From Diadema setosum (lineage: Eukaryota; Echinodermata; Echinoidea; Diadematoida; Diadematidae), in NCBI RefSeq assembly GCF_964275005.1, contig NC_092705.1:20054385-20118384 (forward strand): DNA of 64,000 bases, given 5' to 3'. Each line of letters starts with the position of its first letter. The first letter of the stretch is position 1. Made by a program: the position numbers and the translations under genes. The notes beneath the pieces were generated by a model. It made no database searches. It was not told the DNA's origin and saw nothing but the letters and a program-made list of their open reading frames with translations. Below are positions 1-64,000 of this stretch, piece by piece.

Positions 1-2014
1 TCACCCCACAATCCGTAAGTGAGGGCCAAATTCTAGCTGCAAGATATTTCAAATTCATTTCTCTTGCTGGATCATGATGATGTATCAATCAAATTAAGGA
101 CTGTTCGCCTTTTTTAGCAAATATAAAACATAAAAACCCAGACGGAGTAAAAAAAAAAAAATATATCTGCGCTGATACAATAACAAACAACTCTGCAGCA
201 TGGAAAGTTTATTTCAGTGTAGGATGGGTGTGAACACACCACCAACATTAGTTTTCTTGCTTCCCAATGATGGTATTAATTGCAGACAAACAACAAGGAC
301 GAGAAGTCGGCGTGTAGCCTATTATCTTTGGACCAGGTCCACCTTACAAGGTTCGAGACTTTTATTTTTACAAGAACACCCCTCGGAAAACAGTGTAAAT
401 GCTGCATTATTTAAGTCATTTTGTTTTTGGTTTTGGTCTTAGTGTTTGGTCATTGTTTTCCACTTAAACCAATCCCATTCATACACACACAAAACATGAT
501 AACATCAAGCACTGTTATATTGAATTAAGAAGGATAAGTTGGGTTTCAAAAAAACAACACATGAATACAAACATCAAGAGAGAAAGAAGGCTGCCAAAAG
601 TCAAATATTAGGTTCTTTTTATCTAACAGCAGGTGAGTAAGAGATAAGATTGCTTTTTGAGGAGTCTTATCAATACCAAATACAATAAATATGTACAACG
701 AATCAGGTCAATGTTTACCCTCCTCATTTCCAATGACCCCTATAGGAGGCGAAGTGTATACATTCTAATGCTACAAGGAGTTGCTTTCGAGGAACATGGC
801 CTATTACACTTTGTGATTCTCTCTCTATAATAACTGTCCAAACAATAAAAGGGCATCTAGATCGATAAAACAACATACGTTGTATAAGAAAAAGAATAAG
901 AGTTTATTTTATTGCTGTGAAAACAGAATCATTTACATTTTAGCTTGGACAGGGCTATAGAAAGTTACAAAATGACCAAGAAATCAGAGTCGTGTCTGAT
1001 ATCGTGAAGAGTGGAATAAACTCGGGTGTTTCACCTGTTTCATGAAGCCATCCATCCCGTATAGGATTGACCACGCTCTCCACCAATACATATTTGCATC
1101 TCTTTAAACAAACCAGAGTTTTGCTTGTAAGTAATATTAATCTCACCGACTTAAAAAAACATGCCAAGAAGATTTCACACTCTCGCTGATCGAATTATAA
1201 AGTATCGTCATTATAATATTACAGGGATGGTGAATAAAGACACACACATTTCAACGATTTCACTCACCATTGCCCCAAAACACATTATGCATACATTATG
1301 AATAAAATGAAATATTCATAAACTCGTTATTAATAATTTTGCCTAAAAGAGGCATGCCAGTTAAAGAGATAATGTGATTACATATCCGTTTGGCTCGCCC
1401 AAGTTAATATTTAATACCCCATACGCACACATAAGTAAACATGGTAAATGAGACACACAGAAGAGAAAAGTAACAATGCACAAAAACAACATGTCAAATC
1501 AAATGAATTCATATAGATCAAGGATGCACACGTGTGTGTGTGAGTGTGGGTGTGTGTGAGTGCGCTCCTTTTGGAAGGGAAAACCCGATTACATCGTATA
1601 CGTCACGTGTACGTGCAGTATAAGTCAGTCCCTCTTTCCCATGGAAATATGCCTAAATCACACGGGCAGAAGTTGTTATATTTTGTGTTTCTCTTTAGTT
1701 ATTAGCCATTGTCGACCACGAAACTTTATTATTATTTTGCAAAGAATGAGGCTCCCATCGTTTACCAGTTTCGATATAGGCCTACTTGCGGTAACATAAA
1801 ACCCCATGCAGAGTAATTACTGCTGTCACATCTCTAACCACAATCTCATGACCGTATTGAAGCATGGATAAGTCAGAAAGTGTTACTTCCTTAATATGAT
1901 ATCAACATGGGGAATTCCGATGTAGACGCGAGAAATTTACCAGATACTGTGGTGTATCATTTTGTAAGTCCTTGCGTTTTGTATAGTCCTTGCGTGCAGG
2001 TATTTCATGCAATG
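1..2014. other. Intergenic, nothing recognised
   Basis: I see no coding similarity, RNA gene or clear inverted-repeat element. There is a short GT-rich run near 1530-1562. The open frames here are short, AT-rich and without family resemblance. Confidence 0.6.
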
Positions 2015-3085
2015 TGTATGGGGTTTGAGTGAATGCAGCAATAATAATAATAGAACACAATCATCAGTGAAAGTTTGGGGGAAAAAAAACGGACAATCGA
2101 TTCAAGCGTGATTAATTTTAAAGTTTTCGTGCCGAACGTCATCGCTAGATGACTTTATTTTTGACAGCAATATAAAGAAAGTATAAGGAAAATTCCACAA
2201 AAATCTTTTTTTTTTTTTTTTTTCATCGACATGATGCTGTGGATTGAGTGAAAGCAGCAACATTAGTAGAACACATCAGTGAAAGTTTGAAGAAAATCGG
2301 ACAATCGATGCAAAAGTTATGAATTTTTAAAGTTTTGGTGTTGGAACCGCTGGATGAGGAGACTACTAGCGGTTATGACGTATGAGTGGACAACAATACA
2401 AAGAAACTATAAAGAAAATTCAACAGAAATTCACTTTTCTAGCATTATGAAAGAGCACTTGACTAGCCGCTTTCAGAAAGCAGGGGGAAACATTGCTACC
2501 CTTAACATATGTCAGTATCAAGTTGATGGAATTTGTAATTTTCATGAAAAATGAATTTTTGTGGAATTTTCTTTATATTTTCTTTATATTGTTGTCCACT
2601 CATACATCATAAGCTCTAGTAGTCTCTTCATCCAGCGGTTCCAACACCAAAACTTTAAAAATTCATAACTTTTGCATCGATTGTCCGATTTTCTTCAAAC
2701 TTTCACTGATGTGTTCTACTAATGTTGCAGCTTTCACTCAATCCACATTGCTCTTAGGGTTTGCGTTCCCTTTAAGGGTAATTTCATTTCCGCTACTTTC
2801 TGAAAGAGGTCTTGTAGGTCTATAAAGTCAAGCGCTCTTTCATTACACCAGAAAAGGAAAATGTGTTGAATTTTCTTTATATTTTCTTTACATTATCGTC
2901 CGACGTCATGAACTGTAGTATAGTCTTCTTATCCAGTGATGACGTCACCGAAACTTATAAAAATACATAACTTTTGGATCGATTGTGCGATGTTCCTCAA
3001 ACTTTCACTGATGTTTTATACTATATTATCATAGCTGCTTTCACTCAATCCTATAATACTTGGGTCACGTTATACGTTCCTTTAA
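2015..3085. repeat. Nested foldback (inverted-repeat) element, family A
   Basis: An inner hairpin has arms at about 2241-2436 and 2548-2744. They match as inverted repeats over roughly 196 bp with only about ten mismatches by eye. Outside them lie two more diverged copies of the same arm: 2020-2200 in the forward sense and 2790-3070 in the reverse sense. The layout is therefore arm, hairpin, arm, as if a younger copy had landed in an older one. Each arm contains the words 'agtgaaagtttga' and 'ggacaatcgat'. No protein is encoded. A further copy lies at 15905-16330. This is a non-autonomous foldback or MITE-type DNA element; the transposase group is unknown. Confidence 0.85.
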
Positions 3086-5956
3086 ATGAAACCAATGTGG
3101 ATTATTATGAATAATGTCACACGGTAATCAAAGTGAAATATTTGATACCACTTTTCCAACTTTTCATAATGTTTATTAAATGTAGTTACTAGATCTTGTC
3201 CATTATGTGAATACATCAAAATGAAATAAAAAGTGGTTGCAGTTTCATTGAAATAGGAAACAAAATATTCCCAAGAATCTTGTGTAATCTTGCATGAAGT
3301 TCAGTCATGTGTTGTCAGAAAACATCTTCCAGAGCTTATTATTCCATTATAAATGATATGTGAATTATACATAGGATAATGGTGATAATAGAAATGCTAG
3401 TCCATCAACATAAAAGTCTCCCTTTTTAACCCGAACCTGAACGCAATCTTTGCATTGGATTGTATTGAATGAATTAATGATTTGAATTGTATTGATTGAT
3501 TTTACAATTAAATACTTTAAAAATTCAATCTTACTTCATGATCGAGATGACTGTTTTAGAACAAAAATATTTGAACAACGCGGACTGATAGAAAATTCAT
3601 CAAAATCGGGTCCAAAGTAATGAGAATTCTTTTAAATAAAATTTTCAAGAGTAAAGAATTTGAGAAATTTTTAAACTATATTCAATTGTCAGAGCGATAC
3701 CAGCTGCCATCAGTGAACAGGCATTAAATAATGTGATGAAGACACCCCCTCCCTGCAAGGAAAATCAACACGCAGCCAAACAACAACAAATTCATAACTT
3801 TTCATTAAACAATGCATTTTCTTTTTCGATTGAGTCTATAGGTACGGTGATCATAAACATGGTGATCACTGAAAACTTCATATAACTTTGGCACAGTGGC
3901 ACAGTGTTATGCCAGATGTTTTTCCACATTTTAATTCTATTATTTTTATCATTAATAGTTTTACTTATGAATTTATTTATTTTTGCTACTGATGTAATAT
4001 GAATTTGCGGAGCTGGACCTCTTGCAGCAAGATTAGTATAAAATGTATAGGCATCCGAGTCCCGTTCAACGTGTCGTATCTTAATATCCTTGGAGCATCT
4101 TTATGTCAAAGTCATGAGTTATAATGTTTGACAAGGGACTCAGTAAAGGCGATCTGAAGATAAGTCCTTGATAAACGTGCTCATGTCATGTGTCGGTGTA
4201 GGCATAGGCCTATACTTGCAATCAGGTCTGAGTATTTAGGTTGTCAAAAACATCAGATAATTATCTTTATCCCCGATAAACCAAACCAGGGAGGTGGGGG
4301 AAAGAACCTCCCTGATCAAACATTCCAGTTTGTCAACCTTGATTGTGTAATATGAGAATTCTGCTGAATCTCAGATTTTGTGAGGAGTATATGACCTAAT
4401 AATAGGCCTACATCTATTTATATTTGAACTGTCATCATGCAATATGACGACAAAGAGCATTCTAAGAAAGGACGTGGCCCTTTTTGCCTAGTGTCAGACT
4501 CGTGGACCTTCTTTCCTCATGGGATGTATGAACTCGTGGCCTGTATGACTCGTGGGTGTCGAACTCGTGACGTGCACCCGAGTAACCGAGCAGAAAACTT
4601 GCTGTTGAAAGAGGCCTCCCACCTCCCATATAGTTTTCTTACCAGCAATGGTATCTGTGTACGTGTATCTATGCAGTAACAAATGACCCTGCTTTCTACA
4701 TAGTGGTAAAAAATTTCAGGTAAATCACACAACGTTATGACAATTTTTATTATACCGGTGTTTGTGTAATACACCTGTTTATACCCAGCATCAGTACCTG
4801 TAAAGAGACTGGTCATTAATGACCCAAATGCACATAATATAGTCGTATCAAAGATACGAAAGTATAGGCTACAGGAGACGGCTGTTATCCCTATTGCTGA
4901 ATTTCTCTATCCCAATGGTCTTTATTTTATCCATGTAGTCTACTATTTATCTTGATCAGTCTTCGTTTTTACAATAGTGTTCCCCTCAACTCTCGCTTTG
5001 AAGTGAATCATGTTAGTGCTTGAAAATTCTTCTTATTGACACTGCATGTGTATATAGGTGAGGCAATTTCGCGTAAGATTAGGTGCTCACCTCCCTGGAT
5101 TAAAAAAACAAATATAGGCCCTATACCTCACGCATATTACCGTATGTTTATCATTACAAGGAGGTGTGTTCATGGGGATCGCCTACCTTCTCGGTGACGA
5201 TCTAATGTGTTTGGCAGCAAGAATTCAGCTTACTGTATAGCCTGTTATGGATGACATCTGCCAAATTGAATAATCACAAGAATAAAATAAAGTGTTCTGT
5301 CCATTCGCTACCCCCTTCGTCGAAAATGAAGCTCTGTAACGTTTAACTTAGATTTCTTTCTTGGAAAGGACAAACGGGTTATAGAAAGGCAAACAAAGAG
5401 AAAGACGCGTCGCCTACGAGTACGATTAGTGCTCGCAAAAATCAATACACTTGTCAATATTTTTGCCTGTACTGTTTGAATCGCGGGATTAGTCTAAATA
5501 AACAGACCCTTCATACGTAAGAAGATAAAAGAACATGGCAGCCGGGCAATGTTATCGTTGCTTGACTTTCTCATTATTATTGCTCAAATTATATTATTTT
5601 AAATTTATTTAATTAAATTATCAAATTATTATATTAAATCTATAATCTACTGGCGAAGCGACCGGACGGGGGATACCCTTCTTCTACACGAGAATACTTT
5701 GGCATTTTTAGAACTGAAATTCAACAATCTGCTGCACTCTTTTTGAGGATTTTGGCAAAGTTTCAACAAAAAAATGTAAGACAATACATATTCATCGTAA
5801 AGAGTAGCCATAACTACAACGTATTATAAAATAAGGAATTTCATTCAAGTGATGGACCCTCCAAGCCACTGGGGCTGGGGGGGGGGGGGTGGGTGGGTGG
5901 GGAGTTCATCGACGTTCCCGTTTAAATTACGAAATTACATTATTGGAAGCCCGGAA
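3086..5956. other. Intergenic, little recognised
   Basis: No gene is recognised. At 4283-4316 a small hairpin ('gggaggt' ... 'acctccc') resembles others at 9076-9122 and near 20955. A G-rich run lies at 5874-5900. The short open frames around 4437-4816 overlap each other on both strands and show no family features. Confidence 0.5.
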
Positions 5957-6140
5957 AATGGAAGCCATTGAACTCGTACAGGTCAACAAGCCGTGGATCA
6001 CTCGTGAACTCTCCCAACATGAACAGGTCTGTATACGACAGATCAACAAAACATTAAAATATGGAAGCCAATGAACTCGTATACATCCTGAACAGGTCAA
6101 CAAGCCATGGATTACTTGTGAACTCTCGCGACATGCGGAA
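5957..6140 (+). repeat. Two-copy imperfect tandem duplication
   Basis: A segment of about 90-100 bp beginning 'atggaagcca' and containing 'aggtcaacaagcc' and 'tgaactctc' occurs twice in tandem (about 5957-6050 and 6060-6140), with substitutions and small indels. The first copy is open for 61 codons but there is no sign that it is a gene. Confidence 0.6.
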
Positions 6141-6454
6141 CTCGGAAATGCGAACGCGCTTGTTTATATATCAGAGTTTCATAATAAAAGAAGCATACCA
6201 ATGCAGTAACTCCTTATTATTAACACCGAATACATAGAAACACGGTTGCCTCTGTACTGTAGCCATTACCAATATACCCCACACCTTCGGAACTAATCAA
6301 AGCCCCTTTTCCCCTCATCTTCTTGGCGCAGATAGTATTTCTTGTTCCCATCTGCTTTGTTATCATAATTTTCTTCTTTTAATAGCTAATCATGCAGGAA
6401 ACAGCGAGCCATGCAATGTCATGGTATTCATTATTATAACATGATTCCATTTTC

Positions 6455-6508
6455 TGGTTTTTATTATTATTATTATTATTATCATTATTATTATTATTAT
6501 CATTATTA

Positions 6509-6554
<46 letters not shown>

Positions 6555-6593
6555 CATTACTATTATTATTATCATTATTATCATTATTATTAC

Positions 6594-6650
<57 letters not shown>

Positions 6651-6672
6651 CATTATTATCATTATCGTTATT
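6455..6672. repeat. (TTA/TCA)n microsatellite, tail of a LINE copy
   Basis: About 215 bp of almost pure TTA/TCA trinucleotides. It abuts the 3' end of the minus-strand LINE fragment at 6676-7420, so it probably grew from the simple-sequence tail made at insertion. The poly-Ile and poly-Tyr open frames across it are artefacts. Confidence 0.9.
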
Positions 6673-6675
6673 ATT

Positions 6676-7420
6676 GTTTAATCATGACTTTATTCAAGTT
6701 CAAGGAAGTGTTAGAATGACATGTATACAAAAGAACCAGGTCCACCGTTTCATTCAAAACGAATGGCAGGTTAAGACACGTACTTGAGGTACAAAAAACA
6801 ATATTGGAGTTTACATTACTGCAACACAAAACATGCATATCACATAAACACATAAACTGTCAAATATCAACCAATCAATCAAATATCAATACAGTTACTA
6901 TTTCTACATTACAATAACAACAGTGGTGTAATCATCTTCCACAATATTAATACAATAATCCTCGTTAAAAATGATGAAATAATACAAACATAATACATAA
7001 TCCTTATTATCATCATCATCATCATCTCTTTTAATCTTCACCAACTTAAATCTTTATTTTGCTCTGTGCCCCATAACCCCCACCACCTATTATAATAATC
7101 AAAACCCATCTTTGCGACTATATTGTAAACCATTTTCGACATAAGACAAAAAATTATAAACAGAAAATTCTGCATTTTTTTTTTCAATTTCCGATTCACC
7201 CATACCTAACAGTGTATAACAATAATCTCATCTCAGCTTTCCGAACATATCATTTTGACCTCAGATTCATTTCCCTTCCCAACAGAACAAAACACAAAAA
7301 GATCCGTACGAAATCCAAACCAGCCGCAGTGATAAAATAAAATATCACCTATCTATCCCCATCTCCTACCTGAGGTATACCCTCCTCCTCCCCCCCCCTT
7401 CCCCCTCCCCCTCTGCATTG
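6676..7420 (-). mobile_element. LINE 3' end (QGDP-type family), 5'-truncated
   Basis: Read on the minus strand, this segment matches the 3' untranslated region of the LINE at the right edge (61212-61920) along about 700 bp. Both begin at 'gtttaatcatgacttt' and share 'gtccaccgtttcattca' and 'acgaatggcaggtta'. Similarity stops near 7420, close to where the other copy enters the ORF, so this copy is 5'-truncated and has no coding sequence. Its 3' end meets the trinucleotide microsatellite. Confidence 0.85.
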
Positions 7421-8260
7421 CAACCAATACCGCATAATTATTAACCATAGACACCTGCGCTCATATATTATTATACAAACAATGAATATCTATATCAATT
7501 ATGATATACCTCAAACAATATTCTGATATTATATCACATACACAACACAAACAAGTTACAAACAAAATGATTATGAACAGACGGACAGACCGGCAAACAT
7601 AATCGTATACTGTACTTCCACTTCGACTTCGAGGGAAAAACATGGTGGATGTGAATATTGATAACTGTAATTAAATCCTCTAGATCTAGGTGCCGTACCT
7701 CCCCCCAAGCTCTCTCTTTTCTGGCATAAAATATCGAAAAAGAGGAGAGTATGGCGAGTTTAGAGAGTGTCTGAAGAAAATTCATTCGGACGAATCTTGT
7801 TTTCAGAATTCGTTTTAAACGATTCATTACCCCGGTCTATTAGGCCCCTTGCACCGACTTCTATCGCATAGAATGACACTGAGTATATACCCTTATCCTG
7901 GATATCCCGTACAATGTTGAACTATACTTTTCTACTTTCCTTTGATGTACATCCTCGAGGTTCATTTCAAAGGGAACAGTTATAGTTCAACAATCGTGGG
8001 ATTACCATCTTGTTCTTCTTCCCTTAAGATAACTAAATCTGGGCGCAAACTTGTAGTGAGAATATGGGGAGGTATGGGGAGGTATACATGGTCCCTTTGG
8101 ACAGATTTTCAAGAAATATCTAATACATAACCCTCAGCAGATTGTTATACTATTAATATTATTATTATTATTATCATCATCATCTTTACGATTATTGTAA
8201 TACTATAGTATTACTACTAGTACTACTACTACTACTAGTAATAGTTATTATTATTATTAC

Positions 8261-8293
<33 letters not shown>

Positions 8294-9075
8294 TATCTTT
8301 ATTATTGTTATGAATTAATTAGGGCCTACATACAATGTAATTTAATTTATTTATTTTTTATTTTTTTATTTATTTATTTATTTATTTTTTTTTTTTTTTG
8401 GGGGGGGGTCTATAATGTTACCCTGGTTCATTGCTCTTTCCCTGTTTATTCATTTCTTTTATTTATTACAGCAACCAATCTCTTAGACATTGCTCCTAAA
8501 CGAGTGCATAACAGATAAGACGTCGTCATACAATGACATCTAAAATTCCCGTTTGTATGATCAACAACCAAAACCCACCATACCTGACCTTTATCAGACA
8601 ACCCAAGTTACACTACACTGCGATATGGTCCAAAGGTTTAGTATAGTTTTGACACATTCAAAGAAGGATCATCATACCGAATCCGCACATGGTAATAAAA
8701 TAAACAAAGAAGAGGATAATGAACGCTGATTGAAAAGAGCAGGGGGAAAAAGATCATGCCTAAAAGGACATTACATAAAACGTGAATGTTTCATATCTGA
8801 ATGATAATGATAGTCAAGACGGGTGAGAAGCAAGAGAAAAAGAAAGAAAGAAAGAAAAATTCGCTGTCACAGTCATGTTAGCCACCTATATACATGCAAA
8901 CTGAGTTTAGCACGTGTATTGAGTGTAAACAGCATAAATCAGGGAAACTTGGACAGCCTTGGAATGAGACTATATGGTACAACGCACGTATGCTCAGCGA
9001 TCGCGTGCAAACTGACATCCCGATTCGGAGAAAATGACTTCTGAGGTGCCCCTCGTCGACCTGTCATGCCCCCTC
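7421..9075. other. Intergenic with microsatellites
   Basis: No gene is recognised. ATT/ATC/ACT trinucleotide runs occupy about 8148-8312, and an A/T-rich 'ttta' run followed by poly-T and poly-G occupies 8337-8408. 7380-7420 is a C-rich run. Confidence 0.5.
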
Positions 9076-9122
9076 CTCCTTATACCAAGGAGGTATGAGA
9101 GAACACCTCCTTGCTTATACCC
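9076..9122. repeat. Short hairpin with 'ccaaggaggt' arms
   Basis: 'ataccaaggaggt' is followed after a short loop by 'acacctccttg'. This forms a stem of about 10-12 bp flanked by 'ttata' on both sides. Related short hairpins lie at 4283-4316 and near 20955. Probably a remnant of a small inverted-repeat element. Confidence 0.5.
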
Positions 9123-9456
9123 ACCCCAGTCTGTTCTTTTCAAGACATGACACATTTCCGTGTTCCATATTTCTTTTACTTAGTACCAGTTAACATCCGA
9201 AGGTTATCAGTAAAAAAAGACAGAATGCTTTCTCTTGAAATTATTTTTGTAATCATTTTCACCGGATCGCAATCACTATGTAAAATGGAGCAGGGTTTTC
9301 ACTCATTTTAATTTTACTTTCGGGTTACATCGGGCAGTTTGATTTTATGAAATAAAATTATGGTGATTTTTGCAGGAGTTCATCGCATAGTTACACAGTT
9401 AGCGCCTACACCTGTATAATACAGCTCCACGAGAGATGCAAAGGATTGGAAACATT

Positions 9457-9845
9457 TTAAAGGTCTTGTTTACCTTTGGGAGCAGCGATTATTTTTTTTT
9501 TCAAGATATCACATTTGATGCATACGTGTAGGTCTGTTGTACCACATAACATCCTACCATGTAGATTTTTTTTTTTTTTTTTTTGCAATAAAGCCTAAAA
9601 TATAAGGAGATATCAGTATTTTTCTCATTAAATCGTAACTGCAGACAGTTTAGTCTCGGAACATGTTTATTATGACTATTGTTTTTTTTTTTTTTTGGTG
9701 TATTTAACAATACTTAACATCGATTATATACGCATTCAATTTTTTTACAGTGATTGTTTATATCCCTAAATCATATTTTAGAACTATTTTAAAACACTAA
9801 TGCTGGATTGTTGTTTCTTCTGCAAATGGTAAATTATGCCTTTAA
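9457..9845. mobile_element. MITE family B, copy 1
   Basis: The ends are inverted repeats: 'ttaaaggtcttgtttacc' at the left and 'ggtaaattatgcctttaa' at the right. Collinear with the element at 57720-58051, sharing 'gtgtaggtc', 'gcctaaaatataag' and 'ttttagaactatttt'. Long T runs inside probably expanded later. No coding capacity. The ttaa/ta-type ends fit a non-autonomous DNA transposon. Confidence 0.8.
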
Positions 9846-12340
9846 AGGCAAGCAGTCAGAATGATCACTTAAAAATACGGTGCTGGAAAGTCTGATGCTT
9901 CTGGTATGTATACAACCTTCCTTCCCAACTGGTCCCGTTCCCATTGTTTATAAGTTACATTGTGAATAGTATTTATATGCCATTATATTTTGCCATTCCA
10001 GTCATTTAGAGCTCTAAAGCATGTGATTGATGTTGTTAATTGATGAAGTTCTCAGTTGATTTTATTTTGTTATTCTTTGGTACAGTGTATATTGTTTGAA
10101 GTGTTGTTGGATCATTCAAAGCATATATAGATCTGCTTCTTTTGCTTTTGGCCTTTTCGTGTAATTAGAGATTACAAACACACACACACTGGACATAGTA
10201 ACACACATACATACATGCACACACGTGCACACACACAGAGACATACATGTACACTCGTGCACACATACACACATACATACATGCACATACGTGCACACAC
10301 AAACACTTAAAATTTTGTAGGCATACAGCTATTCATACACCCTATAACAGACGTTGAATTTTGATTTCTGAATTTTCATGCATTCAGAAATTACACACAC
10401 ACACACACAAACTTAAACCTCCTTAATTAACTTAACATGGATTTTAAAACTTACAGATCTGCATGTGTAACGTATCACATTTAGCTTTTATTTTCTCATT
10501 TTCATACATTCAGAGATTACACACAACGGGCACACACACACACATTATAATTAACTCCATTTCAAAAACTCATCTATGTTTTTGGAGTTTCAGTACATGT
10601 ACTTCTTGCTCTCGTGTCTCTACTGTTCTAGACAACACCAGCGTTCCGAGAAGATGAATTTTTGACGGGGTTCCACTGTGAAGACACTACAGACACGTGT
10701 CATGGAGATAGGAACATGTCAGCCTTCCAATAATGAAAACTTGAATGCACCAAGTCACAGATAACAACGTTTCCATTTCTCTCTCTCTCATATATACTCT
10801 CTCCTTCTCTCTTATTTGCTCTCTATTCATATCAACTCATAATCCACGGACAGACAACTAACATGTCAACTAAGTACACTTACTTTGTTTATAACATGAT
10901 AGAAAATACTTTATTTTTTTTTTTCATTAATAACAAAATGGAAGTATTGTGAGTTGCAAAATAACATGCTCATTAATATTTCATCAAATTAGTCGTCGAT
11001 AAACTCACAATGGTACCACTTCGTCTTGCGTTCAATACATTTTTACATTTTGCATTGCGAGATGACAAACATTTCAACGAACTTTTAACTACAAAATTTA
11101 TACTGTAATCTCCATTTCCAATAGTTGTCTGTAAACCCTGTATATAGTGTCACTTTTAGTGAGATACACTCATGCAAACCCGTGTATAGAGCCACGCTAA
11201 AAAAGCATCAGGACATGGCTGCTTCAAAACTTATCCTAAATCCATCATTACTTTCTTGTCTGGCCTTACATTCATCGAGTTACACGGACCATTTTATCGG
11301 CTTATAACTGGAATGAAAACTAACACACAATAACTATTGGAGGAGATGAAGTTAATTTCAGTTTAGTACTAAAATAAATGCTCCATGTCAGACATAACAA
11401 CTTATGTGATTGTCAGAAAGCATTAGATTTCTAGGTGCTTCATTAATACTCACATGAAAGTTTCTATAATATAAATGATCTATAAAAGCCTTATTGCGCA
11501 GGTAGCCTATATTAAACCCTATAACGCAGTACAGCTCTTCAAGAAATTCAAGGAAGTGTCCTACATTATTAATTGCATGTCACATGGAATAATTCATGTT
11601 GAATATCAGCTTCATTTACATCATGAACATAACATTTCCAGCACCAACGTCTCATTTTGTCACTTATCAATATTTCAAAATAAAATGCACGAAGTGTAAC
11701 ATTTTTGTTGAGAGGTCATGAGACATGTGGCAACAATGCAGTTCTGCCAGCTAAAAATATCCCATAATCATATGCAGGAAATCCCGATGAGCCTACTGAC
11801 GTTTGCGCATGGGCAGAAGAGAGCGGCCAATAACCAGGCGACTATACCTGCCTGGAACATGCCTCGACACAATGAAAGGGAATATACCAACAGTGCATCG
11901 ACAAACCCTGCGACGCTTCCCCGCTACGTGAACCTGCACGGCAAGCGGAGTGGGATTTTGTTGTCCGCTCTTGAACAAAAGACACAAAATGTAAAAATTT
12001 CCATCATTTGGGAATGAAAAAAGGAACAAAATTTGCTGCATACCAAAAGGCTTTTTTTTTCTATTAGCAAATTTAGCATGGACAGCAACAAGAATTGTGG
12101 TACATTGTATATTGGTTCACAGGAATTTGCACATTTCAAGAGCTCGGAAATCACCAGTGTCGAGCACTGATCAATGTTCCATACGACAGCTCCCAGGTCC
12201 CATATCAATGCTGATTACTAGTACGTTATTGTTTTTAATCATCATGTACATGTAGATATCTAGACCCCATAGAAATGAAACAAATTGTCTGTGTGGGCGT
12301 CTAGCTCAAGATACTGCAGGCCTAATATGTTTTCTGGTTG
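9846..12340. other. Intergenic with CA-rich simple repeats
   Basis: CA-rich cryptic simple sequence lies at 10176-10310, 10394-10410 and 10530-10545. 10780-10815 is CT-rich. The open frames here are low-complexity or featureless. From about 12000 the sequence may belong to the flank of the MID1IP1-like gene. Confidence 0.5.
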
Positions 12341-12356
12341 TACAAATACACCGATC

Positions 12357-12362
12357 TTTATT
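12357..12362 (-). promoter_or_regulatory. Candidate polyadenylation signal for the MID1IP1-like gene
   Basis: Minus-strand AATAAA about 370 bp downstream of the stop codon. It is the first canonical signal I noticed in that direction. It would give a 3' UTR of roughly 0.4 kb. Confidence 0.35.
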
Positions 12363-12734
12363 TTTTTCTTCAATCAAGACCTTTGGCTTTAGAGCCAACG
12401 CTTAATTCCTGCTTTGTGTCTCATCCAAGCTAAATCGGCACCAATCATTCTGTACAGATTATCTCCGTGTGTAAAGTGTGCAGTAATAGCATGTGGTATA
12501 AAATTCTAAGATACAGTGTATCTGCAAAGAAAGCACGTATACAAACCCGGACAGATCATCTAGTTCATGAATAGTTTTATGTCATACATGACTCTGCAGA
12601 AGACTGCATTCGTATGGTTTCAAATTCAATGCAAGCGGCACATTCATCAAATAATATACGGTTGGTGTCCATATGATTGTAATAAACAGGAAGAAAATAA
12701 GCCTGTTCTCCGAGTAATAAACACGTCAAGTTTG

Positions 12735-13325
12735 TCAAACAGTGAAAGTTTTAGGTTTCAAACACGATTGGTGATCCCCGGTTTCTTGCTGATATTTGTC
12801 CGTCAAGTGCTTGGAAATATTTGTGAGATGGGTGAGAATGGAGAAAAGTCCGCGCAAATGATTTCTGAAAGCCCGAGCTGTGAGGGTTTGGAGTCGCACG
12901 CTCTCAGGGTCATGGTTCATATTCCCATCCTCCTCCTCCTCGTCGCTAAGCTCGTCGTCACCGGACGGTCCTCGGGCGAGCTCCCGCTTTACGGCCTTCA
13001 ACATCGAATAATACGTGAGAAGGCTCACCTGGTCGTTGACGATAGCTGGTGTAGACTCACTGGATGATGAGATCACGGACATAGAGTCTTCAGAGGACGT
13101 CGAGTTGCTATTGCTCTGCGCGGTCATTGTCGACTCACAATAAGCGCTGTCCATTTTCATGTCCATGAGGCGACTAGGGATCAGCACAGTCTCGTCCATG
13201 TCGTTTACGGAGTCAATGAAGTTTTTCATAATACCCAGAATCGACTGTGATTGAGGTGTCCGTTCGTTATCGGTTCTCTGCAGCTCCATGATGATGTCAG
13301 AAAAGTAATTGTTGTTTTGAGTCAT
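12735..13325 (-). CDS. MID1IP1: MID1IP1/THRSP (Spot14) family protein, 196 aa
   Basis: Single coding exon, start at 13325, TGA at 12735. Seen: an N-terminal block at residues 28-56 containing 'DSVNDMDETVLIPS', a middle block 'LLTYYSMLKAVKREL' at 102-116, and a C-terminal helix block at 152-183 with 'NHLRGLFSILTHLT' and 'LTDKYQQETG'. These match in order the conserved blocks I recall from vertebrate MID1IP1 ('VNNMDQTVMVPS', 'HYVLLKSIRNDI', 'HYHLRGLHTVLSKLT', 'LTNRYKQEIG'). Length fits the family (about 150-185 aa) plus a longer Ser-rich linker (68-95) and an acidic stretch (124-133). Known for the family: MID1IP1 (MIG12) binds MID1 on microtubules and promotes acetyl-CoA carboxylase polymerisation; THRSP is the lipogenic paralogue. 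A second Met at residue 13 could also start the protein. One invertebrate gene probably stands for both vertebrate paralogues (inference). Confidence 0.9.
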   Translation of the reverse strand: MTQNNNYFSDIIMELQRTDNERTPQSQSILGIMKNFIDSVNDMDETVLIPSRLMDMKMDSAYCESTMTAQSNSNSTSSEDSMSVISSSSESTPAIVNDQVSLLTYYSMLKAVKRELARGPSGDDELSDEEEEDGNMNHDPESVRLQTLTARAFRNHLRGLFSILTHLTNISKHLTDKYQQETGDHQSCLKPKTFTV

Positions 13326-13824
13326 TCAGACTTTTTGATCTTTCCTAGATTCCAGCAGAACACTGCTCATGTACCACCACCAGATTCGCTTCGGCGACAA
13401 TCACTGCATTTAGCGTCTAGTCTAAAAACAGATAGATATTGTGATCTCAGAAGTAGCAGATGCCTGATTTCCGTGAAGATGGAGTCCAAAGTTGGAGATG
13501 GTGGCAATGAAACTGATGCTCTTCACAGTAATATGATCTCCTTCGAAATTGAAAGACAGATGCGACGAGTGTTTTACACCAGTTTCAGAGACAAGGAATC
13601 ATCTCAAAGGACAAGTGAAGTGGCTACGAACTTCGACTGGTAGCATGCAGCAGGCTGGCCTGTGGCAATGGTATGGCACATGTACGAAGATTGTCTCCAA
13701 CAGGAACGCGAATACGATACGACTGCAACGACTGGTTAGTTGCAAGAGAATATAAGTAAAAGTGCCAATGAATTGTGCCTTTTACCCTTGCCGTAAAGGT
13801 GGTTTTCAGTGATGTGGTCGAAGC

Positions 13825-13833
13825 TTTATAAGC
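13825..13833 (-). promoter_or_regulatory. Possible TATA box for the MID1IP1-like gene
   Basis: Minus-strand 'ttataaagc' about 500 bp upstream of the start codon would place transcription start near 13795. Weak on its own; the CCAAT cluster at 15164-15290 is an alternative promoter. Confidence 0.25.
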
Positions 13834-15160
13834 AAAATAGATGGATGAATGAGTCGACTCTCCCACTATTTGTGTTTAGACGTTACACCTGTGTCTAGGA
13901 ACGCAGCTAGCTGTGGGCTGGTTGATGGTACATGGTACAGCTGTATAAAATGAAATGCTAAACCGCAGATACAACGCGCAGGCGCAAAAGATGACGAAAT
14001 GGGCCGAGCCCCCAGATATGCTAATGATCTCCGATCACGCTATGGCAATGAATCACCACCGAGAAACCATCATTGGCTCGTGGAACCGCGACCTCACAAT
14101 CGCAGTACTGAGTTAGGGATCTTCTAAAAATCTTATTCGAATTATTTAATACCGAGTCAGAATTGTGGCGAATGGAATCACACTATCATGTCCAATGACG
14201 ACACAAGATTAGAAATCCAGTCATACTCCTGTAAAATAGAATCACACAATCCACAGGAATATGTTAAGGCCACGAAAATGTTCAGTCCATATCGCCCATA
14301 TTTTTAGGTGTTGTCCCCAACGTGATTGTTTCGTGATCGTCAGAAGTTTGTTGAACCCCAATCACAGCCTGCGATCCACTTTTGAAAAGAACATTTTTGG
14401 CGTAAATCTGAGGACATATGAAAACTTTTACATAGAAATGTGACTTAAAACAAACAAGAGCACCTATTTTTTTTAATGCAGTTGAAGCTTTAATCTCTAT
14501 TTCTCTATTATATAGCAAAACCTAGAGACCCAAACGAGCCTTTTACTTAAGATATACAGCCCTGTACAGCCAAACAACAGTATAATGATTGTCTGTTCAT
14601 ATACCAACACAGCGAGCGAGTGAGAGATTTCTATAGGCCTATCTTTATGTCTAATGTAAACTTAGAACCGCTGGTAATCGACAATCAAACATTATCACTC
14701 TCTCCGTAAGCTCCCCACCTTTCTAATATATATATAAAAAGAGAAAACACAAGTCTTCTCCCCACAATTATTCTCTCCGATAACAAGTAGGTTAAGACAT
14801 ATTCTTTGAAAAAAAAAATGACAGTTGCAGCCCCTAAAGGTCTTACCATGGCCATAGCAGGCCAAGTCAGTTATGTTGCTACTAATTAGCTGGTTTTCTT
14901 AACATTTCAGTCATTCTTTTAGCATATAAAAAAGAAGGTATAGCATTCGAATAGGCCTATATGAATCTGTCAACAAAAACCGATTGAAGCATGTACATGT
15001 ATTGAAGTGAAAATTGTATTTTAAATCTAAAAAGGGGGAATTATTGTATCAAGACTACTAGTACTCTCTGCACTCAGTCGGTCAACAAACTTTCCGTAAC
15101 GAAAACAACAAACCATTCCCACGAAGCGTGCACGAGGTCGAAGCAAGGTAGGTAATGAAT
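13834..15160. other. Upstream region of the MID1IP1-like gene
   Basis: No coding similarity is seen. 13960-14100 is richer in CpG than its surroundings and holds an inverted CCAAT ('cattggctc', about 14070) and an octamer-like 'atgctaat'. The rest is AT-rich single-copy-looking sequence. Confidence 0.4.
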
Positions 15161-15163
15161 GAT

Positions 15164-15290
15164 CCAATCAAATGAGGTGCTTCCTTATGGGTATTCATCA
15201 ACTCAAACGTTTTGATTGGTCAATAAGGACAAGCCCATCTTTGGGAGACGTTGATTGGCTGAAAGGACCGCGCCCCCTTAATCGTCCAAT
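15164..15290. promoter_or_regulatory. Cluster of four CCAAT boxes
   Basis: CCAAT or ATTGG occurs at 15164-15168, 15215-15219, 15254-15258 and 15286-15290, each in an extended context such as 'ccaatcaaa' or 'gattggct'. A 'gcgcccc' GC-box-like word lies between the last two. Clustered CCAAT boxes are typical NF-Y-bound core promoters. The cluster is 1.8 kb upstream of the MID1IP1-like start, so it may be the promoter of a transcript with a 5' UTR intron, or of an unseen gene on the other strand. Confidence 0.5.
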
Positions 15291-15539
15291 CGAAGCACGC
15301 ACTACTGAGAGCATGTGCCCCGGGAATCGAAATCAGCTGTGAACATTGTTATGATAATGAACTCTGCATGCACTTCCTCTCTCGGGCTGCCAAGCCTGCC
15401 ATGCAAGTTGAACAAAACATTCTTTTTCTTGACCAGTAGTCTACTCAAGTCTGCTCTTGAAATGTCGCCCTCTCTTGTCTATTATCGCGAAACCGTAGAG
15501 AAAAAAAAAAAGACAAATGTAAACAAACAATGTGCACAC

Positions 15540-15552
15540 AAACACACACACA

Positions 15553-15583
<31 letters not shown>

Positions 15584-15645
15584 CGACTCACCGAGCAAAG
15601 GGCCTTATCTTTACTTCTTCTTCTTCTTCTTTTTTTTTTTCAATG
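15540..15645. repeat. (CA)n and (CTT)n/T microsatellites
   Basis: A run of CA dinucleotides (about 15545-15583) is followed by TTC repeats and poly-T (about 15615-15640). Confidence 0.9.
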
Positions 15646-15904
15646 AGAAAGTGAATGTTTTGGAATGAACGCGAGTTCATGTCCAAAAATGGCGAAGTCC
15701 AACATTCGGGGAAAAGTTTTTTGCCAAATGCGTCCCGACAATGGAGCCATACACCATTCCTGCATGTTCTCATGACGTAGGCTCTACTATAAAATTATGT
15801 ATACGAATGTCGTGTGTAAAATGACCATTGATGAAATACGGTCATGCAGTCTCACAAACGAAAAACAAGTGGTTTAAACGGGAGAATGAAATCCAAGTAT
15901 ACAT

Positions 15905-16330
15905 GTGAATTCCCCCAGTGAATGCAGCAATATCAGTAAGAACACATCAGTAAAAGTTTGAGAAAAATGATAGGACAATCCGTTCAAAAAAGATTATTAT
16001 TATCATTATGTTGTTGTTGTTTTTAAAGCTTCGGTGCAGTCATCGCTGAATGAGAAGACTACAAGGGCCTACTTCACTTTGTAACGTTGTATGTGTAGAA
16101 CGATGTAAAGAAAATTATTTTCATATTCAACAAACTTTCATTTTTTAAACGAAAAGAGCAAATTCTAAGACTGGCATGTTTCGGACATTATGTTAAGTGT
16201 AATATTGTTATTATCCCCCTGCTTTCTGAAAGAGGTACCGCGGTATAAGTCGAGTGTTTTTTCAGTATGCTACGAAATAACATATTTGTAATTTTCATTA
16301 CATTTTCTTGACATCGTCCTTCATGTGCCA
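15905..16330. repeat. Foldback family A, second copy (diverged)
   Basis: Shares words in the same order with 2015-3085: 'agtgaatgcagcaa', 'agaacacatcag', 'aaaagtttga', 'ggacaatc', 'atcgctgaatgagaagacta', then in the opposite sense 'ctgctttctgaaagaggt'. The two arms are more diverged than in the copy at 2241-2744. No coding capacity. Confidence 0.7.
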
Positions 16331-16626
16331 TCAGTCAGCTGGACACGGATATTTCTGCTAAAAATGCCGCGAACAATAACCGCCAGAAAATGATTGGCTA
16401 CAGATAATCGACATGCCATTTGTGGCCAGAAACCCCAAAGAAAATCCTACTTTAGGGTTGAGTTGTAAAATAGAGTAAAATCTAGCAAGCATGGCATGCA
16501 TTCAGTGTTTTATTGAGATTAGACCATAGTTTACAGATGGTTTCAGAATTGGATACAATAGCTTACTGTATGTACAACCTATTTTAAATGTGTAAAAGCA
16601 AACTGGATTTTTTTTTCTTCAAAATT

Positions 16627-16826
16627 ACACTAACAGCTTTGTCTTGTGTTACAGTGGTGCAGTCAACATTCTTTTGACAACAAACCAAAATGGTCAGCCA
16701 TTAAACGTGATGAAACCACTCAGATTCAAATTTTTGCAGTGGTTGTTTCTATCCCGAACTCACATTTTAGAATTATTTTGAAGCACTGTAGGGTTTTTGT
16801 TTCATCTGCAAATGGTAATGCCTTTG
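16627..16826. mobile_element. MITE family B, partial copy
   Basis: The right half matches the copies at 9457-9845 and 57720-58051: 'gtggttgtttctatccc', 'cacattttagaattatttt', then 'ctgcaaatggtaatgcctttg'. The left end is not clearly recognised. Confidence 0.6.
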
Positions 16827-16934
16827 AAGATCAAAAGTGGGAAATCTTTTTTTTTTTTGTAACACCTATAACATACACAATGAGGACGTGGATACACACT
16901 TTTGAAAACCAACAGAACTATAAAAAAAAAATAC

Positions 16935-17431
16935 TGTGGTGACTGGTTTGCCTCCGCCATATCTCATTATTCCTCATTTTAAACTACAAACGTCTTACAT
17001 AAGACTATAATTTCACATGGCTGATGATAACCAAGACTAACACATTTAGAAATGTGATTGCACAATCCCCAAATATATCAACTTAGGTATAAATGGATGG
17101 TCTATTAGATGAAAAGAACAAGGAAGAAGTGAAATTTAGCACTTTCACTTGACCTTTCGGCAAGAAACTTTGAAATTTGAAATTTTGAGCATTTTTTTAC
17201 CTTGACCTTTTGACCTTTGACCTTGAGCATGTGCACCCAAAAGTTGATTTAGGTACAACTTTGCCCACTCATACATATACATGCCAAGTTTCATTAGGAT
17301 ACCTCAAATGGTTTTTTAGTGTAAGCTGTCCACAAAATTGATTACGGATGGAAGGACGGACGGACGGACGAACGGACAACCCGAAAACATAATGCCTCCG
17401 GCGACACTTCGTGGCGGAGGGCATAAAAAGG
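16935..17431. mobile_element. Inverted-repeat element family C ('cctccgcc'), short copy
   Basis: Begins 'gactggtttgcctccgcca' and ends 'cgtggcggagggcataaaaag', so the ends carry inverted 'gcctccgcca' / 'tggcggaggc' motifs. Near the right end is a 'cggacggacg' run, an 'acccgaaaacataatgcctc' word and a local hairpin. Inside are 'gaccttttgacctttgacc' words. A 1.3-kb copy of the same family interrupts the LINE at 62530-63843. No transposase ORF, so non-autonomous. Confidence 0.8.
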
Positions 17432-18255
17432 AAGAACAATGCCTTCATATGAAATTGATACGCAGACATTGTATTCAGATCAATGAAACTATTTTTTATT
17501 TTTTTATTTTATTATTATTTTTTTTTTAGTGTTTATTGCCGGGATATGATACAGAGATCACTCTAAATGATATTACTATTAACTGACATGATTGTCAGTA
17601 ACAAGTCGAATGAAAGTCTATGTTTTTGTTAAAAAATGAAAAATACATTCTCTTCTTTTTTTTTGTAACTATGATTGATACTACTTTTGTCGAGGACAAT
17701 TTATTATTGTTAAACTTCAAAAAATATGATTCGATCTAATTGCTCCTCTTTGCTGCAGAAATTTAAAGAAACAGAATCATCTGCTTTTTCATTCTTTGTA
17801 TATGAAATAATGTGAAAACAAAGCGGGGTTCAGATAGAAAATGTTGCCTCCTTAAATTAATACATTTATAGTATAAGTATGTTGTGGTCACATGTGTGAT
17901 TACATACAGGTCTGGGCCCCGTTTTTATAGATATTGCGACTATAAGATAAAATTCAAAATACGCGCGATCAACTGCAAATATTCTTTATTAACATCAACT
18001 CAAATTGCCATCAGTATGTATGAACTGTATCAATTAATTTTGATGTCACTGACACAATAAGTATATCAAACTTTATGTTCGTACACTGTATTATAAATCT
18101 AAACTCTCATCAGAGACCTTCATATCAAAGCGTCTTATTATCTCCTCATGATCCTGTCCTCTAATGTTACCGTATTCATAATTTTGAAGTCAATGGCAAT
18201 GCAGAATTGTCTATTGATTTTTGGTTCAATTCTTTATGAGTTATCCCTCCTTAAA
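17432..18255. other. Intergenic, nothing recognised
   Basis: AT-rich sequence with T runs at 17495-17530. No gene or clear repeat boundary was recognised. Confidence 0.5.
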
Positions 18256-19618
18256 AAAAAAAGAAGAAAAATAATAATAATAGTAATAATAAAAGGTCAT
18301 TTATATTGCGCAGCTACTATAATGATATACTCTACTGCGCATTACAAAATGACATGCATACAAGAAATTCAAACAGAAAATACACTACTTCAAGAGATGA
18401 CTTTTTAACCTGGCCTTAAGCTCATTAATTGTGACTGCTTGTCTTACAAACAAAGGGAGATTATTCCATAATTTTGGCGCAGCGTACAAAAATGCCCTGT
18501 CACCAAGAGTAACTTTTGATTTCCCCGATGGATATTTCAATAATGTTTGATCCCGTGAACTTCGGAGATGATAAAATGTTTGAAATGATGTTTTTAACTC
18601 TACAAGTTCCTGTATGTACACTGGTGCTGTACCATGAATGGCTCTATATACAATTAGCAGAGTTTTAAATATGATTCTCTGCTTTACAGGCAGCCATTGT
18701 AATGCACGTAGTAATGGACGACAATGAGAAAAACGAGGAGAATTACAAACTAATCTAGCACATGCATTTTGCACCCTTTGTAGTTTACCTAACTGATTAT
18801 CAGGTAATCCATAAAATAAACTGTTACAATAATCCAATCTGCTTGTGACAAACGCATGGATGATTTTTTCAGTACTTTCCCGTGTCAAATGCTTCCGAAT
18901 ATGTGCAATATTAAACAAATGATAAAATGAATTTTTACATACTTCAGAGATATGTCTGTCAAAAGCTAGGCGTGAATCAAACCACACTCCCAGATTCCGT
19001 GCAGAATCAACAGCAGGATAAATATCAACATCAATCACTTTCAGGCTTTCAGTGCGTAATTTTGAAACTTGCTGTTGAGTGCCACATATTACAAATTCAG
19101 TTTTCTTATCATTGAGTAGAAGATTGTTGGATAATAACCATTTGTGAAGATGCACAATACATCGCTCTATAATGGACACAGTATAATTCTCATTTGCTGC
19201 AGTAGGTGAAAAAGATATGTACAGCTGTGTATCATCCGCATAGGTATGACACATTACTTCTGGGAATTTGTGTTGGATTTCATGGAACAACCTACTAGCA
19301 TACAAAGTAAAAAGAAGGGGACCCAGGCAGGAGCCTTGGGGCACACCCCAGGGTACATCAAACTCCTTGGACATACTGGAATCGACCTGAACCCTCTGTC
19401 TCCTATCATTCAAATAGGACTCAAACCATGACAATGCTCTGTCAGTTATTCCAAAATGTGTTTGGAGAACATTCACAAGAATGTCGTGTCTAATTAAATC
19501 AAAAGCTGCACTCATGTCCAGTAGAACTAAAAATACCACCTGTTGCTTATTCATTGCTAACAGCAAATCATTCTTCACCTTTAATAGGGCTGTTTCTCTC
19601 CACTCAGAATAGCAACAG
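18256..19618 (-). mobile_element. CR1-like LINE, 5'-truncated, with intact RT ORF and 3' tail
   Basis: The minus-strand element covers a reverse transcriptase ORF, a short 3' UTR containing 'gcgcaatataaatgacc', and a TTA-type simple tail at 18262-18292. Short 3' UTRs ending in simple repeats are typical of the CR1/L2 group. The reading frame is open beyond the first Met up to about 19610 ('ETALLKVKNDLLL'), and similarity ends near 19618, so the endonuclease and N-terminal RT are missing. Confidence 0.85.
18405..19578 (-). CDS. Non-LTR reverse transcriptase (CR1/L2-like), 5'-truncated
   Basis: The annotated frame runs from 19578 to a stop near 18405 and encodes roughly 390-397 aa without an internal stop. 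Motifs seen: 'LLDMSAAFD' (about 19-27, RT motif A with the first catalytic Asp), 'GVPQGSCLGPLLF' (78-90), 'YADDTQLY' (113-120, catalytic YADD), then the thumb and CR1-type C-terminal region ending 'LKARLKSHLLK'. Known role: reverse transcription of the LINE RNA at the target site. The N-terminal endonuclease is absent, so the copy cannot act alone. The unbroken frame suggests a fairly recent insertion. Lies about 2.6 kb upstream of the EPSTI1-like promoter on the opposite strand. Confidence 0.88.
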
Positions 19619-20494
19619 TTTACGCCACATCAATTCTTACGCTTTTGAGCTTAGTTCAGTTTTCACACCTATCACAGTGTAGCCCCCCCCCCCCCCCCCC
19701 GAGGGCGCTACAATAGTTTTATGCGTAGGGCCTACTGATTTCTACAGAGATCAGTGGTACAGTATAAAGAGCCTGATTCGTTTGTGATGCCTTTTTTTCT
19801 TTCTTTTTTTCGTTTACCTATCATGTTTTTTTTTTTTTTTTTTGCCATTGCAGCAAGAATGGCGGTAACATTCGAGACATAAAACTTTCGCGGATTGCCG
19901 ACCATGATGGTGTATACAGCATTCTTTTTTTTTTCTTTTTTTTTTTTTAAATCACATAGGCATACCCGCTTCTCTTGGTACCATTAAATCGCCTGATCTT
20001 ATCTTCTATCCGTTCTCCGTTTCTTTTTCATAAACACTGATTACTCGGGGTGTACAGCCAATCAAGCTTGCTTTTAATGTAGGTCCCGTCATACTTCTCT
20101 TTGTTCAACCCCCGTTTCGATTTCGACCAGTTCTCATTATACAATGCTGTGTTATTACCATGTATATTGTTTGTTTTTGCCTACAAGGTAAAAGAACTTG
20201 TATTATATCATTTCTCATGTAATATTCATAAATTAGAAGTATGAAATAAATGAATTGAAATTGAAAAAAAAAAATAGAAAAAATGTAGGCATAGGCATTG
20301 GCGTTCAAGGCATTGTGATAGAAAAAACACACACAAAAAACAAAAAGAAAAAAAACAAACAAAAACACTTGCTTGCATTTTACTTTCGCGAATTTAATTG
20401 TGCATGGTTCCTCGTGAATTTCACGAAAGTTTTCTGCACGCGAACCCAATGGTTTCACAATGGGATGTTAATGGAAAGCATTGATCCTCCAAAG
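19619..20494. other. Intergenic with homopolymer runs
   Basis: Poly-C at 19683-19700, poly-T around 19826-19842 and 19923-19949, poly-A around 20265-20360. No gene recognised. Confidence 0.6.
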
Positions 20495-20962
20495 CTGTAC
20501 AGTGGATATGAATATGCAAATGCGTGAGCTAACCACGTCATACCTTCACAATTTCCATTGATCCTGTAAAAAAAAAAAAAAAAAAATGACGAAAATTCAA
20601 TGTTTCTGTCATTGATGTCTGAAACATGATGGTATTCCTGTTTGAATAACTTCAGATTAGTGATCAGTTAGATATATCAGGATTTGAGCCTCGGGCATAA
20701 TTGCGTTTGTTTGAAAAACTGGAAATTTCAAAATTGTATGTATAAACTAAATGGCATTTTGTGAGGGTATGACATGCCCACTTTGCCATTTGCATATTCA
20801 TGTTGACCGTTCAAAAACTCTCCTGAAAAATTAGCGAAACTTCAAAACGTCATAACTTCCTTATTTTAAACCCAATTTTGATCAAAATTTTACGTTGAAA
20901 TTGTATCATTTTACTCTTTCTTGTTAGGTTTACTTATATTTGGACTGGGTTTCCTCTTTAAA
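20495..20962. repeat. Foldback element family D, copy 1
   Basis: Collinear with 60725-61165. Shared words include 'atatgcaaatg', 'cattgatc', 'tgtttctgtcattga', 'gtgatcagttagatat' and 'atttgagcctcgggcataa'. The right part (20775-20960) is the inverse of the 60725-60955 arm, with 'ataacttccttatttt' against 'aaaataaggaagttatgac'. The intact family is thus a palindrome with arms of about 200 bp ending 'tttaaagaggaaa'; this copy has lost most of its left arm. No coding capacity. Confidence 0.75.
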
Positions 20963-22239
20963 TACCAAGGAGGTGTTATAAAACCCCTCAAAAAAGTCCA
21001 TCAATTTCAGTTTGATGTATCATTTTCTCTTAAAACTACTTTGTACGTATTTTCATTCTTCATTGTGACATCATAACTATGATAAGAAAACCTGATTAAT
21101 CAATGTCAAGTCATTAAACTTGTTTATACTGACTCTCTAAAAAAATCGAGTGAAAATATTCACTCTTAAAGGAGTGAATACAAAAAAGAGTGAATTTAGT
21201 TTTAAGGGGTATGAATGGCAACTCTTTGTAATCCCTGCAAACACAATATGTGTATAGGTTCTAAAGTATTACAATGGGATTGTGTATTCCTCTTCGCTTT
21301 GAAGTCATGCTCGGCGCCGCTCTGGATAGCTCCAAGACGACATTTGGGGACGAAGAAAAAGTTCACACTTCATTGAATTACAAACTGTATACTCATCAAC
21401 GCGAATTTTTACTGATATAGAATTCACTTAGAAAAGTTTAGGAAAGATTTTAAAGTTACAAACATAATAATGTATTTCTGTACTCTTCATAATGCGCAAA
21501 TCGAAATGAAATGGAATTTAAGTACTGCAGTAATACGTAGAATCATGTTAGTAATATACGCACATTTGCGCATGTTGCAGTACTCTACCTTTCAGTATTT
21601 CAAATGAAGTATTCCACTCGAGGGTGTTCCAGCTTTTTTTTTTTCTAATATTTGCCTTCAAAAGAGTGTATGAATGTGTGTGTGTGTGTTTTTTTTTTTT
21701 ATTCTTGTGCGTGTGCATTTTGGTTCGCTGCTCCATTTCAAAGCATATTGCATTCGGTGTTGTTAGCACATTGAAAGAGAGAGCGAACTGCGGGAATAAT
21801 TTTTTTCTTCTTCTGTGAGGAGAGCGCTAGTTCTGATTACGGAATGCTCTCTCTTGATAACGCACCTTGGTATATATACCTACGACCTAGTACCTGTCGT
21901 TTGAAAGTGCATACTTATATTATATAAGAATGCACTTATATATATCATGTAGGCCTATAATAGGCCTACATGAATTTTAGTAACTTCTCGGCGGTGCATG
22001 AGACTGCTGAACGTGATGACTTCTGTAAGGAGAGCAACTACTGCAAGCTACAAGCAATCAAGAGTACTGTTCTTTTTCCATTCTGTTACACACCTCCCAA
22101 CATGATATTGACGCGGATCCTGCATTTTTTTTTTTTTTTTTTTTTTTGTTTGCTGCCCTCTCCCACGCGATCGACTACCAAAAGGTTCTCCTCTTTTAGG
22201 GGTCTATGGCTATGGTACGAAAACATAACGAAGCTGTTC
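20963..22239. other. Region upstream of the EPSTI1-like gene
   Basis: No gene is recognised. A small cluster of 'gagtgaa' / 'ttcactc' words at 21140-21200 can form a hairpin. A (GT)n and T run lies at 21676-21700, a poly-T at 22125-22147. Confidence 0.5.
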
Positions 22240-22246
22240 TATAAAA
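22240..22246 (+). promoter_or_regulatory. TATA box of the EPSTI1-like gene
   Basis: 'ctataaaagctt' with TATAAAA at 22240-22246. Transcription would start near 22270, in a GC-rich stretch ('gcgggcccgcccgg'), leaving a 5' UTR of about 180 bases. This UTR holds a four-codon upstream ORF at 22412-22426 (ATG, three codons, TAG) before the main ATG at 22453. Confidence 0.6.
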
Positions 22247-22452
22247 GCTTCATAGCGACCGCGCGTAAACGCTTGGATCCCGCGGGCCCGCCCGGCAATA
22301 GCGAGTGGTGGTAGTGGTGGTGAAATCGAAAGTGGTGGACAGCCAACCGATACAGGTGTACCAGTGGGCGTTCTTTCCCCAGGGAGACTGACAGTTTCTT
22401 GGGGGAAAACCATGGGGTATTTTTAGCCTCTGTCATCAAGCATTCTACCACA

Positions 22453-23333
22453 ATGAATGCACTTCGCACCATCGATGGGAAGTCCCAGGTCAAAGTCCCT
22501 TCACGAAAGAAGGGTGGCATTACAAAGTCTACGCCTAACAGGAACAACGTACGTTCAGTAGCGGCGACGTCGTCGTCCCATCTCGCATCGCAGGCCCGTA
22601 CAACAAACCGTATCGCTGGTTGTGCAACTGCTGGAGGTCGCGGGCGAGCTCCTAATGCGGATGTTGCAATCTCGTCGAGTAAGCAGAAAACTCTTTCGAA
22701 ATTCTCCACAGCAAGAGATGAAAAGACGCAGCTCGATAGAGGTGGTGTCAAGGATCAGAGTGCTAGTCTGAATAACGTCATTACACTTTCCGATCTGGTT
22801 GATAGAAAGAACGCCGCAGAACCGGCATCAAGTGCTCCTGACACCTGTGGAAACTCGCTGGCAGCCAGGATACAGAAACACTCACTTGTGGACAGGAGGG
22901 TGCCAGGTCGGCTCGAAGTCGATGGTCATCAAAGATCTCCGCTGAAAGTTGACTCAAATGGACGAAGGTTAGGCGGATCTACTCAATCCACTGACACTAA
23001 AGTTCCCGGCCTTTATGAGAGGAGGAGGAAGATTGATAGAACTAGATCTGTACCAAGTGACAGGTTAAACACATTTGGTGTTGGAAAAGCCATACGCACT
23101 ACCACCAGTGAGTCACATACTAAGTGCCAGAAAAGAAGTGTAAAGTCCACAGCTGACAGGGGAAGGAGAAAAACAATGGATGATGACCGAGACTCGAGCA
23201 GTTATCCAGCAGGAAGACTGTATTCATCTGAAGTTGGAAGAGACAGGACAAATCTTGGGTCGACACGAAGTCAAAGTACTGCTACTGGGGAGAGTCAACC
23301 AGTGGCACAGCAGCCTTCACAGGATGATTCACA
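22453..23333 (+). CDS. EPSTI1: EPSTI1-like exon 1 (residues 1-294)
   Basis: The frame is open from an in-frame stop at 22321. The first in-frame ATG is 22453. It encodes a Ser/Thr/Arg/Lys-rich, probably disordered segment. The donor is 'aca|gtatgc' at 23334, leaving two bases of the next codon. The reading frame runs on past the donor to 23382, but the coding similarity resumes only in exon 2. The antisense frame 22239-22751 is a shadow. Confidence 0.75.
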
Positions 23334-26300
23334 GTATGCACTCTGTAGATATTTCTTAATGTTTGGCTTTCAAACTCCGTAGTTTTTGTTTTGTTTTAAA
23401 TCTACGCAATATTTCCCAGAAACAGTAGAATCTTGCTTGTGATAAATGTTGTGTGTTTTTCAATGTGGAGGGGTTATTATTATTTAAAAAAAAACATTTT
23501 GAACGAGTACAGATTTTATTGTATATTTGCATTTAATAGCATCTTTCTGTCTTGTCACGTTACATCCATCAGGCTCAGAGAGACGCATTCACTGGCAGTT
23601 ATAGAGGTGATGACTGTTACATAATAAAGTCCTCTTGACTGGCACTTTTCTTTCATTACTTTATTACATCAAAATTTTGTTATAGCTGAATAATACCTGA
23701 ATTCTTACTTCGTTGTAATGAGGATTTTGTTATATTTGTGTTCGCTATAATGGGAGTGCACTGTATGCCATGTAAATTATTGTTATACCTAATGATAATG
23801 ATGATAATAATAATAATGATAATTATTATTATTATTATTTATTATTATTATTATTATCATTATTGAAAAAGTTCATTTTTAGGAAATCACTTGCCTGTGA
23901 CAATGGCACCAGCAGGAAGATCTCAACAAATGACCAGCTTTGCCTTTGGCATGTTTGTTCCTTCCTCTTCAGAACTGCCTGTTACAGGAAGATTGCACCA
24001 AATGCAAGCAAGAGGGAGAAACTTGTTAGTGGTAAGTTTAGAAATGAGATCATGGGTAAGACTTGATTTTCAGATTTGGAAATATTTACCCAAACAGGTA
24101 CAGCTTCTTCTTTCTCAAAAATTCATGCCCTCTTGTCTTTTAAAACATGATGACTTAAGGAAGATGCATTTAATGTTTTTTTTTTTTCTGCTATGAAATT
24201 GTTGATGCAAAGGATATGATTTTCCTGAGTTGTCTTGTTGTTGTTGTTGTTGTTCATTTTCCATCTGTGAAGATGGCTGGATAGCCCATATTCAGCTACA
24301 CTAAGCTGGTCTTCCATGGGGTCCAGTTGGATGAGGGGTGGGACCACTTCACCGGGTTAGACACCCTGCTCTTTGCGATGAATGAATGAAGTGGGATCTT
24401 TTACGTGCATGAGCTGTGACTCTCTCATACACGGGACCTCCATTTTATGTCCTATCCGAGGGACAGAGTGTTTTGCCTCTTGCTAGAGGGAACGGTATGT
24501 TTACACACAACATTGCTCAGTCCAGACTCGGGTTCGAACCCGGGCCGCGTGATCGTGAGGCAGACGCGCTGCCGACTGAGCCAACTCACCGCCCTAATGA
24601 CAGATATTCTATTAACAGGTATATGAAGTTACAATGTAGTATTCATAATTGTTTTTCAGGATAAAATCAGCAAGGAGAACATACTGAAAGTAGAAATAAC
24701 ATTTTCATATTATTGAGGAAATTACTGCAGAAAATCTGAGCATTTGAGAATGTACCATAATAGTAGTACAGATACCATACATATGCATGTCATCAATCCA
24801 TGGAACCCTGTCAAAGTATTGTGTCCAGGCTGTCTTGGTCATGGAAATGGGATGTGACTCTTTCATTTATGGACATTCATGAATAGTAGCGGATGGGGGG
24901 GGGGGGGGGGCGGGGGGGCCGCCGGGTGCGCACCCCTTCTTTATTTTTTGTTAAAACAAAAAAAAAAAAATGAGGGGGCTCATGATCCCCCTTTAAATTT
25001 TTATAAAGGTGCCTCCCCTTTACGGAATTCCTGGATCAGCGCCTGATGAATGTCACTCTTCTTGCATTTCATCACTCTTTACAAGGGTTGTTTAGGCCAG
25101 TAAATGTTCTTGTGAATACACAAATTAGACGCATACCAGGTTTATTCTTTCACACTGAATAAGTTGTATGGGACATCAAAGAGAGAATGGGGAAATAGGT
25201 GATGACATAGATGTTTTATTTTTTTTTTTTAATGTACCAAAAGAATGGTAGTTTCCATTGTATCTCTGCATTCCACAGTTAATAGTCATGGCTTTCATTA
25301 TGGGTGTGGTTTTGGTGTTGAATTTAGTGCACTTCCGGTGTTACTTCACCTGTTTCACTTTAAAGGTTATCCGAGGTGACTGCTTCTTGAAAGTAAATCT
25401 ATCAAAGTGTATTTTTATTGACATGTTTGATACAAGTGCCAGACAATCGAGGAAGGATGTCATGACCAAATATTGTGTTCCCTATTCGTAATACAAATGT
25501 AGCTATGTGATTCTGATGTTTTTCACCATGTATAGGGGCCAACAAGGAGCTTGAAGAATTTGAGAAATACAAAGCTTCAAAGAAACTGACAATTGTAACT
25601 GGACAAGCCCAGAGCACAGGTAAAACCCTAGGTTAATAAAAATGACCCTCTGGTAGAGCAGTGTGATACCGAAGAGGCTGTTGTTGAAAGTGAAGACCAT
25701 ATTAAATCATTATCTTATGTCTCTTTCATTGGTTTGTGAAAGAAAAATCATATGAAATAATCTTTTGTCAACTATTTAGCATCCAAATGACTTTACAATC
25801 CTTTGCTCCTTAGCAATCCTCATTGTTATGTTATTTCAAAACAAATGTTTGAAAGTATGAAGAATACAACAATTCTTCCTTTTTTGACTTCATGTGAAAA
25901 AAACAAAAATGTTTAAGCCGAGACGTACATGGAGTTCTCATATGCCTTCAGAATTGTCAAAATTTTCTTTTAGATATGTATGCATTTGTAATGTGTGAAA
26001 TAATGCTGAAATAACATGATTTCAGTTGGGTAATAACCAAAATGTGAAATATTCGCAAAAAAGGTTTGTCGGAATTACTATCATCTTGGAGCATCCCTGA
26101 TCGTTGTTGCTGTGTAATCTTTTATAATCGATTATTGATGATCAATAAGTTGTTCCACAACAGTATTCATCATTTATTTATCAATTTTCCACATAGTCTG
26201 AGGTTAATCACATGCCGTTTGTTGGAAAATATGATTTTTAGGGCACTACTGATCATCATGCAATATTCTACCTACCTATTACTACCTACCTATTATGGGT

Positions 26301-29300
26301 AGGGGACTTCAGGAATAAAAGTTGTTTACATACAATTGAAATTATTTTCCACATTTGATCTCAAAATACTCCAAAACAACCCATTATCCTGGCAAATTGT
26401 GTCAACCAGACAAGTTTCCTGGTAGACCCTTTCAATGTATTGCAAGCAAATTCCATATGGCAGATGATAAATTTTGAGCCCTTTTGAGAACTATGAGAAG
26501 GTCGGTAAAATATCCACCCCTTGGGCTGGTCAGCCTTCATTAAAAAATGTTCGGCAGCCTGTTGTGCTAAGTCCTGCAATCAGGAGCAAATGTTGCACAC
26601 TACACTCACAACCAACTTGCGTATAGATTATGCCAAAAGCCTAGAATACAATATTCTCTTGATTTTGTGTCTCACAGAAAGTCATGGACACCCCATTTAC
26701 ACAAAATCCTATTGGCTCCATAGGCCAGCTAGTTATTTGTAAGGGTGTTAATCTTTCCTTGCTTGTTGCTGTCTGGGCCTCTACATGAACATCTCCAGCT
26801 CATGGAATGTATTTTCAAGTGCTTTTGCTGATTTACACTGAAAGTTATTTGTAGAGTTCAGTGGTCACGAACAGACAAGAAAGACTAATGCTCACCACTC
26901 TTTCTGTATGGACTGGAAAATAACATTAGCAATGGTTTGTGTTCATGCTTTGACAAAGAACTATCACATGTATGCATTGAAGTCAATGAATTATGGTAGC
27001 TCTTTACAGTGTTATTAGATTATTTTGTTATTGTTTCACATGTCATGTCTCTAGTAAGATCCCTCTAGCTTACAACGTTTTGCTCTTAATTCATGTGAAG
27101 GAGGAGCAAAATCTATGGAGGATGCACGCAGAGAAATGGAAAAATTACAACGAAACAAGAAGTATGAACAGATTGTAAGTTTAACTCTTGACTTGGTTTT
27201 TTTTGTGTGTGTGTGTGTGTGATTTTAGGGGGATATGTATTTACCATTATCATTGCTTAGTGATAAAATTGCAGTCCTCTAGACCAAATCTGGAGCCAAA
27301 TTATCAAATTATCACCAAATTTGGCAGGTACTTTAGCTAGGCTGATATCTCGAATTAAGTTGTGCAAATGGGCTCCTTGTCCCACTGGGCAGCCCCCAGG
27401 CAACCCAGAACCCCAAACCCTGAAATGCTCTGATTAAATACAAAGTACATGTACATTGGTAATATATGTACAATGTACATGGGGGGGGGGGGGGGGCAGG
27501 ACCCTATTGGGGGCCACTTTTCACATGTGATCTTCTTTTAAAAAGTGCATGATCAAATTTTCTACAAACTTTAATAGCCTGTATTATTGCCAGTGTCATA
27601 GAACATGCATATACAGAGGCCATGCCTTCCTGGAAGTCCCCCTAAAGCTCCCCAAGTTTGCTACTGTCTTCTTGGGTATGATAGTCTGCAAGAATATGTG
27701 GAAGGTGAACTTGCGGTACTCATGTGAGCATGAGACCCCATGGTCTCTTGTTTTTCATGATTTAATTTCCAATTTGTGTTCAGTGACTGTCAGACTTTTA
27801 AGCCTTATTAAGTTAAACTTATGGTAATTACAGACCACTGTCAGCTACATTGTTTGTGATTTCATATATGACTATTTGAAAATGACATAACAAGCACCAA
27901 AGGAAACCTACATTGTAAAACTTTTCTAAGGCTTGTGTTGATAATTTGTTTTACAGAGAAAACGTGAAAAATGGCAGCAGGAAAAGAGGGAGAGAGAAGA
28001 AAGGGAGCTGAATGAAAAGAAAGCCAGGGCAAGAGAGCAGGTCAGACAACTTAGATCTCAGCCAGCTGCTTGATTTATGTCTTGTCTTATTTGTGTGTTT
28101 AAGTAAGTTAACCCTATTCTAACGGGGGGGGGGTCAAATTGACCCCCCCCCCCGACGTTTCGCGCCACGATTCCGCAACGCGCAAAGATTATGCCGCGTC
28201 GTTTCACGACTTTTTTCATTGAAGTCTTCCGCATATTTTGAGACCAAATTTGCGACGTCCGGGTACACTGTTCTGAACTTACGTAATGTTATGCATATGC
28301 ATGTCAACCCGAAAACAGCTCAAATTCATGATATCATACTATGTGCAAATTGAATGCAAATTGTGTTTTTTGGTTAAATTGATATAAATTAGATTGTTTC
28401 AACTTTTAACCATTGAAATTAATCAATTCTAGTGTAGATAAGCCTGAAAAAGTGCCTACAACAAATGTTGGCAAAAGAACAATAGAAAACAAAAGGACGG
28501 AAAAAACAATAAAATACATAAGAAATTAGCAAAACAATTAAAAACAAAAGAAATTGATTCTGATTGTGCTATTTTTTTTACATGAAAATTGTTTGATATG
28601 TCTTGAGGAATTCTGACACAAAAAATTAGCAATACTTCAGTCTTTTTAATGGAGTTATAGGTGAAAATATGATTTCATGCACAAATTTGCATAATTTATT
28701 TATTAAAGATAGAAAGGCAATATTTTTCTATTGTATGACCATGTAATCTTGTAGTCAACATCCAGCTCTATCTTAAGGCAAAATTTCGCGGCGATCGCAC
28801 GATCGGTGGCTGAAATCTGAAGGGGGGGGGGGGGGTCAAATTGACCCCCCAGTAAAAACTTGGTCTCAAATAGCCCAGTTAGAATAGGGTTAAGTATTGT
28901 TGTTGTGTATTTGTTTGTTTGTACATTTGTTTATGTGTTTATTATCATTTTTCCTTTTCTTTTCTTGGGGGGGGGGGGGGATTTGATAATTTATATCATT
29001 CTGAATTCTAGATAGAGCTGCATCAACCCTGATTCAACAAACGTGATTTAACATACCAGGGCCCCGTTGCTAGAAACTTTGCGTTTAAACGCAACTTGCA
29101 ACTGATTGTCACTGGCCAATCAAAATCATTGTTGCATGCATGTCTTCTTAATAGGGCAGACCCTGAGCCAATCAGAGTGGTTGTTTCAAAATTAGCAATT
29201 ATTTGCAATTGATTGCAACTTTCTTGCAACGGCGCCCAGGTGTAATATCAAACAACAGGTCTTCAGGACTGTAACTGGATGTATGATAAGCAAAAAATTA

Positions 29301-32300
29301 TACAAAATTTGTACCAAGGGATATATAAATTCTAGGCTAATTTTAATGAACAAAGTCAAGATAGGTGATTACTCTAAAGGGCTTTTTACACTTGTAAATT
29401 TTTGCTTAGCCCCGGACCAACGGTGGGGCTAAGGGGGGGGGGGGGCCTTAGCCCCACCGTTGGTACGGGACTATCCTTAGCCCACTTTCTGTTTACACTC
29501 GTTTATGCCAAAGTGGGCTAGCCCCACCGATAGTACGGTACTATCTGGCCCTGCAAAATAGCAGGGGTTAGCACCGCAATTGCGGTGCTAGCACCGCAAT
29601 TGCGGTGCCAAGCAAGTGAGTGTAAACAGAACGAAAAAATAATCCTGGGCTAAGCGACGGAGATGAAGTCCGACCCTCACTGACCGATCAGAAACGAGGT
29701 AATCAAGTGCTGCCGGTGCGTGCATGTACGTGTACAGTACACAGCGTAATTATGAATATTCATGTGGTTGGGAAAGTCCGGGGCTAAGAAATACGAGTGT
29801 AAAAAGGTCAGTTTTCTCCTTAGCCCCGGACAAGAGATAGTACGGGACTAATTGGTGTGTGTAAAAAGCTGAAAAAATTGGTACGGGACTAATGATAGTC
29901 CTGGGTCAGAGAAAGTCCGGGGTTAAGAACACAAGTGTAAAAAGCCCTTAAGTGCCTGATGCTTGAAATTATCCCTTGTGTTTAAGATGTCTGCCTGCCA
30001 ACTTCATCACTTCATGTTTCACAACGTAGTAAAGATCTTGGCAGATTGCTTGTCAAGTGACGTAGGCCTGTAACATAAATTTTGTAGGCGACAGACTGTA
30101 TCTTAATGAATGATCCTCAAATGCCAAGCTGTGGACAGTTAAGCCCTTTTTACACTTGTGTTTCTTAACCCCGTACTTTCTCTGACCCAGGATTATCGTT
30201 AGTCCCGGACCAATTTTTTCAGCTTTTTACACTCGCCAATAAGCCAGTTCGGAGTTAGCTCGTGGGCACATTGGTACGAATGACCTTTCTTTTTTCTCAG
30301 TTGGTTAGAGGCACTTCACTCGTTTTCAGAGCGACATAATGCATAAGCTTTATGTAACAATTTATGGGATTCATCAATCCCGTTCAAACAAAGAATAAAC
30401 TTGCGTAGACCAGATGAGCAGAATGATCTGTCAATTCACACTTGAGAAAGCATCCATTTCATTATTTTGCATTGGATGTATTGACAATCTCTTTCTATTG
30501 ATATTGCCAAATACCACTTTTGCTGTCAGGTGAATGTGCTGGCAAGCGGTATTTATAAGGATTACATGAATAATCATTACATGACAGATGCTTATCCCAG
30601 TAAATTTAAAAACCAACATGCCTGTTGGTCCGAATGACCTTGTTTCTGCTCATGCGCAAAGTGGAACTCCGAACTGGCTTATAAATCCCGTACTAAGCTC
30701 TTGTCCTGGGCTAAGGAGAAAACTGACCTTTTTACACTCATATTTCTCAGCCCCGTACTTTCCAAACCACATGAATATTCATGATTACGCTGTGCACTGT
30801 ACAAGTACACGCGCGCACCGGCAGCACTTGATTACCTCGTTTCTGATTGGTCAGTGGGGGGTCTGACTTCATCTCCGTCGCTTAGCCCAGGATTATTTTT
30901 CGTTCTGTTTACACTCGCTTGCTTGGCACCGCAATTGCGGTGCTAACCCTGCTATTTTGCAGGGCCAGATAGTATGGGATTATCGGTGGGGCTAGCCCAC
31001 TTTCGCAAACACAAGTGTAAACAGAAAGTGGGCTAAGGAAAGTCCGGTACCAACGGTGGGGCTAAGGCTCCCCCTTAGCCCCACCGTTGGTACGGGACTA
31101 AGCAAAAATTTGCAAGTGTAAAAAGCCCTTTAGTTATACTCTGTTTGGACTTACAGGAGGGTCACATGTTTTTCAATGTTCAATTTGGACTTTTTTTTCA
31201 ATGTTTAGTATACACAGCATATGTATTTCTTTCAAATTAATGACCATGAACCGTGTGCTTACCTCCACTTATCAATCTGTCTATGTACACCACAATGCTG
31301 TAGGCTCTTTAAATTTCTATTTGAACTCTTGTCTGAATCCAAAATATTCCAGACAAAGAAAAACCAGCGTCTGAGCGAAGAGAGAGCAGCAAGGTCCCGT
31401 CACGATCATGCAAGGTAATGGCAGTACAACCTGCAATGCTGCTTTGTGGATGGTGTGGATGAACATTACATGATAAATGACTCAAGCAGTGAATGTGCCA
31501 TATAGAGAGAGGATTTAGCTTACACATATTCTTTGTTTTCTTTACTGAGGTTTTGTTGAAAATCACATTTCTTCCATTTACTCATACTCCTAGTTTTGCA
31601 TTATTTATGTTTTGTTCTTTAAAACAAACGAAAGAAACATGTAGCAAAAACAAACAATAAGAAGCTGTGTGCCTATCCTGAAAATGGGTTGTTTCTTATT
31701 TTGTTGTGCTTAAAGGTACTAGCCCACATTTGCAAACCCACGAAAATCAAAACTGCATAAAACAGGTCCAATATGACTTCAAGTACAAGTTATAACAGTA
31801 ACATACCTCACCTGTCGCTCTTTGTCTAGATACCATTCGATAAAAGAGAGAAAATCATCGTTTTAAAATCAATTTTCAAACCGGGTCAACCCGACCCAAA
31901 ATCGAATTACGAGCGCGGGCCATAGCTACGTACATTGTACATGTAACACGTACGTGGACCGGAGCTAGTGAGCGTTATACGCATGCGTACGGATTACGGT
32001 GCATTTTCATTTATTTTTATGAAAGTAATGGACTAATTGGAACGAAATTTTGCACAGGTGTTACTGCAATCATACCCAAACTCCATACTAACTATGAGAC
32101 CAATTGCTGCAGGTTTACAAATGTGGGCTAATACCTTTAAAGGGTATCAGTGATAAGACAAATGTTACAAGATATTCCTCACACAATTTAGGTGTTCTAG
32201 CTGTAGCAACATACAATAATAGCATGCAATTTCTTCTAACAAACACCTGATTTCAAAAATTTCATGCAGCAAAAGAGGCAGTCGGCTCCAATTTGCGAAA

Positions 32301-35300
32301 ATTTCATGCCTTGAAAATATCTTGCTTTACAGTAACTTCATTCATTTACTTCTTTGCATGGTTTCCATTTAACACATGTATTTGTAAAATTCTGCACATA
32401 ACAGAACTAATGAAGATTTCTTCAAGAGACTGGAAGACAAGTCAGCATGTCCAGGTAATGTAATCACATAGGGCGTTTTCACATCAGCTCGATAAAAATC
32501 CAAGCTCGAGATTTTTTTTGCGATCGCAAATTAGCGCGCTATTTCATTTCCTGTTCACATCAGCCCGAACATTATCAAATAGCACGCTAGTTCGCATTAA
32601 TTATCCTGCTACAGTATTTCGGAAATTCCCCGAGTTGGACTCGAGAAATTTTCTCGATCAATTAGCGCGCTAATTTGTATTCACATTATCAAATAGCGCG
32701 CTATTTCGTGATCGGGTTAATTTCTCAAGTCAGAAAATAGGGCGCTATTTCAAAACATCGAGCTGATGTGAAAACGCCTATACACCCAAATTCACAAAGG
32801 TGCTTTAAATTTAAACCATGGTTTATGCATATTTCTTTTGCATAGATAGGATTGACAGATTATGTATGCCAACAGATGTCATGTGACAACTGATGTCAAA
32901 GGTACGCCCATTTCATGCTTATTTTAGACCATGGTCTAAAGTTGTACCATGGTTTAAACCACCTTTGTGAATTTGGACCATTATGTTAAACATCACCTGT
33001 TTTTGAAGGATACATATTTTTACAAGGCTTTTATTGTCTCACACAGCAGATCCCTGGTTGCACAGAAAATGTTAAATACAATGTACCTGTACATTATACT
33101 GCAGTTTACTCTGTAAGGTTGTCTGTATGTATGTTAGGTATGTTTTATTTTTTTCAATTTGTCATAGCATTAAAATTTATGACATGAGCTATGCACTTTT
33201 TTTTTGGGGGGGGGGGAGTGGGTGGGGGGTATGGTATTATAGGGTGGCAAATGTAGGAAGTCTGTTGTAAAATAATTGCGAAACATGGGAAACCTCACAG
33301 TATTGTTTCCTGTGTGGTTTGCCAATCCTCTTCGTGCCTGTTGACAGCTAGTTACTCAATCAGACTGCTGTGAGATCCAAAGATTGCTTGATCCCATGGA
33401 ATTGTAGGAGACATTTTTACAGAATTTGCTCCTCCACCCCAGAGATAGGCATATAAGGACAAGGCCAACCAGACATAGATGTGAACACAACCTTTTCATA
33501 ATTAGCATGTCACTAAACTTCACAGAACAAGGAACATTGCAAGTAAAGCTAATTAGGCCAACATTTTACTACTGCATAACAAATTTAATGGTACATTGTA
33601 TCTGTTATGCCATTTTGACTCTTGTGTCCTAGTAAATGGTGATAGAATTGCTTCAGCTAGCTATTTCACTGAAACAGATGACTCTTGACTTAAGCAGTAA
33701 GTTATCGTGTGTGACAATATCATCAAAGAAATAGTACAGATGTGAGTGCAGCAAACCAGTGCATATCAAAGGATCATTGTGCTAGCTGAAATAAAGATTA
33801 AATGAGCTTTGATTACAACCACCTGTATCTTACGGAAATCAAGCTTGCTTGTTGGAAATGAATTACAAAGCAGCTGAAACATGCAGGAATAATACTTTGA
33901 ATATTTCATGTGGTATGGAATTTTTATTTAGCATGTCATCAGCAGAGACATGTAAATATGATGGGACCTGTTTGTATGGTTATAGTCTGGGTGCCAGAGG
34001 CTGAACCTTGTTTTACCGTCCACCCAATGTTTTTTGATGGTTTTGCCCTATTTCGGGGGTGCTGAATCCGAATCTGGATGATGCAACTCTTCCATCCTTG
34101 AGGGTTTTGAGATATTCAAGATGGCCGCCAAAATGGCCGCCAAAACCGGAAATTCCCACGTATTTCCTTCTAAATGGTGAGATATTGAAAACAATTGATG
34201 GTTTTACCCTATTTCGAGGGTGCTGAATCCGAATCTGGATGATGCAACTCTTGCATCCTTGAGGGTTTTGAGATATTCAAGAAAGCCGCCAAAATGGCCG
34301 CCAATTAAAACTGGAAATTCCCATGTATTTCCTTCTAAATGTTGAGAAATTAAAAACAATTGATGGTTTTACCCTATTTCGAGGGTGCTGAATCCGAATC
34401 TGAATGTTGCAACATTTGCATCCATGAAGTTTTTGAGATATTCAAGATGGCCGCCAAAATGGCCGCCAATTAAAACTGGAAATTCCCATGTATTTCCTTC
34501 TAAATGTTGAGAAATTAAAAACAATTGATGGTTTTACCCTATTTCGAGGGTGCTGAATCCGAATCTGAATGTTGCAACACTTGCATCCATGAAGTTTTTG
34601 AGATATTCAAGATGGCCGCCAAAATGGCCGCCAATTAAAACCGGAAATTCCCACGTATCTCCTTCTAAATGGTGAGATGTAGAAAACAATTGATGGTTTT
34701 CCCCTATTTCGAGGGTGCTGAATCCGAATCTGGATGATGCAACTCTTGCATCCTTGAGGATTTTGAGATTTTCAAGATGGCCGCCAAAATGGCTACCAAA
34801 ACCGAAAATTCCCTCGTATTTCCTTCTAAATGGTGAGAAATTGAAAACAATTGATGGTTTTACCCTATTTCGAGGGTGCTGAATCAGAATCTAGATGGTG
34901 CAACTCCTGCATTGTTGACGATTTTGAGATATTCAATATGGCCGTTAAAATGGCCGCCCAAAATGGAAGTTCCCATGTATTTCCTTCTAAATGGTGACAA
35001 TTTGAAAGCAATTGGTGGTTTTTATCTTATTTTGAGTGTGCTGGATCCGAAGCTCAGGATACAACTCTTGCATCCTTAAGGGTTTTGAGATGATAAAGAT
35101 GGTTGCCAAAAATGACCGCCCAAAACAGAAATTCATATGTAGACCCCCTATTTCCTTTTAAATGGTGTAAAATGTACAACAGTTGGTGGTTTTACACTAT
35201 TTTGAGTTTGCTGAATTTGAAGCTCCAGGATACAGCTCTTACTTCCTTGAGGGTTTTGAGATGATAAAGATGGCCGCCAGAATGGCCCCTAAATGGCCGT

Positions 35301-37407
35301 CAAAAACGAAAATTTCCATGTAAGCCCTATATTACCTTCTAAATGGTGTAAAATTGAAAACAATTGGCGGTTTTACTCTATTTCTTTTTTAAGGGTTTTG
35401 AGATGTCCAAGATGACCGCCAAAATAACTGTCAAAAATTGGTAAATTTTAGGCCCTATTCAGCACCCTCGAAACTTGGTTGTTGAAATTCGTCCATTCTT
35501 TAGGGTTTTTAGACGTCCAAGATGACAGCCAAAATAAGTGGCAGAAATTCCGATGTTAATATATTCTTCTTAATGGTAAAAATTTTAAAATAAATTGATG
35601 GTCTTACCCTATTTCGAGGGTGCTGAAGGTTTTTGAAGGTTTTCGGACATCTATAAATGTCCTGTATCAACGGAAACTCCTTAACATTTTCTTATACTGA
35701 AATGGTGAAGTATTGTGCTCTAACGCGAAGCGGGGGATTAAACCCATGCAGGGTGAAAAGCAATAATTCGTATTCTTAAATTCAACTCAGTTGAGCGAAT
35801 TTGTCAAATCAGCCAAAAGTTATTGACATCCAAAATGACTGTCACAATGGTATTGTAATATGCTGAGATATTCTGATATGTCTCAAACGGAACTTTAACA
35901 CGTACTGGGAAAAAAGAAGAAGTGATATTGACATCATACTGAAACGTACAAACACAAAGAAAGATACGACTGAAAATGTCTTTATGCATAATTGTTATAA
36001 GATAATGCTTGTGGTCGCCAATAATATGGCTCCACAGATGTGAAGTTAATCCTTTCGTCTATCAATAGAGTAAAATTAAATTATGGCATGTTGGTATTTG
36101 GTGTTGAAACTTGTCTTGTATTCTGACGAGTCTCGCCTTGTATTCTTATGAAACTTGTCGCATATTCTGATTAGCTCATTTGAAATGGTTGCATCCATGA
36201 CCACTATAGTAGATATCAATAAGGGTAATTTCAAAAGCACTCTGCGCGATTATGATATTCGTAAGTACTGGATTATCAAGTATTACCTTCCATGTTGTCG
36301 TTTGTTTTTTTATTCAGTTTTTTTTTTTTTCACGGCGTGTGATTTGTCCGTCCCCTCGTGTGCATTATTGGTGTGTGTTTGTAATAGATTATATATATAT
36401 ATATATACACTCAGCAAAAAAAGAAAGTAAACGCTTTTTCATGTTTAGATTTCTCATAGAATATTTGGCTGAAAGCTAATGTATTGTATATCATATTGAA
36501 GGTAATTTAATTGGCTATCAACCTGGTAGGTCAACAAAATGGGAAACTTTACGCATAAGTGAACACTATTGTTTATCTCTTCCAGGGCACAAAAGTAAAA
36601 ATTGCAAAACTGAACAAGTTGTCATTCATGTGTATGTCCTCTTCCATGGAACAATAAGAACAAACAACAAATTTCACACACAAAGAAACATGAATTAAGT
36701 TGCAAAAATAAACCTTTGATCTCTGTGATATCTCTAAAGCCCAAAAGATCAATGAAGGCTAAAAATAATGGACGAAAATAAAGCATCTTATGTCAAATCT
36801 AAATTCAAATGAATAGAGAAGAGAAATTAAAAATTAACAAAAATGGTAGAAATTTGAGCTTTTTTCAAATTAAGAAATTGTAAATGTTTAGTTCTTGAAA
36901 TTGTCACATGGACTCTTAAATCACTAGAATAAAAGAAATAAGTGAAGAAATTCAGTTTATTTAATCATCTTTATGCTTATCATTCCCTATGTCATTTGAA
37001 ATTTGACTTGACAGAAAGTTCTTATTTTTCCCCTTTAGTTTTCCACTTTGTTTTTCTTAGAGTTTGTAAAGAGATAAAAAGAACAAAAACTTATTTTTCC
37101 TATTCAATTCATGTCTCTCATTGTGTAAAACTGGTCTTTTGTTGTCAATGTTATCGTGAAGGGCATTTTGCAAATGAAAGAGATCATGTCAATTTTTGCA
37201 ATTTTTGATTTTGTGCTTTGGAGGACAAAAACGAATGTGCTCACTCATGCGTAAAATTTTCCTTTTAATTAACATATTAGCTTAATAACCAATGTAATTA
37301 TCTTTAACATGGTATATAATATATTGATTTTTATAAAAATCTTCTATGAGAAATATGACTTCGAAAAAGTGTTTACTTTCTTTTTTTGGTGAGTGTGTAT
37401 ATATACA

Positions 37408-37451
<44 letters not shown>

Positions 37452-39557
37452 CCATATACATAATGTTAAATCATATTGAAGAAAAAATTGAAGCATAACT
37501 AGAAAAAATTGAAGCATAACTATAAAAATGTCCCACTCGTGTCTTCAACAATGTCATCAAGACCACCAATATAAACCAAATAACCAATTTGAGTGTTCAT
37601 GGATGAAGAGATTAAAACTGCTCATGGATTAAGACAGGTAATGTTGGGTAATTTCAGTACACTTCTCTACCTCACTATCACAATATGATTTAGATGAACA
37701 TGTCTTGTCCATTAATTGTTAGTGTTCAAAACTTATCCATTATATGTAGAGGAAACAGTGTAATCTTGCAATTATTCAACCGCATCTGTAGTCTTGAAGG
37801 GTTCATTGCTGGCACCCTTGTATCGTACCAACTCAAAGATATCCGATAGAGCTGGTTTCACTGTGTATACAGCAAGTTCAAGCTGTGCCATTGACGAAAA
37901 CCTGAAATCTTTCAGTCAAAAAACAAAAAAATGGGGTAATGCCATCAATTGTTATCAATTTTTCACCATTTATAAGAAGGAAATACATTAGAGTTTCCGT
38001 TTCGGCGGCCATTTTGGTGGCCATCTTGACTATCTCGAGGTGCATCATCCAGATTCGGATTCAGCACCCTCGAAATAGGGTAAAACCATCAATTGTTTTC
38101 TATTTCTCACCATTTAAAAGCTAATACATAGAAATTTCCAGTTTTAATCGGCGGCCATTTTGGCAGCCATTTTGGCGGCCATTTCGGTGGCCATCTTGAA
38201 TATCTCAATACCCTCAAGGATGCAAGGTTTGCATCATCCAGACTCGGATTCAACACCCTAGAAATAGGGTAGATCAATCATTTGTTTTCAATTTCTCACC
38301 ATTTAGAAGGAAATAATGGGAATTTCCGGTTTTAATTGGCGGCCATTTTGGCGGCCATCTTGAATATCTCAAAAACTTCAAGGATGCATGAGTTGCATCA
38401 TCCAGATTCGGATTCAGCACCTTCTAAATAGGGAGAATCATCAATTATTTTCAATTTCACACCATTTAGAAGGAAATACGTGGGAATTTTCGGTTTTGGC
38501 GGCCATCTTGAATATCTCAAAACCCTCAAGGATGCAAGAGTTGCATCATCCAGATTCGGAATCAGCACCCTCGAAATAGGGTAAAACCATCAATTGTTTT
38601 TAATATCTCACCGTCTAGAAGGAAATACGTGGGAATTTCTGGTTATGGCGGCCATTTTGGCGGCCATCTTGAATATCTCAAAACCCTCAAGGATGGAAGG
38701 GTTGCATCATCCAGATTCGGATTCAGCACCCCCGAAATAGGGTAAAACCATCTAAAAGCATTGGGTGGATGGCAAAGCAAGGTTAGGCCCAAAAAGTGGC
38801 TTTGGCACCCAGACTATAAGGGATTTGATGTCAATGTAGCAAATCCTATAACCTCCTTTATACCCTTCCCAAAGCTAAAAATACTCTTGTATGAAATGCC
38901 AAATGGAAAGCTGAGCTTGGCTCAGTTGAGATGACTGAAAAGTCAAAGTGCTTTTGTAGTTTGCATTTACAGACCAGTCCACCAGCACCAAGTATTTGAA
39001 AGATCGAGTAGAACAAAAGCGTGGTGAAATTACATTTGTACATCTGGTATGCATGATAGTGGATGTTGTGGTGTAAAGGAGACGGGGTGAAACTGCAGCA
39101 TTTTAAACCATCCACTACTACTTGTACGTTGACCAATGAACCTATCAATGGTCTTGTATCAATACACGTGCCACTACCCAACTAAGTGTACATGTAGGAA
39201 AGAAAATTTGAACAAGTTGGTTGGTCCTTAACTGAACCAGCTACTGTAGGTGTTAAGAGCTATTCAGCATTTGGATCAATTTTTTATCTATCATTTTTTT
39301 TTTCACCATTTTCATCTTCTTGAAAACAAGTAGCTGCATGAAGGTGAAATGTGCTATGAAGGTGAGTGATAGACCTAATAATATGGGTCTTTTGTTTCTT
39401 CTTTCATGCAGTGTCTTCAGGTGGCCCTGATGTACGTTACAGCCAAGAACTTCAGTCTCTCCAGGAGATGTTCCCAGACAAAGACCCTGCCAAGCTACAG
39501 AAGATGCTAGAACTAACCAATGGGGATGTTAGTGAGGTCACTGAACTTTTGATGTGA
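22453..39557 (+). CDS. EPSTI1: EPSTI1-like protein with C-terminal CUE domain, 8 exons, about 479 aa
   Basis: Hand-built model: exons 22453-23333, 23973-24031, 25536-25619, 27101-27174, 27957-28040, 31353-31414, 32405-32454, 39412-39557. The summed CDS is 1440 nt (479 codons plus TGA) and every junction keeps the frame. Residues 1-294: basic, Ser/Arg-rich, no recognised domain. Residues 295-432: EPSTI1-like core. 'TACYRKIAPNASKREKL' aligns with human 'TSAYTLIAPNINRRNEI', 'ELEEFEKYK' with 'ELANLEKWK', 'FFKRLEDKSACP' with 'FLSKLNTESPDRSAC' (from memory). Between them is a Lys/Arg/Glu-rich coiled coil (about 343-425). Residues 441-479: CUE domain with 'MFP' (451-453) and the terminal di-leucine (477-478). 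Known: vertebrate EPSTI1 is interferon-induced and linked to macrophage activation; CUE domains bind ubiquitin. The fusion suggests a ubiquitin-linked adaptor (inference). Introns are packed with MITEs; the last is 6.96 kb and holds a 4.8-kb foldback. Confidence 0.85.
23660..23763. mobile_element. Fragment of pogo/Tigger-like MITE
   Basis: The right end 'ataatgggagtgcactg' followed by TA is the inverse of the terminal repeat of the 40787-42095 element. 'cttcgttgtaatgaggatttt' also matches. The left end is missing. Lies in intron 1 of the EPSTI1-like gene. Confidence 0.65.
23785..23870. repeat. ATT/ATG trinucleotide microsatellite
   Basis: Runs of 'ataataata' and 'ttattatta' in intron 1 of the EPSTI1-like gene. 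Confidence 0.85.
23973..24031 (+). CDS. EPSTI1: EPSTI1-like exon 2
   Basis: The acceptor follows a textbook pyrimidine tract ('gttccttcctcttcag'); the donor is 'g|gtaagt' at 24032. Encodes the family signature 'TACYRKIAPNASKREKL'. A farther-upstream acceptor at 23882 is also in frame and would add 30 residues, but has a poorer pyrimidine tract and less resemblance to the family. Confidence 0.85.
24236..24598 (-). mobile_element. tRNA-derived SINE
   Basis: Read on the minus strand, the element starts with a tRNA-like head. An A-box 'tggctcagtcgg' (about 24577-24588) and a perfect B-box 'gggttcgaaccc' (about 24531-24542) are correctly spaced. A body follows with the word 'cacgtaaaagatcccac', then a tail of (AAC)n (plus-strand 'gttgttgtt' at 24236-24256). 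About 360 bp, intron 2 of the EPSTI1-like gene, opposite to its transcription. Confidence 0.88.
24885..25045. mobile_element. hAT-like MITE, copy 1 (reverse)
   Basis: The inverse complement matches 47397-47559: 'gatccaggaattccgtaaa', 'ggaggc', 'tttaaaggggg', then 'tttt...aacaaaaaataaag' and a G/C-rich end with 'ggatccgc'-like words. G and A homopolymers have expanded inside. Intron 2 of the EPSTI1-like gene. Confidence 0.7.
25046..25535. other. EPSTI1-like intron 2, remainder
   Basis: No repeat or gene recognised apart from a poly-T near 25220. Confidence 0.5.
25536..25619 (+). CDS. EPSTI1: EPSTI1-like exon 3
   Basis: Acceptor 'tgtatag' ends at 25535; donor 'g|gtaaaa' at 25620. Encodes 'ANKELEEFEKYKASKKL' and 'GQAQST', matching the EPSTI1 helix that follows the IAPN signature. 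Phase 1 on both sides. Confidence 0.9.
25620..27100. other. EPSTI1-like intron 3
   Basis: AT-rich intron of 1.48 kb with no recognisable element. 'ctacctacctatta' repeats occur near 26268-26297. Confidence 0.5.
27101..27174 (+). CDS. EPSTI1: EPSTI1-like exon 4 with tandem acceptors
   Basis: The sequence 'gaaggaggagcaaaa' offers three AG acceptors three bases apart (ending 27100, 27103, 27106), all in frame. The exon encodes 'AKSMEDARREMEKLQRNKK'. The donor 'att|gtaagt' is strong. Coiled-coil forming. Confidence 0.85.
27175..27956. other. EPSTI1-like intron 4
   Basis: Contains a (GT)n run at 27203-27221 and a poly-G at 27481-27496. The 27250-27740 stretch is more GC-rich than its surroundings and may be an old repeat, but I could not find its ends. 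Confidence 0.4.
27957..28040 (+). CDS. EPSTI1: EPSTI1-like exon 5
   Basis: Acceptor 'gttttacag'; donor 'cag|gtcaga' at 28041. Exactly 28 codons, phase 0 both ends, encoding the highly charged coiled-coil segment that begins 'RKREKWQQEKREREERE'. Confidence 0.9.
28112..28889. mobile_element. piggyBac-like MITE with TTAA target duplication
   Basis: TTAA at 28108-28111 and 28890-28893 directly flanks the perfect ends 'ccctattctaac' and 'gttagaataggg'. A subterminal 'gggggtcaaattgaccccc' palindrome lies at each end. TTAA targets and CCC-starting ends are the piggyBac signature. 778 bp, no transposase. Intron 5 of the EPSTI1-like gene. Confidence 0.88.
29056..29240. mobile_element. 185-bp MITE
   Basis: Ends 'ccagggccccgttgc' and 'gcaacggcgcccagg' are inverted repeats, followed inward by 'tagaaact' against 'agtttctt'-like words. 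Similar in style to the element at 56863-57024. Contains two 'ccaatca' words. Confidence 0.8.
29375..29950 (+). mobile_element. Palindromic element family E, copy 1 (uninterrupted)
   Basis: Ends 'taaagggctttttacactt' and 'aagtgtaaaaagccctta' are inverted repeats. Inside are many small palindromes such as 'accgcaattgcggt' (twice) and inverted 'ttagccccaccgttggtac' words. About 575 bp, no ORF. A second, oppositely oriented copy lies 190 bp downstream. Intron 5 of the EPSTI1-like gene. Confidence 0.88.
30139..31132 (-). mobile_element. Palindromic element family E, copy 2 (inverted, interrupted)
   Basis: Same family as 29375-29950 in the reverse direction, from 'ttaagccctttttacactt' to 'aagtgtaaaaagcccttta'. 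Removing the 442-bp insert at 30240-30681 gives about 552 bp, the same length as copy 1. Confidence 0.88.
30240..30681. mobile_element. MITE nested in palindromic element E
   Basis: Ends 'taagccagttcggagtt' and 'aactccgaactggctta' are perfect 17-bp inverted repeats, with further inverted words inside ('tggtacgaatgacctt' against 'tggtccgaatgacctt'). It splits copy 2 of element E at a point where copy 1 is continuous ('ccaattagtcccgtac' in the matching sense), fitting insertion at TA. Confidence 0.88.
31353..31414 (+). CDS. EPSTI1: EPSTI1-like exon 6
   Basis: Acceptor 'atattccag'; donor 'ag|gtaatg' at 31415. Encodes 'TKKNQRLSEERAARSRHDHA', aligning with the vertebrate 'EEKKRLQENLRREAFREHQ' region. 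Confidence 0.88.
31710..32140. mobile_element. MITE with 'ttaaaggta...gcccacatttg' ends
   Basis: The left end 'ttaaaggtactagcccac' and the right end 'gtgggctaatacctttaa' are inverted repeats extending inward through 'atttgcaaacc' / 'ggtttacaaat'. About 430 bp. 'atgtgggctaatacctttaa' sits just before exon 7's intron portion. No coding capacity. Confidence 0.85.
32405..32454 (+). CDS. EPSTI1: EPSTI1-like exon 7
   Basis: Acceptor 'cataacag'; donor 'g|gtaatg' at 32455. Encodes 'TNEDFFKRLEDKSACP', matching the vertebrate 'AEFLSKLN...SAC' block. This is the last segment that resembles vertebrate EPSTI1. Confidence 0.88.
32469..32780. mobile_element. MITE with 'gcgttttcacatcagctcgat' type ends
   Basis: Left 'tagggcgttttcacatcag' and right 'ctgatgtgaaaacgccta' are inverted repeats of about 24 bp. 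The interior is full of 'tagcgcgcta' palindromes. Begins 14 bp after exon 7. Confidence 0.85.
32785..32979. mobile_element. MITE with 'ccaaattcacaaaggtg' ends
   Basis: Left 'ccaaattcacaaaggtgc' and right 'cacctttgtgaatttgg' are inverted repeats that continue into 'tttaaaccatggt' / 'accatggtttaaa'. About 195 bp, directly next to the preceding MITE. Confidence 0.85.
32980..33980. other. EPSTI1-like intron 7, first part
   Basis: No element recognised; poly-T/poly-G run at 33198-33230. Confidence 0.5.
34036..35700 (+). repeat. Tandem array of 161-165-bp units, left arm
   Basis: The word 'gatggttttaccctatttcg' recurs near 34036, 34197, 34362, 34527, 34692 and 34853, then with increasing divergence to about 35640. 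Spacings are 161, 165, 165, 165 and 161. Each unit also carries 'gtgctgaatccgaatctg' and one or more 'aagatggccgccaaaatgg' words. Units near the terminus are best conserved. Confidence 0.92.
36407..37398. mobile_element. Tc1/mariner-like MITE nested in the foldback
   Basis: Ends 'cactcagcaaaaaaagaaag' and 'ctttctttttttggtgagtg' are inverted repeats; they continue into 'tagatttctcatagaa' / 'ttctatgagaaatatga'. About 990 bp, embedded in a (TA)n run, fitting TA targeting. No intact transposase seen. Confidence 0.8.
37399..37445. repeat. (TA)n microsatellite
   Basis: TA dinucleotide run to the right of the nested element; a matching shorter run lies to its left (36391-36406). Confidence 0.9.
37985..38760 (-). 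repeat. Tandem array of foldback units, right arm (inverted)
   Basis: About five units in the reverse orientation of the left array: 'cagattcggattcagcaccc' and 'gaaatagggtaaaaccatc' recur with similar spacing. Some spacings are shorter through deletion of parts of units. Confidence 0.9.
39412..39557 (+). CDS. EPSTI1: EPSTI1-like exon 8: CUE domain and stop
   Basis: Acceptor 'tttcatgcag' ends at 39411; TGA at 39555. Encodes 47 residues, nearly all of them a CUE domain: 'QELQSLQEMFPDKDPAKLQK' followed by 'LELTNGDVSEVTELLM'. MFP and the terminal LL are the conserved ubiquitin-contact positions of CUE domains. No close AATAAA follows, so the 3' end was not placed. Confidence 0.9.
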
Positions 39558-39696
39558 ATACACTGTCATTGTAGCCTGTGTTTTATCGGATGGTATTTAT
39601 TTCCACAGTGTATCAATGATGCATAAAAAGTAGTTTCTTGAAATGATAACTGGTTGATAATTCAAATTCAACAAATTCTTCCGTCGAGATGTTTTC

Positions 39697-39927
39697 ATTG
39701 CAACTGATTGACAAATTGCCCTACATCGACGTAAAACCAACACTTGCTGTCGGGCGAAAGCTCGGTGGTCTAGTGGAGATAAGCCTGTCCGGTGATCAGG
39801 AGGTCGTAGGTTCGAATCCTGCTCGAGTATGTACGCCCATGATTTTTTATCATGGCTACTACTAAAACACTGATCAATTCAGTGCTTATTTACGTCGATG
39901 TAGGGCAATTTGTCAATCGTTTGCAAT
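39697..39927. mobile_element. tRNA-like element framed by an inverted repeat
   Basis: Outer arms at 39707-39735 and 39889-39917 are perfect 29-bp inverted repeats ('attgacaaattgccctacat' begins the left arm). They extend about ten bases outward with two mismatches. Between them lies a tRNA-like sequence with A-box 'tggtctagtgg' (39766-39776) and B-box 'ggttcgaatcc' (39809-39819), and a stem-loop 'catgatttttta tcatg' further on. The anticodon arm does not fold properly, so this is not a working tRNA gene; it may be a SINE or MITE with a pol III promoter. Lies just downstream of the EPSTI1-like stop. Confidence 0.8.
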
Positions 39928-40092
39928 GGTTGATAATTGTTTTGAATATTTTTGTCTTGACACTGACTGCACTGGTGAGAAATGCTGCATTGATGTGTTT
40001 GTATGTTATTGTACACCATATGATACATGTGCAGTGATATCAGTGTTTGCTTTAATTGGAATATTCCAAAAGCTTTGTGTTGGACATTTCCA

Positions 40093-40698
40093 TGACCCCA
40101 TTTACAGTGCGGGGCTGGGCCGAGCCGCGGCCAAGCCGCGGCCGAGCCCAGCCTCAATTGCGTAGGCCGGGCCCCACAATTTTGTCCATTTACACTGCCG
40201 GGCTCGGCCGCGCTTTTGATTCAAACCTTTCAATATTATGTCGTAGTGGCGCTCTGCTTGTAAACAAACGCCATTTGGTATTGTCTGGTTTTCAGACCCT
40301 TTGCCGAATGAATTCCGTGGCGACGAAGTCACCGTTCGGGCAAAAGCCTTTGCCGAAGGAAAAAATCCTTTGCAGGACAAAACCACCTTAAACTATACTA
40401 GTTTTCGACGTTGAGGGGGTTAATATCCTCAATAGCGAAAGATACAGGCAGAGGGTTTGGAAGCCAGACTAAAATTGGCCGCGCAATTGGCCGCGCATTT
40501 GGCCCAGTTTGCGTTTACACCAAGAAAAGGCCGGGCTCGGCCGCGGCTCAGCCGCGGCCAAGACCACATCCAGAGCGAGGCCAAATGCGAGGCCAATTTT
40601 GGCCTCGCATTTGGCCTTTTGCGCGTTTACACTGAAATGAAGGTGGGCTCGGCCGCGGCCGAGCCGCGGCCGAGCCTCGCACTGTAAACGGGGTCCAT
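40093..40698. mobile_element. GC-rich MITE
   Basis: The left end 'tgaccccatttacagtgcgg' and right end 'gcactgtaaacggggtcca' are inverted repeats. They are followed inward by long runs of 'gccgcggcc' and 'ggctcggcc' words that pair across the element. About 605 bp. The interior includes further 'gcgtttacac' words. The open frames here come from the low-complexity GC repeats. Confidence 0.85.
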
Positions 40699-40786
40699 GT
40701 TTGTCACTTGGTGAACACAAATGCAAGAAATAACAGACAGAAGGAGGCAACAATTTGAGACTCACAAATAGTCAGAGGAATGAATA

Positions 40787-42095
40787 CAGTGCACTCCCAT
40801 TACAACGAACACGGTTATAACGAAATTTCGTTACAACGAAGTAAAACTTCTGGTCCCAAAATTGTTGCCACTTAAGTCTATGGTACAAAATTTGCTTATA
40901 ACGAACACGGTTATAGCGAAATTTCCGATATAACGAAGTCTTTTTCGAGCCTCACTGACAAAGAAAAACAAAAGAAATGTGCTTTGTTATTACGAAATGC
41001 GGATGGCTTTCGAAAATACGTAGCGGAACAAGCATTTATAACGTCTCTGCATGGGCGAATGCTTCACATCACTTTCTGTTTGCTCCGTGTGTCATGCACA
41101 GTTTCCGAAAGGAACTTGCATTATTGTAATACAATAATCTGAAATTAAATAAGGTTCGTTTTATTGTTCCGAATGTTCTTTATCACAAAACACACAGATT
41201 CTGGTACACCTAAATTTCCATTAGTTTCGAAATGAAATAGGGTTTGTTATTACGAACATTTTGGCATATTCCAAAGTTTCATTATTAATAAGGTTCGTTA
41301 ATCCGACAATGACGGTTCTTATTACGACTGTTCGTTAGTCTGAAAATTATAGGAATTCCAGACGTTCGTTAATTGGAACATTAAAAAAGTTTTGTTAATC
41401 CAAAAGTGAAAAAGGTGAGTCCACTAACAAAACTTAGGAATTACAAACCTTATAATCCTTTTTAAGATAACCAAACCTTCGAAATAACTAACCTTTCTCA
41501 TTTTTTTTTTTTTCATTAATAAACCTTCTTCGGAATAACGAACCTTATTTCATTTTCGGATTAGAAAACCTTCGGAAAAACAAACCTTCAGAATAGTGAA
41601 CCTTTCTCATTTTTTGATTTACAAACCTTCGGAATGACGAAACTCATTTCATTTTCCGATCAACTAACCTTCAGAAAACAAACAATACATTGTATAATAT
41701 TTCTATCTAAATTATGAAATGTCGGAATAACGAATCTTCCGAAGAGCGAAGCTTCAGAAGAGCAAACCTTCGGAATCCCGGGAAAGTCAAAACTTCGGAG
41801 TAACAAACTTTAGTAAGAAATGAATCTTTGGAATAGCGAACTGTAACCGAATCCTAAACCATCATTTTATATACATTGTGTGACAATACAAACAATTTTA
41901 TGCTCTCTTTTAAATGTAATATTTAAACAAATTAAAAAGGTACCATCCCATTTCACATAGCTTTCCAGTGTATGATGAGTATTCAACAAACAGAATATAC
42001 GTGGTTTCCTTGTTTTCGTTAGATATTGTATTTGTTCGGTTAAAACGAAAGAAAACTGCCAGTCCCGAGTATTTTGTTATAACGCGAGTGCACTG
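40787..42095. mobile_element. 1.3-kb pogo/Tigger-like non-autonomous element
   Basis: TA at 40785-40786 and 42096-42097 flank 'cagtgcactcccattacaac' and 'gttataacgcgagtgcactg'. CAG...CTG ends with 'aacgaacacggttataacg' words and TA duplication are typical of pogo/Tigger-like elements. The interior (about 41130-41830) is built from degenerate repeats of 'ggttcgttattccgaa' in one orientation then the other. No transposase. Confidence 0.85.
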
Positions 42096-42217
42096 TAGCA
42101 AAATGGCTGGTTATGAGAAAATGTCAGGCCAATAACCAGTGATTGGTCCAATGATCCTAATTCAGCTATTTCATGAAGTCTCAACTGGCTCACAACATAC
42201 ATGTTTTATGTAGATTT

Positions 42218-42218
42218 C

Positions 42219-42252
<34 letters not shown>
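42218..42252. repeat. (TG)n microsatellite
   Basis: Uninterrupted TG dinucleotides, about 17 units. Confidence 0.95.
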
Positions 42253-42253
<1 letters not shown>

Positions 42254-43177
42254 ATGCTTGTCAGTAAAAGACATGTTACTGATTAATTTTCCCCACACAA
42301 CATCAAGTACTTTATAGGAGCAATGTAAGAAAAATTATGTCAGTGCAGTTAGTGCAGCAATTTCAAGTAGAGCTAGAAAGCAATACATTGTGCACAGGAG
42401 TCAATCTCCTGTGATGTGGTGTGCTTTGACATACCATAGTGCAGTGAACTTGCACAGTATCTAAAGTCTATACAGTTCATACAGTTGCAATATTCTGTCC
42501 AAGATGTAATAGGCATAGTATTGGCCAGTAATGTCAGAGTAGGGCTTGCCAGGTCATGTAAATAAAAACCTGGTCAAATATCATTTTAGATTTTGCTCTA
42601 CCTGACATTTAGAAGATCTATTCCAAACTTCCATGTGTGAAAATCCTTCCAACAATCTGTGATACCAAGTCTGACTAAATCTCATCAAATAGTGGTGTGG
42701 ATTTAGCAAAAGCCATAAAATTATAGTCTGAATTAATCTTCACCTCCTACGCCTCAGCAGTAATTGTGTCATCTTGTGAGCAGGATGTAATTTGTACAAT
42801 TTTGACCACTTCAGCCTTATATGTTCAGTGTCTTACCTCCCACTTCTGTACCAAACATTCAAAAGTATGTGTGACAGGTACCTACCTTCGGCTTAATACA
42901 AGATAGAAATGTACTACAATGTACAAACTTGTACTTTAAAATTCTTTTTAATTGCATTTGTGATCAATCCTATAAAAGGACACTATATGATAGGAATAGA
43001 GAAGTTAATGCAATATGTTATTAAGATATGATGAGACTGAAATGTTTGCAATGCCATTAAACATGTTTATCAATAAATTTTTAGATTTTTCATCCAATTT
43101 GGTCCATGTAGTTTTCCTTTTTTTTTAAACAAAAAAAAAATGTTTATGTCATGTGTGTGTATATTGTAATACTTGCA
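42253..43177. other. Intergenic, nothing recognised
   Basis: AT-rich, no gene or repeat ends seen. Confidence 0.5.
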
Positions 43178-43370
43178 CAGGCAACTCCTGTTATAACAAA
43201 GTCCCCGGGACCAGTAATTTTCTTTTGTTATATCAAAATTTCATTATTGCCGAACAGTAAAGTATGTAAAGAGATATAGATGATAATTTGGGGAGCTGAA
43301 TTTTTTTCTACAGTGTACGTGGTGACGAGAATTTTGTTATAACTGTGTTTATTATGATGGGAGTGCACTG
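43178..43370. mobile_element. Short pogo/Tigger-like MITE
   Basis: The left end 'caggcaactcctgttataac' and right end 'attatgatgggagtgcactg' resemble the ends of 40787-42095. The left end is more diverged. 'gtccccgggaccagtaa' in the interior also matches the longer element's 'cttctggtcccaaaa' in part. Confidence 0.65.
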
Positions 43371-43434
43371 TTATAGTGAGAACTGTGAGAGAATTACAAT
43401 CATTGACCTTAAAAGCTGATTTATTTTTTTATTT

Positions 43435-43475
43435 TTTTATTTTTTTTTTGGGGGGGGTGTGTGTGTGTGTGTGTG
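43435..43475. repeat. T, G and (GT)n simple sequence
   Basis: Poly-T, poly-G and GT repeats in series. Confidence 0.9.
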
Positions 43476-43689
43476 AGTATTTGGTCAAAACACATTTGTG
43501 ATTATTCTGGGGTTTATGTTTGACTAGAAATAGATTTACATCATTATTTGTCGTCCAAGGCCACATTTACAATAAGACTTGTTTTTGTCTTTGTTTTGTT
43601 TTTTGTTTTTTTTTTGTAATGACATTTCTGAGTTTCGTCAGAATTCACTACATAATGTCAAACTTTTATGTGCATTCTTAATACATGAA

Positions 43690-43854
43690 CAGTCGACCTT
43701 GCCTAGGTCGAATCTATTTGGACTGAAGAAATAGCTTCTAATTAGAGAAAATTCGATTTATTGGGGGTTAAAATCAGTAGAATATAAAGAGAAGAGGACT
43801 TGAAAAAGACTTTTGACTTAGGCGATTATGCAAGTCAGCTTAAGCAAGGTTGAC
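43690..43854. mobile_element. Tigger-like MITE, 165 bp
   Basis: Ends 'cagtcgaccttgcctaggtc' and 'cttaagcaaggttgact' are inverted repeats with mismatches. Interior has 'gacttaggcga' matching the left 'cctaggtcgaa' inversely. Confidence 0.65.
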
Positions 43855-44051
43855 TTATTAGATAATTAATACTTGTAGGCCTATAATCCAAAAAGGTCGG
43901 TGGATACTGATACAGTATGGTATAGTTTTGGTAGATAAGAGGAATTCAGATTCTAATATTTTGCAAGATAATTACAAACCACATATGAAATTTTAAAAGG
44001 TTTAAAAAGTTTATTTAATAAAAATCACTTGTGAAATGGCCAAGGTATCCA

Positions 44052-44112
44052 AAAACAAGGTGGTCCTAACAAAAGGTGGGGCCCACCTTTCTTTAGAAAT
44101 TCTTGTTTTTGG
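44052..44112. repeat. Hairpin around 'aaaggtggggcccaccttt'
   Basis: A perfect 19-base palindromic stem is framed by 'ccaaaaacaag' and 'cttgtttttgg'. Probably a very small MITE or its core. Confidence 0.6.
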
Positions 44113-45344
44113 TTATCTCAGCCATTAAAAGAACAATTTTCATCAAACAAACACTCAAATTCCTTAATAATTGTATACTCTTTTGTATTTCATTAGAGGT
44201 TTCTCATTATTTCCCCCCAAAAGTTGGAAACCTGAATTCCTATCTCAACTAAATCTCAACCATCCCTTTAAGAGGCTTTGGTGGTCACATTGCCGTTATG
44301 GATCCGGCAAGGTTTGGGAGGCATTAACATACCCATATCACGTCAAACTGACAAGCAAAAAGAAATACGCAGTATCTATACCTCCATAGGCATTGGTATT
44401 ATAATGAGAACATTGAGTGAAACTCAATAGGTGGAAGAAGGACCAGTATCCCAGACCAATGCTAGCAGAAATAAAGTGTTACAGTGTACAGATTGATTGG
44501 TGGTGTCTTATACCAAGTGTAACAGTTTTCAGTCAAGGTGTCCATTTACATTATACGTATGTCAGAGTGTAAGGATAGTGTAGATTGTTACCGGGTGTCA
44601 TATTCAGTTTGAGCAGTGCAATGGGAGATGAGTGTGCATAGGTGTACCCATTGGTAACTGGTGTCTGCTTCTGAGTCACTAAAGAAATTGTGACATTTAT
44701 CTGCATTTTTGATAGCGTAACAACATGTAAGTGAAAGCCACTACATTTATACATGTACACTTGTACCAAAAATGGTTGATTGGACTGCGGATGATCCAGT
44801 CGTATATATGGTACAAATATCGGTATAAGTGTCCTGCATGTAGAGATGCAATTTCTGTAGGTTCATTTGTGGCCCGTTCTGTGTATCATGACAGCTGAAA
44901 CAACATTCCCTCTTCAGCTATGCATGTGTATGCCCTACTCGTGTGAATGGGTATGTGCATTGTACAATGCATTTGATTTCATGAAAGTAGGGATGGACTT
45001 CTCATGTTTTGTTTATTTAAAAAAACAAGATCACAACAATAAATACAACAAACATTCTTAGAGTACATGAACATGGATAACCAAAAGCTTATCAAAATGA
45101 TCATAATTTACTCCCAGTTGTTAAGTCAGTACCAGTAATTATGCATAGATAGAAACAACCTCTCCCACTCCTCAGAGACAGTACAGAGGATGCATGCTCA
45201 GAATTTGACAATTACATGCACTTCTCCTTGTCATGAATAGTGTGACAATTAAGTGGATATCAAATTGTCATCTCCTAAAAGGGACAACTAATTTCTCTTT
45301 TTTTTTAAAGCTATGAAATGTTTAATGTCCATTTGCATATTACC
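44113..45344. other. Intergenic, nothing recognised
   Basis: No family resemblance in the short frames at 44171-44389, 44551-44769 and 44867-45061. Confidence 0.5.
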
Positions 45345-45731
45345 TTAAACTATAGCAAAGAATGTGTTATTTTGAAACTTGCAAATATAGAAATACATGT
45401 AATATTTCAGAGAAAAAAATGTTATTAACCTATCATTTGCAATGCCAGTTTCTCCAATACAGAAGGTTAAATGCATGTGGATAATTCTCCTGATAATGCA
45501 AACAAGATCGTTCCAAATTGGCTTCACTTGTACTTTACAATTACAAAATAAATGGACTAATTTTTCTTCCCCTTTGTCACTACATGAGCATCTAGGAAAG
45601 TCTTGCCTTATCTTGTACAAAAAAAAAAAAAAATGTTTGATGTAAAAGGTATAGTGGAAAGAAAAATCTGATAGGGATAGACTTGAAAGCAAGGTCCCAG
45701 GTGATCTTAATTTGGATTTATCTATAGACAT
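45345..45731 (-). pseudogene. LINE C-terminal fragment with zf-RVT-like zinc-ribbon
   Basis: The 128-aa minus-strand frame contains 'CSCSDKGEEKLVHLFCNCKV' followed by 'QVKPIWNDL'. That matches the C-x-C...ET-x-x-H-l-F-x-x-C...lW pattern of the zinc-binding region at the C terminus of many non-LTR reverse transcriptases. No RT core is seen upstream on the minus strand, so this is a 5'-truncated fossil of a LINE. Confidence 0.65.
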
Positions 45732-45841
45732 GTTTCTTGTATGCTATCATAATCATCAGTTCTACCAAGGAAATAGCTTCATGGTTCTACCGAGGAGATA
45801 CATTGTTATATGGTGAGTGGGTGTTGGGTGATGGGTTGAAA

Positions 45842-46100
45842 GTTTGAAAGTTTATTGTCTTAACCACCCGAATTGGGGTATGTGAGTTCAAAAGCAACAT
45901 AATTATGTACAAAATATGATAACATACATAGGCATAATATGTACAGAAACATTACAGGCACTGTCTGTGAGCACTAAAACACGATTTCATAGATATAAAA
46001 TTTCACAAAATGTTCTAATACCATAAGTCTGCTAACTAAATTATCTTTAATGATCACATTAAAAAAAAAGTTATAAGACTGAATTTATGATACTGTTTTG
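45842..46100 (-). other. Possible LINE or retrogene 3' end
   Basis: On the minus strand the sequence reads through 'gacaataaactttcaaact', with an AATAAA, in a style like 3' ends of retroposed sequences. No second copy in the window to compare. Low support. Confidence 0.25.
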
Positions 46101-47396
46101 ATATAAATATAAATGATGTATCATTTATCAAAATGATAGGTTATGGGTGATGGGTGATGGAATGTTCTCTATTTTCTCCCATTTATTTGAATGAGTTGAC
46201 TTGGACTTAGGCAACTGTTTCTATGTTTTTCATGTTCAGATCGCGGTTGGTGCACGCAATCACCTGCGTGCAGACAGCTATATACCATGTATACAGTATA
46301 CAGACGATTTGTACACGCTTATATACCTATACACACGCACACACACACACACACACACACAACACACAACATCTCTGTGTGAACTCTGTGGTGTGAACAC
46401 ACACAAACAATACAATGCGGCGCAGAACTATGCGTACTTCAAGAAAATCGAGGCGTTTGCTGCCCTGCCGAATGAATATTCATGAGATAATCTCTCACTT
46501 AGTTACAAAAAAAAAAAAAAAAAAAGAAAAAGAAAAGAAAAAAAAAAAGATCTGCCTGGAGATAGATGACACGAACCGGTAAAAATCAAGTGATAAACAA
46601 TCACTGATTCTCTAGATAATGGCATAGAGATCAATACGAACAAGGAACGTGAAAACCTTCATTGTAAGTCAACTGGAGAGGGCAGCAAAAGCGTTGAGTT
46701 GGTTGTTGCCAAAGATCTACAACATAATATCATCCTTGGTTGTCACATTGTTGAATTGAGTAGGAAAGGCTAATATAACTGAGAAGTCGTGGAGGATGTT
46801 ACACAAGTAAATAGTGAAAACGTTCATTCTTTAAAAATTATAATTCTAATTCATTTCACAAATCATTCACATGTAACACAAAGTCCTCATGGGGACTAGC
46901 ACATTGTTTTGTATTAAAAAAAATGAACCAGATTTAATGTATACATGGAATGTCATGTGGGATCTTTAAAAAAGCAGAGCTTGTTAAACAAGATCCCCAA
47001 ATTACAAAATGCTACATGCAGATGAAGGAATTGTATGATACACAATGTATTGCAGAATGAAGGGCTGAGATGAGAAACAAAATAAGAGGGAGGTGGAGAA
47101 GGAAGAAAAAAACAACAACAACGGAGGGAATTAAGTGACATAGGATAAGGGATATCAAGAGGACCATGCAAGTACAGGCATTATTGAGAAGCAACGCATT
47201 TGAATACAGCAATGATAACAACGATTAGGTGGGTACAAAAGTGATTTTTATTGGTCATTAGATAGGGCATATTATCATTAATCAACATAAGATGCAAGGA
47301 GGTGTTTCTCAAATCTCTACTTGAATACAGAATAAGCTGGGACAGATTTATTTCATAACGTGTCAGCAACGTGACAGTTTCACTATAGTATATCTA
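46101..47396. other. Intergenic with microsatellites
   Basis: (AC)n at 46332-46362 and an A/G-rich run at 46506-46549. No gene recognised. Confidence 0.6.
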
Positions 47397-47559
47397 CAGG
47401 GGCGGATCCAGGAATTCCGTAAACATGGTAAAAGGGAGGCGCCTTTACAAAATCAAAGGGGGCAAACGCGCTCCCCATTTTTCTTTTTATTTCATTTGTT
47501 TTACCAAAAAAATAAAGAGGATACGCGCGCCCGGTTCGCCCCCTGTGGATCCGTCACTG
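47397..47559. mobile_element. hAT-like MITE, copy 2
   Basis: Ends 'caggggcggatcc' and 'ggatccgtcactg' are inverted repeats with mismatches, CAG...CTG type. Collinear with the reverse of 24885-25045. A clear 8-bp target duplication is not evident. 163 bp. Confidence 0.7.
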
Positions 47560-49554
47560 TATCTGTACTTTTAATTGAAATCTGTAACACATGTATGTTA
47601 CCACATGTAGTAAGACTTACGTGCCCCCCCCCCCCCCCATATGCCAAGGTTTAGGTCAGAGAGCAGCTAAGCGTGAGATGAAGCGCCCGCTCCGCCTGAG
47701 GGAGCAAACCGTCGGGGGGGGGGGGGGGGCGCAGTGTGTACATCCCTCCGCTTGGCATTTCGGTATACCGAACACAAAATAACGGTTTTGTTTTGTTGTG
47801 GTGCGCCAAAAGGATCATGTCTGGTTCTCTGTTTGAAAAAAAAAATTAACAAAAAGCAACAATCTTCAACAATCTAAACTTCACCTACTGATTATACCAT
47901 ATACAACAAAAGTCATTACCGTCCAGAAATAATATGCACAAATGTCAATAAGAGCTGTATGCTGTGAAAGTGTTTGAAATTACACCCTCTTTTGTGGAAA
48001 GCCGATTTTATCCGACAAATAAAACTGATATGATATATCTTCAAGTGTATTTCTTTACAAACAGATGCATGAATGCCAGATTAGTGCCCGGACGCTTCCA
48101 GTTGAGAAATGTTTATTTTATTTCACCATTCTTTGCGCAATTTGTATATATGCACATCCCCCTTCTTTAACAAGTTAGTATGTACCGTTTATTTTTTTTT
48201 TGTTTTTTTTTTTTTGTTTAACAAGTAAGATGACGAAAAGTACTCTCACAAAAACATATTATCTTCCTTAGAAAGTGGCTGGTCGTAATGGAAGGAGACA
48301 TGAATCCACTTCAGTGTCTTTCTATTTGTGGGGCACATCCAGTTTGGTACATGGTCTACTCCAATCTTGAGGCGGCATCGAACATTAGACATGTTAGATC
48401 AAAGGAAATAAGACTGTGACTCTTGAGCCTCTTTGAATGTATCCAGGGTTGCTAAAGTGTTGCCACTGCAATATCAAATGGCCCCACCATATTTACGACT
48501 GATAGCATTGCCAGGTACTCGTTTCTCCACCAACTATATCCCGCCAATTATCATTAATTTTGATACTATATCCTGATTGCATCTTCGCCTCTTGGTTCTC
48601 GACAAAATGTTTTGGATTTTGTGTAATGTATGTCTGTAACCCACGTTGACTTACAGTTCCAAGCCTCATGATCTTCATTAGGATTACAGAATACAAAGAG
48701 AACGGAAAGCAATATTTTTCATTGGACTACTTGTGACTGCTTCTTAAATAACCATGGTAATTGCTGGAGAATTAACACGCATGTGACAAGTGCTTCAAAC
48801 ACAACGTAATGTGACTAAGAAGTGAAAAAAATAGTTTTATGAAACATGAAACTTGATTAGTTGCCGTGATAATTTTGTGAAAATTGGCAAGGAAGTATAA
48901 CCTTAATTCTTCTGTTATTGGATAGATCAAATCTGGCTGTGAGAAATATAGTTTGGTCGAATTTGGCTGTAATAGACTGAGTTTGAACTTGAAGACTACT
49001 GATATACACTATTATTATGGCGATCGTGCCGCCTGCATGTCGCGGCAGCTATCTGAAAAGCATGCAGTAATCAAGCACTGAGCCCCCGACTGAGCCGCGA
49101 GTAATTCTCACCTTTTCTGAAGGAGAAACACGTTAAAACAACGCATAAGATGAACTCATACATTTTCTTTATTTTGCAATTGCACAAAAATCATGTTTTT
49201 GAGAATAAAAATCACAATTGCCTGTTCAACTAGACAGGAATGGTGTTAAAAAACTGTTTTACAAAAACAATGAGTTTTGTTGCAAATATTTTTGTCTTTA
49301 TAGTGACATTAAAGAATTGACCAAAAAGGAAGAAAAATGAGAAAGTGAGAAAAATGTGTCACTGTTAAATAAAGGGGAATTCCTGAGTCTCGTGAAATGA
49401 AAATGGATGTAGGACAGTTATATAGGTGTAGCAGCAATAATTAATACCAGATTTAAAGAAAGATGTATAGATAAAATTTTGTACATGCAAAGGAATGATA
49501 GTTTATAGTATATGATGATAGTAATGATAAATTCTTCCAAATGATTTTAACGAC
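47560..49554. other. Intergenic with homopolymers
   Basis: Poly-C at 47624-47638, poly-G at 47715-47729, poly-T at 48190-48215. No gene recognised. Confidence 0.5.
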
Positions 49555-50753
49555 TTGATGAATAACATTTGTTCAGAAAACAACAATGTTTTGTCAATGG
49601 TACATTTCAATTGCAGAAGTGTGAAGAAAAACTTCGATAACCTTTGCAGCATTATTGCCAGTATTTCTTGCCAATTTTCATGTATAGCTTTGTCAGAAAC
49701 CTGGTTAACAGATGTTGATTCTATTCATATACCAAATTATAAGTTTTTTGGAAGTGGGAGAAATAATAAACGTGGGGGTGGGGTTGGATGTTTGATAAGA
49801 CAAGATTTACGGAGTAAACGGCGCAAAGATTTAGAAGTTTTTGATTCATGCATAGAAACCATATTCATAGAAGTATCTTTTAAAGCAGGTAATATTATTT
49901 TTGTTATTGTTTATAGGCCACCTGGGCAAAGTGTATATGACTTTTTATCTGCATTGGAAAAACCGCTAAGTGCAATAAGTTGTGAAAATAAACAGTGTTT
50001 TATTGTAGGTGATTTTAACATAGATCTTTTGGCCACCACTCAGCATGTCCATAGTTTTATTGATCTTTTAACATCTTTTTCTTGTATTCCACTGATTCTA
50101 AACCCGACAAGGATAACTCAAGAGACAGCTACTCTCATTGACAATATATTCACTAACAATGTTGAAAATATTTTAAAAATTGGTATTCTTGTAAATGATG
50201 TTAGTGGTCATTTATGTGTATTTGCAATTGTCAATCATCAAAAAGATAAATGTTCCCAATTTAACTTATGTAAACGTTTTGTAGATGATAATAGTATCAA
50301 TAGATTTAATAGTTTATTACAATCTGTAGAATGGAACGATATAAATGAAAGTAATGATGTTGACGGAAGATTTGATATTTTTATGACTAAACTGTTTACT
50401 GTTTATGATGAATGTTTCCCTCAGAAAGAAGTATTGTATAAAAAACAGATGTAAATCCATGGTTTACAAAAGAATTGAAAAGAACGTGCAGAAAAAAAAA
50501 AAACATATTTTGTATCGTAAATACGAAGAACCCCACAGATTATAGGAAATCGGTTTATACCCAATACAGAAACATTTCCCGTTGTATTCGTCAACAAAAG
50601 AAATATCATTATAAAAGCCGCTTTGATAAAGTACGTAAGGATATGAAAGGGACATGGCCTATAATAAATGATGTTTTGAATAAAACAAGGGAGTGCCTGT
50701 CAACTAGTGTGAAAATTCAAGACCTTTATACACTTATCAGTGTAATTTGTTAG
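49555..50753 (+). pseudogene. LINE fragment: APE-type endonuclease and start of RT linker
   Basis: Frame 49555-50454 (299 aa) is an exonuclease-endonuclease-phosphatase fold endonuclease of the CR1/Jockey supergroup. Seen: 'HFNCRS' (Asn 19), 'ALSETW' (Glu 48), 'VYRPPG' (119-124), 'VGDFNIDL' (151-158), 'DNIFTNN' and 'SGHL' (217-220), where family members usually have S-D-H. A +1 shift near 50445 moves the frame to one that carries on with 'NPWFTKELKRTCRKKKN' and runs to about 50750. The RT domain is missing beyond that. The start codon is uncertain; coding-like sequence may begin further upstream. Role when intact: nicks target DNA to prime reverse transcription. Confidence 0.82.
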
Positions 50754-52429
50754 TATTCTTTTTGTTATTACCACTCCTTCAAAGCTTCACACTTCACATG
50801 TTCTGAGAAAACAGTGTTTGCCATAGTCTTCAGGGTAACAAAACAGTTTTGATGTGTAATAGTGATAATAATTCATAAAGTGCGGACGGATTATCACTTC
50901 TCCTCTTCATGCTCTTGACTGATATTATAAAATCATTAATGCCTTAACAGCTAGGTTTGCAGGGCTCACTTGAATGATTCTAGGGAAGATAACCTCCTTA
51001 TTGTATAAGGTGTAAAAAGGGTAATGAATTCCAAAGAGTTGGAGGTAATGATTTAATTTTGAAGAATCGGTTACCATGAAAAATTGGGTGTTTACAGGAT
51101 AAACTAACAAAATATGTTATGATATTTTATGATAATAATTATTGTGATGTGATCGGTCATCAACAGAATATTATCCATGATGACACTAAGGTTGTGTGCT
51201 TTGCTGACCGCAGGTATAAACCATCGCCATCCACAGTGATGACAGGAGGAAACGGAGGAAATGAAGCAGATCTAGACATAAAGTGCATATCTAAATTTTT
51301 CCAACACAGTGGTACACTTTGAGTTAACGATTTTATTTTTCACGGATGAAAATACGATCACCCCTGTGTACTTTTTGCGTGTGTGCTGCCAACAAACCCA
51401 AAACACGTTTGGTAGTGTTTCTTATCCCAGTAAGTACATCCTGTTCCCGTGTGAGGAGGAGAAGAATAAGAATAAGATTAAGAATAAAAAAGAACTCTGT
51501 TACTTATGAAAAGTTCAGAAAGGTCTATCTCATGTTTTCACAGACTTTGTTTTTCCTCCCCATGTTGCTGATCCCATTTCACCTTGCAGTGCCTTACATC
51601 AAAGTTTACTCATCATAACTCGGTATGATAGGAATTCCATACTCTCTGTACAGATTTCTGTCTGCTGTATTGAATCTTCCTGGGACTCTTGGTGCGTAAT
51701 TCAGCGATCTTACTCCCACTTTGCTAGCTAAGCTTTTTGTGACTTTTTGTCGTAAATCATAACACAAGTAATAGCCTAGTATTCAACATGCATTAGGTTC
51801 TAAGTGCACATTACTATCAGATGATTTCAGTTTGTTTGTTTGTATCTTTCAAAAAAAAAAAGAAAGAGATTAATCGCGAATTGATAATCAGTAAAGTCGT
51901 CTCATGATTTTAAACTTTTGTTGGCTTCTGGTCAGACCAATGATAGGGTATTATGTTGTCTTAATAAAGTATAAATAGTCACCGTCGTCACCTAATATTG
52001 ATGACGGGAAGTCAAGACCGTTTTTGCAATGGTTCTTTTTTTTTGTCAAGAGTGCGAATACATCCTAACATTTGGATCAAATTCAACGGGACAAGGCAAG
52101 CGCCGCACTTTTCAGTTAAAGTACATGGACCTTACCCCACCAATGATACTGTATCACTTTTTTTTTCTATCCCCACATTTTGTGACGCAACACAGCAATG
52201 GTTTTCACCATGTTCATTTGTAGGTCTAAGAAATCCACAACACAGCCACATAAAGACGTAGGCAAGGATCATAAGAATTCATGAAATACTATAAGGGGTA
52301 GTCATTACGTGTATATCAATACTTCACTATCCTGGTATTTCATACTGAAAGTGTAACTTCACTAAAGTGTAACTTAAATCTTTACACGTGCCCCAAACAT
52401 TATGGTCAAAAAAACACAAACAACACACA

Positions 52430-52471
<42 letters not shown>

Positions 52472-53418
52472 GGCACATATGCGTTTATACCCGATGTCAA
52501 GTGTCCTGACTGATTATCATGAGTATAAAAGCAACTCCTTAGTAAGTTCTGCTAGGGAACATCCAAATCGTGTAGGACTCTTTTCCAACAGCGATACTGA
52601 CTGAAATCAGAGTGGTATAGATATTGCCGAGAAGTTGGTACTCCACGGCGTGCAGACTGGAAGAACGTACGAATCTAATTCATCAGTACAGGCAATCATT
52701 TTGAGAGTGGCATAAAAAAAAAAATGATTTCGATTTTTCATGACGTCAGTGCCCTTCCTCCTGCACTCTTATAATACAGTATTTTACCTCTGATTGTTTT
52801 CTCTGTCTGTGATTCCTGCCTTCCTCATTATACAGTAAGAGGGTAATATCGCACACACTCGAAAGCCACTTTAACATTACTATAGATTGTAATGAATTAT
52901 GTAGCAGGAGAGGCGATTTAGCAATGTAACGATTGAATTCGTCAGCACAGATAGCACATTATATAGAGAAGACAAGCAACCGTAATGGACTTTGATCTTA
53001 ATATTAGTTGTATATAAGCTCAGATGTGTATTGATATGACACACAGGACCCCTTTGAAAATCAGTCCTAACTGGCTAAAAGACAATCCTCCACATGAGTA
53101 GAGAATGAATAAAGATAAATTCAATAAACAGCGGAGTAAATTATACGCCGAAACAAACTGCCTCCACAGCACGGCTCAAGGCCTGTCCCTCCCATGAACA
53201 TTATGGCTATCCAGAAATACTGAGAAAGCATTGAACATAGTAATGTAAAATTATGCGTAATTTTAAAGTTAGCAGAATTCCTCATTAAACTAGTAGCTGA
53301 CTCGTCACTTTACGGGAGTTGAATGATCTATCGTGTACACATTGTCAAATTTTAGCCCCGTATGGCTTTTAAGTATAAAACGTTTTAGCCTATACTGGTG
53401 CATGGTTTATATGCGTGG
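50754..53418. other. Intergenic, little recognised
   Basis: (CA)n at 52425-52469. The frame at 51209-51290 could be read as a small exon between an AG and a GT-less edge, but nothing supports it. 51470-51490 is an 'aagaat'-type repeat. Confidence 0.5.
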
Positions 53419-54607
53419 TGTCAAATAGTATTATGTACACACTAGTAGTTATGTACATGTATGATGTACTGCATGCATGGTTGTTTTAATGTGTATGTAC
53501 ACAGGGTGACCAGATTAATGGGAAACATTCTATTTGGTATAGATATAGTACACACAGGCTGACTAGATTAGTGGAGATTTTTCTAGGTGGTATACAACGT
53601 AGCTACAGTACATGCATGTGACAGGAAATACATTATAGCTCACTCAATCTAGAATGATTTCACCCATTCCAGAATGTTCTAGGAAGTGCTTACCTTTGTT
53701 GGCTGAGTGATGCACTGTCCCTGTAGCCCAATGTGATTGGTAGTTATTTTTGGTAGGCTGTTATGCACATAGTTAGGCAGTGAGTCAGCTAGGATTTCTG
53801 GAACAGTCTTGAACTTGCAAGTATGTGCAAGAAGGTAGAAGAATGTGGCCCCAGGTTGGAGCAAATTACAGAATGTTCAAGAAAGGGGTGAATGGATATA
53901 AAAGCAGGAGAAATTCTGCAGTAGGCAGAGTACCCAACACCTCTGCTCTGAGAGTTACGTCACTTCTGGCTGTGAAGCGACTTGTTATAGTCAGTTCTGT
54001 GTTACCTGCTGACCTGCTATAGTTGTGGAGATAAGGCCTGGGAGACATTTTGCCTGCAGAGAATTAATTTGCGTACATTGGAGATAGACTCCATTTTTCT
54101 GTCAATGGACATTGCTATACGGCAAAGCTGTGACGGGCTGGATTCCTAGCTGAACATTATAAAGTGAATCATCATTCAACGCATCGACTGGACGTGGTCG
54201 TCATAAGGTTGGATTGTGCACATTTCGCCGTGGACGTATATCCTGGATCTTTACCCCGGATTTATACCGAGGATTATCGCAACCTGCGCCTCTGGATTTA
54301 CGTCGGAGGTATCATTCATCGGTGCATCGCGGATCATTCATCTGTGCATCGCGGATCATTCATCTGTGCATCGAACATCGTGTCTGGACACTACCAGGGA
54401 ACTGTAGGGAGTTTGTGATTTAAGATTTGGCTGTAATACGCGTAAGTGATTTCATTACCGATTTATAACTTTTTATTGATCATTATTGTACTGATGTGAA
54501 AACCGATTACGGGTCTATACCCACAATATCACTGTTAATAAACCGCCTGAACATTAGTTGATGGTTTCTTTTGTGCGATCATTCTCAGTGTGATTTTGGT
54601 CGTAACA
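53419..54607 (+). mobile_element. Solo LTR of an LTR retrotransposon (probably Gypsy-type)
   Basis: Fossil, 1189 bp, starting TGTC and ending AACA (TG...CA), flanked by the 4-bp direct duplication GTGG at 53415-53418 and 54608-54611. Parts: a U3 region with two imperfect direct repeats near 53500-53590, a TATA box at 53897-53903, an R/U5 region with a short tandem repeat at about 54322-54370, and a polyadenylation signal at 54537-54542. No internal region or partner LTR is present, as expected after LTR-LTR recombination. The perfect target duplication argues against great age. Family by inference only. Confidence 0.75.
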
Positions 54608-56862
54608 GTGGCCTGTCTACCCCCTTTAGTTTGTTTGTGTTTTTTTTTATTGACTTAATGGTTTTATTACACAGTAAGCAGATAAGATAACCAGTTATTC
54701 AATTGGGATCTTTATTGAGGCATGGTGCATGTGAGATATATTAACAACATTGTTGGATATGTTTTAGTTTTTATATCTTGATGTAAAATGATTGATTTTG
54801 TCATAATGATTAGATTTGGCTGAATGTTTGCTTTGGAGATAATGGATATTGATGATTTACACTTCCTTTTGTTGTTATGTGAGGCAGTGCATGGGGTGCG
54901 TTGTGGGATGTGAACAAGGTTTACAGATGTGCGACTGATTGTAATGAAGTTTTTTTTTCTTTTTTTTTTTACTACATATCTTGTTTGCTATAAGATTTTA
55001 TGTAAGCCTTCTCTGCTGCTGGTTTTTGTTTATCATTTCTGCTTGATGATGTACCCCATATTCAAGTGATAATGATATTAATTTTTAGAGTCACATTAGT
55101 ATCATTTGCATGCATTTTATTATTTTTTTGCAAAACTTTTACACAGGTGGATGTTTTACTATTCAATTGACCTACACATGCTTCAAAATGTGATAGCTCG
55201 AATATTCTTTACCTCTAAATGGTAAACAGGAGAAAGACCTTTAATGTCAGTACGGTTGATCACGTGCCATTCCACTTGAGACGATTCTTGATGTCAGTAA
55301 ATCTTGGGATTTATTTCAGACGGCATCATTTACCTGAACATGTTGCTGCTAGCAATATTCTATATGCCTTCTCAGCTCCCAACAGATTAAAAGAACCTTG
55401 CAATGTTTAAAAGCACGTTGACTAGTGTTGATTCACGATTCCAACGACATGACATACGTGGCCAAATATATCTAAGTACGTGTCTTATATTTATAACAAC
55501 TTTTCCTATTTTTCTTCAGATTACTTGAATACACCCACAAACAAAGAACCTGCCAAGAAAAGATTCTATAAATGACGTCATCTATCAATTATTGGTAAAA
55601 TGCTATCATGATTAACAAAAGATGGAATTGGAATGCACCTTCACTGCAGACTGATTTGCATGTTTCCCGGTGATGTCTATATTGTTAATCATGGTAGTAG
55701 CATGGTAATGACCATTACTTCTGCTGCTATACTACAGCATGATATCTTATCTAAGGAGACAAACAGAAAAAGCCAAATCAAACGCATCACAAACTACAAC
55801 CAAACAAATACAGGAATAAAGTGCATCATTAAAAAAAGTGATTATATGCATAGACTTCAGGGAAATCTCTATCAATATCAAAGTCTCAATACACCAGACC
55901 TATACTATAAAATAATATTATGTATCCTAAGAATACCGATCTTTCCATTAAGGGGACAGGAGGGAAGGTTATGTTCATGATAGGTATAATAGATTAGTTG
56001 GGGGTGGTAATTGCGATATCTTTGTATTTCAGATATCGTCAATGAAATACCAAAGTCCTTGATTTAAGCAGTGTGTCCGGGACGCCCAACAAAATGCATA
56101 TTTCAATATTTAGATTTAAAAAAAAAAATCAAAGATGCATGTACTCTTGAAGTACCATGATAAGTGCAAAAATGTAGACAAGAGACCCACTCAAATATAG
56201 CTTGTGAACATCTCCTAAATTGAAATTCAATCGTCTATAGGAAGGTAATTTTGTAACATGAGTTCCTTCTCGTATACGACTACATATTTATGTACCTCCT
56301 TTCTCTATAGGGTAAATGGGTAAATGGAATGAAGTTTTGGTATCTAGCATTCATCTCAAAGAATTAAAAAAAAATATGTATGCATACAATACAACGCTCA
56401 GCAATGTGACGAAGAGTCAAAATCTCTAAAGATTTCCGTGCTTTCGGAACACATCAGGCAAAACGTGCTTTTGTAGTCTGCTAGACAAAGTAACTGTGCG
56501 AGTGTTGTTGTTATGTTGGGGTGTGTTTTTTTTTCTTCGTTCTGTGGGGTGTTTGGACTTTGCTTCGGCGTCAGTGGCTTTACGGCTATATTATGATGAG
56601 TCGCAACGCACACAATATCTGCGATAACGAAAATATCACAGCAATATTTACATACTTTCAGAAACCCCGGTAAATACGTGCAAGAACTAATTATAACAAC
56701 TCAAAGTGGCAGCATCATGTTAGGCGGAAGAAGTGGATAGGTGCTGTTGGGACGTAGCTTTCTCTGAACAACTTAACAGATTGTAAGAGCACTATAATGT
56801 ATAATTATTGTAGTGATCATTCATTTCTCGAGCTTTCAGGCAGCTTGGCCTGTGTTAAGAGA
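54608..56862. other. Intergenic, nothing recognised
   Basis: AT-rich. Short frames at 55219-55410 and 55633-55980 have no family features. Confidence 0.5.
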
Positions 56863-57024
56863 CCTGGGGCCCGTTGCACAAAAGTTATGGTAACTTTGCC
56901 ATCCAGTGGTAACTACCATGGCAACAATATACTCAACAGCCAATCAAAATCAAGAATTTCATTGAAGTTACCACTGGATGGCAAAGTATACCATAATTGT
57001 AACTTTTATGCAACGGGCCCCTGG
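56863..57024. mobile_element. 162-bp MITE with long inverted repeats
   Basis: Left 'cctggggcccgttgcac' and right 'caacgggcccctgg' ends pair. They continue as 'aaagttatggtaactttgcc' against 'ggcaaagtataccataatt' and 'atccagtggtaact' against 'agttaccactggat', so about 60 of the 80 bases per arm can pair. The 'ccaatcaaaatca' core resembles that of 29056-29240. Confidence 0.85.
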
Positions 57025-57363
57025 CATGTGATACAGGCAAAGAGTGGCGAACACGATCTCCCTCAGCAATGATATTCAACGCATGTTTGCAACTGTTTAC
57101 CGTTTCATTATTCAAAACACGTGTACGTGTTGTGAGATGTACTATAGTAGTTGCCTGCTTTCATTGTATATTATATATGTCCGAAAGCACGGAAATCTTT
57201 CACTCTCTAACAGATTTTGACCCTTCGTAACATTGCTGAGCGTTGTATACTACTTGTATATAAGATCATGTATGATACTATATAAATCACAACATTAAGG
57301 GCATTATTTATCATTTACAAATCAAATGAATACGCGGCTTTAGTGCTTCAAAAATAGTTATAA

Positions 57364-57393
<30 letters not shown>
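57364..57393. repeat. (GT)n microsatellite
   Basis: About 14 GT units. Confidence 0.95.
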
Positions 57394-57395
<2 letters not shown>

Positions 57396-57719
57396 GTGTA
57401 TAGAGTGAGGATAATCTTTATAGTTACTATGAGTGATATATAGGCTACATTATAATCTTTGACGATAAATTATGGTGAACATTGTTTCCGTAATTATTTC
57501 ATTTCATTAATCATTTTAATGCGCATGCCCTTAATGTGAAAGTGGCGCCTTTGAGATAGATTCAAGAAGGACACGCTTCACCTGCAGTCTTCTCAGTGAT
57601 ACCCATGTCCCTCAATATAGCCAGCAGATGGTGTCGCATTTCGTTGTCGTCTGTACGCCACATGATCCCCAACGAGTTTATGGCGACCTTCCTGTCATGA
57701 TTACGATTATATTCATTGA

Positions 57720-58051
57720 TTAAAGGTACTGTTTACCATTGGGCGTAGTGATAAAAAAAAAATGTTGAGTTATCACATATGATGCCTATATGTGTAGGTC
57801 AGTTGTATCACAAAACATCCTATAAAATTTTGGCAAAAAAGCCTGAAATATAAGAAGATATCACTATTTTCTCAATAAACCATAATAATCTATCTATTGT
57901 TAACATTTTTGTATCTAATGATACTTATTGATTGTACTGATTTACATTTTCACATTGGTTGTTTTTATTCCTAGCTCACATTTTAGAACTATTTTTGAAG
58001 CACTAAAGCTTGGTGTTCGTTTTATCTGCAAATGATAAACAATGCATTTAA
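57720..58051. mobile_element. MITE family B, best-preserved copy
   Basis: Left 'ttaaaggtactgtttaccat' and right 'aatgataaacaatgcattta' are inverted repeats. Collinear with 9457-9845 and with the right half of 16627-16826. 332 bp, no coding capacity. Confidence 0.82.
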
Positions 58052-58284
58052 TGTCTTGATTAATTAATCTGGCTGTCTATACAATTTTCGTCAGTGTAAT
58101 CATAAGATGTACCCATGTACAAGTCTAGAGAATGATGCGGAGCTTACTGCCTGATAATATTCACACGCCTGCCCCTTTCTTTTCCTTTTTTGTTGTTGTT
58201 GTTGATAATTAAATCTCTCATTTCGTGAAGGGTGCGTAAAGACGCTTTATCTATAGCCAAATAAAGTTAAATCCATTTATGAGT

Positions 58285-58340
58285 GTGCAAAGTGTGTGTG
58301 TGCGTGTGTGTATGTATGTGCGTGTGTGTGTTTGTGTGTC
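58285..58340. repeat. GT-rich microsatellite
   Basis: Imperfect GT/GC dinucleotide run. Confidence 0.85.
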
Positions 58341-58663
58341 ATACGATGTCAACAACACCCTTGTTTCTTACAATTCGAACAGAACACGCTGTTCCAACGA
58401 AGTGGGACATTCAACAAAGACTAGAGGGCAAAGGGACAAGGAAACCACGAGTAGACAGGAATTGGATCAAACTTGTAAAGAAAGAAAGAAAGAGAGAGAG
58501 AGATAAATATAGGAACAAATCTACCCAGATACCACTCCCTTGGTAGTGCTACAATGTTATTCAACAATGTTGGAAGGATTGAAAGACTATTTATCTGAAA
58601 CATATAACTAAGAAAAAAAAAAAAAACCCCAACCTACTGCCCTGGGGACTAGGGTAGCGGATT

Positions 58664-58698
58664 GTGACGTCGTGACGGGCTGGAACCACTGCTTATAA
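58664..58698 (+). promoter_or_regulatory. TATA box and CRE-like site of a secreted-protein gene
   Basis: 'tgacgtcgtgacg' at 58664-58676 contains a CRE-type core (TGACGTC). TATAAG lies at 58693-58698 ('cttataagtt'). Initiation would fall near 58722-58730 ('ctctcataca'), about 55 bases before the ATG at 58782. The spacing is what a compact TATA promoter would show. Confidence 0.6.
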
Positions 58699-58781
58699 GT
58701 TGTTATACCTGCCAGGTATGCGCACTCTCATACACTGTCATATCCAGTGTCGCGTTTGAGGCGGACAGACTCGCAAAGAAA

Positions 58782-58839
58782 ATGTTTCGCTTCGTCCTCT
58801 TGACTGTCGCCTACCTCTCTGTCGTAGCCAGAGCCCAAG
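58782..58839 (+). CDS. First exon of a secreted protein (signal peptide)
   Basis: ATG in an 'aagaaaatgt' context starts 'MFRFVLLTVAYLSVVARAQ'. This is a classic signal peptide: positive residue at position 3, hydrophobic core from 4 to 16, and A-R-A before a likely cleavage site ahead of Gln 19. The exon ends with the donor 'ag|gtatga' at 58840, one base into the next codon. Together with the TATA promoter this marks a real gene start whose product enters the secretory pathway. The mature protein is not recognised. Possible continuing exons are given separately. Confidence 0.7.
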
Positions 58840-59695
58840 GTATGACTTAACATATCGTTTTTATTTCTTTTTGTGTGTATATCAAACACCAAGTTTAATT
58901 GTCTTTTAATAGCAGTTTTCCATTCCAATGGTAAGAATCGAAAAGGCTTTATTTCTGAACGAAAAGAAAGAATGTTACTGGACACACACACAAACACACA
59001 CAAAAAAAAAACCTCGATGAGGTTTCTATAACTCTGAGGAAATTAGACTTACCCATTTTTTTTATTTTTTAATGTCAAGACAATATAAACTTTAACGCTT
59101 TCTGGTTGTAGATCCTGCATTAATAGTATAAAATAAACCTTTTAAACTTTTAAACGGCAATCATAAGCATGATAAGCACGGATAAGTATTATTTCCTATT
59201 AGAGTCAAACCCATTGAATGGTGACATTTTGTTGCAACTCAGCAAGCCGACCTGTAATGTATCAGTTCATTGAAATCATCCATAGAGCACAAATTTGTAA
59301 GTAGCTACCATTTCTCTTTGACCAGGCAGTTGTTACCGTGTCAACTCATTCTTTCTCATGTAGTCTATTATGACGATGCAATTTTACTATGATTAGATGT
59401 AACTTTTTCCTCAATATTTCAAATTCTCTGCTTTATTGAATGATCACTCGTACCATTGTGAATGGCATCACGCTTTCAATCATGATTGTAAAAAAATTGT
59501 TTGTGACAGTACAGCTGCGATAAAACGTTCGTAAGTCTCATTGGCTGAGCGGTATATTAAATTCCTTCAAAATAAAACTAATATCTCAATTTGGTCGTTA
59601 CGTCAGACACTTATGAAGCCATCGTGTCATAGTGTGTATCTTCGTCTACAACCAAACAGTGGTTTATCTGATTCCTACACTGTAAAATGTAACAG

Positions 59696-59762
59696 ATATG
59701 CTTCGTAATGCACAAAGTCCGCCTTGTCGAATACGCCATCTGTGTTTTGTCGGCAGAATCCT
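59696..59762 (+). CDS. Tentative exon 2 of the secreted-protein gene
   Basis: Acceptor 'aatgtaacag' at 59686-59695 and a strong donor 'ct|gtaagt' at 59763. In the phase left by the signal-peptide exon it reads 'DMLRNAQSPPCRIRHLCF' and on without a stop, with two cysteines. The acceptor's pyrimidine tract is only moderate. Could be chance. Confidence 0.3.
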
Positions 59763-60589
59763 GTAAGTTAAACCTATATTATGCCAAGTAGGGTTTAACA
59801 GAAAAGAAAAAAAAAATATTTTGAACTGATTATCCTTGCCACGAAATGTTTTTACTGAAAAATAAGCGATATACATTTCATTTCCTGTATAATTATACTA
59901 ACCAATTGCTTAAACAAGACACTGTTTATTCAAAGTTCCTTTCCGCCACTTGTTTACACATTGATGATTATGCTAAACTACTTAGTGTTTTAAACGTATA
60001 TGTCACACAAGTGAAGGAGGAAAAATATAGAAATAAAAAAATAGACGTGAGAGAGAAATAGAGAGATGGAGAAACAAGGCAATAAGAAGGAAAAAAAAGA
60101 AGAAATAAAGAAATACGTTTTCAAAAGATTCTTAATCATTTTACAGTGTATCGGCCAGCTTGAGATGCGTAGGTGATTTGTTCGATAACTCTGCGCCTGC
60201 TATTTGAAAAAAAAAAAATCTTGAATGGTTGATATTGTGGTGGTGGATAAAAGAAATGTTGACTGAGTGCGAAGGTTTCTTGCCGGACGATATTTTGTTA
60301 TAAACTGTTGTAGATAAGTATGACTTAATTCTTATAACACATGAACAACATAGCTGAAAATTTGAAAAAAAGGCACTGCTTTACCCTCGCCCAATGCAAA
60401 CTAAAAACTGCATAGGACCTGCGTGCTCATTAAGTTGCGCACGAATTATCAATCTGGCTGCTGAGGTTTGTATTTGTTGCGATTCTGGGATGTTATTGTT
60501 CGGTAGACCATTATTATGAAATACCATTTCAAAAGTCAAGAGGAGACATTATGTGAGCATGAACAAGTCTCTCTCTTTTGATCTTTTAG

Positions 60590-60665
60590 AAAGAAAAGAA
60601 AGAATCATTTCAATCCTGTGCAAAGCAAACAAGGCCGCTTTACAAAATTTGATTCACATGAGTAG
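60590..60665 (+). CDS. Tentative last exon of the secreted-protein gene
   Basis: The acceptor follows a strong pyrimidine tract ('ctctctcttttgatctttta' ends one base before the G). In the phase left by the proposed exon 2 it reads 'KKRKNHFNPVQSKQGRFTKF' and stops at TAG 60663-60665. The joined CDS would be 201 nt, 66 aa, and the mature peptide basic. No polyadenylation signal was found close by. A frame of 25 codons staying open by chance is not rare. Confidence 0.22.
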
Positions 60666-60724
60666 ACAATGTCAAATGTTTATCCAGTCTCACATCAAGA
60701 ACCCTGGCAGAGTCAACAGTCTGT

Positions 60725-61165
60725 ATCAGAGTGATACCTTTAAAGAGGAAATCCAGTACAAATATAAATCAATCTGATAAAAAGAGTAAAATCTTTCGAG
60801 TTTAACGGTAAAATTTGACTGAAATCGGATGAAAAATAAGGAAGTTATGACATTCTGAAGTTGTGCTAATTTCTGCAAAACAGTTCTCGTGCAGTGGATG
60901 TGAATATGCAAATGAGTGAGCTTGGGTATAACCATGTCATACCCTCACAATTTTCCATTGATCGTGGAAAAAAAAAAAAAGCCGACGAAAATTCACGGTT
61001 TCTGTCATTGAAGTGTGAAACATGATGTTATTCCTGGTTGAATATTCAGAAAAGTGATCAGTTAGATATAGGATTTGAGCCTCGGGCATAACTGCGTTTG
61101 AATGAAAAACTGGAAATTTCAGAATTATATGTACAAACTATATGGTAAGTACTGTTGTGGGTGAG
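60725..61165. repeat. Foldback element family D, copy 2
   Basis: Collinear with 20495-20962 over most of its length: 'aagttatgac', 'gtggatgtgaatatgcaaat', 'accatgtcataccctcacaa', 'gtgatcagttagatata', 'atttgagcctcgggcataac'. This copy keeps the arm that starts 'tttaaagaggaaatcc' and lacks most of the opposite arm. Read with copy 1, the two give the full palindrome. Confidence 0.75.
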
Positions 61166-61211
61166 TACATGCTCACTTTGCATGTTCATATATAGACTGT
61201 ACAATGCTGTT

Positions 61212-61920
61212 TAATCATGACTTTATTCAAGTACAAGGCAGTGTTAGAATGACATGTATACAAAAACTAGGTCCACCGTTTCATTCACAACGAATGGCAG
61301 GTTAAAACACGCACATGGGGTACAAAAAAACAAAAAAACTATTGAAGTTTACATTACCGCAACACAAAATCATATACCATATGACGCACAAACTCTCAAA
61401 TATGAATCAAATATCAATAATATTACTGTGTTTCAATAACAACAATTGTATGATTATCGTCCACAATATTGATACAATAATTATCGTTAAAGAATTATGA
61501 TGAAGTAATACAAACATACAATATATAAGCCTTATCATCATCGTCATCATCATCTCATCACATCTTCACCAACTGGAATCTTTATTTGACTCTGTGCGCC
61601 GTACCCCCCCCCCCCCCACAACCACCTATTAATGATAAAACCCTATCTTTACAACTAAAACCATTTTAGAAATAAAACACAAATTACAGTATTAACACAG
61701 AATTTTGCATTTTTGAGTTGACCCTTCACCCATGATTCATTCTTCATATATAACGATAATCTCATAATATAACCTCAGCTTTCCGAACATATGATTTGAC
61801 CTGAGATTCCCTTCCCTTCCCAACAGAAACAGAACACAAAAATCTATATATAAAAGAAATACAACCCAACCGCAGCGACAAAATAAACTTTCACCTACTA
61901 TCCTCCTCTCCTACCTGCGG
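61212..61920 (-). mobile_element. 3' UTR of the right-edge LINE
   Basis: Minus-strand sequence downstream of the RT stop at 61921. It matches the 5'-truncated copy at 6676-7420 throughout, which defines the 3' end of the element. Contains ATC/ATT simple runs near 61530-61555 and a C run at 61604-61617. Confidence 0.85.
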
Positions 61921-62529
61921 CTACCCTTCTCCTCCCTGCACTTTGACTAAGTTTTGCACTTTATCATGCGTTACGTTACAATACACGACAGTCGACTGCT
62001 TGCGGGCCCATTTTGACTCTCTTTCAATAGCGGAGTCAATCGCTTGGTTAACAACACGATCAGTTTTGACCCTAGATCTGGTGGAAGCGAGAGATTGAGA
62101 CTGACGGTAAATGTCACATAGGATGGGAAAATAAATTAACAGATGTTTCTTAAATTCTTTGCAGCTTGACCATGATTTCATTGTGAACGAACTCGCATAC
62201 TTCGGCTGGTTTGCCACTAAAACAAGCGAACCCAGACATTTATGAGGTTCTTCTTTGATTGAACGAGTACGTCCAGTGCCGATTGAATATTCAATCTCTT
62301 TTGGGACGCCACCGCAGATAGAGAGACTGCAGTATTTGGAAGGCTTTAGCAGGAGTCCCATTGATGCTGTGCTTGAGTGCAATTTGTCAATTATTTTTTG
62401 ATGTTGTACTTTGTTGTTCGTAATCAAATTAAAATCGTCTGCGTACGGAGTTGTTATGATTCTGGTGCCATTCAGATCAAACCCCAGTCTTTCCTTCATT
62501 TGTCTGAGATACATAACAGAACATAACAG
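61921..62529 (-). pseudogene. LINE reverse transcriptase, C-terminal part (YADD type)
   Basis: Read on the minus strand from about 62526: 'YLRQMKERLGF', then 'TPYADDFNLIT' (the catalytic YADD, near 62440), 'GLLLKPSKYCSLSICGG' and 'KCLGSLVLVANQ', then the C-terminal region to the stop at 61921. These are RT motifs in the order expected of a non-LTR element. The motif set, with QGDP on the other side of the insertion, suggests an R2/CRE-type or related clade rather than CR1 (inference). The upstream part of this open frame (62530-62778) is MITE sequence, not RT. Confidence 0.8.
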
Positions 62530-63843
62530 AACTAGAAATGTCGCTTTGGCGACTGGTATGCCTCCGCCATAATGCATGATTTTCCCAATAGGTCTAGATA
62601 GTACATGTGGACAATGTGTGATTACATTTTCACAAAATTGGCAAAATATTGAAATGACAAGTTTGTCACAAATGTGTTGAATGTTCACCTTCCTTGACCT
62701 AGGTTTAATTGGATGAATAGGAGAGCATGTATCTAGGGATTTAAGGACTTTTAACTCGACTTTGACCCATTCATACATTTAGGCATTCAGTAATTTTCAA
62801 GGTACAGGTGTGGAGAAAAAGTGCAATTTCTGAATTGAATAGTAAATTGTTACCATTTTCATCTGGCCCTTGACCCTAAAATTGATAAGATAATCACTTT
62901 CAGGTAGAACATGCATAATATGTACTAAGTTTCAAGATAACTTGAGCCACTTCCGAGATATGGAGGAAAAAGTTAGTTCAGCACTTTCACTTGATCTTTG
63001 ACCTTTTGACCTTTGAGGCAAAAAAAAAAAGAAGAAAAAAAAACTTTCCAGAGAATTTCTATTAGGTTACACATGTATGCATACACCAAGTGTTAAAAAA
63101 AAAAACCCTGCTGGCATTGCATGATAGGAGGGAAATAGTAAAATTTTGAAGTGTTGCACTTGACCTTTGACCCCTGACCTTTGACCCCATGAACCTCATG
63201 AACCCCATGAAATATACTATGTTCCATGAAGATACCTTGAACAATTTTCCAAGGTATGGAGAAAAAAAAAAGAAGTTTTAATATTTTTACTTGACCTTTT
63301 GACCTTTGACCTTTGACCTCATGACCCAAACTTTCACCAGAGAATCTTGATTGGGTAATACATGTATACACTAAGTTTCAAGAAAATATCTTTACGTATT
63401 CAATAGATATGGTGGAAATAGTGAAATTTTATGTATTTGACCCTGACCTTTTGACCTTTGACCTTTGACCTCATGACCCAAACTTTCACCAGAGAATCTT
63501 AATTGGGTAATACATGTATACACTAAGTTTCAAGAAAATATCTTCAGGCATTCAATAGATATGGTGGAAATAGTGAAATTTTATGTATTTGACCTTGACC
63601 TTTTGACCTTTGACCTTTGACCTTGAGCATGTGCACCCAAAAGTTGATAGGCACAACTTCACCCCCTAATACACATACATGCCAAGTTTCATTAGGATAC
63701 CTCAACAGGTTTCGATAGTTACCTTGTCCACAAAATTCATTACGGACGGACGGAAGGACGGACGGACGGACGGACGGACGGACGGACGGACAACCCGAAA
63801 ACATAATGCCTCCGGCACCACTTCGTGGCGGAGGCATAAAAAG
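62530..63843. mobile_element. Inverted-repeat element family C, long copy inserted in the LINE
   Basis: Begins 'gactggtatgcctccgcca' and ends 'cgtggcggaggcataaaaag', like the short copy at 16935-17431. The interior is built of units of about 150-230 bp carrying 'gaccttttgacctttgacc', 'cactaagtttcaagaaaata' and 'agatatggtggaaatagtga' words. A GGAC tetranucleotide run lies at 63743-63790. It separates the LINE's QGDP motif (63839 and up) from its YADD motif. Confidence 0.85.
63161..63618 (-). promoter_or_regulatory. Cluster of DR1-type nuclear-receptor half-site repeats
   Basis: 'tgacctttgacct', the inverse of a perfect DR1 (AGGTCA-A-AGGTCA), occurs near 63300, 63307, 63452, 63459 and 63604, with near matches at 63161 and 63175. 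DR1 is the known binding site class of RXR, HNF4 and COUP-TF. The sites belong to a mobile element, so a function is not implied. Confidence 0.55.
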
Positions 63844-64000
63844 GATAGGTAAGAGGGGGTCTCCCTGAAACACAACTTTTTTTAAACCTAAGAGGTTGAG
63901 ACAACCATTTGTTACCTTTTGCACTACCTTGCAATCTATCGTATAAATTGTCGATACTGGTCGATATACACCGAAATATTGATTGGCGCATGAAAACGAT
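63844..64000 (-). pseudogene. LINE reverse transcriptase, upstream part (QGDP motif), cut by window edge
   Basis: Minus-strand 'GLKKVVFQGDPLLPILF' is the RT motif that precedes YADD. The codons nearer the window edge read best in another frame ('SIDNLYDRLQGSAKGNKW'), so at least one small indel lies between. Continues beyond 64000. Confidence 0.7.

Follow-up and report, generated by a model that had tools for sequence, protein, structure and literature searches.

Introduction

Does a sea urchin gene of the EPSTI1 type end in a CUE domain, and if so, where could the last exon have come from and what could the joined product do? These questions are raised by a gene on the forward strand of Diadema setosum contig NC_092705.1, lying within a stretch of 64,000 nucleotides (positions 20,054,385 to 20,118,384) that was analysed as a whole, is called the window below and supplies all coordinates given here unless stated otherwise. 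Sea urchins are not known to possess interferons, and the locus places the EPSTI1 family in such an animal. EPSTI1 is an interferon-response gene whose molecular function, according to PMC11234217, "has rarely been investigated".

Gene Organization

Eight exons of the plus strand, spanning 22453-39557, join into a 479-aa frame with a single stop, all seven introns being of GT-AG type and compatible in phase. Only the start, the end, and the number of exons were taken over from the original prediction, and the search for exons was confined to the range of 22.4-39.6 kb. Splice sites were scored with an ad hoc matrix; a cut of 3 at both ends left 8 candidate rows, among which exons 2 and 3 were the sole exons of the model. 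By themselves the scores of this matrix indicate only exons 2, 3, and 8 (the donor of exon 1 scores -0.9 and the acceptor of exon 8 scores 5.7), while exons 4-7 were located by means of the frame and of EPSTI1-like motif. Exon 4 has in-frame alternative acceptors at 27101, 27104, and 27107, giving proteins of 479, 478, and 477 aa, respectively. The longest form is identical in 479/479 residues to the NCBI entry "uncharacterized protein [Diadema setosum]"; therefore, the exon model agrees with that of NCBI, and the proposal of eight exons in one 479-aa frame stands.

The coding part of exon 1 (22453..23333, as all exons on the plus strand) contains the start codon and encodes residues 1-293, which are basic (pI 10.7), predicted to be disordered, and free of any Pfam family at E<=0.01. 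Compared with this first exon of 293 residues, mouse Epsti1 has only about 60 residues before the block shared in BLASTP, in agreement with the earlier statement that a basic N-terminus of about 290 residues is absent from vertebrate EPSTI1. The model of the whole protein, obtained from a 15-sequence alignment with a mean pLDDT of 58.5, is disordered over residues 1-295 (low pLDDT) and predicts helices at 305-332 and 345-427 followed by three helices within 438-478.

Apart from the gene under study, the window contains an upstream neighbor on the opposite strand, namely a Spot 14 family member with an open frame of 196 aa at 12735-13325 (minus strand; Pfam Spot_14, 85.7 bits), and pieces of retroelements at 18385-19629 (minus), 49531-50454 (plus), and 61921-62778 (minus), whose frames match in Pfam reverse transcriptase with 78.8 bits and with 24.7 bits, the latter below the cut-off, and endonuclease with 37.1 bits.

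The EPSTI1 Core

Exons 2-7 encode the part of the protein that resembles EPSTI1. Exon 2 (23973..24031) carries a block with IAPN (residues 301-304) and the beginning of helix 305-332, the remainder of which belongs to exon 3 (25536..25619) with the block starting as ANKELEEFEKYK; exon 4 (27101..27174) contributes the block GGAKS...KYEQ, exon 5 (27957..28040) the EPSTI1 coiled coil within helix 345-427, and exon 6 (31353..31414) the end of this coiled coil. Exon 7 (32405..32454) encodes RTNEDFFKRLEDKS, the counterpart of the mammalian terminal motif.

Relatives were collected by a protein search with a human EPSTI1 probe, giving 332 matches, 120 of which were listed (107 named, all of them from mammals, and 13 unnamed). 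Judged by eye, PF28372 is the sole domain on these 120 listed proteins, and the NCBI record of the urchin protein bears PF02845 (CUE) together with PF28372. Our own Pfam scan at E<=10 did not report PF28372 for the urchin protein, probably because this model is newer than the copy of Pfam in use. A profile built from 16 of the 120 listed proteins scored the urchin protein at 37.8 bits after a bias correction of 26 (E=1.9e-9 for a space of 20,000 proteins), the alignment spanning residues 258-427, whereas 2000 controls, in which the residues of the core were shuffled within windows of 20, gave at best 6.1 bits and the reversed protein gave -1.5 bits. In BLASTP all 120 listed proteins match the urchin protein at E<=10, the best at E 2.8e-13 with 30% identity, where E refers to the 120-protein set. 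The blocks common to the urchin and mammals are IAPN, the ELxxxEKxK helix, GGxxS, KYxQxxKRE, and the long coiled coil. The expected resemblance of the middle part to EPSTI1 is thereby borne out, and on the strength of its sequence the urchin protein is an EPSTI1 homologue.

In mouse Epsti1 the last motif is RVNNAFLDRLQGKS; exon 7 is identical to it in 7 of 14 positions, a score reached by 3/20000 shuffles, and the first copy of the motif was rejected as its partner in mouse, where 1930/20000 shuffles did as well; in the other four proteins compared the last copy also outscored the first. The multiple alignment put exon 7 at the first copy instead. Taken together, the core blocks and the match of exon 7 imply that the urchin gene holds the core of EPSTI1 but not the middle segment present in mammals. 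Since exon 7 corresponds to the last mammalian motif, exon 8 occupies the place of the mammalian tail: the terminal motif is followed by a tail starting with PGG in 116 of the 120 listed proteins and by the CUE exon in the urchin protein.

The C-Terminal CUE Domain

Exon 8 (39412..39557) is the terminal exon and encodes a CUE domain, which proper covers residues 441-478 (39438..39551, plus strand), together with the stop codon. The Pfam CUE model is matched by the whole protein with E=6.5e-6 and 26.1 bits against a cut-off of 21.1, and by a 47-residue piece of exon 8 with 31.7 bits. AlphaFold2 run on this piece without alignment predicts three helices (10-19, 25-34, and 39-46 of 47) at pLDDT of about 94, and CUE and UBA domains were the top matches of this model in Foldseek and in a second aligner. 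None of the Foldseek matches of the exon 8 model was found at E<=0.001, the leading one being CUE1 of SMARCAD1 (E 0.26) with four others within a factor of two; the search of PDB chain sequences likewise gave none at E<=0.001, the best being the UBA of ubiquilin-2 (0.047) and the CUE of TOLLIP (0.1). The match in fold between a predicted model and known CUE domains thus supports the assignment but does not prove it. With the Pfam score above the cut-off, both sequence elements MFP (451-453) and LL (477-478) intact, and the three-helix model, the claim that the last exon encodes a CUE domain was sustained.

A search for the same combination elsewhere returned the urchin protein only. When it was scanned against Pfam together with the 120 listed of the 332 EPSTI1 matches, CUE appeared in just one of the 121 sequences, that of the urchin, under filters that remove most matches above about 0.1. 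The scan covered matches to 34 families in all, 25 of them listed, with TAF8_C occurring in 14 members (best E 0.0029); the weak matches besides CUE, TAF8_C included, are taken to be probable noise. Segments of mouse Epsti1 were also considered as carriers of a hidden CUE and rejected, the scores of its tail and its middle segment against the CUE being reached by 1169 and 1027 of 2000 shuffles, respectively. The absence of CUE from vertebrate EPSTI1, as originally supposed, accordingly holds for the mammalian proteins listed, none being present in the 120 listed proteins (107 named, all mammals). A protein search with residues 290-479 at E<=0.01 recovered 1 of 866 candidates, the urchin protein itself, and so did a search at E<=10 with residues 130-335 joined to 398-479 (1 of 34 candidates), in which the shortened query was scored on 294-335 plus 398-479; being word-based, with shared 5-residue words required and the length of candidates limited, these searches make absence weak evidence. 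The open-licence PMC literature searched described neither an EPSTI1-CUE fusion nor EPSTI1 of echinoderms or sea urchins.

Origin of the CUE Exon

Two histories may account for the junction of the EPSTI1 core and the CUE exon. According to the first, which is quite possible though a little short of probable, the exon was added to EPSTI1 by exon shuffling in the line leading to Diadema, a TOLLIP-type gene being the best but not a secure donor. The search for CUE sequences in the same genome (912.7-Mb assembly) found four places, exon 8 included; only the best candidates were scored and introns were ignored, so other CUE genes were missed, which counts against this history. Among the other three places exon 8 aligned best to the CUE of TOLLIP (score 71, reached by 0/5000 shuffles), second best to a CUE that we take to be CUEDC1-like (score 56, 0/5000), and no better than by chance to a presumably AMFR/gp78-like one (score 24, 558/5000). 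The TOLLIP locus (C5:41497144-41500266) was identified by its match to PDB entry 1wgl with E=1e-12 and by a frame preceding the CUE (L005:7222) with a presumably TOLLIP-like C2 sequence. Its CUE exon fits entry in phase 1, given a GGAG|GTGGGT donor and an acceptor rich in pyrimidines, although these sites were picked by eye and other GT and AG sites exist. The two terminal exons are alike in phase-1 entry, in the CUE itself, and in a stop placed shortly after LL (three residues after it in TOLLIP and one in exon 8), so that phase and stop position are consistent with the capture of a TOLLIP-type terminal exon. The protein searches that returned no second fusion speak for such a gain too. Against it, equal phase is expected by chance in about one case out of three, and the identities with exon 8 are low and nearly equal, 14/36 for TOLLIP and 13/35 for the CUEDC1-like place (the first residues of the latter probably being intron), which leaves the donor unsettled and means that the event may be old.

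According to the second history, preferred by the original prediction, the CUE exon belonged to EPSTI1 of a deuterostome or still earlier ancestor and was lost in vertebrates. The junction follows a complete EPSTI1 core, exon 7 being equivalent to the last mammalian motif, so simple loss of the last exon would suffice, and a transcript of the mollusc Aplysia labelled EPSTI1 in PMC8195618 suggests that the family may be old, although the authors of that paper caution on orthology assigned by statistical means. On the other side stand the lack of any other fusion in the protein searches and of any CUE-like trace in mouse Epsti1. Because no second fusion was seen and a TOLLIP-like exon offers a possible source, the ancestral history is not favored and appears rather unlikely; gain by exon shuffling in the urchin line is at least as likely an explanation of the data.

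Possible Partners of the CUE Domain and the Exon 7-Exon 8 Junction

According to PMC6688830, the MFP and LL elements are essential for the binding of ubiquitin by CUE domains, and with both of them intact the CUE of exon 8 probably binds ubiquitin. A partner other than ubiquitin should be considered along with this, by analogy with the contact between CUE1 of SMARCAD1 and the coiled coil of KAP1: the first Foldseek match of exon 8 is this very CUE1, and an 83-residue helix is predicted in the same protein, so that the domain might pack on its own coiled coil or on that of a partner. The intact MFP and LL, tied to ubiquitin binding in PMC6688830, count against such a partner, yet this argument is not decisive as similar motifs are kept in CUE1 of SMARCAD1; on balance the non-ubiquitin alternative is improbable. 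The architecture as a whole, an EPSTI1 core and a C-terminal CUE in one gene together with ubiquitin binding, is likely.

The last two exons are separated by intron 7 (32455..39411, plus strand; 6957 bases, phase 1), which contains two arrays of tandem repeats with units of about 160 bases, at 34034-35293 (165 x 7.7 copies) and 38172-38752 (161 x 3.7 copies), whose consensus units look by eye like mutual reverse complements. It is very improbable that exon 8 is part of a different transcript, with those of EPSTI1 finishing at exon 7. For this artefact, the frame read on into intron 7 stops after five more residues (436 aa), this intron is the longest of the seven and bears tandem repeats, and the model of NCBI may be a prediction made without reads; against it, the phase is compatible, the acceptor of exon 8 has a pyrimidine tract besides its score, the open frame of exon 8 has no ATG upstream of the Met of MFP, and NCBI's model joins the identical exons. 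For the ERGA assembly of this species, poly(A) RNA-seq was generated (PMC13264686).

A Possible p97/VCP Adaptor

For the mouse protein, PMC11234217 reports that Epsti1 binds VCP and needs residues 71-180 for this, with a contribution of residues 181-314 to the binding of STAT1; the VCP-dependent proteasomal loss of ubiquitinated pSTAT1 is reported to be promoted by Epsti1. For the 1-187 region of VCP the paper cites its reference 20 (Li 2014), and its discussion states, less clearly, that VCP is bound via N- and C-terminal domains. In BLASTP, mouse residues 71-180 correspond to urchin residues 305-409, and therefore the conserved part coincides with the reported VCP-binding part and the differing part with the reported client-binding part. 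By analogy with mouse Epsti1, the EPSTI1 core may well bind the N-terminal part of p97/VCP, an even balance being nearly but not quite reached.

The loose form of VIM is RX5AAX2R. It is fitted by residues 400-410 at the end of the coiled coil (exon 6), within a predicted helix, and also by 448/20000 shuffles of residues 295-430 and by 741/20000 shuffles of the whole protein; the stricter form RX5AAERR, as given in PMC5559722, is not fitted. Too readily obtained by chance, this VIM-like stretch is a weak hint only.

The single gene product runs from a basic N-terminus, predicted to be disordered, through the EPSTI1 helical core and the terminal RxNxxF..RL motif to the C-terminal CUE. Its core would hold the N-terminal part of p97/VCP, and the CUE, acting as a built-in ubiquitin receptor, would receive ubiquitin-tagged clients. 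That the parts together make a p97 adaptor bringing such clients, with the CUE in place of the mammalian tail, within the part that has been connected with binding to STAT1, is put forward tentatively. More doubtful is the broader view that serving as an adaptor of p97/VCP is the basic role of EPSTI1, its urchin form being self-sufficient owing to the coiled coil for p97 and the CUE for ubiquitin, the latter possibly captured from TOLLIP through exon shuffling, and its mammalian form recruiting STAT1 via a different C-terminus; if true, the urchin protein would be a natural experiment explaining the action of mammalian EPSTI1. The fusion alone would not overturn any known view; a domain of ubiquitin-binding type joined to an EPSTI1 relative makes a ubiquitin-dependent p97 adaptor a testable suggestion.

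Comparison With Known Systems

With mammalian EPSTI1 the urchin protein shares PF28372, IAPN, GG..S, KY.Q..KRE, the long coiled coil, and the terminal RxNxxF..RL..KS; it differs in its N-terminal exon of 293 residues, in lacking the mammalian middle segment, which separates the two copies of the motif, and in the CUE domain replacing the short tail of mammals. The ubiquitin ligase gp78/AMFR joins CUE with p97 binding via VIM according to PMC5559722, as proposed for the urchin protein, and its CUE is among the top fold matches of exon 8, whereas gp78 operates in ER-associated degradation and nothing comparable to either this role or the ligase function was found in the urchin protein. TOLLIP, like the urchin gene, has a C-terminal CUE in a terminal exon entered in phase 1 and, unlike it, lacks the EPSTI1 core. 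TOLLIP is an innate-immunity gene with a C2 domain ahead of the CUE. The locus offers a new arrangement of domains in a family already known and does not amount to a new type of system.
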